This document shows positions 1 to 36,102 of a stretch of DNA of 36,102 nucleotides, one piece after another. Origin of the DNA: a virus; the IMG/VR virus record IMGVR_UViG_3300032291_002057, positions 78,305 to 114,406 of that record; one strand, written 5' to 3'. Every line of letters starts with the position of its first letter. The stretch's first letter is position 1. The position numbers and the translations under genes were made by a program. The notes beneath the pieces were generated by a model. The model ran no database searches, had not been told where the DNA came from, and saw only the letters and a program-made list of their open reading frames with translations.

Positions 1-1
1 T

Positions 2-502
2 GTTACACGTTTAAGTGCAGGTACAGGTATTAATTTAAGTGGTAGCAACGGTAACGTAACTGTGTCTGCTACTATAACCGGTGGTACGGTAACAAGCGTA
101 GGGTTATCTAGTTCTTCACTAACAGTCACTAATAGTCCAGTTACAACGACAGGTACAATGACTGTTGATTTACCGGCTAATGTAACAATCACTGGTCAAC
201 TTTTATTAAACAACGGACAAAACTTAGCGAATGGCGGGGCGGCAAACTTAGCTGTTACAGCAAGCTACTTCACAACAACTGGTGCAAGTACTGCTACATT
301 AGCAGCCGGTACATCAGGTCAAATAAAAACATTTATGATGGTAGCTGACGGTGGTGACATGGTTATTACTGTTACTAACGCTGGTTGGAAATCAAGTGGT
401 ACTGGAACTATTACATTTGGAGATATAGGTGATGGGTGTACATTGCAATATATGAACAGTAAGTGGTACTGTATCGGACAAAACGGCGTTGCATTCGCAT
501 AA
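2..502 (+). CDS. Tail fibre / structural protein, C-terminal part (5' end outside window)
   Basis: The frame is open to the left edge, so the start lies outside the window; about 166 residues are visible. The visible part is rich in Thr, Ser, Gly, Asn and Val with short beta-strand-like repeats, the composition of trimeric phage fibres. The last 60 residues form a compact domain with Trp and Cys (ending near YCIGQNGVAFA), like the terminal cap domains of tail-fibre proteins. A GTG at 62 could serve as a start, but the same composition continues upstream of it, so an N-terminal truncation by the window edge is more likely. The next gene starts 14 bases downstream on the same strand, and its C-terminus ends in a similar CNGTNWYIG block. 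Confidence 0.75.
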   Translation, partial: VTRLSAGTGINLSGSNGNVTVSATITGGTVTSVGLSSSSLTVTNSPVTTTGTMTVDLPANVTITGQLLLNNGQNLANGGAANLAVTASYFTTTGASTATLAAGTSGQIKTFMMVADGGDMVITVTNAGWKSSGTGTITFGDIGDGCTLQYMNSKWYCIGQNGVAFA

Positions 503-515
503 TTAGGAAAACTAA

Positions 516-1259
516 ATGGCAACAACAATAAAAATTACACAATTGCCGAGTATAGGTAATGGTCTATCTGCAAATACAATACTACCAGTAGTTAATACAA
601 CCGGTACAGCAATCACTGCTAAAGTAGCGGTAAGCAATGTTGCTAACTTTATCTTAACCGAAGCAGGTAACACATTACAACCAGCATTTCTATCTACTAT
701 TGCATATTCAGTTGCAAACTCTGCACAGCCAAATATTACTAGTGTTGGCACATTGAGTGTTAACACATTAAAAATTTCAGGTGGCACTAATGGACGATAT
801 TTACAAACTGATGGTACAGGTAATCTAGCATGGGTAGCCGGCGGTGGTTCGGGTAACGGTGTAGTTGGTGGTTCAAATACACAAATACAATTTAACGATG
901 CTGGTAGTTTTGGTGGTCAATCAGGTTTCACATTTAACAAAGTAACAAATGTACTAGCTACGCCAGGTAATATAACAGCTACTGGCAACATTATTGGTGC
1001 TAGCTTAACAACAAGTGGTGTATTATCAGTTATAGGTAATGCTAATATAGGTAACATAGGCACAGCCAGTGTAGTATCTACAACTAGCGTTACAACAACT
1101 CCAACAGCCTATGCTAATCTAATTGCAGTAGCTGGTGCCCGTGCATTTATCAACAACGGTAACTTAGCGGCTTCAGGTAACTTTGGGGCACAAGTCATTG
1201 GTGGTGGTTCAAATTTAGTTCCTGTATGGTGTAACGGAACTAATTGGTATATTGGATAA
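516..1259 (+). CDS. Repeat-rich tail fibre protein (247 aa)
   Basis: An AGGAAA ribosome site lies 7 bases before the ATG. The protein starts with a short polar stretch (MATTIKITQLPSIG), a form common at the N-terminus of phage structural fibres. The middle carries the module GGSNTQIQFND followed by GxSGFTFNK (about residues 117-145), which recurs in the next gene, and then NANIGNIGT beta-repeats. It ends in a GAQVIGGGSN...WCNGTNWYIG cap resembling the end of the preceding gene. Low-complexity Asn/Gly/Thr repeats and position in a row of fibre genes support a receptor-binding or fibre role. No enzymatic motif is visible. Confidence 0.75.
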   Translation: MATTIKITQLPSIGNGLSANTILPVVNTTGTAITAKVAVSNVANFILTEAGNTLQPAFLSTIAYSVANSAQPNITSVGTLSVNTLKISGGTNGRYLQTDGTGNLAWVAGGGSGNGVVGGSNTQIQFNDAGSFGGQSGFTFNKVTNVLATPGNITATGNIIGASLTTSGVLSVIGNANIGNIGTASVVSTTSVTTTPTAYANLIAVAGARAFINNGNLAASGNFGAQVIGGGSNLVPVWCNGTNWYIG

Positions 1260-1286
1260 AAATTAAAAAAATAAAGGAAAAACAAA

Positions 1287-3635
1287 ATGGCAATATTTAA
1301 TAATAAACCAGCTTCTGTAGGACTAAGTGATCCAAAACTAGTTCGTCAAACAGAAACAGCATTAGCACAGGCAGCAATCATTGCTAGAGGCAAAACAACA
1401 GTAACTAGTGCAGGTGAACTTATTTTACCTAACACTACATTAGCAGTAGGTGCAAACTCAGTATCTACTACAACTAGTGCTAACAATAGTTCTGCTGATA
1501 TTGTTACTGTATATTCAGGCCAAGGTGCGATATATGCTAGTTCGATTGATCAAACTGTAAATCAAACAGTTGTTAATCAGATTGGCGTAAATTCTATTGT
1601 AGCAGGAAATAATATTACTATTACATCAACCGGAACTTCTCAAGGTACCGGTATTGTTACAGTAAATGCAGTACTTGATGGTAATAATGCTCCTGGCGGT
1701 AGTAACACACAAATTCAATTTAATGATGGTGGTGTGTTTGGTGGTAATGCAGGGTTTACATTTAATAAAACAACCGGAGTATTAGCTGCACCATTTTTCA
1801 GTGGTCCTGGAAATAGTTTAAGTAATATTCAAGGTACAAACGTAACTGGTGCAGTTGCATTTGCTGGTACTGCTAACTCAGTAGCACTTGCAAACGTATC
1901 AGGTGCAGGTAACATTGCAAGCATTAACTTAACTGGTAGCACAAGTAATATCTTATACGGCAACGGAGTATTTGCGGCAGTAGCTATAAGCGCAGGCATT
2001 GCTAACGGTACTTCAAATGTAACTGTTCCTGCTGTTAATGGAAACGTCAATATTGTATCTGCTGGCAATACAACAATGGTTGTTACTGGCACAGGTGCTA
2101 ACATCACAGGTACGTTAAGTGTCAGTAGTAATGCTAATATTGGTAATATTGGTGCAACATTATTTGTTGGTAATATCAGTGGTACTGGTAATAGTAACGT
2201 AGGCAATTTAGGATTTGGTGCCGGTGTTATAAGTGGTACTGGCAATATAACAGCAGGTAATATCATAGGTAATGGACAAGCATTAACTGGATTAGCAGGT
2301 GCTAATGTGTCAGGTTTTGTTCCTAATGCCAATGTTGCTAATACCGCATTCTCTGTAGCAGCCGCTAATGTTTCAGGATTAGGCAATATCGCAACCATAA
2401 ACATAAATGGAAATAACCAAACATGGTTAGCAGGCAATGGTGTATTTGCTAATATTGTTGTTCCTTCTGTTGGTAACATCGCAACAATCAACTTAGATGG
2501 TAATAGTTCTAATGTACTTAGAGGTGATGGTACGTTTGCGGCAGATGCTAATAGTAGTTACGGAAACAGCAACGTTGCAACATTCTTAGCAAGTTACGGC
2601 AGTAATACAATGACTACAACTGGTAATGTATCAGTTGGTAATATCATAGGTAACGGACAAGCATTGACTGGGTTAACAGGTGCTAATGTGTCAGGGCAAG
2701 TAGGTAACGCATTAGTAGCCGGCACAGTATACACAAATGCACAACCAAATATTACAAGTACAGGTATACTTGCAAGTTTAAGTGTTTCTGGTAATGCTAA
2801 CGTAGGTAATATTGGTACTGCTCAAGTTCTTGCTTCTGCTAATGTTACTACACCGCAATTTATATCTAATGTTATAACTGGCACTGCTCCGTTTGTTGTA
2901 ACAAGCACAACACAAGTTGCTAATTTAAATGTAGCAACATCAGGTGTAGCAAATACAGTAAATGATGCGACTCAATCTAACATCACAAGTGTTGGTACAT
3001 TAACATCTGTTTCTGTGTCGGGTAATGCTAACGTTGGCAACTTAGGCACAACAACAGCAATCATTACAACTGGTAACATCACTACTATTAACAGCGGTTT
3101 ACTACAAAATGGTAATAGCAATATTACTATAACTGCTAATGGTAACGTAACTATTGCCGCAATTGGTAATGCAACAATGACTGTAACTGGTACAGGTGCA
3201 AACATAACAGGTACATTAAGTGCTAGTGGTAATGCTAACGTTGCTAATATTGGTGCTACAGATGGTGTGTTTACCGGAAACATAAGTGGCAATACAAACG
3301 GTTTTACTATCGGTTACTTGAACATTCCGCAAGTTGCGGCAGCTAATGCTACACTTGCATTAACTGATGCAGGTAAACATTACTACTCAACTACTGCTGG
3401 TAACTTGACATTGACTATTCCTCTTAATTCAAGTGTAGCATTTGCTACTGGTACAGCAATCAGTGTTGTTGTTCAAGCGGCAGGCAACGTGTTAGTCAAT
3501 GCGGCATCAGGTGTAACGTTGTATATGGGAGGCAATGCAACTGCTGGCAACAGAGTTATAAGTACTTATGGTATGGCAACACTAATGAAAGTAGCAAGTG
3601 ATACTTGGTTCATTAACGGTACAGGAGTAGCATAA
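1287..3635 (+). CDS. Large repetitive tail fibre / adhesin (782 aa)
   Basis: The ATG has an AAAGGA site 9 bases upstream. Almost the whole protein is built of degenerate repeats such as NANVGNIGT, GTGANITGTLS and GNGQALTGLTGANVSG, expected to fold as a triple beta-helix fibre shaft. Near residue 138 it repeats the GGSNTQIQFND...GFTFNK module of the preceding gene. The last 115 residues (from about LNIPQVAAANATLALTDAGKHYYSTT) are less repetitive and look like a C-terminal tip domain with a beta-sandwich pattern ending in WFINGTGVA. The stop overlaps the next start (TAATG), so the two are translationally coupled. The internal repeats give room for recombination and length variation. Confidence 0.8.
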   Translation: MAIFNNKPASVGLSDPKLVRQTETALAQAAIIARGKTTVTSAGELILPNTTLAVGANSVSTTTSANNSSADIVTVYSGQGAIYASSIDQTVNQTVVNQIGVNSIVAGNNITITSTGTSQGTGIVTVNAVLDGNNAPGGSNTQIQFNDGGVFGGNAGFTFNKTTGVLAAPFFSGPGNSLSNIQGTNVTGAVAFAGTANSVALANVSGAGNIASINLTGSTSNILYGNGVFAAVAISAGIANGTSNVTVPAVNGNVNIVSAGNTTMVVTGTGANITGTLSVSSNANIGNIGATLFVGNISGTGNSNVGNLGFGAGVISGTGNITAGNIIGNGQALTGLAGANVSGFVPNANVANTAFSVAAANVSGLGNIATININGNNQTWLAGNGVFANIVVPSVGNIATINLDGNSSNVLRGDGTFAADANSSYGNSNVATFLASYGSNTMTTTGNVSVGNIIGNGQALTGLTGANVSGQVGNALVAGTVYTNAQPNITSTGILASLSVSGNANVGNIGTAQVLASANVTTPQFISNVITGTAPFVVTSTTQVANLNVATSGVANTVNDATQSNITSVGTLTSVSVSGNANVGNLGTTTAIITTGNITTINSGLLQNGNSNITITANGNVTIAAIGNATMTVTGTGANITGTLSASGNANVANIGATDGVFTGNISGNTNGFTIGYLNIPQVAAANATLALTDAGKHYYSTTAGNLTLTIPLNSSVAFATGTAISVVVQAAGNVLVNAASGVTLYMGGNATAGNRVISTYGMATLMKVASDTWFINGTGVA
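2063..2157 (+). repeat. Internal fibre repeat, copy 1 of about 95 bp
   Basis: This stretch (encoding roughly GNTTMVVTGTGANITGTLS...NIGNIGAT) recurs with scattered synonymous and conservative changes at about 3161-3257 in the same gene. A second repeat family encodes IIGNGQALTGLxGANVSG at about 2256-2315 and 2637-2695. The copies are diverged at the DNA level, pointing to old duplications. Confidence 0.7.
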
Positions 3636-4378
3636 TGAGTGGCATAATGATGACTATGATGAATAATGTAGCGGGAGCAAATGTAACTTATGTTCCGCTA
3701 GCAGGAAGTTTGTCATTCAACGGAAGCAGTCAGTATCTTAGTATGGCGCCGGGTTTTGCATTAGGTACCGGTGCTTACACTATAGAAGGTTGGTGTTACA
3801 ACAACAGTAGTTATGCATCTCAAAAGTCATTAGTTGCTACAGATCAATCAGGCGCACTAAGTCTATTCAACACTGACGCACAATCATTTACCTTAGACAA
3901 ATATGGTGGCGGTGGTGCAAGAACTTATACTTTTCCCAGTAACACCTTACAGGTCAACCAGTGGCAGTATATCATACTAAACCGCAATGCTAGCACTCAA
4001 ATAGAAACTATGTACGTGGGTACTTTCGTCAATACCAGTTCTTATGTAATCTGCAATCGTGCTACCGGTGCCGCAGGTGGGACAAGTGTTAGCGGTGGAA
4101 CACAAGTCAACAATCTTGATTACACAGGTGTTTGTAACTGGATAGGCAGATTCTACGGCGGATATTGGTCTGGCTTCATTACCAACCTTAGAGCCACTGT
4201 GGGCACAGCAGTTTATGACAGCACCATTAGCACTGTGACCGCACCCGCATTTCCATTGACCAGCCTAGCTAATACCAAGTACTTGATGTTAGGTGCTGAT
4301 GTGACCACAGACACATCAGGCACGCAAACTGTGACCAATAATGGTACAGTAACACAAACTGCTACTGTACCATTCTAA
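3635..4378 (+). CDS. Concanavalin/LamG-like jelly-roll domain virion protein (247 aa)
   Basis: The start overlaps the stop of the large fibre gene. From about residue 25 the sequence has the LamG/pentraxin jelly-roll pattern: SLSFNGSSQYLSM, then YTIEGWCY, a WQYIILNR strand, and a late GFITNLRATVGTAVYD strand. This pattern is typical of carbohydrate-binding domains on phage fibres and appendages. The last 45 residues (TKYLMLGADVTTDTSGTQTV) match the usual end of such domains. Placement directly after the fibre shaft suggests a sugar-binding tip or accessory adhesin. Internal Met codons near the start (SGIMMTMMNN) leave the exact start slightly open; the coupled ATG at 3635 is preferred. Confidence 0.75.
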   Translation: MSGIMMTMMNNVAGANVTYVPLAGSLSFNGSSQYLSMAPGFALGTGAYTIEGWCYNNSSYASQKSLVATDQSGALSLFNTDAQSFTLDKYGGGGARTYTFPSNTLQVNQWQYIILNRNASTQIETMYVGTFVNTSSYVICNRATGAAGGTSVSGGTQVNNLDYTGVCNWIGRFYGGYWSGFITNLRATVGTAVYDSTISTVTAPAFPLTSLANTKYLMLGADVTTDTSGTQTVTNNGTVTQTATVPF

Positions 4379-4385
4379 TACAAAA

Positions 4386-5228
4386 ATGAAACAAGACCCA
4401 CGAACAATAATAGATACAAGTCAGGATCATACCTTTCACCCTCCTGCCGACAAAAAAGTATTAGTAGATAGGACACTTGAAGACAAATTTAGTTTGATTT
4501 GGAAGGCTGATAAACTAGATACCAGAGATTACAAATATCAAGTAACATCTAAAGTAAGTCCTAATACTGTAGATTTAAGAAGTTATTGTAGCCCAATAGA
4601 AAATCAAGGTAGTCTTGGTAGCTGTACTGGTCAAGCAATTGCAGGAGCAATAGAACTATTAAACAAGCGTAGTGGTAAGCCAACCGATGTTAGTAGATTG
4701 TTTATCTATTACTATGAACGATTATTACTTGGTACAGTTAACTACGATAGTGGTGCTTATATACGTGATGGTATTAAAGCAACAAATCATTATGGTGCAA
4801 GTTTAGAATCACTATGGCCACATGATGTTAGAAAGTTTAAACAAGAACCAATTATTGAAGCAAAAAATGATGCATTAAATCGTAAAGTAACACGATATGA
4901 AAGGATAACAAACTTCAATGGATGTATAGATGCATTAACAAATGGATATCCAGTTATAATAGGTTTTCATGTATATACCAGTTTTATGTCTACTATTGTA
5001 GCACGTACTGGTAATATGCCTTATCCAAACATAAGGCGTGAACGATTGTTAGGTGGTCATGCTGTATTATTAGTTGGTTATAACAAAAATAAAAAAGTTT
5101 TTATTGCACGTAATAGCTGGGGAACTAGTTGGGGAGACAAAGGGTATTTTTATATGCCATTTCAAGTTATACAGAATCAAACTATGAGCGGAGACTTTTG
5201 GATAATCAATTCAGTAAATAATCCATAA
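4386..5228 (+). CDS. Papain-family (C1A) cysteine protease
   Basis: The full catalytic set of clan CA family C1 is visible: oxyanion Gln74 and nucleophile Cys80 in ENQGSLGSCTGQA, His225 in LGGHAVLLVGY, and Asn243 in ARNSWGTSWGDKGYF. About 60 residues precede the mature domain and could be a short pro-segment or a virion-docking part; no signal peptide is seen. It lies 7 bases after the lectin-like gene and just before a terminator, so it is the last gene of the tail-fibre operon. C1 peptidases occur among virion genes of large phages, but their targets are mostly unknown. Roles in fibre maturation or in digesting host surface protein are inference. Confidence 0.9.
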   Translation: MKQDPRTIIDTSQDHTFHPPADKKVLVDRTLEDKFSLIWKADKLDTRDYKYQVTSKVSPNTVDLRSYCSPIENQGSLGSCTGQAIAGAIELLNKRSGKPTDVSRLFIYYYERLLLGTVNYDSGAYIRDGIKATNHYGASLESLWPHDVRKFKQEPIIEAKNDALNRKVTRYERITNFNGCIDALTNGYPVIIGFHVYTSFMSTIVARTGNMPYPNIRRERLLGGHAVLLVGYNKNKKVFIARNSWGTSWGDKGYFYMPFQVIQNQTMSGDFWIINSVNNP

Positions 5229-5253
5229 AAAAAGCCCCATTAGGGGCTTTTTT
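5228..5253. terminator. Bidirectional intrinsic terminator
   Basis: A perfect inverted repeat AAAAAAGCCCC / GGGGCTTTTTT with an ATTA loop sits between the convergent protease gene and the minus-strand gene that ends at 5252. It has T-runs on both sides, so it can stop transcription in either direction. The minus-strand stop codon lies inside the stem. Confidence 0.9.
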
Positions 5254-5458
5254 ATTTCAAGCGTGATAGCATGTAATTGGTATACATTCGTTCACACATT
5301 GCTGGAATTTCTACAAACGGATCCTCAAGATAAAATGGACAACCGTTTTTCCATTTCTGTTTATCTTTAAAATATTTTAATTCAAGCAAGTCTTTTTTAT
5401 TGGCTGGATTGAATTCCCTACGAGGGTTAAATGCTTTTCGGAATGTATGTAGACTCAT
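5252..5458 (-). CDS. Small hypothetical protein (68 aa)
   Basis: Not recognised. A basic protein with alternating charged and aromatic residues (FNPRREFNPANKKDLLELKYFKDKQKWKNG) and a C-terminal YTNYMLSRLK; no membrane segment. It starts 2 bases after the stop of the 69-residue gene upstream without its own Shine-Dalgarno, so it is probably translated by coupling. Its stop lies in the bidirectional terminator, making it the last gene of the small-gene cluster. It is kept as real because its frame fills the space exactly between coupled neighbour and terminator. Confidence 0.7.
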   Translation of the reverse strand: MSLHTFRKAFNPRREFNPANKKDLLELKYFKDKQKWKNGCPFYLEDPFVEIPAMCERMYTNYMLSRLK

Positions 5459-5460
5459 AG

Positions 5461-5670
5461 TTATACGTCTCGGTCCATTTCGCCGGCTTCTTTGACTAAT
5501 GACAATACTTCATCCAATGTGTTGCACAAGATTTTAGCATTCACATAATCACCCTTTTTGTTACGGCCGCCGGCTTCTACCATAAAGCCATTGTCGTACA
5601 TATTGATTGTAAATGATTCATTTACCTTTGTTAACTTGTCTCCAAGTTTGCTTACTGATTTAGATGCCAT
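5461..5670 (-). CDS. Small phage protein of NMYDNGF type (69 aa)
   Basis: The ATG follows a TAAGGAAAC site. The sequence ESFTINMYDNGFMVEAGGRNKKGDYVNAKILCNTLDEVLSLVKEAGE resembles, from memory, a family of small proteins in cyanophages and other T4-like phages that carry a NMYDNGF core and end in an acidic helix. Function is unknown. A compact alpha/beta fold is likely, with beta strands in the first half and a helix at LDEVLSLVKEAG. The gene is coupled to the downstream 68-residue gene. Confidence 0.75.
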   Translation of the reverse strand: MASKSVSKLGDKLTKVNESFTINMYDNGFMVEAGGRNKKGDYVNAKILCNTLDEVLSLVKEAGEMDRDV

Positions 5671-5689
5671 TTTGTTTCCTTATATAGGT

Positions 5690-5709
5690 AAAGGCGCAGT
5701 TGCGCCTTT
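5690..5709 (-). terminator. Probable hairpin terminator between small genes
   Basis: A perfect 9-bp inverted repeat (AAAGGCGCA / TGCGCCTTT, 2-nt loop) lies just after the stop of the 128-residue gene on the minus strand. The following T-tract is poor, so it may only attenuate read-through into the next small gene. Confidence 0.55.
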
Positions 5710-5713
5710 ACTA

Positions 5714-6100
5714 TTACTTAACACCAACTTCTGCCAAGATTTGTTCAGCGGACACTTCTTGAGTTGGAGACTTTTTAGCACGTGCCTTAAGATTAGCCAT
5801 GCTGGGCTTAGCCTTAGTAGACTTAACCTTGACTTCGCCCTTGCTTGCCTCTTTGACACGATCATCCAAAGAATCAGCAATAGTAGCCTGATCACTAGGT
5901 GATTGAAATTCAGCATGAGATTGAAGATACTTGAGAGCCTCGACCTTTGTCATTTCGCTAGGCAACTCAACCAAGTCAATACGACTTGCGCCACCCTTAG
6001 TGAATTGTTTGATACGACGGATCATATCATCAGTGAAACGAACCTTAGTATTACCATTGTGAGTAGTAATACCTGCGACTTTGAAAGTTTGATTAGCCAT
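5714..6100 (-). CDS. Hypothetical lysine-rich small phage protein (128 aa)
   Basis: The start at 6100 is chosen because MANQTFKV follows a clear AAAGGAAAC site; the upstream open frame has no such site. The first 60 residues (TFKVAGITTHNGNTKVRFTDDMIRRIKQFTKGGASRIDLVELPSEMTKVEALKYLQSH) look like a compact alpha/beta domain. The rest is Lys/Ala-rich and probably disordered, with a short acidic end (SAEQILAEVGVK). It has its own sigma70 promoter at 6157-6185. No family with a known function is recognised. Confidence 0.75.
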   Translation of the reverse strand: MANQTFKVAGITTHNGNTKVRFTDDMIRRIKQFTKGGASRIDLVELPSEMTKVEALKYLQSHAEFQSPSDQATIADSLDDRVKEASKGEVKVKSTKAKPSMANLKARAKKSPTQEVSAEQILAEVGVK

Positions 6101-6156
6101 TTTGTTTCCTTTAAAGATATAGCTAGTTAATAAAATATGTCTTGCGACACAATATA

Positions 6157-6185
6157 ATGATAACACAGGTAGTTTCCAATGTCAA
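6157..6185 (-). promoter_or_regulatory. Sigma70-type promoter for the 128-aa gene
   Basis: The minus strand reads TTGACA (6180-6185), a 17-nt spacer, then TATCAT (6157-6162). The leader is about 57 nt and ends in AAAGGAAAC before the ATG at 6100. Confidence 0.85.
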
Positions 6186-6206
6186 CCACCAATGTTACCA
6201 AAATAC

Positions 6207-6362
6207 TCATGCGAGGTTAGCTGATTCGGACATCAACAACCTACCATACATACTGCGGGCCATTCCAATTGCCGCAAAAGGATTATCTGCTTGAATAGTC
6301 ACACGACTAAAGCCTGCACCCGGTTCATCTTTGTATTTTACCAATACCCAATACGTGTTCAT
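6207..6362 (-). CDS. 51-aa microprotein, coupled to upstream gene
   Basis: An ATG at 6362 overlaps the TGA of the preceding 76-residue gene (ATGA). The frame encodes 51 residues beginning MNTYWVLVKYKDEPGAGFSR and ending in MSESANLA. The pattern of a beta strand, a turn, ITIQADNPFAA and an amphipathic helix (IGMARSMYGRLLMS) is a credible small alpha/beta fold resembling phage proteins that contain a DNPFxA helix cap. The stop-start overlap and protein-like composition argue that it is real. Confidence 0.7.
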   Translation of the reverse strand: MNTYWVLVKYKDEPGAGFSRVTIQADNPFAAIGMARSMYGRLLMSESANLA

Positions 6363-6589
6363 ACTTTACCTTTCAGAGTAAATTTACCAAGAAGATTTTT
6401 TGCCTTAGAGAAATCGGTAATGTCATCAGTTACCTCAACTCTTTTTAAGACAAGTTCGGCGCGGGCCATTTCGAATAATTGATTTGTATATTCCGCATAT
6501 TCATCACTAATTGTTTGCAACCAAATATCATATTCTTCCTCAGAAAGGGACATGATAAATTGTAAATTGCGTTGGTCTTCTTTATTCAT
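6359..6589 (-). CDS. Small acidic helical protein (76 aa)
   Basis: The start at 6589 directly abuts the stop of the 137-residue gene. The sequence is acidic and largely helical (SLSEEEYDIWLQTISDEYAEYTNQLFEMARAELVLKR), with a basic tail KNLLGKFTLKGKV. No domain is recognised. Its stop overlaps the start of the 51-residue microprotein. It is the middle gene of a three-gene unit under the promoter at 7037-7065. Confidence 0.7.
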   Translation of the reverse strand: MNKEDQRNLQFIMSLSEEEYDIWLQTISDEYAEYTNQLFEMARAELVLKRVEVTDDITDFSKAKNLLGKFTLKGKV

Positions 6590-7003
6590 TCAAGCCTCCA
6601 CTACGTAGTCAGCATTCCACTTACCGATATTAACATTCACATACCAACCTACGTTGAAGTAGTCGGATTGGATATCACTTTTATCCCAATTACCGTCGTT
6701 CATTGCAGTCAACACCTCGGTCAAGAATGCCTTAGCATCACCGTCATAGTGTTCATGGAACCAGTAAGGGTTAACATCACAATAACCACGAGTATTGGGC
6801 TTGAAACCTTTTGCAACCTGATAAAAATTATTACCACACACACGGTTGCTGTTGCCGATAAAATCAATCTTACCGGACTTGAGAGTCAACACCAAACTTG
6901 AATGATGACGGACACTCAACGAACCCTTGATACCATACTTTTTAAGCACAGCCTTGACTTTAGGGGCGATTTCTGATTTGCGTTCTTGAGACATGTAAGC
7001 CAT
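6590..7003 (-). CDS. Phage/plasmid accessory protein, LPD29-like (137 aa)
   Basis: The ATG follows AAAGGAG in the conserved leader. MAYMSQERKSEIAPKVKAVLKKYGIKG, then HHSSLVLTLKSGKIDFIGN and a tail NVGWYVNVNIGKWNADYVVE, resemble a small domain known from phages and plasmids that I recall as large polyvalent protein-associated domain 29. That assignment is from memory and unchecked. The fold appears to be an N-terminal helix pair followed by beta strands. Function is unknown; these domains occur in proteins delivered or expressed early by mobile elements. It is the first gene of its promoter unit. Confidence 0.7.
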   Translation of the reverse strand: MAYMSQERKSEIAPKVKAVLKKYGIKGSLSVRHHSSLVLTLKSGKIDFIGNSNRVCGNNFYQVAKGFKPNTRGYCDVNPYWFHEHYDGDAKAFLTEVLTAMNDGNWDKSDIQSDYFNVGWYVNVNIGKWNADYVVEA

Positions 7004-7036
7004 TTGAAAACTCCTTTAATCAACTGAACAGACTAT

Positions 7037-7065
7037 AGTATAAGCCCAAACCGATTCATTGTCAA
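7037..7065 (-). promoter_or_regulatory. Repeated early promoter cassette, copy 1
   Basis: Minus strand: TTGACA at 7060-7065, 17-nt spacer, TATACT at 7037-7042, then a 33-nt leader ending in AAAGGAG before the ATG at 7003. The cassette from start codon to -10 is almost identical to that at 8798-8826. Confidence 0.9.
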
Positions 7066-7070
7066 CCGTT

Positions 7071-7337
7071 TTAAACGTCCCACTGATGACCGCGGAAGTA
7101 AGAAACTTGTACTTCCGTAGTGCCGCTACCGGGGTGATAGTCTTTGTTGACAACAAAGCCCTCGGCCTTCAAAAAAGTTTCCAAACGACTACGGGTTTCA
7201 GGACCAGTAGTGTCAACATAAATCATGGACCGTTTGCCATAGGTTTCATTATGGACCGCTTTCAACCCATTTTTAGTGTATTTGTCGGTATTGAAAAACT
7301 TGTCAAGAACCACGAAAAGTTGCTTTTTGGACTTCAT
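7071..7337 (-). CDS. Small hypothetical protein (88 aa)
   Basis: The ATG follows the cassette leader with AAAGGAG. A basic, mixed alpha/beta protein: LFVVLDKFFNTDKYTKNGLKAVHNETYGKRSMIYVDTTG, then a helix RSRLETFLKAEGFVVNKDYHPGSGTTEVQVSYFRG. The middle resembles an alternating strand/helix domain of about 80 residues. No catalytic motif and no family recognised. It is a single-gene unit between two promoter cassettes; its stop lies only a few bases from the next promoter's -35 box. Confidence 0.7.
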   Translation of the reverse strand: MKSKKQLFVVLDKFFNTDKYTKNGLKAVHNETYGKRSMIYVDTTGPETRSRLETFLKAEGFVVNKDYHPGSGTTEVQVSYFRGHQWDV

Positions 7338-7370
7338 TTGTTTACTCCTTTAATCAACAGAACAGACTAT

Positions 7371-7399
7371 AGTATAAACCCAAAACGATTTATTGTCAA
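7371..7399 (-). promoter_or_regulatory. Repeated early promoter cassette, copy 2
   Basis: TTGACA at 7394-7399, 17-nt spacer, TATACT at 7371-7376 on the minus strand, followed by the same leader type (CTGTTGATTAAAGGAG) before the ATG at 7337. Confidence 0.9.
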
Positions 7400-7405
7400 C
7401 CCGTT

Positions 7406-7588
7406 TTATGAATTCATTGTTTCAAAAGGACTGAATACTTCAGTATTACTTTCTTCATCTTCCATAGATTCAAGGGTATCATACACCAACCCAAGAGGAA
7501 CATCCAATCGTTTTGCAATTGCTGTAGGGTGAACACCATCTTCCAACATTTCTTGAATATCAATAGACAACTCTGACATTTTACTCAT
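7406..7588 (-). CDS. Small helix-turn-helix protein (60 aa)
   Basis: Residues 8-40 (SIDIQEMLEDGVHPTAIAKRLDVPLGLVYDTLESM) have the pattern of a helix-turn-helix: a helix, the turn DGVHPTAIAKRL and a recognition-like helix PLGLVYDTLE. The C-terminal 20 residues are acidic. It could be a small DNA-binding regulator. The start overlaps the stop of the upstream membrane-protein gene (ATGA), so it is coupled and is the last of a three-gene unit. An internal Met at residue 4 is a possible alternative start. The DNA target is unknown. Confidence 0.7.
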   Translation of the reverse strand: MSKMSELSIDIQEMLEDGVHPTAIAKRLDVPLGLVYDTLESMEDEESNTEVFSPFETMNS

Positions 7589-7797
7589 TTTGAACTCACA
7601 TTAGTTTTAAACAAAAATCCACACAAAATAGTGATGCCCCAAGCCTGTAGCCAGGACACTTCACTAACACCTGCAACAGCATCAACCAAGCAACCGTTCC
7701 ACAACATATAGACTGGCCAACTTAGCAAGAAACTAAGAAATAAAAGTCCAACAATAGCAATGAAAATTGCCCCAACCGTAACAGCAAATTTTTCCAT
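7585..7797 (-). CDS. Small inner-membrane protein (70 aa)
   Basis: Two hydrophobic segments are visible, about residues 5-33 (VTVGAIFIAIVGLLFLSFLLSWPVYMLW) and 48-62 (WLQAWGITILCGFLF). The SWPVYMLWN turn between them and the FLFK end recur, from memory, in small membrane proteins of T4-like phages. A GGAG site precedes the ATG. It is placed between a soluble small gene and an HTH gene in one transcription unit. Function is unknown; a membrane role such as exclusion is only possible. Confidence 0.75.
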   Translation of the reverse strand: MEKFAVTVGAIFIAIVGLLFLSFLLSWPVYMLWNGCLVDAVAGVSEVSWLQAWGITILCGFLFKTNVSSK

Positions 7798-7802
7798 AAT
7801 TA

Positions 7803-8069
7803 TTACTCCGAAAATTCGTACATGTATTGTGCAACACTGGGATCCAATTTGATAAGATCCTTTGCCGCGCCAGTCAAAGCACGATAACGGGCTTGCACCT
7901 GACTACGGGGCAGTTCGCCGTCACAAGAAAGATTCTCAGGACTCAATGCGGCATCAATCATTTCTGCCACACGTTTGCGGCCTTCAGGGGTATTAATCTC
8001 ATATTGAGGACCCTTGAACATAGCGTTCCACTTATTTTGTTGAGAGATGTATGCAGTAAGTGCTTTCAT
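7803..8069 (-). CDS. Small hypothetical protein (88 aa)
   Basis: MKALTAYISQ at 8069 follows AAAGGAAATGAA, so this start is preferred over the upstream open frame. The protein is mostly helical: KRVAEMIDAALSPENLSCDGELPRSQVQARYRALTGAAKDLIKLDPSVAQYMYEFSE. The C-terminal half (helix-turn-helix-like RYRALTGAAKDLIKLDPSV) could be a small binding domain. No named family is recognised. It heads a three-gene unit with the membrane protein and the HTH protein. Confidence 0.7.
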   Translation of the reverse strand: MKALTAYISQQNKWNAMFKGPQYEINTPEGRKRVAEMIDAALSPENLSCDGELPRSQVQARYRALTGAAKDLIKLDPSVAQYMYEFSE

Positions 8070-8101
8070 TTCATTTCCTTTAATCAACTGAACAAGAATG
8101 T

Positions 8102-8130
8102 ATTTTATACCCAACTTGATTTATTGTCAA
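8102..8130 (-). promoter_or_regulatory. Repeated early promoter cassette, copy 3 (diverged -10)
   Basis: TTGACA at 8125-8130, 17-nt spacer, TAAAAT at 8102-8107 on the minus strand. The GTTCAGTTGATTAAAGGA leader is kept although the region around the start site has diverged. Confidence 0.8.
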
Positions 8131-8393
8131 GCCCGGTATGTATTATAGCCACGGATTTTGCTTTGACGGTTAGTGTGACTTTCATTGAATTTAATTTCAT
8201 AACCACGCCCACGGAGAGCACCAACCAACAACGACAAATCACAGTCCTCTTCCAGGAAAGCATTCTCACCCTTTTGATAACTGTACGTGGAAATTTTATC
8301 AGCGATACCAAGACTAACCAGTTTGGACTTTGCAATACGTGCCCAAGCATGACCGGGGTCTGCAAAAACTTTGATAGAGATTTTTTTAGCCAT
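8127..8393 (-). CDS. Small hypothetical protein (88 aa)
   Basis: MAKKISIKVF at 8393 follows AAGGAAACGAA. The sequence begins with a beta strand (KISIKVFADPGHAWARIAKSKLVSLGI), then an acidic helix FLEEDCDLSLLVGALRGRGYEIKFNESHTNRQSKIRGY. The pattern of a strand followed by a helix that packs on later strands suggests a compact alpha/beta fold. It is a single-gene unit with its own promoter cassette. A different overlapping frame (8105-8407) is rejected because it lacks this ribosome site and has a biased composition. Confidence 0.7.
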   Translation of the reverse strand: MAKKISIKVFADPGHAWARIAKSKLVSLGIADKISTYSYQKGENAFLEEDCDLSLLVGALRGRGYEIKFNESHTNRQSKIRGYNTYRA

Positions 8394-8424
8394 TTCGTTT
8401 CCTTCAATCAACTGAACAAACTAC

Positions 8425-8453
8425 AGTATAAGCCCAAACTGATTTGTTGTCAA
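8425..8453 (-). promoter_or_regulatory. Repeated early promoter cassette, copy 4, with overlapping 9-bp palindrome
   Basis: TTGACA at 8448-8453, 17-nt spacer, TATACT at 8425-8430 (minus strand). A perfect inverted repeat GCCCAAACT (8432-8440) / AGTTTGGGC (8453-8461) spans the spacer and the upstream edge of the -35 box. The other copies lack it, so it could be an operator or an upstream-gene terminator stem. Confidence 0.85.
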
Positions 8454-8470
8454 GTTTGGGCATGTTGTTT

Positions 8471-8764
8471 TTACGCAACAGTCAACATGCTAGCGGGCAC
8501 TCGCCAATTTCCGAATGCTTTGCCAGTTTCACGGACAATGATAAATTTACGATTTATTTTTTCAACAGTGCCGGTCACAGGCATGCCAGTGCGGCTATTT
8601 GTAAATTTGACAATTGTTCCCACAGTCATTTCACGTTTGTTTTGTTTTGCAATTTGGGTGCGGGCAAATTTGATAGCATCACCAATGCTAGTCAATTCTT
8701 CGTTAGTGAAATTACCAAACATAATTGCTTGATTAACTTGTTGGATTTGGGAAAGACGTTCCAT
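8471..8764 (-). CDS. Small protein with SH3/KOW-like barrel (97 aa)
   Basis: The N-terminal half is helical (MERLSQIQQVNQAIMFGNFTNEELTSIGDAIKFARTQIAK). Residues 47-97 (VGTIVKFTNSRTGMPVTGTVEKINRKFIIVRETGKAFGNWRVPASMLTV) have the alternating-strand pattern of a small SH3- or KOW-like barrel: G-x-V-x-F, a turn, G-x-V-x-K-I-N, then a final W-x-V-P-x-x-L. Such domains bind nucleic acid or protein; the target is unknown. The leader and promoter are the cassette at 8798-8826. Confidence 0.75.
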   Translation of the reverse strand: MERLSQIQQVNQAIMFGNFTNEELTSIGDAIKFARTQIAKQNKREMTVGTIVKFTNSRTGMPVTGTVEKINRKFIIVRETGKAFGNWRVPASMLTVA

Positions 8765-8797
8765 TTGAAAACTCCTTTAATCAACTGAACAGACTAT

Positions 8798-8826
8798 AGT
8801 ATAAGCCCAAAATGATTTGTTGTCAA
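8798..8826 (-). promoter_or_regulatory. Repeated early promoter cassette, copy 5
   Basis: TTGACA at 8821-8826, 17-nt spacer, TATACT at 8798-8803. From the start codon through the -10 and into the spacer about 50 bases are identical to the copy at 7037-7065. Confidence 0.9.
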
Positions 8827-8832
8827 CCGTTT

Positions 8833-9066
8833 TTAGTCACCAGAATCAATGTCAAATTTAAAAGAACAATGAATACATTTGTATTCAGTGAGGCAGCGGC
8901 CAATTGTAGTACTTTTGTACTCATGTTTGCAGGGGGTACCATCTGGTCGTAGATTGACTTGACCTGTACCACGACCGTACATTTGTTGTCCACCACAATT
9001 ATTGCATTCACGACCGTCCTCAGATTTTCCAGTTCCGTTACAGACTGGACACACACCTCTTGTCAT
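8833..9066 (-). CDS. DnaJ-type zinc-finger small protein (77 aa)
   Basis: Two cysteine pairs typical of the DnaJ central zinc domain are visible: CPVCNGTGK (residues 6-14) and CNNCGG (21-26). A second group, CKHEYKS...CLTEYKCIHC, probably forms another zinc knuckle. No J-domain is present, so this is a stand-alone zinc-ribbon protein, not a chaperone cofactor. It lies downstream of an 87-residue cysteine-containing gene in the unit started at 9503-9531. Zinc binding is inferred from spacing; the partner is unknown. The overlapping frame 8823-9056 lacks these motifs. Confidence 0.75.
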   Translation of the reverse strand: MTRGVCPVCNGTGKSEDGRECNNCGGQQMYGRGTGQVNLRPDGTPCKHEYKSTTIGRCLTEYKCIHCSFKFDIDSGD

Positions 9067-9075
9067 AGTGACTCC

Positions 9076-9339
9076 TTAAATTCGTTTGAGGAAAGTGAAT
9101 ACTTTTGCAGTATCGCGGGGAACCCATTTTTTAGCATCAGGGCCACAGATTTTAGGATCTGTTCGTGCTATGTTGCAGGATTCAAAATATCCAGGCCTGT
9201 CCAGGCCTAGCGTCTTGTCAATCGGGGGTGTATAGAATGCTTCGGGTAACATACACCGATATCCATATGGATTTTTATTAATTTTATTCCAAAAACTAGT
9301 TTTAGAATTCTTACAATCCTTACAAAGGATTTTTTCCAT
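9076..9339 (-). CDS. Cysteine-containing small protein (87 aa)
   Basis: It starts MEKILCKDCKNS with a CxxC pair, followed by CMLPEAFYTPP, a DRPGYFESCNIARTDPKICGPDAKKW segment with two more cysteines, and a basic end. The spacing C6-C9, C29, C55, C65 suggests a metal-binding or disulfide-stabilised small domain; the CGPDAKKW phrase is familiar from small phage proteins of unknown function. The start lies 1 base after the stop of the 50-residue gene upstream. Confidence 0.75.
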   Translation of the reverse strand: MEKILCKDCKNSKTSFWNKINKNPYGYRCMLPEAFYTPPIDKTLGLDRPGYFESCNIARTDPKICGPDAKKWVPRDTAKVFTFLKRI

Positions 9340-9340
9340 G

Positions 9341-9493
9341 TTAGTACTCGCTTACTTTATGCTTAGGTTTACGACGGTATGCAAGTTTATTTTGCACAAC
9401 TTTGGGTTTGAACGGTGTGTTTTCTTGGAACAACACACGGTGAGCCCTGTGTTTGGGCTGTTCAATGGTAAATGAAAGAATTTGTTTTTTCAT
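9341..9493 (-). CDS. 50-aa basic microprotein under a consensus promoter
   Basis: The ATG at 9493 opens a 50-residue frame: MKKQILSFTIEQPKHRAHRVLFQENTPFKP..., ending RRKPKHKVSEY. It is very basic (many Lys, Arg, His) and could bind nucleic acid. It lies immediately after a perfect TTGACA/TATAAT promoter and 1 base before the next start codon, which together support it as the first gene of the unit. There is no ribosome site between promoter and ATG; the leader would be about 3 nt. Confidence 0.75.
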   Translation of the reverse strand: MKKQILSFTIEQPKHRAHRVLFQENTPFKPKVVQNKLAYRRKPKHKVSEY

Positions 9494-9502
9494 AATGAGA
9501 TT

Positions 9503-9531
9503 ATTATACGCCCAAAATGATTACTTGTCAA
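9503..9531 (-). promoter_or_regulatory. Perfect-consensus sigma70 promoter, near-leaderless
   Basis: Minus strand TTGACA (9526-9531), 17-nt spacer, TATAAT (9503-9508). Only 9 nt separate the -10 from the ATG at 9493, so the transcript should begin 2-3 nt before the start codon. The -35 overlaps the end of the upstream glycosyltransferase gene. Confidence 0.9.
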
Positions 9532-10864
9532 GTATTTTTAGGTCTTTTTTTACATGCTCAATCAATCCGTCCCAATCATTACCCTTTTGCCGATACAACT
9601 TCATCAAAGAATAAAATGGACTATCATCACGGTTAATGAACCAACGCCAGTCACATGCATAGTCTGACAACAATGTCCATGTGTGGACTCCTATACTTGC
9701 AGACAAATGTACTGTGGCTGTATCTATACTTATCACCAAATCTAAATTTTTCATTAGACCGGCTACACTGTAAAAATCTCCCAATTCATTTCCATAAACA
9801 ATAACCCCATTATCTTGCAACAATTTTGTTTGTTCAGGGCTAATATCATACTCTAAACTAATCAATTCAATATTGTCACTTTTAAGTTTCAATAATGTTT
9901 CTAAGTTTATGTTCTTAAATCTAGTAATGAAATTATTTCTATTACTACTCCATACAATACCTATTCGTTTTTTATTGGTCGGTCCTAATCGTTTATGCCA
10001 ATAATTTATTATGTCATCTCCGACACTATAATTAACTGATGGGATAGTGTCAATGGTTGTGTTAAAACATTTAGGTAACTCCATCAAAGGAACATGATAA
10101 TGATATTGTAAATTTGTGAGGTCACTTTCAGTTTCTATGTAGATTTTAATATTTGGATAATTGTACCTAAAAAATCTTGCTAAGGGTTTCCTACACAAAA
10201 ATACAATATGTGCTCCTTGATTTTGTAATAAAGTTAAGTATCTACCAAATTGAACACAGTCTCCTAAGCCTTGTTCTACATATACAAAAACAATTTTGTC
10301 TTTGATGTCCTGTGTTCCATCATACTCTACTCCAGACAAGATTGGTTTGAATGATATATCACTCTCATAAAACCATCGTGCATCATAATATTTCCAACCA
10401 TTAAGTAAATCACCATTCATCAAATGAGCCACACTAAGATTTAGTCTAGCAGTCATATCACTTGGATTTAGTTGTGTTGCTAACTGAAAAAAAGGTATTG
10501 CAATGTTTGGTTTACCAAACTCTCTTAGTGAGTTCCCGTAATTACTATAGGCGGCGCTGTTTTCATTCTCTAATAAAAATGCATTGGCAAATGCAGTCAT
10601 TGCTTCTTTATAAGAGCCTTTAGTTCGTAATATACTTCCATAGGCTAGCCAACTTTCAGCATACCCGTTATTCATTGCTAATTGCAAATAGGGTATAGCT
10701 TCATCAAATCTATCAAGTTTAAGTAGTGATAGACCTTTGTTGTGACAAATTATAAAGTTATCAGAATATACGGCAAGCAATCTATCATAGTGAATAATTG
10801 CTTGCTCATAATTTTTATTGATGTAACACTGATTGCCTAAATCTAACTCAGTTTGTAGGTCCAT
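9521..10864 (-). CDS. TPR protein with GT9-like glycosyltransferase domain (447 aa)
   Basis: Residues 1 to about 165 are tetratricopeptide repeats (for example NKNYEQAIIHYDRLLAVYSDN, RFDEAIPYLQLAMNNGY, GKPNIAIPFFQLATQLNPSD). A glycosyltransferase fold follows: FVYVEQGLGDCVQFGRYL (about 195-212), GIVWSSNRNN, and DLVISIDTATVHLSASIGVHTWTLL near 390, then DWRWF and SPFYSLMKLYRQ. This pairing is typical of TPR proteins with a heptosyltransferase (GT9)-like or OGT-like domain. It would transfer a sugar to protein or glycan; the donor is unknown. It overlaps the DUF805 gene by 17 bases and is the last gene of its operon. The sugar operon at 17833-21587 could supply substrates. Confidence 0.85.
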   Translation of the reverse strand: MDLQTELDLGNQCYINKNYEQAIIHYDRLLAVYSDNFIICHNKGLSLLKLDRFDEAIPYLQLAMNNGYAESWLAYGSILRTKGSYKEAMTAFANAFLLENENSAAYSNYGNSLREFGKPNIAIPFFQLATQLNPSDMTARLNLSVAHLMNGDLLNGWKYYDARWFYESDISFKPILSGVEYDGTQDIKDKIVFVYVEQGLGDCVQFGRYLTLLQNQGAHIVFLCRKPLARFFRYNYPNIKIYIETESDLTNLQYHYHVPLMELPKCFNTTIDTIPSVNYSVGDDIINYWHKRLGPTNKKRIGIVWSSNRNNFITRFKNINLETLLKLKSDNIELISLEYDISPEQTKLLQDNGVIVYGNELGDFYSVAGLMKNLDLVISIDTATVHLSASIGVHTWTLLSDYACDWRWFINRDDSPFYSLMKLYRQKGNDWDGLIEHVKKDLKILDK

Positions 10865-11204
10865 TTTCGTTGTCTCTGTTTGTATTTAATACTCCAAAAA
10901 CAATAAAGACAATAAAATTGATATATGGAATTATCAGTGATACAGTAAACCAGGGATTAATTCCTGCATCACGGCAACGTCTTACTGCGGTAGCGACTAC
11001 AAGCCAAGTTAGCACAAATCCGGTAGCAAGTAATAGCAAGGCTCCTACTAAAATACCGAATGGGCCCGATAAACCTAACAAGAAAAACAAAAACATTGCA
11101 ACTATAATCAATAGCCACGATGCAAGATATACTCCCCAATATTCACTGCGAGTGGCTCTACCGGTGAATTCAATATACTTTTTAAACTCTAACAGTTTAT
11201 CCAT
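10848..11204 (-). CDS. DUF805 membrane protein (118 aa)
   Basis: The N-terminus FKKYIEFTGRATRSEYWGVYLASWLLIIVAMFLFF is the typical start of DUF805 proteins (a G-R-x-x-R-x-E-[YF]-W motif followed by the first membrane helix). Two more hydrophobic segments lie at about 47-71 and 84-106, with RRCRDAGINPWF between them, another family signature. Function is unknown; bacterial members are small inner-membrane proteins. Overlaps with both neighbours show it belongs to the operon with the TPR glycosyltransferase. Confidence 0.9.
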   Translation of the reverse strand: MDKLLEFKKYIEFTGRATRSEYWGVYLASWLLIIVAMFLFFLLGLSGPFGILVGALLLLATGFVLTWLVVATAVRRCRDAGINPWFTVSLIIPYINFIVFIVFGVLNTNRDNENGPTN

Positions 11205-11661
11205 TTTGTTTTTTCCAAGATGTAAAAAAGTTTTTCATTTTTGTTTCTTCATTCCAAGAACTACCGTAACCATTGTCTTTATCACACAAAGCCAATGCTT
11301 CCTCTTTAGTAACAACACGGTGGCTAACAATCTGTTCACCGATATGTTGTTGGCTAAACTCTTTAGCATCTTCCATTGTAACAGTATCTAGTGCCCATTC
11401 AGTTTTATCTTTGCCATAGTTATCGATACCAACTGGCACTTCAACCATATAACGATGACGGAATGTACTGATAGTTTCAACAAGTACCCACTGAGTTGGT
11501 TCTTTCTTTTTCATAGTCCAAGACCCATCTTTGTTATCAATCCATTCAAGTGTGTCGCCCTCTTTCCATCCTGCCTCTTGCATGAGGTCATCAGGAAATT
11601 CAAGTATAGCGTCACCTGTTTCATTATCTTCTTTAACTTCTAGTGTCCAAGATTTGTTCAT
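11197..11661 (-). CDS. AbrB-like N-terminal domain phage protein (154 aa)
   Basis: Residues 1-50 (SWTLEVKEDNETGDAILEFPDDLMQEAGWKEGDTLEWIDNKDGSWTMKKK) match the swapped-hairpin AbrB/SpoVT fold: a strand, D-A-I-L-x-F-P-x-x-L, then G-W-K-E-G-D-x-L-x-W. The rest (QWVLVETISTFRHRYMVEVPVG...AKEFSQQHIGEQIVSHRVVTKEEALALCDKDNG) is a second domain that occurs after such domains in other phages, with a strand-rich first part and helical end. A DNA- or protein-binding role is likely for the first domain. It overlaps its neighbours by 8 and 4 bases. Confidence 0.75.
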   Translation of the reverse strand: MNKSWTLEVKEDNETGDAILEFPDDLMQEAGWKEGDTLEWIDNKDGSWTMKKKEPTQWVLVETISTFRHRYMVEVPVGIDNYGKDKTEWALDTVTMEDAKEFSQQHIGEQIVSHRVVTKEEALALCDKDNGYGSSWNEETKMKNFFTSWKKQNG

Positions 11662-11945
11662 ATTACCATCCTTATTAATCCAATTGTGTCGATAGTTGTT
11701 AGCAAGATGTAGTTAGCCAACATGCCAAATGATTTCCTAGTAAAACTAGCCCAAGCATAGAGAGCGCAACCAACAATCCAAACAGGGTACAAAACAAGAA
11801 GAGGAGGATTGGGGACAGTGAGAGCCATAGTGATACTACAGCCAATTGAAATTGCCCAAGCCAATACTTCAATGCAAAACCTAAATGGGTGAGAACGGAA
11901 GTCATCTTTGATCCAAGCAAAGGTGTTTATAAAAATATCATTCAT
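11658..11945 (-). CDS. Small membrane protein, first gene of glycosyltransferase operon (95 aa)
   Basis: Three hydrophobic stretches at about residues 23-44, 46-66 and 75-93 indicate an integral membrane protein; the start MNDIFINTFAWIKDDFRSHPFRFCIEVLAWAISIG resembles small phage membrane proteins with an SHPxRFxxE motif. Function is unknown. The ATG lies 6 nt downstream of a -10 box, so the mRNA is probably leaderless. The stop overlaps the start of the AbrB-like gene. Confidence 0.75.
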   Translation of the reverse strand: MNDIFINTFAWIKDDFRSHPFRFCIEVLAWAISIGCSITMALTVPNPPLLVLYPVWIVGCALYAWASFTRKSFGMLANYILLTTIDTIGLIRMVI

Positions 11946-11951
11946 AATAGA

Positions 11952-11980
11952 ATGATAACATGTTATGAGAGATATGTAAA
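11952..11980 (-). promoter_or_regulatory. Sigma70-type promoter giving a leaderless mRNA
   Basis: Minus strand TTTACA (11975-11980), 17-nt spacer, TATCAT (11952-11957); the ATG at 11945 begins 6 nt after the -10 box, at the expected transcription start. Confidence 0.75.
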
Positions 11981-11990
11981 TATGTTTTGG

Positions 11991-12299
11991 TTACTGACAG
12001 GTACGTTGACGGGTAATAGTACCATCAGGATTCTGTGTTTCAATCCATGGAGTACAAACTTGACCATATGATGGAACTACTACTGTTCGTTGAACATATA
12101 CAGGAGGGGCAACATATCCGTAATTGTAAACAGGTTCATAGTGATTGCGAGTAAGAGCATATCCAATTACTCCGCCGATAATTGCCGGTGTTACCCAATC
12201 GTTATGTCTGTGTTGATGATGATTATAATTCCGATTATGTTGTGCTTGTGCTGATACAGCTAGGGCTAAAAACGACAATGCAACAAGAATTTTTTTCAT
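11991..12299 (-). CDS. Secreted His/Tyr-rich small protein (102 aa)
   Basis: MKKILVALSFLALAVSAQAQH is a textbook Sec signal peptide with an AQA cleavage site near residue 19. The mature part is His/Asn/Tyr-rich (NRNYNHHQHRHN), has a glycine-rich hydrophobic segment (AIIGGVIGYALTR) like a glycine zipper, and ends in VCTPWIETQNPDGTITRQRTC with two cysteines that could pair. It would act in the periplasm or outer membrane. Similar short proteins occur in bacteria and some phages; the function is unknown. A TAGGAG site precedes the start. Confidence 0.8.
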   Translation of the reverse strand: MKKILVALSFLALAVSAQAQHNRNYNHHQHRHNDWVTPAIIGGVIGYALTRNHYEPVYNYGYVAPPVYVQRTVVVPSYGQVCTPWIETQNPDGTITRQRTCQ

Positions 12300-12352
12300 A
12301 ACAAATCTCCTATATACTATTTAACGTTTTGAGGCAGCATTACGTTGACATT

Positions 12353-12895
12353 TTATCCAAAATCCTGAGAATAGTCATCCATAACTTCGTTTAGTTCAGA
12401 TTCAGCTATTACTTTTTTCAAAATTTCTTCAACCATTTGATTCAGTGTAATATCACGCTTATGTGCTTCCATAAACAATTGCATCATTAATTGATCTTCC
12501 AACTCAATAGGAACTTGTATGCGGGTATCAAACTTTTCGCCATTAAACATAGCCATTGCCTTTTCAAGGAAATCTTCTTCTACTTCCAAATCAACCCACT
12601 TAACATCATCCCATGCTTGGTCAGGATCTACCTTGCGTTGTTTAGACTCAGCATAATAAGCATCCTTATGATCAGGATTTAACCAACGATAAGGTTTTTC
12701 TTTTTCCCATCCTTCATCTTTAGTCGAGACTTCTGCGGAATAAATTGTTTGGTCAACAGTGCTATACAATACGTTTACGTGAGCATAATCACTTTCATAA
12801 TCTAGGTATCGTGCATCAGGATAGCATTGCCATTGATATTCGCTACCACTAGTAATGCGGTGATCAGTGATTTCATTTATTTGACTTAAGTGCAT
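12353..12895 (-). CDS. Hypothetical protein with C-terminal ribbon-helix-helix-like segment (180 aa)
   Basis: MHLSQINEI at 12895 follows AAAGGAC and is preferred over the longer frame. The N-terminal 120 residues are acidic and aromatic (YQWQCYPDARYLDYESDYAHVNVLYST). Residues about 125-165 (DTRIQVPIELEDQLMMQLFMEAHKRDITLNQMVEEILKKVI) follow the strand-helix-helix pattern of ribbon-helix-helix proteins: R-I-x-V-P-x-x-L, then a helix, then I-T-L-N-Q-M-V-E. DNA binding is possible but unproven. It is the last gene of the ten-gene operon and overlaps the preceding gene by 23 bases. Confidence 0.75.
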   Translation of the reverse strand: MHLSQINEITDHRITSGSEYQWQCYPDARYLDYESDYAHVNVLYSTVDQTIYSAEVSTKDEGWEKEKPYRWLNPDHKDAYYAESKQRKVDPDQAWDDVKWVDLEVEEDFLEKAMAMFNGEKFDTRIQVPIELEDQLMMQLFMEAHKRDITLNQMVEEILKKVIAESELNEVMDDYSQDFG

Positions 12896-13091
12896 TTTCT
12901 TGTCCTTTGTAATGTTCAATAATAGGTTCAATGTCGTTATTATATATCTGTTCCATTGTTTTGTAAAGCATTTTGGCATCCTGCTCAGTCATGCCACTTG
13001 TCCAATTTGGTTCATCGGGTTGTTTACGCAAACCATAATCATGTCGATATGTGAGACACATATCATGGATAATTTCTTCTTTAGTTTTCAT
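12873..13091 (-). CDS. Small helical hypothetical protein (72 aa)
   Basis: Sequence MKTKEEIIHDMCLTYRHDYGLRKQPDEPNWTSGMTEQDAKMLYKTMEQIYNNDIEPIIEHYKGQ is mainly helical. The first helix plus Cys/Tyr/His and the EQDAKMLYKTMEQIYNNDIEPI helix recall short phage proteins of unknown function. The start overlaps the stop of the WGR-like gene (4 bases). No family is recognised. Confidence 0.7.
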   Translation of the reverse strand: MKTKEEIIHDMCLTYRHDYGLRKQPDEPNWTSGMTEQDAKMLYKTMEQIYNNDIEPIIEHYKGQENALKSNK

Positions 13092-13369
13092 ATCTTTAAT
13101 GTAGCCCAGAAGGCAGTTTTCTCCAAGTCTTGTTGAAATTCAGGATAGACTTCATGCAATTCGTATTCTTCTACTGAATCATAACCTTTGTTGCGTTTTT
13201 TGCGAAACAAATCCTCAGCTTCCCATACAGAAACTTTAATCAATTTTGTTTGGAGTTTAGCTCCACGACGGCCCCAAAATGTAACGCAGTCACGATCATG
13301 TAGGCGAATGATGCCCCACACTTTGTCGTGGCTACCTTCACGACACCAACCAATGTGTTCATATTTCAT
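13088..13369 (-). CDS. WGR-domain-like protein (93 aa)
   Basis: The segment HDKVWGIIRLHDRDCVTFWGRRGAKLQTKLIKVSVWEAEDLFRKKRNKGYDSVEEYE follows the WGR domain pattern: W-G-I-I strand, the F-W-G-R-R-G core at about residues 31-36, Q-T-K strand, a helix with A-x-x-L-F-x-K-K, then K-G-Y. WGR domains occur in PARPs, MolR-type regulators and phage proteins and can bind DNA ends or nucleic acids. Here it stands alone. It is coupled to both neighbours by 4-base overlaps. Confidence 0.75.
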   Translation of the reverse strand: MKYEHIGWCREGSHDKVWGIIRLHDRDCVTFWGRRGAKLQTKLIKVSVWEAEDLFRKKRNKGYDSVEEYELHEVYPEFQQDLEKTAFWATLKI

Positions 13370-13683
13370 TTTTTTAAACCTAGAATTTTCTTTTCTTCTG
13401 GAGTCAGTTTAGCAAGTGCCTCTTTTTTGATTTTTGCGAGGCGAGCCTTTTCAGCTTTTGCCTCCTGTGCCTTGCGATCCGCTTCTTGGTGTTGTTCCCA
13501 CCATTCACGAATTTCATCATCTTTAAGTACTAGAAAATCAGCATAACCTGCTTTGACTAGTTCCGTCATTGCCTTACAAGCAATGCGGGCCAGCTTGTCG
13601 TTGTTTGCTTTAAGTTCTTTATACTGCCAACTATCAGTTGGCTCGCCAGAACGATAATCATCTTCATAACTTCTGCAAGGCAT
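13366..13683 (-). CDS. Small charged helical protein (105 aa)
   Basis: It begins MPCRSYEDDYRSG, a start seen in a small phage protein family of unknown function (MPCRSD-type), then a helix KELKANNDKLARIACKAMTELVKAGYADFLVL, then a long charged coiled segment (WWEQHQEADRKAQEAKAEKARLAKIKKEALAKLTPEEKKILGL). The middle holds a Cys/Ala-rich helix. A binding or scaffold role is plausible. A GAAT-type site precedes the ATG and the gene is in tight operon order. Confidence 0.75.
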   Translation of the reverse strand: MPCRSYEDDYRSGEPTDSWQYKELKANNDKLARIACKAMTELVKAGYADFLVLKDDEIREWWEQHQEADRKAQEAKAEKARLAKIKKEALAKLTPEEKKILGLKK

Positions 13684-13684
13684 T

Positions 13685-13927
13685 TTAAATTCCTTTATTC
13701 CTTAAAAATTTTGTTAACCGCTCTTCCTGTTTTGCCAAATGTTTTGCAAATTCTTCTTTGGTGATTAAAAAATGAAATCGTTGGGTTTCATTATAACAAA
13801 ACACATAGCCTTGAACCCAATATTCATAACTAGCCAAATTCACAACACGGTCATCCGCCAGTTCCTCAGCGGTCCATCCAGGGTATGAATACTCTTTGCC
13901 TAGATACTTGAGTGTGATGGTGTTCAT
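13685..13927 (-). CDS. Small hypothetical protein (80 aa)
   Basis: The N-terminal half has strand-like segments (TITLKYLGKEYSYPGWTAEEL...VNLASYEYWVQGYVFCYNETQRFHFLITKEEF), followed by a basic helix (AKHLAKQEERLTKFLRNKG). No motif is recognised. It overlaps the upstream gene by 4 bases and lies 1 base from the next gene. Confidence 0.7.
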   Translation of the reverse strand: MNTITLKYLGKEYSYPGWTAEELADDRVVNLASYEYWVQGYVFCYNETQRFHFLITKEEFAKHLAKQEERLTKFLRNKGI

Positions 13928-14127
13928 GCTTCAACTCCAATACACTGTTCCACATCCTGCAAGATACGCTTGAGTTCGCCAATGTTATCTTCAAGCATAC
14001 CTACCATTGTAGCCTTGTGCGACCTATCTGACGATTCCACTGGATGAAACTCTTGCCATTTAGTAAGTAGTTGTTCCTTGCCGGCAATTGTGTTACGCAG
14101 ATTATCTATTACGGTTTGGATGTTCAT
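13924..14127 (-). CDS. Small coiled-coil protein (67 aa)
   Basis: The protein is helical with two likely helices: NIQTVIDNLRNTIAGKEQLLTKWQEF and KATMVGMLEDNIGELKRILQDVEQCIG, with a turn at HPVESSDRSH. This is a helical hairpin of a kind seen in small phage proteins of unknown function. It starts just after the stop of the SH3-like gene and overlaps the downstream start. Confidence 0.7.
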   Translation of the reverse strand: MNIQTVIDNLRNTIAGKEQLLTKWQEFHPVESSDRSHKATMVGMLEDNIGELKRILQDVEQCIGVEA

Positions 14128-14128
14128 T

Positions 14129-14368
14129 TTATTTCCTCAACAAGTATGCTGTCAATTCAGGGCCGTCAACTTTTGTAAGTTGTGAGGGACCTTGTAGTAG
14201 TTCAGTGTAGTAACCGTAACCACTATGGTTCCAAGTGTTCATAAACGACACACGGACCTGTTTAGGGGTAAAGTGAATTACTCTAGCAAGAACAAAATGA
14301 CGATAACCTGGGGCAATGACAATAACACTGTCACCAAGTTCAAGTTCACGACCTAGAAAATCTTTCAT
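14129..14368 (-). CDS. Small SH3-like beta-barrel protein (79 aa)
   Basis: MKDFLGRELELGDSVIVIAPGYRHFVLARVIHFTPKQVRVSF has the SH3-like barrel pattern: G-x-x-L-x-x-G-D-x-V, then a strand, R-V-x-x-F-T-x-K-x-V-R-V. A similar protein recurs in other T4-like phages as a hypothetical. It might bind nucleic acid, but no evidence shows it. It is coupled to the upstream gene by a 4-base overlap. Confidence 0.75.
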   Translation of the reverse strand: MKDFLGRELELGDSVIVIAPGYRHFVLARVIHFTPKQVRVSFMNTWNHSGYGYYTELLQGPSQLTKVDGPELTAYLLRK

Positions 14369-14571
14369 TCTTCTTCCAATCCAAAATGACTCAAAATCTG
14401 ATTGCGAACTTCGTAGTTGCCATCAGCATATTGCTCACCAATGTCGGCACATTTCTGAACAATCAACTCGGCGAACTTTTCTTTATCAAAGATCCAACCT
14501 TCACCACTGTCGGCGGTTGGCTCAATGCGAGTAGTAGCCTGCGCAACAAGTTTTCTAATTTGTTCGTTCAT
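14365..14571 (-). CDS. Small phage protein of FAELIVQ type (68 aa)
   Basis: The start is set at MNEQIRKL (14571) because this ATG overlaps the TGA of the 37-residue gene (ATGA); the longer frame starts inside that gene. The sequence MNEQIRKLVAQATTRIEPTADSGEGWIFDKEKFAELIVQKCADI contains F-A-E-L-I-V-x-x-C, a pattern common to many small phage proteins of unknown function, with helices at both ends. Confidence 0.75.
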   Translation of the reverse strand: MNEQIRKLVAQATTRIEPTADSGEGWIFDKEKFAELIVQKCADIGEQYADGNYEVRNQILSHFGLEEE

Positions 14572-14681
14572 TTCCAACCCCATACAGTATGGATATATTT
14601 GCCCTTGCGACGGGCGATGACTTTAGCACGGCGTTCTTGCCGTTGCAAATACAATAGTGTCCAAGAATAAGAATGTGTCAT
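14568..14681 (-). CDS. 37-aa microprotein locked by stop/start overlaps
   Basis: An ATG at 14681 overlaps the TAA of the GIY-YIG gene (TAATG), has a GGAG site, and reads 37 residues: MTHSYSWTLLYLQRQERRAK, a basic stretch, then HTVWGWK. Its TGA overlaps the start of the next gene (ATGA). The double overlap and the ribosome site make it a convincing gene despite its size. It is strongly basic in the middle (RQERRAKVIARRKGK) and could bind RNA or DNA. Unrecognised. Confidence 0.75.
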   Translation of the reverse strand: MTHSYSWTLLYLQRQERRAKVIARRKGKYIHTVWGWK

Positions 14682-15019
14682 TATTTTACTCCGAATGTGT
14701 TCAATGCTGGTTGCAATGTGTTAATCAATTCTGTCTCACGTGCATGAGCAGGACGCTTGCCACGCACAACTTCAACAACACCAAATACGAAACTGTCGGC
14801 ACCACGTTCACGCAAGGCACGTGACAAACCCCAATTTTTGTTCTCAGTCAAGGCACGTTGCATATGTTTTTGCATACGGCGTGTCAATGTCTTACGAACA
14901 TTACCTGCAAAACAAACAGCAGTCAAACCAATGTAGTACTCAAGTGTTACTTTATCTTGGATAAAGTAGATGACTTGATTTCTATCAGTTCTACGTTTAC
15001 GTGTGATTTTCGAGTTCAT
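14681..15019 (-). CDS. GIY-YIG nuclease-domain protein (112 aa)
   Basis: Signature parts of the GIY-YIG fold are present: VIYFIQDK (first strand, in place of GIY), EYYIGLT (YIG), a helix LTRRMQKHMQRALTENKNW with the conserved Arg, and the metal-binding Glu in ARETELINTLQPALN. The end motif L-I-x-x-x-x-P-x-L-N is typical. At 112 residues it is a single-domain nuclease, not a long homing endonuclease. A start at 15019 is preferred because the consensus promoter places the transcript start at this codon. It heads a ten-gene operon. Roles could be defence, host-DNA cutting or homing; the substrate is unknown. Confidence 0.85.
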   Translation of the reverse strand: MNSKITRKRRTDRNQVIYFIQDKVTLEYYIGLTAVCFAGNVRKTLTRRMQKHMQRALTENKNWGLSRALRERGADSFVFGVVEVVRGKRPAHARETELINTLQPALNTFGVK

Positions 15020-15025
15020 GCAAGT

Positions 15026-15054
15026 ATTATATGACCAAACCAATTCATTGTCAA
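15026..15054 (-). promoter_or_regulatory. Perfect-consensus sigma70 promoter giving a leaderless GIY-YIG mRNA
   Basis: Minus strand TTGACA (15049-15054), 17-nt spacer, TATAAT (15026-15031), then ACTTGC and the ATG at 15019. The start codon sits where transcription should begin, and no ribosome site fits between. Confidence 0.85.
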
Positions 15055-15196
15055 CTGATTTATCCGCAACAAAGTTAGTTAGTACTAACTAGGGATAATT
15101 TCATTACTTATGTGTCAGAGTGCATGGTCTAAAAAAGAATTGGTCCTAATGAACCAAACTTAAAAGTTAATACTTTTGTAACAATTTTTTTAGCAA
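15055..15196. other. Intergenic stretch with three small inverted repeats
   Basis: No gene is seen. It holds a 14-bp perfect palindrome (AGTTAGTACTAACT, near 15074), a TTGGT/ACCAA hairpin near 15140, and an AAAAGT/ACTTTT hairpin near 15163. The palindrome lies upstream of the consensus promoter and could be an operator; the last hairpin could end the gene at 15197. Confidence 0.5.
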
Positions 15197-15670
15197 TTAA
15201 GTACTACTTTTTTCAGTAGTTATAGCATCTTGTGTTACATTATATTCGTAATTGGTTGTGTCAATGTTTTCACGGAATACAATTGCTCCATTGCGGAGAT
15301 GAAACCTACGGGCCATATTTGTTTTAGGACTGAGGGTTACAAACCTAGTTACACTCGGGTATTGTTCTTGTATCCCTTTAACTGCCCTAAACAACAATTC
15401 TTGTCCTTTGCCACTTTTATAACTCCAGATGGTATAGAATATAGCGGTAGTAGGTACCTGTGCAGTTTTATCTAAATCTTTAACATCAGCAGGAATAAAG
15501 TCATGGAAACTAACACATACCATAGCTTCAGGATTTTGTTCTGCATCAGTCAATGCCGCAACTATTCTTCCGTCACTAACGCGGAAATCTTTTGATATCT
15601 CAGGACGAACAGGATCGTCTTTGATAAATTCTAATAATGTGTGTGAGAGGTCTTTGATGAATTGTAGCAT
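15197..15670 (-). CDS. GNAT-like acyltransferase fold protein (157 aa)
   Basis: Residues about 75-150 (TTAIFYTIWSYKSGKGQELLFRAVKGIQEQYPSVTRFVTLSPKTNMARRFHLRNGAIVFREN) follow the GNAT core: a strand, the S-G-K-G-Q-E-L-L acetyl-CoA-loop-like turn, a helix, then a strand R-F-V-T-L-S-P and a helix with M-A-x-x-F-H-x-x-N-G-A, ending with tyrosine-rich NYEY. A very similar protein is known to me from T4-like phages as a hypothetical. The acceptor is unknown. It has its own late-type promoter and starts immediately after it. Confidence 0.7.
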   Translation of the reverse strand: MLQFIKDLSHTLLEFIKDDPVRPEISKDFRVSDGRIVAALTDAEQNPEAMVCVSFHDFIPADVKDLDKTAQVPTTAIFYTIWSYKSGKGQELLFRAVKGIQEQYPSVTRFVTLSPKTNMARRFHLRNGAIVFRENIDTTNYEYNVTQDAITTEKSST

Positions 15671-15675
15671 AATGT

Positions 15676-15683
15676 TATTTATA
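15676..15683 (-). promoter_or_regulatory. T4-type late promoter, leaderless
   Basis: A perfect TATAAATA octamer on the minus strand, 5 nt before the ATG at 15670. It is a T4-type late -10 element with no ribosome site between it and the start. Confidence 0.8.
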
Positions 15684-15710
15684 CATATATTATAAATTTT
15701 ATTTTTAAGC

Positions 15711-15736
15711 CAAAAAAATAGGGGCCGAAGCCCCTT
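15711..15736 (-). terminator. Intrinsic terminator with TTCG tetraloop
   Basis: Minus strand AGGGGC-TTCG-GCCCCT stem followed by a run of seven T, directly after the metallophosphoesterase gene. A classic strong terminator. Confidence 0.9.
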
Positions 15737-15741
15737 AAAGT

Positions 15742-16353
15742 TTACATAGCAGAGCCGTTACCGTATGCATTTGGATTAAACCCTACTTGTCCACCCTCTG
15801 CCTCGATTCGTTTATAAACATCTTCTAATAAGATAGGTCGAAAGTCTGTTTGCTCAACACAAACACAATGATAACGAACATCGTTTTCGTCACCGTATAA
15901 TGTTGCACTAGTTGTAGCATCAATTCCTATAGCCTTCTTTACTCTACCTGAATGTAAGTGACCATGGATGTTAGTACCAAAACGACCTAACGATGCCTCA
16001 TGTAACGGGATATGACTTAATATCATTCCGTTCATTACATGGTATGCACGTAACTCTCGGAAATAAGTCCTATACTCATTATCCGGAAAAATATCATGGT
16101 TACCACGAATTAAAACCTTATCACCGTTTAACCGATGTAATGTTCTTAAGTGCTTACGATTGATAACTACATCACCTAAGTGATATACTTTGTCGTTGGG
16201 CCGCACAGTTTCGTTCCAACGCTTTACCATTTCTTCATCCATTTCATCTGGATTAGTCCATGGACGTATCTTTGTCACTCCGTCACTTTCCGTGAATCTA
16301 CATACTCCGGCGTGACCAAAGTGGGTGTCACTTGTTAAAAATACTGATGGCAT
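15742..16353 (-). CDS. Metallophosphoesterase (calcineurin-like, 203 aa)
   Basis: All five metallophosphoesterase motifs are visible: DTHFGH (residues 8-13), GDVV (near 57-60), GNHD (near 81-84), the isolated His in LSHIPLHE, and GHLH in NIHGHLHSG. The size is that of small phosphodiesterases of the YfcE type. Start at 16353 is coupled to the upstream kinase stop (TAATG). Together with the adjacent kinase-like gene and the phosphatase-like gene, it could form an end-processing or nucleotide-turnover group. Substrate unknown. Confidence 0.9.
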   Translation of the reverse strand: MPSVFLTSDTHFGHAGVCRFTESDGVTKIRPWTNPDEMDEEMVKRWNETVRPNDKVYHLGDVVINRKHLRTLHRLNGDKVLIRGNHDIFPDNEYRTYFRELRAYHVMNGMILSHIPLHEASLGRFGTNIHGHLHSGRVKKAIGIDATTSATLYGDENDVRYHCVCVEQTDFRPILLEDVYKRIEAEGGQVGFNPNAYGNGSAM

Positions 16354-16820
16354 TATACTCTCCAAATTTCTTTAAAGCCTTCTTCAAGGGTAGGCTCTTC
16401 CCAATTACTAATCATACCTTGTACTACTTCCCAAGGAACAACTTTACCTGGACGACTAGCCAATCTACGTTTCAATTCATCTGGTTCCGGAGTCTTAAAC
16501 ACCACAGCGATATGTTCATATTGTGATGGCAACAATGTGTTGAACTTTCTAGCACGGCTTTTTACAGTAGTACTAGTTTGGTCCCAGATAAAATCTAAAC
16601 GGTTAGCTTGACAAGTCAACACATGATTAGCCATCAAACGAACTGCGATAGGCATGTAATCTTCAAACACCTCGGTGTATGTTTTACCTTGACGATGTGC
16701 TTCCATTTCAACATACATATCAGTACCAACGACCGGCATGCCTAAAGCCCAAATTTGGTTCTTGATCCAAGTACTTTTACCTGCACCCGGCACGCCGATC
16801 AATTGATAACACTTGTTCAT
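16353..16820 (-). CDS. P-loop polynucleotide-kinase-like protein (155 aa)
   Basis: Walker A GVPGAGKST is at residues 9-17, followed by a helix and VVGTDMYVEM (a D near 34 like the substrate/metal Asp of T4 Pnk). DFIWDQTSTTVKSRARKF carries the DQT motif of polynucleotide-kinase-like proteins and a basic stretch, and ELKRRLASRPGKVVP carries the lid Arg residues. The end EEPTLEEGFKEIWRV is the P-x-x-E-E-G-F-x-E-I end typical of 5'-kinase domains. It lacks the phosphatase domain of T4 Pnk; the metallophosphoesterase next to it may fill that role. Exact substrate is inferred. Confidence 0.85.
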   Translation of the reverse strand: MNKCYQLIGVPGAGKSTWIKNQIWALGMPVVGTDMYVEMEAHRQGKTYTEVFEDYMPIAVRLMANHVLTCQANRLDFIWDQTSTTVKSRARKFNTLLPSQYEHIAVVFKTPEPDELKRRLASRPGKVVPWEVVQGMISNWEEPTLEEGFKEIWRV

Positions 16821-17077
16821 ACATACTCCTTATTAAGGCGTTCACGTGCGGCACTTGCGAATTCGCTGATATTACCACACTTATCTTCCCAACGCAACAG
16901 ATTGCGGCAAGTGTAACCAATGTCACGCTTGTTATAACAAACTGCCTCTTGATTCAATTCACCATTCGTAAACACTCGGCAATGGTAGTTGCCGTTAATG
17001 TTACGAACAGTTACTTCATGCTCTACTTCACCCAGGATGCAACGCTGGATGCGAACTAGTTGTTTATATCGTTCCAT
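16817..17077 (-). CDS. Small hypothetical protein (86 aa)
   Basis: MERYKQLVRIQRCILGEVEHEVTVRNINGNYHCRVFTNGELNQEAVCYNKRDIGYTCRNLLRWEDKCGNISEFASAARERL is a strand-rich small protein with five cysteines at irregular spacing. It starts at 17077, after an AAGGAGTCAATC site, and its stop overlaps the start of the kinase gene by 4 bases. Not recognised; it could be an accessory subunit. Confidence 0.7.
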   Translation of the reverse strand: MERYKQLVRIQRCILGEVEHEVTVRNINGNYHCRVFTNGELNQEAVCYNKRDIGYTCRNLLRWEDKCGNISEFASAARERLNKEYV

Positions 17078-17087
17078 GATTGACTCC

Positions 17088-17582
17088 TTAAATATCTCCT
17101 TCATAATTCTTAGGCACAATCAGCCCAGAATCTAAAGTTATTCCATTGATAGTATGAGGTTCGTTTTCATCATAACTCCATCCTAAGTATTTCATCATTT
17201 TATGTTTCACAAGTAAATTAGGACTACGAAACACTTCGGTGTCATCAAAGCCCATCATTACCCCAATTTCACAAACTGCACCACTACGACATACACCAGC
17301 AACACAATGCACAATCACGTTACTACGATTGAGTAATGCTTGCTTTAATAGCAATACCAAACTCTCTGCTTGGTATTCGTTGATTTTCATATCAGGTTCA
17401 ATACACTTGTCATCTTTTTCTAAATCCAAGAATTGAAATTGTGCAACATGATTAAACTTATACAACGGTTCAGGAAACTCCATACCAGTGTCAACAATCT
17501 GAATCAACATATTGTTAGGACCTGGATCAATATGAAACCCTTTTTTAATATCGCTTAGTGCTACATTTTGAATCCATGGCAT
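17088..17582 (-). CDS. Dual-specificity/tyrosine phosphatase-like protein (164 aa)
   Basis: The active-site loop HCVAGVCRSG has the H-C-x5-R signature of cysteine phosphatases. It is preceded by a strand VIVHC and an F-x-F-L-D-L region; upstream parts include a D-rich segment (EKDDKCIEPDMKINEYQAESLV). Start MPWIQN at 17582 sits next to the preceding small gene's stop. Dual-specificity-like phosphatases occur in large phages; the target could be protein, RNA cap or lipid. It has no visible signal sequence and lies in the same unit as kinase and phosphoesterase. Confidence 0.8.
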   Translation of the reverse strand: MPWIQNVALSDIKKGFHIDPGPNNMLIQIVDTGMEFPEPLYKFNHVAQFQFLDLEKDDKCIEPDMKINEYQAESLVLLLKQALLNRSNVIVHCVAGVCRSGAVCEIGVMMGFDDTEVFRSPNLLVKHKMMKYLGWSYDENEPHTINGITLDSGLIVPKNYEGDI

Positions 17583-17583
17583 A

Positions 17584-17781
17584 TTACTCTCCAAACTTGA
17601 ATTCACGTACCCATTCAAACCGAGTACTTGCAGGTACCCACTTGAATGACATTTTCTTACGTTCAGGTACACCTACATCAGTAGTTATACATATCCAACC
17701 TTTTTCTTTGCTGAAGCCAACAGTCTCGGTGACGCGGACGACTTCAACTATTTTGTCTTGAAATTTTGCGAACACACTCAT
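17584..17781 (-). CDS. Small hypothetical protein (65 aa)
   Basis: MSVFAKFQDKIVEVVRVTETVGFSKEKGWICITTDVGVPERKKMSFKWVPASTRFEWVREFKFGE looks beta-rich with a basic surface. Not recognised. It has its own promoter at 17804-17832 and an AAGGAG site, and precedes the phosphatase gene in the same unit. Confidence 0.7.
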   Translation of the reverse strand: MSVFAKFQDKIVEVVRVTETVGFSKEKGWICITTDVGVPERKKMSFKWVPASTRFEWVREFKFGE

Positions 17782-17803
17782 AATGACTCCTTCTAATCAG
17801 AGT

Positions 17804-17832
17804 ATTATAATTGATTTGGTAATAGTTGTCAA
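17804..17832 (-). promoter_or_regulatory. Perfect-consensus sigma70 promoter
   Basis: Minus strand TTGACA (17827-17832), 17-nt spacer, TATAAT (17804-17809), followed by a leader with AAGGAG before the ATG at 17781. It drives the 65-residue gene and the phosphatase/kinase genes. Confidence 0.9.
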
Positions 17833-18606
17833 CTATAATTTAGCCAAGATACTTGCTGTGTTGTAGTCTTCTGGACTGATTGCATGTTTACGTAAAAGTG
17901 TTAACTTTTGTTCTAGTGGCATGTCTACCCAATCCACTGATGCTTTTTTGTAGGCACGTTGGAAATAATCTTCAGGATTGGGGATATTTTCTAAGGCTGT
18001 TGGTCTAACAATAGAATCTTTAACCCAATCGATTAAAGCAGTATGTATTCCAAACTCAGTAGCAAGTTTTAATATTTGTGATTGACAACCTATCTCATCT
18101 CGGTATGCGTGGCGTGTACTTATTACATCATGAACTTCACTAGTAAACATCATAAAATGATCTTCTATACCTACATGTTTATTACCATCTGGTCCAATTT
18201 GAGGTTCATATCTAGTAATATACAATGTGTTAGGTTCGGGTGATAAAATAATTTTATCTTCTACACGTTTATATATGATATCAGGTCGAGTATCAAATAC
18301 TGCATCATATACTATCTCTCGTTCACGTTGTTTTTTATAGGGAATGATTGCGTAATTCAACCAGCTGGGTCCTTGCCAAGAGTTGTAATATAAATCATCA
18401 GGATAAATAGTTAAAATCTTAATTAGTTTTTGATTATTATCATCAAACGTATCAGTAATCCGTTTCATAAACATGTTGTCAAAACGCCATGTTACAAAAT
18501 AATATTCAACGTTTTCTGCAATTGATTCATAAAACTTAAATGCTTCTTTATGATTATAATCCCATGTTCTATAATGACCCCTTAAAATTACAGCAATATT
18601 TTTCAT
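17833..18606 (-). CDS. Putative glycosyltransferase-like protein (257 aa)
   Basis: It starts MKNIAVILRGHYRTWDYNHKEAFKFYESI, reminiscent of surface-glycan proteins that begin with a hydrophobic strand and R-G-H-x-R-T. It contains an acidic-basic motif DTRPDIIYKR near residue 105-115 (a D-x-R-P-D-I phrase seen in some glycosyltransferase-like families) and EDHFMMFTS later. No GT-A or GT-B signature is fully clear, so the family is uncertain. It overlaps the upstream SGNH gene by 4 bases and is the last gene of the sugar operon, which argues for a role in glycan assembly. Confidence 0.6.
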   Translation of the reverse strand: MKNIAVILRGHYRTWDYNHKEAFKFYESIAENVEYYFVTWRFDNMFMKRITDTFDDNNQKLIKILTIYPDDLYYNSWQGPSWLNYAIIPYKKQREREIVYDAVFDTRPDIIYKRVEDKIILSPEPNTLYITRYEPQIGPDGNKHVGIEDHFMMFTSEVHDVISTRHAYRDEIGCQSQILKLATEFGIHTALIDWVKDSIVRPTALENIPNPEDYFQRAYKKASVDWVDMPLEQKLTLLRKHAISPEDYNTASILAKL

Positions 18607-19442
18607 AATAAATTATTGTCAACACAATATTTGTACATATAATCAGCCCAAAGTTTATGACCATAACTGTTAGGATGAAACACTTCAAACACTTTTCCAT
18701 GGTCGTTATTTACTTGTGAAAGAAGATAGTGATGCATGGTACCTTGTTCGGTACTATCTTTGTTGATAAATTTAACTTTATCAATGCTTTCCCATATTTT
18801 TTTGATTCCTAATTCAGTTGTATAAAATTTTTCTGTATATTTTTTATCATCCCATTGATAAATCATTTGTTGATAATGATGATAAAATGCCTGATGCATT
18901 ACGTATTTTATGTTAAGTTGTTTTAACATCATTTCAGTATGCCAAACAGTCGTAACCCATCTGAGTAAAAATTCTTCTTCGTGATAAAAATTTTCAAAAT
19001 ACAAACGCATCAATTGATTTACATTGTCATTTCTGAAATCGTAAGATAAAGCCCATGGTCCAAATTCTTGCCATCGATTACTAGAATCACTATTTTTAAA
19101 ATAAAACTCAGTTCTTTCTGGACTTGTCCATCCTATAGTAATGAATAGATCACTAGTATCTCTTCCTGAAGTATATCCCTCAATACTTAACCATTCAAGT
19201 AAGGTGCGTGATATTGCATCGTTGCTGTATGCACATTTACTTAAATCAACAATTTCTGTTGCATTTATTGAATTAGCAAATATATTAAGATATTTGTGTT
19301 TTAATCTAAATGCTTCATTTACTGGTTTAAGGTGTAAATGATGTTGATCTCCGCCTAGTTTCATTATAGGAATTGGTTCTTCTATTGGGTCAACTAACTC
19401 TGAACCCCAGCACCAACTATCACCACATCCAATTAATCGCAT
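18603..19442 (-). CDS. SGNH-hydrolase-like protein (279 aa)
   Basis: Block I GCGDSWCWGSEL has the G-D-S-x-x-x-G arrangement of GDSL/SGNH hydrolases, a middle Asn is in AYSNDAISR, and the catalytic His is likely in FHPNSYGHKLWADYM, close to the C-terminus as usual. The middle is aromatic and helical. Such enzymes esterify or de-esterify lipids and glycans. It is coupled to both neighbours, between the GDPD-like and glycosyltransferase-like genes. The substrate is unknown. Confidence 0.75.
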   Translation of the reverse strand: MRLIGCGDSWCWGSELVDPIEEPIPIMKLGGDQHHLHLKPVNEAFRLKHKYLNIFANSINATEIVDLSKCAYSNDAISRTLLEWLSIEGYTSGRDTSDLFITIGWTSPERTEFYFKNSDSSNRWQEFGPWALSYDFRNDNVNQLMRLYFENFYHEEEFLLRWVTTVWHTEMMLKQLNIKYVMHQAFYHHYQQMIYQWDDKKYTEKFYTTELGIKKIWESIDKVKFINKDSTEQGTMHHYLLSQVNNDHGKVFEVFHPNSYGHKLWADYMYKYCVDNNLL

Positions 19443-19891
19443 CGTATTTCCTTTATTTTATTTACGTAGTCGCTACATATAGCGATACACTTTACATCTA
19501 ACACATTGTTTAATGTACTATCAATATACTCTGGCATGACCATAATACTATTTGGTGTTAATGACTTACCGGGCTGTGTCCATATATAACCTTTACTAGT
19601 CAACACACAACTGTCACTTTCATGCCAAAAGAAATTTAAATTATTTAGTAATGACATAATATATAATGCATCTACGTTTTTTGCATGTAGCCATAGATTA
19701 GATTGTTTTAAAAATTCATATGGAACTTCATAGTCAGGATAGTCATGACCAAGAAACCATTTGTTATCCACAGACCAAACATCAACTTCACAATGATATC
19801 CCTTACTTAATGCTAGTTCAATCTGTTGTGGTCTATTTTCTAAATTAACATCAGGTCCGTTAAATAGGCCTCTATGTGCTATGTATAGCAT
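19433..19891 (-). CDS. Glycerophosphodiester-phosphodiesterase-like protein (152 aa)
   Basis: The N-terminus IAHRGLFNGPDVNLENRPQQIELALSKGYHCEVDVWSVDNKWFLGHDYPDY carries the GDPD pattern: H-R-G, N-x-E-N/R-P, E-x-D, and H-D. At 152 residues it is only about two thirds of a typical GDPD barrel, so it may be a compact variant or act with a partner. It would cleave glycerophosphodiesters or remove glycerol-phosphate groups from glycans. It overlaps both the HAD and SGNH genes. Confidence 0.8.
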   Translation of the reverse strand: MLYIAHRGLFNGPDVNLENRPQQIELALSKGYHCEVDVWSVDNKWFLGHDYPDYEVPYEFLKQSNLWLHAKNVDALYIMSLLNNLNFFWHESDSCVLTSKGYIWTQPGKSLTPNSIMVMPEYIDSTLNNVLDVKCIAICSDYVNKIKEIRCD

Positions 19892-20579
19892 ATTTTTTTA
19901 ACTTTTCTTGAGTCTCTTTATAGCCATTATCAATTTGATAATAACTATGATTAAGGGCTTCAGCTAAGGGAAAATCTATTCCACCCGGAAAACACTTATC
20001 TCCAAAAAAATACATTGTTTCATACTTTCCTATAAAGTTAATACATGTTTTTTTACTAGCAGTATTTAAGCATATATCAATACTTGTATTTCCACCTATA
20101 AATGCATTGAATCTAGGGAATGTTTTTGTAAATTCTTCTATTAGTAATTTACGTTCGTTATAAGTATTGTCCCATTGCAAGTATGCATCACGTTCTTCTT
20201 CATTTGCATTTCTACCTACCACAGAAAAATTAACACTACCTGTTCTTTGTTCAATGTGGTTCCCTGTTTTTACTGAATACGGACTTTCTTTTGCATAAGT
20301 TTTTAGCCACCACAATTCTTCTGGACGCAGTGAAAATTGATTTATTTTATATTCTCTATCGTCAATAAAAATATGATTACCTATACAATGGAATCCTATT
20401 TTTGCACCTTCAACAATTTCAATACCCAGTTGACTAATTGTAGAGACCCTTTCACCGCCGGTGATTAGATAATAGTCTTTGTCTTTACTCCAATCAATAA
20501 ACCATTCTTTGAAGTCAGGTTCAATCTTACATCCAGTGTTTACTAACACTCCATCAACGTCAAATAGATATGCAATCAT
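19872..20579 (-). CDS. HAD-superfamily phosphomannomutase-like protein (235 aa)
   Basis: HAD motif I DVDGVL is at residues 7-12. Then come the cap region with ERTGS-type SVNFSVVGRNANEEERDAYLQWDN, an F-x-x-F-I-G-G-N-T-S-I-D-I segment, and YFFGDKCFPGGIDFPLAEAL...Y-Q-I-D-N-G-Y-K-E-T-Q, all matching eukaryotic-type phosphomannomutase (PMM) folds. PMM interconverts mannose-6-P and mannose-1-P for GDP-mannose synthesis. In phages this points to nucleotide-sugar synthesis together with the NTP-transferase gene upstream. It overlaps the cupin and GDPD-like genes. Confidence 0.8.
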   Translation of the reverse strand: MIAYLFDVDGVLVNTGCKIEPDFKEWFIDWSKDKDYYLITGGERVSTISQLGIEIVEGAKIGFHCIGNHIFIDDREYKINQFSLRPEELWWLKTYAKESPYSVKTGNHIEQRTGSVNFSVVGRNANEEERDAYLQWDNTYNERKLLIEEFTKTFPRFNAFIGGNTSIDICLNTASKKTCINFIGKYETMYFFGDKCFPGGIDFPLAEALNHSYYQIDNGYKETQEKLKKYAIHST

Positions 20580-20896
20580 ACGATATATTTGTCAGTTGGT
20601 ATACTAGGTGTTTTAACACACACAATAGTACAGTCTTCATGGAATATTGGATCAGCTATTTCATTTGGTTCAACAATAAAAGTATCCCCTGTTATTAATT
20701 CTATCCCACACATGGTCATACTTCCAGAAATCAATATGTTGTATTCAGTGGCAATCTTATGAGTGTGTGCAGGCCAAACTTCACCCTTTGGATGAACTCT
20801 TACGCATACTTCAAATTCATTGGTACGCAATAGACTATTTTCAAAATCACCTATAATCCAGCCTCGATCATGGTTCGATAGTTTTCCTACTTTCAT
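20576..20896 (-). CDS. Cupin-domain protein (106 aa)
   Basis: The cupin signature is visible: G-x(5)-H-x-H-x(3,4)-E in WPAHTHKIATEYNILISGSMTMCG (two His and Glu) and a second motif GDTFIVEPNEIADPIFHEDCTIVCVKTP with the last His. The size is that of a single-domain sugar epimerase/isomerase-like or small-molecule-binding cupin. In this operon it could act on the sugar nucleotide or as an isomerase. It is coupled to the HAD gene (overlap of 4 bases) and overlaps the NTP-transferase gene by 29 bases. Confidence 0.8.
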   Translation of the reverse strand: MKVGKLSNHDRGWIIGDFENSLLRTNEFEVCVRVHPKGEVWPAHTHKIATEYNILISGSMTMCGIELITGDTFIVEPNEIADPIFHEDCTIVCVKTPSIPTDKYIV

Positions 20897-21587
20897 TTAG
20901 ATATTTAGCTAGGTCATCGGGGGTGCCTACAGGAATATATTGATGTTTATCTAACAACACAGTGCCTATTTTCCATTGTTTTTCAATTAGGTAATTGTAT
21001 GTAGGACCTATATAAAATTCGTTATTAGATTGTTGGTTAATACGTATCATATGTTCTGCACTGTTTACAAAACTATGCCCATATTTCCAATAATGTATTC
21101 CAACCAATGCTTGATTGCTTACTACTTGCTTTTCTACTATTTCAGTAACATACCCGTCATTACCTATACGTGCATAACTATGTTTTGGATTAGTGTCCTC
21201 TATTGTGACAACGCTACCCATTGATTCTCGTAACTGTGAAATTACATTTTTTGAATCGTAATCCATAATTTGATCACAATTAGCAATGATCAATTCTTCT
21301 AATGTGTCAATGTATCTTTTAGCCAATAATGCGGAACAGGATGCGCCATCGGTTGTGTACCTAGTTTCTATGATGATAGGATTAGATACTATTGATTTGA
21401 TAGCCTGATATGTATCATTGATATGTTCATCTTTTCTTACAACAAAAATATAATTACCATCAAATCCCAATGTTTCTACTGCACGGACTATCATGGGTTT
21501 GCCATTTATATCAATTAATGGTTTGGGGATAGCATGTGTGTTATGAAAACGACTTCCTTTACCTGCCATTGGGATTAAAATATTCAT
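20868..21587 (-). CDS. Sugar-phosphate nucleotidyltransferase (239 aa)
   Basis: The N-terminus ILIPMAGKGSRFHN is the G-x-G-T-R-like nucleotide-binding loop of NTP transferases, followed by IPKPLIDINGKPMI (P-K-P-L substrate loop), EELIIANCDQIMD (a metal Asp) and VGIHYWKYGHSF. This is the RmlA/GalU/GlmU-type fold: it couples a sugar-1-phosphate to an NTP. Start at the second ATG (21587) is preferred because a late-type -10 lies 5 nt upstream; a start at 21593 adds two residues. It heads the sugar operon. Confidence 0.85.
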   Translation of the reverse strand: MNILIPMAGKGSRFHNTHAIPKPLIDINGKPMIVRAVETLGFDGNYIFVVRKDEHINDTYQAIKSIVSNPIIIETRYTTDGASCSALLAKRYIDTLEELIIANCDQIMDYDSKNVISQLRESMGSVVTIEDTNPKHSYARIGNDGYVTEIVEKQVVSNQALVGIHYWKYGHSFVNSAEHMIRINQQSNNEFYIGPTYNYLIEKQWKIGTVLLDKHQYIPVGTPDDLAKYLNESRKTIEP

Positions 21588-21592
21588 AGCCA

Positions 21593-21600
21593 TATTTAGT
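21593..21600 (-). promoter_or_regulatory. Late-type promoter (ACTAAATA) for the sugar operon
   Basis: ACTAAATA lies 5 nt before the ATG at 21587, like the TATAAATA-N5-ATG arrangement of other genes. Two mismatches to the octamer lower confidence. Confidence 0.5.
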
Positions 21601-21606
21601 ATGGCT

Positions 21607-21614
21607 AATAAATA
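21607..21614 (+). promoter_or_regulatory. Late-type promoter (AATAAATA) for the plus-strand oxygenase
   Basis: AATAAATA lies 4 nt before an in-frame ATG at 21619. It would give a leaderless mRNA from that codon. Confidence 0.5.
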
Positions 21615-21618
21615 CGCA

Positions 21619-22215
21619 ATGCAAATGTTCCCTATTAAAAATAAACCTGAATCAATTTGGGTACCACCTACAAATACAGATTTTGATTACAAAAATTGTA
21701 TAATAGAAGTTCCCGATTTAGTGTCATCTGACTTAGCTAATGAGTTAAAAGACTATGCATCAAATAGTGAAGTGTCGGGGTTGCATCCAAGACAAAGTAA
21801 AGATTCAAAAATTGTTGCTAACTTTCATACATGCCTAATATATGATCACAGTCATAAAATATATGAAATACTAAATGATTGCTGGCATATACATGCTAGA
21901 AAAATTTACAATGACATTGTTCAAATTGAACCGTATGAAATAAAAAGATATGTAGAGGGTGATAGCTTTGGAATGCATTATGATAGTTGCACTAGCAACG
22001 AATTAAACATTGCAAGAAAATTAAATATATTAATTCAATTGTCTGAAGGCGATGAATATGAAGGTGGTGATTTAGAAATCGGCCCTTACACATTGAGTAG
22101 AAAATTGGGTACGGGGGTAATATTTCCTGCTGAGTTTTATCATCTTGTCACACCAATTACAAAAGGTGTACGATTCTCGTTGATTGGACATGGCTGGTGT
22201 CCAATTAATATGTAA
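21619..22215 (+). CDS. Prolyl-4-hydroxylase-like Fe(II)/2OG oxygenase (198 aa)
   Basis: The C-terminal half carries the double-stranded beta-helix metal site: YVEGDSFGMHYDS (H-x-D), RKLNILIQLSEGDEYEGGDLEI, GTGVIFPAEFYHLVTPITKGVRFSLIGHGWCP (distal His, and the Arg that binds 2-oxoglutarate). This is the prolyl-hydroxylase/PKHD type, acting on peptidyl proline or a small molecule. A start at 21601 would add six residues; 21619 is chosen because AATAAATA lies 4 nt upstream. It is divergent from the sugar operon with only a few bases between the possible starts. Confidence 0.85.
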   Translation: MQMFPIKNKPESIWVPPTNTDFDYKNCIIEVPDLVSSDLANELKDYASNSEVSGLHPRQSKDSKIVANFHTCLIYDHSHKIYEILNDCWHIHARKIYNDIVQIEPYEIKRYVEGDSFGMHYDSCTSNELNIARKLNILIQLSEGDEYEGGDLEIGPYTLSRKLGTGVIFPAEFYHLVTPITKGVRFSLIGHGWCPINM

Positions 22216-22474
22216 GGTGACCGGTCACTCTCACCACAAGAGCCCCGGTCTAAGTTGTTACACTGTCCATAACATTTATTCTTATGGGATGGCGTTAGAC
22301 CACACCCTAGATAGTTTTCGGTATTCCCTAAAGAGGAACCGTAAGGTCAAATTCTAGTGTACCCCCTCTCCTATCGTTCAAGGGACGCTCTTTTATAACG
22401 TAAAAGAGTAAACCGGGTATAGAGAACAAAGACGTACTTTCGCAGAGGTCTTTGCCGTGTTGCTATTATTTAGC
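22216..22474. ncRNA. Structured non-coding region downstream of the Ro60-like gene
   Basis: No open frame is seen. Inverted repeats include GTGACCGGTCAC near 22217, GGTCTAA/TTAGACC (22247-22253 with 22295-22301) enclosing CCATAA/TTATGG (22267-22272 with 22282-22287), CTCTTTTA/TAAAAGAG (22388-22395 with 22401-22408) and CAAAGAC/GTCTTTG (22427-22433 with 22448-22454). Nested long-range stems fit one or more folded RNAs. The orientation is not settled. It lies directly beside a Ro60-like gene, so a Y-RNA-like partner is a tempting inference. Confidence 0.5.
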
Positions 22475-23899
22475 TTACGCCAAAGTATAGCGATCCTTCA
22501 TAACGGTCTTCAACATGATTGCTTCTGGTGAGAAGTCATCCATGTTACCAGAAAGAATACCTTGTGCAACTGCTGGGCTAAATCCTGAGACTAGCGCAAC
22601 ACCTGTCTTGTCAAACTTAACTGGTGCGTTACCGTATGCGGCGTTCAAGTTCCAGAATACGACCTTTGGAAGTTCGTAGCCTGCCGCTTGATACTTACGT
22701 GCGATCATTTCGATAGCACTGTCATCATGCGAAACACCTGCATCAAATTGCATGTCTGAGAAGATTACTAATGTACCTGGCATTTCTGCTTGAGGAACAT
22801 TGTTATCTACCGCAGTCTTAAGGATCAAATCAAACGCTCGGTTCAAGTCGGTGTTAGCAACTTCACCAGTGTTCATTTGGTCAATCTTTTGATTGATGTT
22901 ACCCTTAAGGTTAACCAACTTAGGAGTGTGTGAGAAGGTCAAGAAAGTATCCTTGAACTTACCAGTGTTCTTGTCTGCAAAATACAATCCCAATGAGATT
23001 GCAACATCCAAACAAGACAAATCACTCTTTGAAGAACGACCACCTGCGGCACAAGTCATAGAACCTGAACTGTCAACCATTGGTAACACGTTACTGTCAC
23101 CGATGAAGTTTGGCAGTGCGTCCCATTGTGCTTGCAATGCATCCAATTCAGTCTTAGTCATAGAACTACGGCTGTACTTGTTGATAGCACCCTTCAACAC
23201 ATCATAAGGGAATACTGCACCAGCGTTAATCTTAACACCAGCTTCACCCTTAACCAACTTGGTTACGTACTCAGCGTAGGTTGTACCATGACGACCAAAA
23301 GCCTTCTTGTAACGTGCATGTGCCACTGAAGGAACATGACTGTAGTTGATGTTGTCCCAGTCGTTAGAACACATTTGTGTTTCAACAACATTGGTCAACG
23401 CAACAAGGCTCTTACGATATTGCTTCGGAGTCATACCAAAGAATTCACGGATTTCACGTGCAACATCGCCCTTACGTGGGGTCCACTTAGCAGCCAATCC
23501 ATTACGGTTACGCAATGCATCGCCCAACATAGTGTATGCTTGTGCCTTAAGATTCTTAGTCTTAAACACAAACAAATCATCGTAACGGCCTAATTCAGGA
23601 ACCTTAACCATCAAACGGCTAGCGTCTTCTGGGTTGGCTACTTCAAGGTAAGACATGATTTGTCGAAACAATTCACGTTCACCGCTACCACCACGTGCAT
23701 CACGTGCCCATTGGGCAATACGCAATGCTAGATCGGAGTTTTCTACGTATGCCGCAGTAAAAGCTGGGATGATGTTCTTACCACGGCTTGCACCGATGTT
23801 ATAGAACAAATCAACACAGGCGTTTGCTGTTGACTTACGTGCCTTCATACCATTTGTAGTACGGGCTTCTTGGTTCATTACTGCTTCTGCGAATTGCAT
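22475..23899 (-). CDS. Ro60/TROVE-like vWA protein, DUF2828 family (474 aa)
   Basis: Residues about 1-265 are helical repeats typical of TROVE/DUF2828 modules; ALRIAQWARDARGGSGERELFRQIMSYL and PELGRYDDLFVF are family phrases. A von Willebrand A domain follows: MIDAS D276-S278-S280 (MVDSSGSM), T350 and D382 (SDMQFD). The end KYQAAGYELPKVVFWNLNAAYGNAPVKFDKTGVALVSGFSPAV is the strongest match to DUF2828 proteins. Ro60 rings bind misfolded RNA and Y RNAs; the same is inferred here. Start MQFAEAV at 23899 follows GGAGAAC; a longer frame from 23914 is unlikely. A structured leader precedes it. Confidence 0.85.
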   Translation of the reverse strand: MQFAEAVMNQEARTTNGMKARKSTANACVDLFYNIGASRGKNIIPAFTAAYVENSDLALRIAQWARDARGGSGERELFRQIMSYLEVANPEDASRLMVKVPELGRYDDLFVFKTKNLKAQAYTMLGDALRNRNGLAAKWTPRKGDVAREIREFFGMTPKQYRKSLVALTNVVETQMCSNDWDNINYSHVPSVAHARYKKAFGRHGTTYAEYVTKLVKGEAGVKINAGAVFPYDVLKGAINKYSRSSMTKTELDALQAQWDALPNFIGDSNVLPMVDSSGSMTCAAGGRSSKSDLSCLDVAISLGLYFADKNTGKFKDTFLTFSHTPKLVNLKGNINQKIDQMNTGEVANTDLNRAFDLILKTAVDNNVPQAEMPGTLVIFSDMQFDAGVSHDDSAIEMIARKYQAAGYELPKVVFWNLNAAYGNAPVKFDKTGVALVSGFSPAVAQGILSGNMDDFSPEAIMLKTVMKDRYTLA

Positions 23900-24163
23900 A
23901 CGTTCTCCTTTCATTTGTATTGCAACAGGATGCGCTTTTTTACTATTATGAAAAGTATTAAAGTTGCTGAAAGCATCCTAAAAATATAACAGGTTAGCTG
24001 TTGACTGCGTTTTTAGACAGGACCGTCACGCCTGCTTTGTTAGTCTTGCTTCAATAGTGCCCTTCAACGATTCACAGATTTTACTCTGTTTCACTCCAGT
24101 CACCTACCACAGTGTCTAACAGTCCATAGTTAATGTATGATGCTGTATCTAACCTAAAGAATG
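23900..24163 (-). ncRNA. Structured leader / candidate Y-like RNA upstream of the Ro60-like gene
   Basis: About 265 nt with no gene lies between a -10 box at 24164 and the ribosome site. On the minus strand, AGGTTAG near the start pairs with CTAACCT near 24000, closing about 155 nt. Inside are a TGTTAG/CTAACA stem and an ACAGA/TCTGT hairpin. A second hairpin, 11 bp with one bulge (AGGATGCTTT...AAAGCGCATCCT), sits at about 23928-23978, just before the ribosome site. It could be a processed RNA, a riboregulatory leader, or both. Confidence 0.5.
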
Positions 24164-24192
24164 ATTATACAACAGTTTGTGTTTGTTGTATA
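24164..24192 (-). promoter_or_regulatory. Promoter for structured RNA and Ro60-like gene
   Basis: Minus strand TATAAT at 24164-24169, with TATACA (4 of 6 to TTGACA) at 24187-24192 after a 17-nt spacer. The spacer begins ACAAACACAAA exactly as in the strong promoter at 33665-33693, which supports it. Confidence 0.6.
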
Positions 24193-24205
24193 TATTTTTT
24201 GGGTA

Positions 24206-24424
24206 TTAAGTTTTTAACTTTTTTAAGTAGTCCCTACCAACGAATCCTTTTTCAACTTCCTTCAATGCGGTAACAATAGGACCGTCAATAATGGTTGGTA
24301 GTTTTGATTTATAACCCCTTTTCAATTCTCTAACTCTAGTTGATGCAATAAGTACCAGATCAAATCTGTTACCTACCATACTAACTGCCTCTTCGCTAGT
24401 GTATCTTGCTCTGCTATCAGCCAT
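24206..24424 (-). CDS. rpoZ: RNA polymerase omega-subunit-like protein (72 aa)
   Basis: The sequence ARYTSEEAVSMVGNRFDLVLIASTRVRELKRGYKSKLPTIIDGPIVTALKEVEKGFVGRDYLKKL follows bacterial omega: R-[FY]-T/V-x-E-E/D-x-V, then G-N-R-F-D/E-L-V-L-x-A-S/A-x-R-A/V-R, a linker, and I/V-V-x-A-L-K/R-E-V/I. The length (72) is close to bacterial omega of 67-91 residues. The last part K-G-x-V-G-x-x-x-L-K-K resembles betaproteobacterial forms. A phage copy could bind host core polymerase and alter its assembly or promoter use. It lies between tRNA-Gly and the Ro60-like gene, with a GAAAGAAAG ribosome site. Confidence 0.8.
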   Translation of the reverse strand: MADSRARYTSEEAVSMVGNRFDLVLIASTRVRELKRGYKSKLPTIIDGPIVTALKEVEKGFVGRDYLKKLKT

Positions 24425-24449
24425 AGTTTCTTTCTTTCGTTAATAAACT

Positions 24450-24523
24450 TGGAGCGGGATAGGAGAATCGAACTCCTGTCCGAACCTTGGCAAGGTCCCG
24501 TTCTACCATTTAACTAATCCCGC
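24450..24523 (-). tRNA. tRNA-Gly (GCC)
   Basis: Cloverleaf with GCGGGAT acceptor, anticodon arm GGACC-TTGCCAA-GGTTC (anticodon GCC), T-loop TTCGATT and encoded CCA. It lies just upstream of the omega-like gene on the same strand, so it probably shares its transcript. Confidence 0.9.
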
Positions 24524-24531
24524 TTTTAACT

Positions 24532-24606
24532 TGGTACCTGGACACGGTTTCGAACCGCGGACCCTCTCCGTGTAAAGGAGACGCTCTACCCCTGAGCTAT
24601 CCAGGC
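24532..24606 (-). tRNA. tRNA-Val (TAC)
   Basis: Acceptor GCCTGGA/TCCAGGT with a G1-U72 wobble, anticodon loop TTTACAC (TAC), T-loop TTCGAAA, encoded ACCA. Its first ten bases are also the end of the upstream small gene (stop TAG within the tRNA). Confidence 0.9.
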
Positions 24607-24782
24607 TTCTTATCTTCACTGCTGTTATTATAACAGACTTTGTTTATATTGTCAAATGCCTCATCTTCAATTTGGGCATCTTCAATTTCTCTAGGATCCG
24701 GCTTGCGAAAAATCGCATCAAAATTATTACCGAATTCTTTCTGACTTACACTATATGGTCTTGGTCTGCTACCTTTACTCAT
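24597..24782 (-). CDS. Small phage protein of SKGSRPRP type (61 aa)
   Basis: MSKGSRPRPYSVSQKEFGNNFDAIFRKPDPREIEDAQIEDEAFDNINK resembles a small family found in many large phages (basic start, F-x-N-N-F-D-x-I-F middle, acidic end). Function unknown. An AAGGAA site precedes the ATG. The last ten bases overlap tRNA-Val, and a consensus promoter for that tRNA is embedded in the last third of the gene. Confidence 0.75.
   Translation of the reverse strand: MSKGSRPRPYSVSQKEFGNNFDAIFRKPDPREIEDAQIEDEAFDNINKVCYNNSSEDKKPG
24627..24655 (-). promoter_or_regulatory. Perfect-consensus sigma70 promoter inside a CDS
   Basis: Minus strand TTGACA (24650-24655), 17-nt spacer, TATAAT (24627-24632). It lies in the coding end of the 61-residue gene and points at tRNA-Val, tRNA-Gly and the omega-like gene. 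Confidence 0.85.
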
Positions 24783-24800
24783 ACATTCCTTACTAAAAAT

Positions 24801-24877
24801 TGGTCGGAGTACAAGGATTCGAACCTTGGACCCCCTGGTCCCAAACCAGGTGCGCTACCAGACTGCGCCACACTCCG
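24801..24877 (-). tRNA. tRNA-Pro (TGG)
   Basis: Acceptor CGGAGTG with TACTCCG, anticodon loop TTTGGGA (TGG), T-loop TTCGAAT, encoded ACCA. C1-G72 at the acceptor end is typical of proline tRNAs. Confidence 0.9.
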
Positions 24878-24881
24878 AAAT

Positions 24882-24957
24882 TGGTTGCGGGTGAAGGATT
24901 CGAACCTCCGGCCTCCAGGTTATGAGCCTGATAGTCTGACCACTGACGTAACCCGCG
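24882..24957 (-). tRNA. Initiator tRNA-fMet (CAT)
   Basis: The 5' end CGCGGGT faces ACCCGCA, giving a C1-A72 mismatch, the hallmark of bacterial initiator tRNA. The anticodon loop is CTCATAA and the 3' end is CAACCA as in bacterial fMet. In the anticodon stem, two of the three usual G-C pairs are kept (30-40, 31-39) and pair 29-41 is A-U. Confidence 0.85.
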
Positions 24958-24967
24958 ATATATTTAT

Positions 24968-24996
24968 ATTATAATTGATTGTCTATTTAAAATCAA
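24968..24996 (-). promoter_or_regulatory. Promoter for tRNA-fMet and tRNA-Pro
   Basis: Minus strand TTGATT (24991-24996), 17-nt spacer, TATAAT (24968-24973), overlapping a TATAAATA octamer immediately downstream. Either signal could start the tRNA-fMet transcript. Confidence 0.65.
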
Positions 24997-25002
24997 GTTT
25001 TT

Positions 25003-25077
25003 TGGTGCGTAATGAGAGATTCGAACTCCCGACCACCGTCGAGTCAGGACGGGACTCTACCACTGAGTTAATCACGC
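25003..25077 (-). tRNA. tRNA with GAC anticodon (Val), unusual position 37
   Basis: Acceptor GCGTGAT/ATTACGC, anticodon stem CCGTC/GACGG with loop CTGACTC (anticodon GAC), T-loop TTCGAAT, encoded ACCA. Position 37 is U where a purine is normal, so decoding may be altered. It starts right after the desaturase stop. Confidence 0.8.
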
Positions 25078-25734
25078 TTATACGTTAAATTTATGTTGGT
25101 GATGTTCTCTATGTCGCCACGTTAATGGCTGAGTTGGCATAATCTCAGGAATGTTTCTAGCCTCACCATATAGATGACCACGAACATTAATTAATCCACT
25201 AAAGTGTAGTGTTGCAACTACTGTAGGACTGATAATAAAAATTACAATCAGTGGATTGATATACCAGAATAAAGCCAGTGACAATAACTGTAACTTAGTC
25301 CAATGTCTATGCATAAACATTTGGAAGTCACTCTTAATATAGTCTTTAATGTAACTAGGATTTAGTGGACCTACTTTCCAAAGTAAGAACCATACACGCC
25401 AGTTGCCTATGTATTTAGGACTATGAGGATCTAGTTCTGTGTCTACATGACGGTGATGCATACGATGCACATAAGCAAAGCCTAGTGGACTTCCTGAACC
25501 ACCTGCAATACATGTAAAAATTGTTGCAAAGATTTCTATCGGACCATCTTTATAAGATTTATGAGCCATTCGCAAGTGAACCAAATCACTGTTGATTAAA
25601 ATGTTGTACAAAATTGTATAGAGTAAGATTGCCAATGCAATATAGATATTAAATCCGTATACAATTATTCCGTACAATAATACTAGGTGATGCACGCCAA
25701 TCATAGCCAAGTTATGGTGTTTAAATATATTCAT
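25078..25734 (-). CDS. Short diiron fatty-acyl desaturase-like protein (218 aa)
   Basis: Three histidine boxes of membrane desaturases are present: H53-LRMA-H58 (H-x4-H), H90-RM-HH94, and H208-RE-HH212, with the phrase FAYVHRMHHRHVDTELDPHSP as in acyl-lipid desaturases. Hydrophobic segments lie at about 12-50, 62-80 and 147-182. It is about 40-80 residues shorter than usual, ending 6 residues after box three, so activity is less certain. Its start overlaps the stop of the hydroxylase gene (ATGA); the tRNA cluster follows immediately. One of four desaturase-like genes in the island. Confidence 0.8.
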   Translation of the reverse strand: MNIFKHHNLAMIGVHHLVLLYGIIVYGFNIYIALAILLYTILYNILINSDLVHLRMAHKSYKDGPIEIFATIFTCIAGGSGSPLGFAYVHRMHHRHVDTELDPHSPKYIGNWRVWFLLWKVGPLNPSYIKDYIKSDFQMFMHRHWTKLQLLSLALFWYINPLIVIFIISPTVVATLHFSGLINVRGHLYGEARNIPEIMPTQPLTWRHREHHQHKFNV

Positions 25735-26465
25735 AGTAATCTCAAATCGTCTTGTCCATTAGTATCAACAATTAAATGCAATCTAGGCACATCACTGTTA
25801 TTGCTTACCCAATGCACCATACCACTGTTAAAAAAGTAAACACTTCCGTCTGCTGGCATCGTATATGATATATTTCCATCTTTGGTTTGCCCACCAAATA
25901 CAACTTGGTCATTTGTAAAGACTGGAATATGATATCTAGTAATATAGCTAGGATCATAATCAACGTGCGGCTTAATTGTAAATCCTGGCATGATTACTGC
26001 TAATCTAACTCTAGTAACTTGGCTCGTAAACATGTCTAGTATTTCTTCAAAGATACCTTTCACATGTTGATTCCTATGAGTATAGTTATGTTCATCAGCT
26101 TCTGGAATATAATCTTTACTAGTTGGATCTAATCTACGTGTTCTAATAAATATAGAACTATGTGTTTCGTCTAATCTATCCTCTGTATTAATCTTTAAAT
26201 CAGGATTAATGTCGGTAAGATAAAGTTGTTTGTATTTTTCACCCTCACGTGAGGCTGCATCTTCTTCTAAAAAGAAGGTATCCTTACAGAACGTGTTTGC
26301 TACTAAAAACGACTTGTGCTTGCTGTCAGCACTATACTTAATATCATTGAATTCATCGTAATTAGTATATCCGTTGTCCACACAATATTGCTTAAGCCGT
26401 TCAATATCAACGGACTTTTCAATTTTTCCGTAAGCAGGTAATTCTTTGCGTGTTAGCCGATTCAT
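25731..26465 (-). CDS. Aspartyl/asparaginyl-hydroxylase-like Fe(II)/2OG oxygenase (244 aa)
   Basis: The C-terminal part holds the double-stranded beta-helix core: RVRLAVIMPGFTIKPHVDYDPSYITRYHIPVF (H-x-D), a strand-rich middle, GSVYFFNSGMVHWVSNNSDVPRLHLIVD (distal His and the Arg for 2-oxoglutarate). This matches the Asp/Asn hydroxylase (Asp_Arg_Hydrox) type. The N-terminal 150 residues are less conserved and may bind substrate. Start MNRL at 26465 follows a GATAAATA octamer. It is coupled to the short desaturase, suggesting both act on one product. Confidence 0.85.
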   Translation of the reverse strand: MNRLTRKELPAYGKIEKSVDIERLKQYCVDNGYTNYDEFNDIKYSADSKHKSFLVANTFCKDTFFLEEDAASREGEKYKQLYLTDINPDLKINTEDRLDETHSSIFIRTRRLDPTSKDYIPEADEHNYTHRNQHVKGIFEEILDMFTSQVTRVRLAVIMPGFTIKPHVDYDPSYITRYHIPVFTNDQVVFGGQTKDGNISYTMPADGSVYFFNSGMVHWVSNNSDVPRLHLIVDTNGQDDLRLL

Positions 26466-26481
26466 ATAAATACTATTTATC
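26465..26481. promoter_or_regulatory. Overlapping divergent late-type octamers
   Basis: TATAAATA at 26465-26472 reads rightward to the desaturase ATG at 26482; GATAAATA at 26474-26481 reads leftward to the ATG at 26465. Both would give leaders of about 2-4 nt. Confidence 0.6.
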
Positions 26482-27288
26482 ATGCATATATCTCACAAAA
26501 GTATTAATTGGCTATTCATATTTCAGATAGTTACCCACCTATCTGTTATTCCTATGCTCATTTACGGTGAACTACATCACTATCTAATAGCCTGGTTAGT
26601 TTTCTTTTTTACCGGATCTATTGGAATGAGTGGAACTTTTCATAGACTATTAAGCCATCGTAGCTATTTAGCACCTAAATGGTGGGAATATTTTGGAACT
26701 ACCTGCGGCACACTAGGCGGTACAGGATCTAGTATAGGATGGTGTGCTGTACATCGTGAACATCATAGATTTACTGATACAGAACGTGATCCACATAGTC
26801 CAAGTTTTCAACCTTGGTGGAAAATTCAATTTCTTAGTATGTTTCATGTGCCGCATGTACGATATGTACCTGATTTACTACGTAGTAAATTTCATGTTAA
26901 TATGCACAAGTACTACTGGTATATACATGCAATATATGCTGTAATATTATATTTGATTGATCCTTTTGCTTTAGTATATGCTTGGCTTGTTCCTAGCTTT
27001 ATATTATGGCATGCAGGAAGTGCTATCAATACATTAAGCCATACATTAGGCTGGCAAGATCATCCATCTAAGGACACTAGCACCAATCATTGGTTAACCG
27101 GCATCTTTATGTGGGGTGAAGGCTGGCATAATAACCATCATCATAGTCCAATGAATTGGAAGTTTGGTGAGAAATGGTGGCAGATTGATGTTACTGCATA
27201 TGTTATTAGATTACTTGGGTTCAAAGGAACGGCTTCCCTCAAAACGGTTCCAGTAAGTAAATCCGGGAAAGTCAGTGGGGATATCTAA
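26482..27288 (+). CDS. Diiron fatty-acyl desaturase (268 aa)
   Basis: All boxes are canonical for acyl-CoA/acyl-lipid delta-9-type desaturases: H54-RLLS-H59 with FHRLLSHRSYLAP, H91-RE-HH95 with AVHREHHRFTDTERDPHSP, and H216-NN-HH220 in GEGWHNNHH, plus NTLSHTLGWQ before box three. Four hydrophobic segments at about 9-50, 75-90, 150-172 and 175-190. It would add a double bond to a fatty acyl chain in the membrane. Its end overlaps the convergent gene by 78 bases. Divergent from the hydroxylase gene. Confidence 0.9.
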   Translation: MHISHKSINWLFIFQIVTHLSVIPMLIYGELHHYLIAWLVFFFTGSIGMSGTFHRLLSHRSYLAPKWWEYFGTTCGTLGGTGSSIGWCAVHREHHRFTDTERDPHSPSFQPWWKIQFLSMFHVPHVRYVPDLLRSKFHVNMHKYYWYIHAIYAVILYLIDPFALVYAWLVPSFILWHAGSAINTLSHTLGWQDHPSKDTSTNHWLTGIFMWGEGWHNNHHHSPMNWKFGEKWWQIDVTAYVIRLLGFKGTASLKTVPVSKSGKVSGDI

Positions 27289-27864
27289 GTATCCATCAAA
27301 GTCGTGAAAGTAAAAGAAACGCCATTTGCTTGACGGTCCCGCATGATACGGATCATTTACAAATGTAAAATAGAATTTGTTATCTTCCGGGAATTCAGCT
27401 ATGCGAGTGCTGTCTAAAACAAAGTGATCTTGACTTTCTACTCTATCTGTATCATATGAAAAACAAACTGTAAAGGTTTGGGGGCAATCATGTTTATGAT
27501 TCATTATTTCCATACCAGGAGCTTGAATCATTAAAAATGAAGCTATAGGTTTCTTTTCTAACTTATCTAACATACTAGTAACTTCTTGCCATTGCTTTGC
27601 AATTGCCAATCTAAATTCCATTGGCACAAAGTTACATTCATTTTCTAATGCTCTACGTAAATGTAGAAGTGTAATTGTTTGTTTCAACGATACTGGTCGT
27701 AAGTATTTTTCATCAAGTACATACTCAAGTTTACTATCAATATGTGTTAATGGAAGCGTATCATAAAACGCAAGGTCCATAGTTTTAAATTCGTGATTAA
27801 TAATATCATACCGCAATTTACCTAATTTGTAAAAGTCACTATTTTTAAAATTTGAAAAATTCAT
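27211..27864 (-). CDS. Putative metal-site oxygenase, paralogue A (217 aa)
   Basis: A shared core with the gene at 30811-31509: M-N-H-K-H-D-C-P-Q-T-F-T at about 119-131 (H-x-H), then F-x-F-V-N-D-P-Y-H and W-R-F-F-Y-F-H-D-F-D-G-Y-L-D-I-P-T-D near the end. Two His, a later His and a conserved Arg fit a jelly-roll Fe site of the kind in Asp/Asn-hydroxylase-like proteins, but the family is not confirmed. The N-terminal part is helical. Last gene of the five-gene operon started at 30355; its 3' end overlaps the convergent desaturase by 78 bases. Confidence 0.7.
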   Translation of the reverse strand: MNFSNFKNSDFYKLGKLRYDIINHEFKTMDLAFYDTLPLTHIDSKLEYVLDEKYLRPVSLKQTITLLHLRRALENECNFVPMEFRLAIAKQWQEVTSMLDKLEKKPIASFLMIQAPGMEIMNHKHDCPQTFTVCFSYDTDRVESQDHFVLDSTRIAEFPEDNKFYFTFVNDPYHAGPSSKWRFFYFHDFDGYLDIPTDFPGFTYWNRFEGSRSFEPK

Positions 27865-28474
27865 GTATGTCCTCTCTTTTTAAGTCCAGCGTACAAACAT
27901 ATTGCTCAGTGTAAAATAATGTTTGTTTTCCTCGGAACTCAAAATTACTTATCAATGCACCACTATCAGGGAACTTAAAATTGTACCCACCTTTTTCCCA
28001 ACCTCTATCACGCCACCATCGATATAACCCATAACGATGGTCATCAAACGTGATGCTGAACGTGTCAAGACCCATATCATATGCTTGCTTTATGTGATAG
28101 GGAAAAATAGTTGCACTTGCTAAACCATTCTGATTCTTAAACAAGTCTGGGTTAGTTGTAATACGATGGCAGTAACTGTCTTTATCTGATACTAATAAAC
28201 CTGCATATACAATGACTTCATCATTCTCATCATACACAAAACTAAAGCTACCTTCTTTAAGTTTATGTTCAAAGCTATATCCTAAACCATTAGTAAAAGA
28301 GGGGTCAAGACTATAATTCGTAATCTTTTCTTTGTTTGCTTCTTTTACGTTCCGAGTAGGATGATTCCACCAGCTCTCCAATGACTTGATTACTTCCTTC
28401 GCTTCATTATACGGATAGTAATCAGTTTTTATATAATAGCCAGGTGTATTAGGACTGTAAATCTTTTCCATCAT
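27845..28474 (-). CDS. GNAT-like protein (209 aa)
   Basis: Residues about 65-170 follow a GNAT-like order: SFSFVYDENDEVIVYAGLLVS strands, YCHRITTNPDLFKNQNGLASATIFPYHIKQAYDMGLDTFSITFDDHRYGLYRWWRDRGWEKGGYNF, with a helix and the R-x-Y-R-W-W-R-D-R-G-W end typical of an acetyl- or acyl-CoA transferase. The C-terminal part is strand-rich. A start at 28474 or 28471 is possible (two Met in a row); it overlaps the desaturase end. It could acylate a lipid or peptide in this pathway. Confidence 0.6.
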   Translation of the reverse strand: MMEKIYSPNTPGYYIKTDYYPYNEAKEVIKSLESWWNHPTRNVKEANKEKITNYSLDPSFTNGLGYSFEHKLKEGSFSFVYDENDEVIVYAGLLVSDKDSYCHRITTNPDLFKNQNGLASATIFPYHIKQAYDMGLDTFSITFDDHRYGLYRWWRDRGWEKGGYNFKFPDSGALISNFEFRGKQTLFYTEQYVCTLDLKREDIHEFFKF

Positions 28475-29279
28475 CAACTAAGAAGAAATGCTTTACCGTC
28501 CAACCAGCTAAATCAAATTCGTTGGGCTTAACTGCCATAGTATAACTATTTGGATACATATGATGATTGTTGTGCAATCCTTCACCGGTGTCCCAATAAT
28601 GAATCCATTGATTGTTAGTAGAGTAATCACCTTGGTCTCTTAAATCAAAATTACGATAAGAACCCCAGGTATTCAAGTGATACAAGTAGATGCGTAGTGT
28701 TCCATGAAACACATTCCACCCAATGTTACCAAACACAAAGAATACTAAAAATTGCCAACCAACAAAATATGAAATAATACTAGACAATACTAAGTATGCA
28801 ATCCAAATGCCGATATAGTTGTGATGATTAAACATCACTGTTTTGTCTCTTAACAAATCACGAGGAACTACTAATGTAGTTTTTTCTCTATAGTATTCTT
28901 CATTCTTAAAATGAAGTAAGAACATGTCCCATAGACTCAAATATTTTGGAGTATGAACATCTTTATCAGTATCAGGATGCTTATGATGGCTTCTATGTAC
29001 TGCTGTATGTCCTAAGATAGTTCCTTGAGCAACTAAAATGCTTGACCAGCACAATAACTGATGGCGAATAGGTCCTGTCTTAAACGAACGATGTGCAAAG
29101 TACCTATGTAATCCTATTTGATCTCCTATTAGTTCTACAATTTTGTAGCACAATAATGAATAGAGTATCCAGTAGTATTCACTGGTATATATTGCATACC
29201 CAAACATAAAGAAGAAACAAGGTAATGCAATTACCTTTAATAGGATTGTTATGTTATTCACTTTGTTTACGTTGTTCAA
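28449..29279 (-). CDS. Diiron fatty-acyl desaturase (276 aa)
   Basis: Boxes H58-RYFA-H63 (LHRYFAHRSFKTGP), H95-RS-HH99 (AVHRSHHKHPDTDKDVHTP) and H236-NN-HH240 (GEGLHNNHHMYP) are complete. Hydrophobic segments lie at about 11-51, 76-92 and 155-190. Size is normal for bacterial acyl-lipid desaturases. It follows the TauD-like gene with a 26-base overlap and precedes the GNAT-like gene, which ties lipid desaturation to hydroxylation and acyl transfer. Confidence 0.9.
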   Translation of the reverse strand: MNNVNKVNNITILLKVIALPCFFFMFGYAIYTSEYYWILYSLLCYKIVELIGDQIGLHRYFAHRSFKTGPIRHQLLCWSSILVAQGTILGHTAVHRSHHKHPDTDKDVHTPKYLSLWDMFLLHFKNEEYYREKTTLVVPRDLLRDKTVMFNHHNYIGIWIAYLVLSSIISYFVGWQFLVFFVFGNIGWNVFHGTLRIYLYHLNTWGSYRNFDLRDQGDYSTNNQWIHYWDTGEGLHNNHHMYPNSYTMAVKPNEFDLAGWTVKHFFLVDDGKDLQS

Positions 29280-30147
29280 TTAACATATGACGCAAACTCT
29301 TACTGTAGTCTACGGTCAAACGCCACATAAATCTATCACCTTGAACTTCGTTGCGTCTATGAATTGAATGGAACTGATCCATAAAAATCATATCGCCGTG
29401 TTGCCAACTATCATGGTGATAGATATATTTATCTTGGAACACATGATCATACAAGTACTGACGCAACCACGCTTCATCTAGTGATTCACCACTGCGGCGC
29501 CACATTTTATTAATGCTATGAAATGTAAAATACAATCCCTTTTCTTTACTGAACGGGTGTTGATACACTAGTGGCTTAACCAAGCCCTCTGGGTATAAGT
29601 TTGAATTTTCAAAGAACTCTAGTTCTTGGTCACCCTCATCTAAGTGATAGAATGTATTATTTTTGAACTTAAAGTTACAGTCAACATCATCTAACAACTC
29701 TTTAATGTCATCAGGCAAATCTTGGTATGCTTTGCGAGTGTCCGCAAAACTTGTAATGCTGTTTACGCCAGGACGAATACAATACAACATAACACAACAT
29801 TCACGACCTGTATCACGGTTGTTACCATTGCTGTGCCAATCTAAATCTTTATCAGCGAATAAACCAATCTTCTTGCCGTTTTCGTCACGTTGATTTGTAA
29901 CACGGCCTAATCCCTTATGCTTATCATCATTAAAGAACTTGTCACTCTGCATTGTTCTGCCAATTGCATGTGCTACTCTAACAATGTCATCACGGTCATC
30001 TAATTTTTGATTACGTAAAAGAACAACATTGTCTTCAATTAACACTTTACCAAACTCTCTAACCTGGTCAGTACTCATTGACTGCAAATCAAGGTCAAAG
30101 TATTCATAACCTACCCCCGGCAATGCCTTTTTATTGTACGTTGTCAT
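29254..30147 (-). CDS. TauD/TfdA-like Fe(II)/2OG oxygenase with H-x-N site (297 aa)
   Basis: The TauD-like order is clear: an N-terminal helix and VVLLRNQKLDDRDD strand, a metal site DLDWHSNG near 101-108, and GDMIFMDQFHSIHRRN...RFMWRLTVDY at the end (distal His263 and Arg276). The usual H-x-D is H105-S-N107 here, so the carboxylate ligand is replaced by Asn. This may change the metal chemistry or hold inactive enzyme. Coupled to the membrane gene upstream and the desaturase downstream. Confidence 0.85.
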   Translation of the reverse strand: MTTYNKKALPGVGYEYFDLDLQSMSTDQVREFGKVLIEDNVVLLRNQKLDDRDDIVRVAHAIGRTMQSDKFFNDDKHKGLGRVTNQRDENGKKIGLFADKDLDWHSNGNNRDTGRECCVMLYCIRPGVNSITSFADTRKAYQDLPDDIKELLDDVDCNFKFKNNTFYHLDEGDQELEFFENSNLYPEGLVKPLVYQHPFSKEKGLYFTFHSINKMWRRSGESLDEAWLRQYLYDHVFQDKYIYHHDSWQHGDMIFMDQFHSIHRRNEVQGDRFMWRLTVDYSKSLRHMLIEQRKQSE

Positions 30148-30355
30148 TTTTGGTTAGTCCCCATTTAATTTTTAACCATATACGTTCATGTATGTAATAA
30201 TCAATACTCAATAGTACATGTAATGCGGTAGCAAACCCTGCTGAATTTCCTAAATTACCTGTAAACAAGTAAGTCCAAAAGATTGTAAACAGCCATGCTG
30301 TTAATCTATAAGTCAGCATCCTTGCTACTGTGCGTTTTTTTGTTTCATTAGTCAT
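30131..30355 (-). CDS. DUF2061 small membrane protein (74 aa)
   Basis: RTVARMLTYRLTAWLFTIFWTYLFTGNLGNSAGFATALHVLLSIDYYIHERIWLKIKWG matches DUF2061: R-x-x-x-R-x-L-T-Y-R, a first membrane helix ending F-T-G-N-L-G, a second helix, and Y-Y-x-H-E-R-x-W. Function unknown. It is the first gene of the desaturase operon, with an AATAAATA octamer 4 nt before its ATG; its stop overlaps the TauD-like start. Confidence 0.85.
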   Translation of the reverse strand: MTNETKKRTVARMLTYRLTAWLFTIFWTYLFTGNLGNSAGFATALHVLLSIDYYIHERIWLKIKWGLTKNDNVQ

Positions 30356-30359
30356 GCAG

Positions 30360-30367
30360 TATTTATT
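30360..30367 (-). promoter_or_regulatory. Late-type promoter of the desaturase operon
   Basis: AATAAATA followed by CTGC and the ATG at 30355. No ribosome site fits in the 4-nt gap. Confidence 0.6.
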
Positions 30368-30399
30368 TCATAAATTATATGCATGTAATAAAATATGTT

Positions 30400-30475
30400 T
30401 GGTGGAGGATACAGGGATCGAACCTGCGACCTATTGCTTGCAAAGCAACCGCTCTCCCAACTGAGCTAATCCCCC
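30400..30475 (-). tRNA. tRNA-Ala (TGC)
   Basis: Acceptor GGGGGAT/ATCCTCC, anticodon loop TTTGCAA (TGC), T-loop TTCGATC, encoded ACCA. The pair at position 3 is G-U, the alanine identity element. Confidence 0.95.
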
Positions 30476-30485
30476 ACTAAAATTT

Positions 30486-30562
30486 TGGTGCCCCAGAGGA
30501 GACTCGAACTCCTAAAATTTGGCTTCTAAGACCAACACGTATACCAATTCCGTCACCGGGGC
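30486..30562 (-). tRNA. tRNA-Leu (TAG) with short variable loop
   Basis: Acceptor GCCCCGG/CTGGGGC, anticodon stem TTGGT/GCCAA with loop CTTAGAA (TAG), T-loop TTCGAGT, A73 and encoded CCA. The variable loop is only 5 nt, although bacterial leucine tRNAs normally carry a long variable arm; total length is 77 nt. Confidence 0.85.
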
Positions 30563-30572
30563 AATCTAACTG

Positions 30573-30646
30573 TGGAGCGGGGTAGGAGAATCGAACTCCT
30601 CGCTTTAGCTTGGAAGGCTAAGGTATTACCACTATACGAACCCCGC
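30573..30646 (-). tRNA. tRNA-Gly (TCC)
   Basis: Acceptor GCGGGGT/ACCCCGC, anticodon loop CTTCCAA (TCC), T-loop TTCGATT, encoded CCA with U73. The second glycine tRNA in the window. Confidence 0.95.
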
Positions 30647-30654
30647 ATACTTAT

Positions 30655-30683
30655 ATTCTAACAACATCTTGTTTAAAAGTCAA
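30655..30683 (-). promoter_or_regulatory. Promoter for the tRNA-Gly/Leu/Ala cluster
   Basis: Minus strand TTGACT (30678-30683), 17-nt spacer, TAGAAT (30655-30660), just upstream of tRNA-Gly. Confidence 0.7.
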
Positions 30684-30719
30684 ATTGAATTTGACCAAAC
30701 TTATGTTAATACTATCTAT

Positions 30720-30809
30720 TGGTGGAAGCGGTGAGATTCGAACTCACGGAACACGTTAGCATTCGCTAGTTTTCAAGACTAGTTCCTTAAACCGCTCGGA
30801 CACGCTTCC
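30720..30809 (-). tRNA. tRNA-Ser (TGA)
   Basis: A class II tRNA with a long variable arm: acceptor GGAAGCG/CGCTTCC, anticodon loop CTTGAAA (TGA), T-loop TTCGAAT, encoded ACCA. It follows the paralogue-B gene. Confidence 0.95.
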
Positions 30810-30810
30810 A

Positions 30811-31509
30811 TTATTTTAAATTATTACCATCCAAATATTCATTTTCCATGTAAGTGAACGGCAAATCAGTTGGTACGTCAAAATAGTCATCATAATCATT
30901 GAACCAAAAGAATATCCATTCACGTGAACGATTCTCATGGGGAGGATCATTTACCATTGTGAATATGAACCTATCATTATCCGGAAAATATGCTTTCTTT
31001 GATAAGTCATCACCTAATGCAAAATAGCTTGGTTCTGCTTCCGGTAAATTATCATCATTGTATCTATATGCCATCGTCAATGTTTGTTTACATTGATGCG
31101 TATGTTTATACACTGGTTGACCTGGTTCAGTAATCAACAACATTGAATGTGTTAATCTAATTGGCCTATCAGGGTGTGCTTCATTGTGTTCTTTGGTAAT
31201 CTTTTGATTGATATCAGTTACTTCTCTCCACTGCCTGATGATGTCTTCTTTAAATTCTTTTGGGATAAAATCGGGTTCATCAGGAGAAACTGGCTGTAAC
31301 TCTAATGCTCTTAACAAAGGCATTACTGTTACGTTGCCATGCGGAGGAGGAATATATTCTTCATACAATGTAGTTGTTGAACTTAATTGCGGTATAGGCA
31401 TAGTATCATACATTGGGAAAAACCACGGGATATACTTTTGATTTTTGTAATCAAATCGTGACCGACCTACCTTGTAGAAATAACTTTCTCTAAACGCTTT
31501 AAAATTCAT
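30811..31509 (-). CDS. Putative metal-site oxygenase, paralogue B (232 aa)
   Basis: Paralogous to the gene at 27211-27864: KHTHQCKQTLTM (H-x-H), then FIFTMVNDPPHENRSREWIFFWFNDYDDYFDVPTDLPF. Both begin MNF...F-Y-K-[VL]-G-[RK]-x-R-[FY]-D. The conserved His pair, later His and Arg suggest a jelly-roll metal site of the hydroxylase type, not proven. It has a perfect TATAAATA late promoter and starts 5 nt after it. It is divergent from the radical SAM gene. Confidence 0.75.
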   Translation of the reverse strand: MNFKAFRESYFYKVGRSRFDYKNQKYIPWFFPMYDTMPIPQLSSTTTLYEEYIPPPHGNVTVMPLLRALELQPVSPDEPDFIPKEFKEDIIRQWREVTDINQKITKEHNEAHPDRPIRLTHSMLLITEPGQPVYKHTHQCKQTLTMAYRYNDDNLPEAEPSYFALGDDLSKKAYFPDNDRFIFTMVNDPPHENRSREWIFFWFNDYDDYFDVPTDLPFTYMENEYLDGNNLK

Positions 31510-31514
31510 GCAAG

Positions 31515-31522
31515 TATTTATA
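31515..31522 (-). promoter_or_regulatory. T4-type late promoter, leaderless
   Basis: TATAAATA then CTTGC and the ATG at 31509; there is no Shine-Dalgarno. A second TATAAATA nearby reads rightward to the radical SAM gene. Confidence 0.8.
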
Positions 31523-31551
31523 ATATAAATATTAAGACAATATTTAAATTC

Positions 31552-33462
31552 ATGCCTAAAAAAATTGGACTGATAAACCTTCCATTACAAAATGATACGG
31601 CATTCTATCCGTTAATTTGGTTAATCATTAAAACTACAATAGAAAAAAAATCAAACAATAAATTTGATTTTTTGGATCCTATTATCATTAACGGAACAAC
31701 AGTAGATGATGATTATTATCGGTCTACTGATATTATGTTCTGTAGTTTTTACACTTGGAATAGATTATCTTCTGAAAAACTATTAGAAGATTATAAACGA
31801 ATTAATCCAAACGGTATAATTATAGTAGGTGGACCTCACATACTAGAAAACGACACTGAATTATTTGATTATGTTTGTACTGGGGAAGCAGAAACTTGCG
31901 CTCACTTAATTGTTGATAAAATCTCTGGAATGGATATCAAAAAGATACCTAACACTAAGAGTAAACATCTACATGTTTTCTATGAAGAAAAACTTCATGA
32001 TTTTAGTGTGAGTCCATTTCTCTTTCAGCGTGATACATTATTTGATTTTAAAAACAGACACCCAGAACTTAATTTGGGTGTAGTATTTGAAACGAATCGT
32101 GGGTGCCCATATGGTTGCACCTTCTGTGATTGGGGTCAAGCAACATTGTCAAAAATTCGTCAACGCCCGTTAGATTTAATCAAACAAGAAATTGAATTAT
32201 TCAGTGAACTAAAAATACCTAGCATGTTCTTAGCCGATGCAAACTTTGGTATACTTCCAAGAGATATTGAGATCGCAAAATATATGGCTGATACTAAACA
32301 AAGAACAGGCTTTATTAAAACTGTAATCTATAGTACAAGCAAAAACAATATGAATCGAAATATAGAAATCGGTGAGATATTCTATAATTCTGGATTGATC
32401 CAAAGCTATGTGTTCAGCCTACAACATACTGATAGTGAAGTCTTACAGGTTATTGATAGAGTAAATTTACCAACCAATAAGTTAAAAGCTACTACAGAAA
32501 TTTTCCTTCAAAAGAAGATTCCTACTTCTGTTCAAATGATTATAGGTAATCCAGGAGATACGCTTACAAAGTGGCGTAGAACTCTAATGGAGTTATTAGA
32601 AATCAATATACATGAACAGATACAAATATTATACTTTGCAATGTTGCCTGGAGCCCCTGCAAGCGATCCAGATTACATTAAAAAATACGATATAAAAACA
32701 TCAAAAATTAATTACTTTCCTAACTTAGGAAGTCAACGTGTACTTGATATGAGTGAATCAATCATCACTAGTACCAATACATTCACAATGGATGAATGGA
32801 TTGAGATGAATATATTCGGCAGATATTTACAAGCTATGCATGATTTAGGATTAACCAAAGTTTTGTCAATTTATTTACATAACAAAAACATTAAGTCATT
32901 TACTAATTTTTATAGTGATTTATTTAATCAACTACAAACTAATTTTCCTGAATTGTTTGATTCATTACGTGTTGCACTTAAAACATGGATCACTACAGAC
33001 AACTCATTATTGACTTGGAATCCAGATCAAATAAAAGAATCTATTGAAACAGAAAACAAACTATGCTTTCATTTTATCAAGCACAAACATAAATTTTATG
33101 CTAGTGTCCTTCAATCAATAAAAGATGTTGCAGATAAAAAAATTATTGATTTGTTTAACTGGCAACAAGATATCATTATTGACTTAGAGTATCATCCTGA
33201 TAAAGGTGTATTATACCAATCTAAGTATGACTGGCACACTTGGTATCAAAATAAAAACTGGCGTGCTAAAATAAAATTGCGTAAAGAATCGGCTAAGTAT
33301 GCTGATACTATCATTCGTAGTGAAAATAATTCAGTACCACAACCCTTTTCATTTCATAAATTTGCTGATAAACAAAGAGACAAAATGTATATACACCAAA
33401 TGATTGTTGGTTTATATCAACGGCGTAATAGACTATATCTTAAAGATTTAGTCATAACTTAA
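31552..33462 (+). CDS. Cobalamin-type radical SAM protein (636 aa)
   Basis: The 4Fe-4S motif C185-PYG-C189-TF-C192 (TNRGCPYGCTFCDWG) is the C-x3-C-x2-C of radical SAM enzymes. The N-terminal 110 residues (KIGLINLPLQNDTAFYPL...IIIVGGPHI...VCTGEAE) follow the B12-binding domain type of such proteins, though the DxHxxG motif is not clear. Residues about 200-440 are the barrel (e.g. VFSLQHTDSEVLQVIDR, MIIGNPGDT), and the last 200 form an unrecognised helical domain. It could methylate or rearrange the lipid or peptide product of this island. Substrate unknown. Confidence 0.85.
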   Translation: MPKKIGLINLPLQNDTAFYPLIWLIIKTTIEKKSNNKFDFLDPIIINGTTVDDDYYRSTDIMFCSFYTWNRLSSEKLLEDYKRINPNGIIIVGGPHILENDTELFDYVCTGEAETCAHLIVDKISGMDIKKIPNTKSKHLHVFYEEKLHDFSVSPFLFQRDTLFDFKNRHPELNLGVVFETNRGCPYGCTFCDWGQATLSKIRQRPLDLIKQEIELFSELKIPSMFLADANFGILPRDIEIAKYMADTKQRTGFIKTVIYSTSKNNMNRNIEIGEIFYNSGLIQSYVFSLQHTDSEVLQVIDRVNLPTNKLKATTEIFLQKKIPTSVQMIIGNPGDTLTKWRRTLMELLEINIHEQIQILYFAMLPGAPASDPDYIKKYDIKTSKINYFPNLGSQRVLDMSESIITSTNTFTMDEWIEMNIFGRYLQAMHDLGLTKVLSIYLHNKNIKSFTNFYSDLFNQLQTNFPELFDSLRVALKTWITTDNSLLTWNPDQIKESIETENKLCFHFIKHKHKFYASVLQSIKDVADKKIIDLFNWQQDIIIDLEYHPDKGVLYQSKYDWHTWYQNKNWRAKIKLRKESAKYADTIIRSENNSVPQPFSFHKFADKQRDKMYIHQMIVGLYQRRNRLYLKDLVIT

Positions 33463-33466
33463 AAAC

Positions 33467-33543
33467 TGGTGCCTCCAACAGGACTCGAACCTGTAACCCA
33501 GCGATTATGAGTCGCTTGCTCTAACCAATTGAGCCATAGAGGC
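33467..33543 (-). tRNA. tRNA with CAT anticodon (Ile2-like or elongator Met)
   Basis: Acceptor GCCTCTA/TGGAGGC, anticodon arm AGCGA-CTCATAA-TCGCT, T-loop TTCGAGT, encoded ACCA. The GCGACTCATAATCGC arm is more like bacterial tRNA-Ile2, where CAU is modified to read AUA, than elongator Met. The call is tentative. Confidence 0.8.
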
Positions 33544-33553
33544 AAAAAAACTT

Positions 33554-33640
33554 TGGTGCCCGGAGCCGGAATCGAACCGGCACGCCTGTTAGAGCGAGAG
33601 ATTTTAAGTCTCTTGTGTCTACCTATTTCACCATCCGGGC
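33554..33640 (-). tRNA. tRNA-Leu (TAA)
   Basis: Class II tRNA with long variable arm, acceptor GCCCGGA/TCCGGGC, anticodon loop CTTAAAA (TAA), T-loop TTCGATT, encoded ACCA. Confidence 0.95.
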
Positions 33641-33664
33641 ATTACTTTTCAAACTTCAGATACT

Positions 33665-33693
33665 AGTATAACAAGTTTTGTGTTTGTTGTCAA
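33665..33693 (-). promoter_or_regulatory. Sigma70-type promoter for tRNA-Leu and the CAT tRNA
   Basis: Minus strand TTGACA (33688-33693), 17-nt spacer, TATACT (33665-33670), about 20 nt from the tRNA-Leu 5' end. Confidence 0.85.
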
Positions 33694-33729
33694 CTAATTT
33701 CTATCTTTTAACCACTAAAATAACCCAAT

Positions 33730-33737
33730 CATAAATA
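33730..33737 (+). promoter_or_regulatory. Late-type promoter (CATAAATA), leaderless
   Basis: CATAAATA then TGATT and an in-frame ATG at 33743, matching the octamer-N5-ATG layout of other genes in the window. Confidence 0.65.
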
Positions 33738-33742
33738 TGATT

Positions 33743-34507
33743 ATGAAATTAAAATACATTGATAGCGTAACCATAAAACTTGTTGTAGCCTTTATTATAA
33801 CACTTATTGCCATACCTTATTGGTTTTATTCCGGCGGTACCTTGTTAGGATTTATATTAGTAAGAATAATTGCAAATCAAATACAAGCTACAGGTACAAT
33901 CGGATACCACAGATGGTTATGTCATAACAGTTTTAAACCTAATGTATTTGGAAAATACTTTATGTTATTTGGAATAATAACAAGTGGGATAGGAAGACCT
34001 TTCCATTATGTAATTAGTCACATGTTACACCATCGTCATACTGATACTGAACTTGATCCGCAGTCTCCTAAATACTTAACCTTCTGGGAATTATTCTGGG
34101 GAAGATTACGAATCAACTCCGGCATTCCTTTACCAAAACATTTTATGCGAAATAAAGAAGCAATGTTTGTTAACACATACTACTGGCATCTATATTTTAC
34201 ATTCAATATAATTTTAGCAATAATTGATTTACCTACTGCATTGATCTTTTGCCCTATAACATTAGTTCAGGCTTGGATGGGTGCAACAGTGTTAAACTAT
34301 AACGGTCATGCAGGTAATAAAAATAAAGATGAAATACAACCAACTAATCTACCTACATGGATAAATATACTTTCATGGTCCGGTGAGAATCTACACAAAA
34401 ATCATCACGAAAATCCAAGTTCTTATCACTTTGACGGCCATGGACGTAAAGATATTATGCGCTGGTATGTCGAAGGTTTGTTAATGTCTAAGAAACAAAA
34501 TGTCTAA
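33743..34507 (+). CDS. Diiron fatty-acyl desaturase (254 aa)
   Basis: Boxes H56-RWLC-H61 (YHRWLCHNSFKPN), H93-ML-HH97 (SHMLHHRHTDTELDPQSP) and HKNHH near residue 220 (GENLHKNHHENPSSYHFDGHGRKDIMRWYVEG) are complete. Hydrophobic segments lie at about 9-42 and 148-178. Start at 33743 is chosen because the CATAAATA octamer lies 5 nt upstream; 33737 would add two residues. It shares GTxGYHRW and ELDPxSPKY phrases with the other desaturases, showing one family with diverged members. Confidence 0.9.
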   Translation: MKLKYIDSVTIKLVVAFIITLIAIPYWFYSGGTLLGFILVRIIANQIQATGTIGYHRWLCHNSFKPNVFGKYFMLFGIITSGIGRPFHYVISHMLHHRHTDTELDPQSPKYLTFWELFWGRLRINSGIPLPKHFMRNKEAMFVNTYYWHLYFTFNIILAIIDLPTALIFCPITLVQAWMGATVLNYNGHAGNKNKDEIQPTNLPTWINILSWSGENLHKNHHENPSSYHFDGHGRKDIMRWYVEGLLMSKKQNV

Positions 34508-34700
34508 CGAAAATAATTACATGTCATTGTACGAATTGCTTAACAAAGAATCGTATGTAAAAACAAGTAGTTGGTGTTTACCTAGTGATTTTGTAGCCGA
34601 TGAATTACTCATGCACAGAATATTTGTCAATGATAAACCTGTAATTGTAAAAGAAAAACCTTTTATACTTGCAGGTCCTGAATTCAACACCTTTAAATGA
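34500..34700 (+). CDS. Possible small hypothetical protein (66 aa)
   Basis: The ATG overlaps the desaturase end by 8 bases with no clear ribosome site. MSNENNYMSLYELLNKESYVKTSSWCLPSDFVADELLMHRIFVNDKPVIVKEKPFILAGPEFNTFK looks like a real soluble protein with a compact middle but matches no family known to me. It ends 2 bases before the tRNA-Trp CCA end on the other strand. Confidence 0.5.
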   Translation: MSNENNYMSLYELLNKESYVKTSSWCLPSDFVADELLMHRIFVNDKPVIVKEKPFILAGPEFNTFK

Positions 34701-34702
34701 TT

Positions 34703-34775
34703 GGCGTCCCGGGAGGGATTTGAACCCCCACCAACGGTTTTGGAGACCGACATGCTGCCGTTACACTACCGAGAC
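34703..34775 (-). tRNA. tRNA-Trp (CCA)
   Basis: Acceptor GTCTCGG/CCGGGAC, anticodon loop CTCCAAA (CCA), T-loop TTCAAAT, G73 and encoded CCA, as in bacterial tryptophan tRNAs. Confidence 0.9.
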
Positions 34776-35003
34776 ATATTGAATTTGTAAGTAGTGCTAC
34801 CATCGTTATTAGCACCATTCACCCGTGTAATTAAGCCGGCCGGGACTCGGTACGTTACTTGGGATTCATCCAGCTGATACGCCGTCATGTATGCTGGTCC
34901 CACTCAAGCGACCAGCCGGGCATCGAACCCGCAACCTTCTACTATACAGTACCTTCGAAGAATACTGGATAGCGTGACTTCACTTGCTAACACTTACAAA
35001 ACT
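34776..35003 (-). ncRNA. Structured RNA with tRNA-like T-arm, unidentified
   Basis: No gene and no normal tRNA is seen. On the minus strand it holds a TAGC/GCTA hairpin, a stem with loop CTTCGAA, a T-arm-like GGGTTCGATGCCC at about 34915-34930, a perfect GCTGGTC/GACCAGC pair (34910-34916 with 34893-34899), and a GTGCTA/TAGCAC hairpin (34810-34815 with 34794-34799). GTAAGT/ACTTAC (34992-34997 with 34787-34792) encloses all of it. It may be a folded RNA about 210 nt long. Confidence 0.5.
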
Positions 35004-35091
35004 TGGTGGGTGTTGATGGTAACGCTCCACGAACCCGACTTCCCATCTCTTAAGGTAACGGTTTTACAGACCGCCGACAGGGGCAACACCC
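35004..35091 (-). tRNA. Aberrant tRNA-Tyr-like (GTA)
   Basis: Acceptor GGGTGTT/AACACCC with encoded ACCA and an anticodon arm GCGGT-CTGTAAA-ACCGT (anticodon GTA)) fit tyrosine tRNA, and total length (88 nt) is normal for this class. But only 10 nt lie between acceptor and anticodon stem (no room for a D-arm), and the T-arm is not canonical: GGGTTCG is followed by TGGAGCGTTACCATC. Confidence 0.55.
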
Positions 35092-35104
35092 AAATTCTTT
35101 TTAC

Positions 35105-35181
35105 TATATAGAAACATACTTGATATAGGAGATTACTCTCTCACGGATGAACCCGAATTTAGTCAAATATGTTTTTATATA
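35105..35181 (-). repeat. Hairpin-bounded spacer element A between tRNAs
   Basis: TATATAGAAACATA (35105-35118) pairs with TATGTTTTTATATA (35168-35181), one mismatch. Inside are CGGGTTCATCCG and a GAGA-GTAA-TCTC hairpin with a GNRA loop. It fills the gap between the Tyr-like and Ile tRNAs. Confidence 0.65.
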
Positions 35182-35185
35182 ATGA

Positions 35186-35259
35186 AATAGTGAACAGGAT
35201 TTGCACCTGTGCCCACAGCCAACATCAGCGACTGCACTCTCCTACTAAGCTATCACCAT
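35186..35259 (-). tRNA. tRNA-Ile (GAT)-like, no encoded CCA
   Basis: Acceptor ATGGTGA/TCACTAT, D-arm GCTTAGTAGGAGAGT, an anticodon arm with loop CTGATGT (GAT), and T-arm ACAGG-TGCAAAT-CCTGT. The 3' end reads U73 then UCA instead of CCA, and the T-loop starts TG instead of TT. It may be a degraded or specially matured tRNA. Confidence 0.65.
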
Positions 35260-35353
35260 ATAGAAACACACTACCAGTCCCCGGGATTCGAACCCACTTC
35301 TCTTGTAGTTTACCACGACTTTTACGGTCGGGCAAGTAATGTGTTTTTATATG
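35257..35353 (-). repeat. Hairpin-bounded tRNA-like spacer element C
   Basis: CATATAGAAACACACTA (35257-35273) pairs with TAATGTGTTTTTATATG (35337-35353), two mismatches or wobbles. The interior, on the minus strand, has a CGAC-CGTAAAA-GTCG hairpin and a canonical T-arm-like GGG-TTCGAAT-CCC, but no D-arm. It lies exactly between tRNA-Lys and tRNA-Ile and overlaps their ends by a few bases. Confidence 0.65.
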
Positions 35354-35425
35354 GTAGAGGCACAGAGAATCGAACTCTGATTAATAGGTTAAAAGCCTAC
35401 TACTTTACCGTTAAGTTATACCTCC
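35352..35425 (-). tRNA. tRNA-Lys (TTT)
   Basis: Acceptor GGAGGTA/TGCCTCT, anticodon loop CTTTTAA (TTT), T-loop TTCGATT, encoded ACCA. G1-U72 at the acceptor end. Confidence 0.9.
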
Positions 35426-35428
35426 ATA

Positions 35429-35503
35429 TGGTCCCTTCGCACAGATTTGAACTGTGACCTCTCGGATTAAGAGTCCGGTACGCTACCATTACGCAACGAA
35501 GGG
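35429..35503 (-). tRNA. tRNA-Lys (CTT)
   Basis: Acceptor CCCTTCG/CGAAGGG, anticodon loop CTCTTAA (CTT), T-loop TTCAAAT, A73 and encoded CCA. The first anticodon-stem pair is a C-A mismatch. Confidence 0.85.
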
Positions 35504-35527
35504 TTGGTCGTATTATTTTGATTTTAC

Positions 35528-35565
35528 GTGCCAACCCTAAACCATACGGAAGTTTAGAGTGACAC
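35528..35565 (-). terminator. Long stem-loop after the 41-aa gene
   Basis: On the minus strand GTGTCACTCTAAAC pairs with GTTTAGGGTTGGCAC through 14 pairs (several G-U) and one bulge, with a 9-nt loop. There is no clear T-run, so it may be a processing or stability stem between the gene and tRNA-Lys. Confidence 0.55.
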
Positions 35566-35586
35566 TAGAGTTTACCTCGTTTCATA

Positions 35587-35712
35587 TCATTCTCCTTTAA
35601 TTACTTTCTTTTGTGCTTGTCGTTCTGATTTCCAGAACACTCTCTTCCAATCTCTAAGGTGTTTCCACCATTGAGGACTACGTGTTAGAATACCTTGTTG
35701 CTTATGTGCCAC
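35587..35712 (-). CDS. 41-aa basic microprotein (GTG start)
   Basis: A GTG at 35712 follows AAAGGAGAAC at good distance and opens a 41-residue frame: AHKQQGILTRSPQWWKHLRD, then WKRVFWKSERQAQKK. The S-P-x-W-W-K-H-L-R phrase followed by K-R-x-F-W-K-x-x-R resembles small basic proteins that recur in large phages near tRNA clusters. The longer frame upstream runs through tRNA-Cys and is not used. Function unknown. A six-codon frame MKRGKL with its own AAAGGAG site follows. Confidence 0.75.
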   Translation of the reverse strand: MAHKQQGILTRSPQWWKHLRDWKRVFWKSERQAQKKVIKGE

Positions 35713-35732
35713 AACGTTCTCCTTTAAAAACT

Positions 35733-35810
35733 TGGAGCACAGGGTGAGATTTGAACTCACGGTTTTACGGATTTGCAATCCGTTGCATTGGGCCGCTCTG
35801 CCACCTGTGC
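35733..35810 (-). tRNA. tRNA-Cys (GCA)
   Basis: Acceptor GCACAGG/CCTGTGC, anticodon loop TTGCAAA (GCA), T-loop TTCAAAT, U73 and encoded CCA. Confidence 0.9.
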
Positions 35811-36080
35811 ATAAAGCATATAGAAACACACTATTGTTACCTTGCCCTAACCCTTGTGTTAGAGAAACTAAGGATAGTATGCTTCTATATGCTCTGCATC
35901 CCTCGGCGGTAATTATAGTACATCAGACCTTTGGAGTCATCACACATACCTTCCACCCGCTTCCCGACAGGGACCGTTATCGCATTGCTAGCGGCCTTTC
36001 GGTTTAAAGACTACCACCCGTAGCTGTCACACTACTTCTCATCGTGCGGGTCACACTATCCGGAGACACCCGGAACGTTC
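35811..36080 (-). ncRNA. Structured non-coding region including spacer element H
   Basis: No gene is seen. AGCATATAGAAACACACTAT (35815-35834) pairs with ATAGTATGCTTCTATATGCT (35874-35893), enclosing a CTAAC/GTTAG hairpin. The next 185 nt are much more GC-rich than the surrounding DNA, with TCCGG/CCGGA, ACCCG/CGGGT with a nested GTAG/CTAC, TCCC-TGTC-GGGA and CGC/GCG hairpins. This looks like a folded RNA; no known family is recognised. Confidence 0.5.
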
Positions 36081-36102
36081 TGGCAGAGAGTGTGGGATTC
36101 GA
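36081..36102 (-). tRNA. Partial tRNA 3' end at window edge
   Basis: On the minus strand the window begins in a T-loop (TCGAATCCCAC), then ACTCTCT, G73 and CCA. The rest, including the anticodon, lies outside the window. Confidence 0.7.

What the first reader, a model, noticed from the sequence alone, without database searches (positions are those of the whole stretch)
25078..34507. Phage lipid-oxidation island: four desaturases plus oxygenases
Four membrane desaturases with complete H-x4-H, H-x2-HH, H-x2-HH boxes lie within 9.5 kb, interleaved with an Asp-hydroxylase-like oxygenase, a TauD-like oxygenase, two paralogous metal-site proteins, a GNAT-like transferase and a B12-type radical SAM enzyme. 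Stop-start overlaps tie them into shared operons with late promoters. The sequence shows the boxes and the coupling; desaturase and 2OG chemistry are known for the families; the idea of a dedicated late pathway that makes an unusual oxidised acyl product or remodels membranes is inference.
Basis: partly seen in the sequence, partly recalled or inferred. Interest (0 to 1): 0.9.

Follow-up and report, generated by a model that had tools for sequence, protein, structure and literature searches.

The report
Jumbo-phage acyl-oxidation gene island
A probable giant phage carries a compact set of enzymes (four different desaturases, two oxygenases, a vitamin-B12 methylase and an acyltransferase) that looks like a small assembly line for an unusual oxidised fatty molecule, and related phages carry fuller versions with their own acyl-carrier machinery.

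Summary
In detail: four intact diiron desaturases, an Asp_Arg_Hydrox protein, a TauD-like protein, two jelly-roll paralogues, a GNAT-fold protein and a B12 radical-SAM enzyme lie at 25078-34507. Those comparable with a near relative are under purifying selection (dN/dS 0.008-0.18). The window ends a 114-kb fragment whose DNA-polymerase relatives lie in records of 349 and 525 kb. The genes are not a loose mix: the same families recur around desaturases in many phages. Asp_Arg_Hydrox genes lie within 5 kb of a desaturase 40 of 71 times (15.5 expected). All eight desaturase-linked phage TauD proteins examined share an unusual H-x-N motif. The radical-SAM enzyme is TokK-like and 52% identical to one inside an ACP-containing desaturase cluster. 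Phage records with three or more desaturases often carry ACP (10/20 against 1/30 with fewer) and AcpS (9/20 against 0/30). Best reading: a phage-borne acyl-tailoring pathway, reduced or incompletely captured here, since no ACP, AcpS or ketosynthase was found in its 114 kb. Substrate and product are unknown; the late-promoter claim is not supported. Multi-desaturase viruses were reported before (PMC7300359); the tailoring set and acyl-ACP clusters were not found in the papers searched.

The parts
25078..25734 (-). des1: short (218 aa) membrane desaturase with all three His boxes; overlaps asph by 4 nt
   Evidence: dN/dS 0.008 against L004
25731..26483 (-). asph: Asp_Arg_Hydrox-family 2OG oxygenase with HxD...H...R motif
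   Evidence: Pfam PF05118 1e-10; alignment A4; PDB beta-hydroxylase 7v4f 4e-19
26482..27288 (+). des2: desaturase whose clade members in L070 and L094 adjoin an asph gene (one gene away in L092)
   Evidence: Pfam 5e-18; tree support 0.97-1.0 with L092, L070, L094; neighbours
27211..27864 (-). par1: probable cupin/2OG-like jelly-roll protein, HxH...H; paralogue of par2
   Evidence: weak fold match, pLDDT 58
27845..28477 (-). gnat: GNAT-fold protein, probable acyltransferase (TTG start listed; ATG codons follow within 6 nt)
   Evidence: Foldseek to GNAT enzymes 1e-6, 291 hits at E<0.001, model pLDDT 59; relative beside asph in L092
28449..29279 (-). des3: desaturase of the clade otherwise found in ACP-bearing phage records
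   Evidence: Pfam 3e-12; clade support 1.0 with L005 x4, L110, L111, L046
29254..30147 (-). tauD: TauD-family protein with H-x-N (not H-x-D) metal motif; nearest NCBIfam model ScoE
   Evidence: Pfam 4e-26
30131..30355 (-). small DUF2061 membrane protein, first gene of the minus-strand run
   Evidence: Pfam 1e-5; 97% identical in L004
30811..31509 (-). par2: paralogue of par1
   Evidence: 38% identity, E 4e-40
31552..33462 (+). rsam: TokK/KedN5-like cobalamin-dependent radical SAM enzyme, probably a C-methylase
   Evidence: TokK 1e-70; CX3CX2C, W69 and W194 matching TokK W76 and W215; 52% identical to L113:11749-13650
33737..34507 (+). des4: fourth desaturase, clade shared with L004
   Evidence: Pfam 5e-10; support 1.0 with L004
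15197..15670 (-). possible outlying part: malonyl-CoA-decarboxylase-C-terminal-like protein
   Evidence: Pfam PF05292 3.5e-8; relatives in L005 and L070, both desaturase loci

Best explanation
The island is an accessory phage pathway that oxidatively tailors an acyl chain. Four desaturases of four different subfamilies introduce unsaturation at different positions. The Asp_Arg_Hydrox protein, the TauD-like protein and perhaps the two jelly-roll paralogues hydroxylate or otherwise oxidise the chain or its head group. The TokK-like enzyme adds methyl groups at unreactive carbons. The GNAT-fold protein transfers the acyl group to, or from, an amine. In related phages the chain is built or carried on a phage ACP (ACP, AcpS, ketosynthase, sometimes FabZ and SDR). 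Here it is presumably taken from the host's acyl-ACP, acyl-CoA or lipids, or the missing genes lie in the unsequenced part of the genome. Shown: gene content, intact motifs, purifying selection, recurrent co-location. Inferred: order of steps, substrate, product, timing and benefit to the phage.
For: Desaturase profile matches stearoyl-CoA desaturase (2e-41); nine invariant histidines. The four desaturases fall in separate subfamilies; des3 belongs to a clade otherwise from ACP-bearing records, des2 to one whose members lie beside or near asph. rsam is TokK-like and 52% identical to one inside an ACP/desaturase cluster. asph-family genes lie near desaturases 40/71 against 15.5 expected, p<0.001. 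ACP in 10/20 records with >=3 desaturases against 1/30 with fewer (p 1.5e-4), AcpS 9/20 against 0/30 (p 7e-5), ACP within 5 kb of a desaturase 11/13. Families confirmed in L112, L046 and L110; all 12 ACPs inspected keep the DS[LI] serine motif. Viral context of several loci confirmed. Eight of eight desaturase-linked phage TauD proteins share WH[SC]N. Isolated pelagiphage Mosig has Asp_Arg_Hydrox, desaturase, TauD, methylase and acetyltransferase genes together. dN/dS 0.008-0.18.
Against: No ACP, AcpS, ketosynthase or AMP-ligase in the window's own 114 kb, nor ACP in its 349-kb and 525-kb relatives. rsam and one par copy are missing from the near relative L004, so not all parts are obligatory. 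The TauD protein lacks the usual metal-binding Asp. Parts lie on both strands and are split by tRNA genes. B12-domain proteins as a class are not significantly enriched near desaturases (6/16, p 0.054). The association tests are not corrected for phylogeny, and the records were found with desaturase queries.
Confidence: 0.6

Rival explanations
1. Membrane remodelling only: the desaturases raise unsaturation of host phospholipids to keep membranes fluid in the cold or to help virion release; the other genes are bystanders.
For: Proposed for cryopeg viruses with five desaturases each (PMC7300359); the proteins resemble DesA/SCD-type enzymes.
Against: Four different subfamilies, up to 11 desaturases in one locus, and ACP, AcpS and ketosynthase inside arrays exceed what fluidity needs; asph genes are tied to desaturases.
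Confidence: 0.2
2. Unlinked cargo: a tRNA-rich insertion hot spot has gathered independent genes whose products act on different targets.
For: Eleven tRNA genes lie in or directly beside the island at 24450-33640; parts are on both strands; L004 lacks rsam and one par copy and arranges parts differently.
Against: The same families co-occur in diverged phages and in an isolated phage; shared H-x-N TauD type.
Confidence: 0.17
3. The set makes part of a modified nucleotide or DNA base rather than a lipid.
For: asph's best solved relative is from a nucleoside-antibiotic pathway; the record carries a FolE-like gene (75% identical to one in L046) and, by eye, QueE- and DpdA-like genes.
Against: Those genes lie about 80-100 kb away in the record; desaturases and ACPs point to acyl chains.
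Confidence: 0.03

Closest known systems
Viral fatty acid desaturases of cryopeg/sea-ice viruses (Zhong et al. 2020, PMC7300359) and cyanophage lipid desaturases (Roitman et al. 2018, known here only from citations)
   Same: Phage-borne SCD/DesC-type desaturases with intact His boxes, up to five per virus
   Different: Discussed there as desaturases for membrane fluidity; here linked to asph, TauD, GNAT and TokK-like enzymes, and in relatives to ACP, AcpS, KAS and FabZ
Bacterial polyyne/alkyne gene clusters (jamABC plus two desaturases, thioesterase, rubredoxin; PMC8406139)
   Same: Several desaturases; in phage relatives also an ACP
   Different: No fatty acyl-AMP ligase in any of 50 phage records; oxygenases and a TokK-like enzyme instead
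TokK / KedN5-type cobalamin-dependent radical SAM methylases
   Same: Similarity over most of the length, CX3CX2C, both functional tryptophans
   Different: Phage-encoded, far below the KedN5 family cut-off (151 against 700 bits), substrate unknown
ScoE isonitrile-forming oxygenase (TauD superfamily)
   Same: Closest NCBIfam model; acts on a fatty-acid-derived amino acid
   Different: 50 against 400 bits; H-x-N instead of H-x-D; no ligase gene found
Roseobacter prophages with fabG-acpP-fabF (PMC8224337)
   Same: Phage-associated fatty-acid-synthesis genes
   Different: That report gives host-like gene order; here the genes sit among desaturases and oxygenases in large phages

Membership tests
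SCD/DesA-type membrane diiron desaturase | H-x3/4-H, H-x2/3-HH and H-x2/3-HH boxes | tested here: met
   All four; nine invariant His in 20 phage sequences
SCD/DesA-type membrane diiron desaturase | Profile similarity to known desaturases | tested here: met
   SCD1 2e-41 for the profile; individually des2-4 over Pfam cut-off, des1 only NCBIfam 4e-6
SCD/DesA-type membrane diiron desaturase | Double-bond formation in an acyl chain | not testable with these tools
   Needs expression and fatty-acid analysis
Asp_Arg_Hydrox 2OG oxygenase | HxD...H...R catalytic residues and family profile | tested here: met
   Pfam 1e-10; alignment A4
TauD/TfdA 2OG dioxygenase | Family profile | tested here: met
   Pfam 4e-26
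TauD/TfdA 2OG dioxygenase | H-x-D/E...H metal triad | tested here: not met
   H-x-N...H in the window and seven phage relatives
TokK-type cobalamin radical SAM methylase | CX3CX2C motif, cobalamin domain, TokK W76 and W215 equivalents | tested here: met
KedN5 family (NF033712) | Score above curated cut-off | tested here: not met
   151 bits against 700
GNAT acyltransferase | GNAT fold | tested here: inconclusive
   Strong Foldseek match but model pLDDT 59, no sequence match
Polyyne/alkyne gene cluster | Fatty acyl-AMP ligase plus ACP with desaturases | tested here: not met
   No PF00501 in 50 records; no ACP in G000
Acyl-ACP (type II FAS-like) pathway | ACP, AcpS and ketosynthase with the desaturases | tested here: not met
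   Absent from G000's 114 kb, present in relatives G008, G022, G026; the record may be a fragment

The most novel reading that the evidence does not exclude
Large phages carry complete, mobile biosynthetic gene clusters of type-II-FAS logic (ACP, AcpS, ketosynthase, FabZ, SDR, arrays of up to 11 desaturases, oxygenases, B12 methylases, acyl and amide transferases) that make a diffusible, highly unsaturated natural product, such as an antimicrobial, a signal or a virion lipid, during infection; the window's island is one member of this class.
Probability: 0.3. Interest if true: 0.95.

Novelty: new variant of a known kind. Interest (0 to 1): 0.78.

Why it matters
Phage metabolic genes are usually read as single enzymes that prop up host metabolism. 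Here a multi-step acyl-tailoring set recurs across diverged phages, in some with dedicated carrier and condensing enzymes. If confirmed, phages would be makers of their own specialised lipids or small molecules, opening a source of unusual chemistry (an H-x-N TauD type, phage TokK-like enzymes) and a testable role for lipids in infection. The isolated pelagiphage Mosig, with a cultured host, offers a direct experimental route.

Tried and rejected
Profile scan with all 20 desaturases had no conserved stretch. par-family scan found only the window's phage and L004, so it gave no functional clue; its structure model is low-confidence. DNA search of phage records gave only a tRNA match. tblastn of rsam against isolated phages found nothing. 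Polyyne cluster rejected because no AMP-ligase was found. Host-derived operon: no desaturase near 79 bacterial rSAM relatives, though these are only about 30% identical. ScoE/isonitrile reading not adopted (low score, altered motif). T4-type late promoters not supported. The 'Acinetobacter phage MD-2021a' desaturase hit sits among bacterial genes and was discarded.

Full report
What is there. The window is bases 78305-114406 of a linear 114,406-base virus record with a phage-type DNA polymerase, exonuclease and ATP-dependent ligase. Close relatives of its polymerase (about 85% identical) sit in records of 348,701 and 524,565 bases, so it is probably a fragment of a jumbo phage. The reported genes exist at the stated coordinates. 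Four desaturases carry all three histidine boxes. The Pfam, NCBIfam and PDB evidence for each protein is in the parts list. The two extra 'metal-site' proteins are paralogues with a conserved H-x-H...H pattern and a weak cupin/2OG-like fold match; they were found only in this phage and its near relative L004.

Is it functional? Against L004, every comparable island enzyme gene is under purifying selection: dN/dS 0.008 (des1), 0.017 (tauD), 0.035 (des3), 0.046 (asph), 0.09 (des2), 0.14 (gnat), 0.18 (des4), 0.11 (par1; dS saturated for the last two). Even the short des1 is therefore kept. L004 has the same core but lacks rsam (it has another B12-type radical SAM gene) and has one par copy elsewhere.

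Organisation. Minus-strand genes overlap by 4 to 29 nt (DUF2061-tauD-des3-gnat-par1, and asph-des1); des2, rsam and des4 are on the plus strand, and tRNA genes intervene. TATAAATA is not enriched. Four of its five copies lie just upstream of ORFs, including des2, par2 and rsam, but none of seven copies elsewhere in the record do, so the late-promoter claim is not supported.

Recurrence. Whole-record searches in 50 records gave ACP in 10 of 20 records with three or more desaturases but 1 of 30 with fewer, AcpS in 9 of 20 against 0 of 30, and ketosynthase in 5 of 20 against 0 of 30. Eleven of 13 ACPs, 8 of 9 AcpS and 40 of 71 Asp_Arg_Hydrox genes lie within 5 kb of a desaturase, against 3.8, 2.5 and 15.5 expected at random positions. 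Pfam confirms AcpS, Rieske, FabA/FabZ, ketosynthase and ACP in L112, ketosynthase, ACP and an ATP-grasp ligase in L046, and a fatty-acid hydroxylase in L110. ACPs keep the DS[LI] motif and ketosynthases a cysteine in an active-site-like context. Viral genes accompany these clusters: major head protein and head protease in L006, tail fibre in L111, ClpP-like head protease in L112, endolysin in L109. The 349-kb and 525-kb relatives carry two and three desaturases; most lie beside asph-type genes and, by eye, GNAT, B12-type radical SAM and PP-loop genes, but no ACP was found.

Links from the window to those clusters. rsam is 52% identical over its length to the enzyme in the G040 desaturase/ACP cluster. 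des3 groups, with support 1.0, with desaturases from G002, G011, G015 and G022, all ACP-bearing; des2 groups with desaturases lying beside or near asph. The four window desaturases are four separate lineages rather than recent copies, which argues for different tasks. Desaturase-linked phage TauD proteins share W-H-[S/C]-N in eight of eight cases, including the isolated pelagiphage Mosig, whose TauD is the closest found outside the window and L004 (3e-49) and lies in a run with Asp_Arg_Hydrox, desaturase, methylase and acetyltransferase genes beside tail-fibre genes. Mosig's genome announcement does not mention desaturases.

Mechanism. The TokK-like enzyme keeps the radical-SAM cysteines and both tryptophans that in TokK sit under cobalamin and between SAM and cobalamin. 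With SCD-type desaturases and an oxygenase this is the enzyme mix of a tailored aliphatic product, acting on an acyl chain held by a carrier. In this phage the carrier would be the host's, or lies outside the fragment. Which double bonds form, what is hydroxylated or methylated, and what the GNAT-fold protein acylates are unknown. The H-x-N motif may mean altered chemistry or loss of oxygenase activity; the strong constraint on the gene argues against decay.

What is known. Viruses with up to five desaturases were reported in cryopeg brine and interpreted as membrane-fluidity genes (PMC7300359). Rhodobacteraceae prophages with fabG-acpP-fabF are known (PMC8224337). Polyyne clusters also use several desaturases with an ACP but require an acyl-AMP ligase (PMC8406139), absent here. 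Paper searches found no report of the combination described here, within an open-access library only.

Limits. Association tests are not corrected for shared ancestry, and records were found through desaturase queries. The fold models are low-confidence (pLDDT 58-59). The host is unknown. Several gene names in relatives (SDR, GNAT, PP-loop, aminotransferase, some radical SAM genes) were read by eye and not scored. Absence of ACP in the window's record is not proof of absence in the phage.

Noticed in passing
window 29254-30147; L006, L107, L094 (two), L081, L097, L284: Phage TauD-family proteins linked to desaturases carry H-x-N instead of H-x-D at the metal site in eight of eight cases.
   Followed up: partly
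window 22475-23914: TROVE/Ro60-like RNA-binding protein (phrog_850, 7e-141) next to a long tRNA array.
   Followed up: no
window 17833-21593: AT-rich block of a nucleotidyltransferase, a phosphomannomutase-like HAD protein, DUF6071 and unknown genes, about 91-97% identical in L004; possibly a sugar or phospho-compound pathway.
   Followed up: no
window 15197-15670: Malonyl-CoA-decarboxylase-like protein with relatives only in two other desaturase-bearing loci; a TATAAATA lies just upstream.
   Followed up: partly
L018:10444-12000, L018:17609-18283, L019:1155-2009: By eye DpdA-like, FolE-like and QueE-like genes, suggesting 7-deazaguanine DNA modification; only the FolE kinship to L046 was seen in a search, and the DpdA-like protein had no Pfam or PHROG match.
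   Followed up: no
L021:4632-11457: By eye a host-like run of CsgG-, curli- and FecR-like genes, a CHASE2-like gene and a carboxypeptidase-like gene in the phage record.
   Followed up: no
window 4386-5228: Papain-family protease (PF00112, 2e-15) beside a laminin-G-like gene at 3635-4378.
   Followed up: no
window 33495-33640: tRNA-Met/tRNA-Leu stretch 91% identical to EBPR podovirus 3.
   Followed up: no
L046 (IMGVR_UViG_3300013006_001903): Eleven desaturases within about 15 kb with ACP, AcpS, ketosynthase and an ATP-grasp ligase, the densest array seen.
   Followed up: partly
CAKLQH020000002.1 (L285): Record labelled Acinetobacter phage MD-2021a shows only bacterial housekeeping genes around its desaturase; probably a mislabelled bacterial contig.
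   Followed up: no

What the first reader, a model, noticed from the sequence alone, without database searches (positions are those of the whole stretch)
35105..35893. Hairpin-bounded spacers between tRNAs with a shared motif
Three elements begin with [C/T]ATATAGAAACA and end in its near-complement, each closing a long stem around 45-65 nt. Two share an identical 17-nt opening. They fill the gaps between tRNA genes exactly, and one holds a T-arm-like TTCGAAT hairpin and an anticodon-like loop but no D-arm. They might direct tRNA processing, be decoy tRNA-like RNAs, or be a new class of small RNA. I know of no named family for them.
Basis: partly seen in the sequence, partly recalled or inferred. 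Interest (0 to 1): 0.8.

Follow-up and report, generated by a model that had tools for sequence, protein, structure and literature searches.

The report
Stem-capped variable RNAs in phage arrays
Between its tRNA genes this virus encodes three members of a large, apparently undescribed family of small folded RNAs that share one conserved end-to-end stem but carry interchangeable, highly variable contents, which suggests a phage-specific RNA toolkit.

Summary
The tRNAs are on the minus strand, and so are three RNAs: A 35104-35182, B 35256-35354, C 35816-35892. Each is closed by a 17-bp terminal helix, usually with a mismatch at position 8. A stem search found 237 distinct relatives (282 elements, 133 loci), all in viral tRNA arrays. 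An exact scan of 84,980 prokaryote genomes found none, and Rfam has no match.

The outer helix is 99% paired across 46 sequences with 11 compensatory pairs (0/500 shuffles). G-U outnumbers A-C 262 to 11, so the tRNA-sense strand is the RNA. B's content recurs in 45 stretches and A's in 24, behind different but still complementary arms. Of elements abutting a tRNA, 117/121 start exactly at its CCA; 79% of those tRNAs are Lys-UUU, Gln-UUG or Glu-UUC (12% expected). The 66 behind Lys-UUU carry 56 content types.

Best explanation: a conserved stem "handle" on a hypervariable RNA payload, released by tRNA processing, probably acting on host or defence RNA factors. A Y-RNA-like link to the phage's own Ro60-fold protein (22475-23914) is plausible, but Ro60 was not found in about half of the testable relatives. 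Function is inferred, not shown.

The parts
35104..35182 (-). Element A (79 nt): 5' arm 35166-35182, 3' arm 35104-35120, A.C mismatch at 35175/35111, payload with invariant TTTGACTAAAYTCGGGTTCATCCGTGA and a covarying inner hairpin
   Evidence: fold z -3.9; 24 payload relatives in IMG/VR; 7 compensatory pairs in 13 sequences
35256..35354 (-). Element B (99 nt): 5' arm 35338-35354, 3' arm 35256-35272, A.C mismatch at 35347/35263; tRNA-like payload without D-arm
   Evidence: fold z -4.1; 45 payload relatives; 98.1% cells paired, 12 pairs changed on both sides, 0/500 shuffles
35282..35296 (-). T-arm-like hairpin of B (4 bp, loop TTCGAAT)
   Evidence: 2 of 4 pairs compensatory in 29 sequences
35317..35329 (-). 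Anticodon-arm-like hairpin of B (3 bp, loop consensus YGYAAAM, no U33)
   Evidence: paired in 29/29 sequences, never varies, so no covariation evidence
35305..35316 (-). Variable-arm-like hairpin of B (GTGG/CTAC)
   Evidence: paired in 29/29 sequences, never varies
35816..35892 (-). Element C (77 nt): fully paired outer helix (G-C at position 8), 5' arm 35876-35892, 3' arm 35816-35832; payload found nowhere else
   Evidence: fold z -8.9; model R1 E 1.4e-9 (one of the model's own sequences); 0 exact payload matches in IMG/VR
35352..35425 (-). tRNA-Lys(UUU) whose encoded CCA is the first three bases of element B
35186..35259 (-). tRNA-Ile(GAU) whose first four bases overlap the 3' end of element B
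35733..35810 (-). tRNA-Cys(GCA), starts 5 nt after element C
22475..23914 (-). Ro60-fold protein gene (phrog_850, DUF2828 + DUF7788): candidate, unproven binder of the stems
   Evidence: model best matched by Ro60 structures

Best explanation
A, B and C belong to a family of phage small structured RNAs built as 'handle plus payload'. SHOWN by sequence: the RNA is on the tRNA strand. Its ends pair in a 17-bp helix (7 bp, then a 1x1 mismatch in 64% of members, then 9 bp). The helix sequence changes by compensatory substitution. The enclosed 30-80 nt payload is a separate module: conserved within a type, very diverse between types, and found behind different arms and different tRNAs. INFERRED: the RNA is co-transcribed with the tRNAs and released by their own processing. 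3' maturation after CCA would set its 5' end, and RNase P cleavage of the next tRNA its 3' end. The helix then protects the RNA and acts as a protein-binding handle. The payloads, which turn over fast at a slot behind tRNA-Lys(UUU), Gln(UUG) or Glu(UUC), act on host or defence factors, some as tRNA mimics. Rough step likelihoods: RNA family 0.97; release by tRNA processing 0.75; protein-bound handle 0.6; counter-defence or decoy payload 0.4.
For: 98 of the 120 loci found by an arm-only pattern hold an element with a same-strand tRNA within 600 nt. 237 distinct elements near tRNAs; 117 of 121 abutting ones start exactly at CCA, 31 are exact on both sides, 262 G-U against 11 A-C, upstream Lys/Gln/Glu-UUN 96/121 (P 2e-63; one per payload cluster 74/94). 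Outer helix: 46 sequences, 99% paired, 11 pairs with double changes, 0/500 shuffles, slid versions 27-67% paired. B: 29 sequences with very different arms, all complementary. 174 payload clusters, 138 singletons; 66 elements behind Lys-UUU carry 56 payload types; pairs of loci with tRNA-Lys at least 97% identical differ in payload 34 times and agree once. No Rfam match. No exact match in 84,980 prokaryote genomes.
Against: No expression data for any member. Payload function rests on diversity and context only; no target was found. The sequences were de-duplicated before the slot comparison, so 'same payload' is undercounted (45 of 282 elements were removed). Position 8 is paired in about a third of members (G-C, A-U), so the mismatch is not obligatory. 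About half of the elements do not abut a tRNA that ARAGORN recognises.
Confidence: 0.5

Rival explanations
1. Y-RNA-like scaffolds: the terminal stem is the binding site of the phage's own Ro60-fold protein, and the variable payloads tether or gate other RNAs and nucleases, as YrlA and Y RNAs do.
For: The window encodes a Ro60-fold protein: the eleven Foldseek hits with E <= 0.001 are all Ro60/TROVE, VIA Z 17.1 against 10.4 for the best non-Ro. The vertebrate Ro60 site is a 7-bp helix followed by bulges (PMC4726728); here it is 7 bp plus a mismatch. Ro60 gene lies 0.4-11.7 kb from elements in 14 records including an isolated phage. In Listeria phage CKA15, abundant RNAs near the tRNAs and an Rsr-like gene were proposed to be Y RNAs (PMC12282133).
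Against: Ro60 not found (phrog_850 and/or alignment A1) in about 8 records whose elements lie at least 15 kb from the contig ends, one of them 525 kb. Eight other Ro60-bearing isolated phages have no hit to model R1. No match to Rfam Y RNA or yrlA. Several of the 14 records were chosen because they carry Ro60.
Confidence: 0.3
2. Pure processing spacers: the stem is an RNase III or tRNA-maturation signal that separates neighbouring tRNAs, and the interior is filler.
For: Exact abutment to CCA and to the next tRNA; stem length of 17-23 bp suits RNase III (own knowledge). In Cronobacter phage S13, Citrobacter phage Ci1 and others, long stems enclose single tRNAs.
Against: Payloads are near-invariant within a type across phages while arms change, which filler would not be. 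No phage RNase III gene in 20 records (the host could supply it). Elements also occur away from recognised tRNAs.
Confidence: 0.15
3. Mobile DNA cassettes: the arms are terminal inverted repeats or recombination sites (MITE-like or integron-like), selected as DNA.
For: Conserved ends around variable interiors; the same payload occurs at different tRNA sites.
Against: A conserved A.C/C.A/U.U mismatch and strand-specific G-U pairs (262 against 11), and arms that diverge by compensatory changes while the payload stays: these are marks of selection on RNA. No protein-coding space.
Confidence: 0.07
4. Degenerate tRNA genes: B and similar elements are decaying tRNAs with extended acceptor stems.
For: T-arm, anticodon-like and variable-like hairpins in B; 19 of 237 interiors have a T-arm-like hairpin (0.7 expected).
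Against: B is under strong constraint in 29 sequences, with a covarying T-arm and no D-arm. Most payloads are not tRNA-like; only 2 of 237 contain an ARAGORN tRNA.
Confidence: 0.08

Closest known systems
Y RNAs / bacterial YrlA (Ro60-bound)
   Same: About 100 nt; 5' and 3' ends pair into a conserved long stem with an irregularity after about 7 bp; variable interior; tRNA-like module in B; Ro60-fold gene in the same phage region.
   Different: No covariance-model match; mismatch instead of the bulged C plus 3-nt bulge; hundreds of payload types; several element-bearing phages lack a detectable Ro60.
T4 species 1 and 2 RNAs (bands C and D) and the small stable non-tRNA RNAs of T5 (own knowledge)
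   Same: Stable non-tRNA RNAs encoded inside phage tRNA clusters and processed from tRNA precursors; function unknown.
   Different: No shared conserved helix or payload family is known to me; sequences were not compared here.
GOLLD and ROOL RNAs
   Same: Structured RNAs in phage tRNA arrays (PMC12286853); GOLLD lies in the same arrays here (L048, L011).
   Different: Hundreds of nt, ornate, cage-forming; no match to the elements.
tRNA
   Same: B has T-arm, anticodon-like and variable-like arms.
   Different: No D-arm, no U33, outer helix of 17 bp or more instead of a 7-bp acceptor, no Rfam tRNA match.

Membership tests
Y RNA / YrlA | 5' and 3' ends pair to form a long terminal stem | tested here: met
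   99% of cells paired in 46 sequences, covariation beyond 0/500 shuffles
Y RNA / YrlA | Ro60 site: 7-bp helix, single bulged C, 3-nt bulge opposite (vertebrate; PMC4726728) | tested here: inconclusive
   7-bp helix plus 1x1 mismatch in 151 of 237; bulge geometry differs; bacterial and phage sites could not be compared
Y RNA / YrlA | Match to a Y RNA or yrlA covariance model | tested here: not met
   Rfam 15, gathering on the window and E up to 10 on 34680-36102: no Y RNA or yrlA
Y RNA / YrlA | Genome encodes a Ro60 protein | tested here: inconclusive
   Yes in the window's virus and 13 other records; not found in about 8 records with elements well inside the contig
Y RNA / YrlA | Physically bound by Ro60 | not testable with these tools
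   needs binding or CLIP data
tRNA | Canonical cloverleaf with D-arm and 7-bp acceptor; tRNA covariance model | tested here: not met
   No RF00005 match for A, B or C; B consensus structure lacks a D-arm
tRNA | U33 in a 7-nt anticodon loop | tested here: not met
   B loop YGYAAAM in 29 sequences
GOLLD / ROOL / other Rfam families | Covariance-model match at gathering score | tested here: not met
   No match over A, B or C
MITE-like or other mobile DNA with terminal repeats | Ends conserved as DNA inverted repeats, without RNA-specific pairing | tested here: not met
   Conserved mismatch, sense-only G-U excess, compensatory arm changes
MITE-like or other mobile DNA with terminal repeats | Target-site duplication or a recognised transposase or integrase | not tested
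   not examined
RNase III processing signal | Cleavage of the terminal helix by RNase III | not testable with these tools
   helix length is suitable; no phage RNase III gene in 20 records

The most novel reading that the evidence does not exclude
A phage-specific, modular RNA effector system: fixed slots behind tRNAs (mostly Lys-UUU, Gln-UUG, Glu-UUC, the U34-modified group that includes the target of PrrC) carry a common stem handle with fast-turnover RNA payloads that counter or mimic host RNA-targeting defences, an RNA counterpart of variable anti-defence gene slots.
Probability: 0.35. Interest if true: 0.95.

Novelty: categorically new. Interest (0 to 1): 0.86.

Why it matters
Phage tRNA arrays are usually read as codon or anti-nuclease supply. 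Here their gaps hold hundreds of distinct folded RNAs with one shared architecture, found in virus contigs and one isolated phage and by an exact pattern in no prokaryote genome. If the payloads act on host factors, this is a large untapped set of natural RNA effectors, with a ready test system (BUCT-ZZ01 on Synechococcus elongatus PCC 7942). If the handle binds Ro60, it would give the widespread phage Ro60 proteins (682 isolated phage records) their missing RNA partners. Either outcome makes an old question testable: what the non-tRNA stable RNAs of phage tRNA clusters do.

Tried and rejected
Known Rfam family: none over A, B or C. Terminator: the 3' arm is not followed by a U run, and stems sit inside tRNA arrays (reading of the sequence). 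Antisense RNA: rejected by G-U against A-C counts. Ro60 as obligatory partner: rejected, since about 8 records with interior elements lack a detectable Ro60; kept as a rival. TROVE Pfam model PF05731: found in only 1 of 25 records, because the phage Ro60 proteins fall under DUF2828/DUF7788. Phage RNase III gene: none in 20 records. One element against the isolated-phage collection by blastn: only chance-level hits. C payload in IMG/VR: no exact match. Host genomes: exact pattern gives 0 in 84,980; this tests only the commonest arm class, so bacterial copies with other arms are not excluded. One search used a structure string out of register with its alignment and is disregarded. Literature: no description of such a family found in ten full-text searches of open-licence PMC papers; subscription papers and preprints were not covered.

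Full report
1. What is there. The window is G000:C1:78305-114406 of a 114,406-base virus record. ARAGORN and Rfam place 16 tRNA genes, all on the minus strand. All three fold as one long terminal stem with significant energy.

2. It is a family. Nothing in the pattern refers to tRNAs, yet 98 of the 120 loci carry an element with a same-strand tRNA within 600 nt. A wider stem search in all loci then fetched gives 282 elements in 133 loci, 237 distinct. The same search on shuffled array sequence gives 0-2 where the real sequence gives 114. An exact pattern scan of 84,980 bacterial and archaeal genomes gives none. Model R1 finds elements in the isolated Synechococcus phage BUCT-ZZ01, in none of eight other Ro60-bearing isolated phages, and near the tRNA region of large virus contigs.

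3. It is RNA, and the tRNA-sense strand. In 237 elements all positions of the 17-bp helix are paired in 94-100% of cases, except position 8. Position 8 is a mismatch in 151 of 237 (A.C 127, T.T 12, C.A 7, C.C 4, T.C 1). G-U pairs outnumber A-C mismatches 262 to 11 over the other positions, the asymmetry expected only if this strand is the RNA. In an alignment of 46 diverse members 99% of cells are paired, 11 of 16 pairs show changes on both sides, 45 such cells against 7 in shuffles, 0/500 shuffles reach it, and sliding the partner drops pairing to 27-67%.

4. Payloads are modules. B's interior recurs in 45 stretches. In 29 aligned sequences the interior is nearly invariant, while the arms range over CCATATAAAAACACATT, CCATATGCAAACACATT, CCAAATTAAAACATACT, GCGTATTAAAGCATA and others, always with complementary partners; 12 pairs change on both sides, 68 cells against 22.6. 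The B core has an anticodon-like hairpin (loop YGYAAAM, no U33), a variable-arm-like hairpin and a T-arm (TTCGAAT) with two compensatory pairs, but no D-arm. The first two hairpins never vary, so covariation neither supports nor opposes them. A's payload recurs in 24 stretches with a covarying inner hairpin. A third payload type shows 13 of 30 pairs with compensatory change. C's payload was found nowhere else. In all there are 174 payload clusters, 138 of them singletons, so sampling is far from complete.

5. Slot. 121 elements abut a tRNA; in 117 the tRNA's CCA is exactly bases 1-3 of the helix, and in 31 the downstream tRNA also starts exactly at the final GG. The upstream tRNA is Lys-UUU 66, Gln-UUG 18 or Glu-UUC 12, together 79% against 12% of the tRNAs in the same loci (P 2e-63; 74 of 94 when counted once per payload cluster). 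The 66 behind Lys-UUU hold 56 payload types. Pairs of loci with tRNA-Lys at least 97% identical differ in payload in 34 cases and agree in 1. Duplicates had been removed beforehand, so agreement is undercounted. The window and locus L094 show it directly: same tRNA-Lys, same arms, different payload.

6. Mechanism. What the sequence shows is a conserved handle and a variable payload released, most simply, by the processing of its tRNA neighbours. What binds the handle is open. The strongest candidate found is the Ro60-fold protein encoded 11 kb away (22475-23914): phrog_850, DUF2828 plus DUF7788. Its model (mean pLDDT 71.5) has only Ro60/TROVE structures among its significant Foldseek hits, including the Ro60 dimer of Thermus phage phiLo, and VIA Z of 17.1 and 15.7 against 10.4 for the best non-Ro structure. 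The vertebrate Ro60 site is a 7-bp helix followed by bulges (PMC4726728), which resembles 7 bp plus a mismatch. In 14 records the Ro60 gene lies 0.4-11.7 kb from an element; several of these were selected for carrying Ro60. But it was not found in about eight records whose elements lie well inside the contig, including a 525-kb one, so it cannot be the sole explanation. A 2025 study of Listeria phage CKA15 reports highly transcribed unannotated regions near the tRNAs next to an Rsr-like gene and suggests Y RNAs (PMC12282133), which shows that RNAs of this kind of location can be abundant.

7. Payload function is inferred only. High turnover at a fixed slot is typical of arms races; the slot sits behind tRNAs of the U34-modified group (own knowledge), one of which, Lys-UUU, is cut by PrrC, and phage tRNAs are known to evade anticodon nucleases (PMC10264068). 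Some payloads are tRNA mimics. No target was identified.

8. Novelty. No Rfam family, no prokaryote copy by exact pattern, and no description found in the open-licence literature that could be searched. It resembles Y RNAs in architecture and T4/T5 small stable RNAs in location (the latter from own knowledge), but fails the covariance-model test for the former, and obligatory Ro60 pairing was not supported. I rate the family categorically new, with the note that proof of Ro60 binding would turn it into a large new variant of Y RNAs.

Noticed in passing
window 34776-35002 (-): A second RNA of about 230 nt between a tRNA-Tyr-like gene missed by ARAGORN and tRNA-Trp: 70-93% identical in about 40 other viral loci, arms TTTGTAAGT.../...ACTTACAAA, T-arm motif inside; a homologue has no Rfam family apart from an adjacent tRNA.
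   Followed up: partly
window 35893-36102 (-), cut by the window end: A conserved stretch of at least 210 nt with homologues in several loci (75-95% identity); a homologue in L080 has weak sub-threshold permuted-tmRNA and tRNA-Sec scores.
   Followed up: partly
L028, L066, L067, L077, L084, L086, L089, L096 and others: Many further long-terminal-stem elements with other arms, e.g. TACCATTTGTTTTGCTGATGTA...TGCGTCAGCAAAACAAATGGTA (127 nt) and CTATATGTAAACACATTAGGG...CCCTAATGTATTTTCATATAG (232 nt); some enclose an intact tRNA, such as the GATCCCGTATTGGTCT class in L086.
   Followed up: no
L204:3835-3929, L209:10560-10656, L209:11882-11974, L212:12792-12887: In isolated phages (Cronobacter S13, Citrobacter Ci1, Sinorhizobium phiN3) single tRNAs are enclosed by 17-21 bp flanking stems.
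   Followed up: no
L208:22553-22696, 22977-23085, 23846-23935: Salmonella phage Mushroom (Felixounavirus): long-stem elements of 90-144 nt in the tRNA array beside its Ro60-type gene; the annotation and ARAGORN differ on the strand of the tRNAs.
   Followed up: no
L277:64-188 and 306-476: Listeria phage List-36: two long-stem repeats with arms up to 59 nt just upstream of the tRNA array and the Ro60-type gene; possibly related to the abundant RNAs reported for CKA15.
   Followed up: no
L048:2633-3098, L011:1864-2326, L048:812-1112: GOLLD RNA in two of the same arrays, and a permuted tmRNA.
   Followed up: no
window 26482-27288 (+) and 33737-34507 (+): A fatty acid desaturase gene (Pfam) and a second ORF that looks desaturase-like by its histidine motifs (my reading; no PHROG match), unusual in a phage.
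   Followed up: no
phage collection: DUF2828/phrog_850 Ro60-type proteins occur in 682 isolated phage records, often beside tRNA arrays, mostly annotated as hypothetical.
   Followed up: partly
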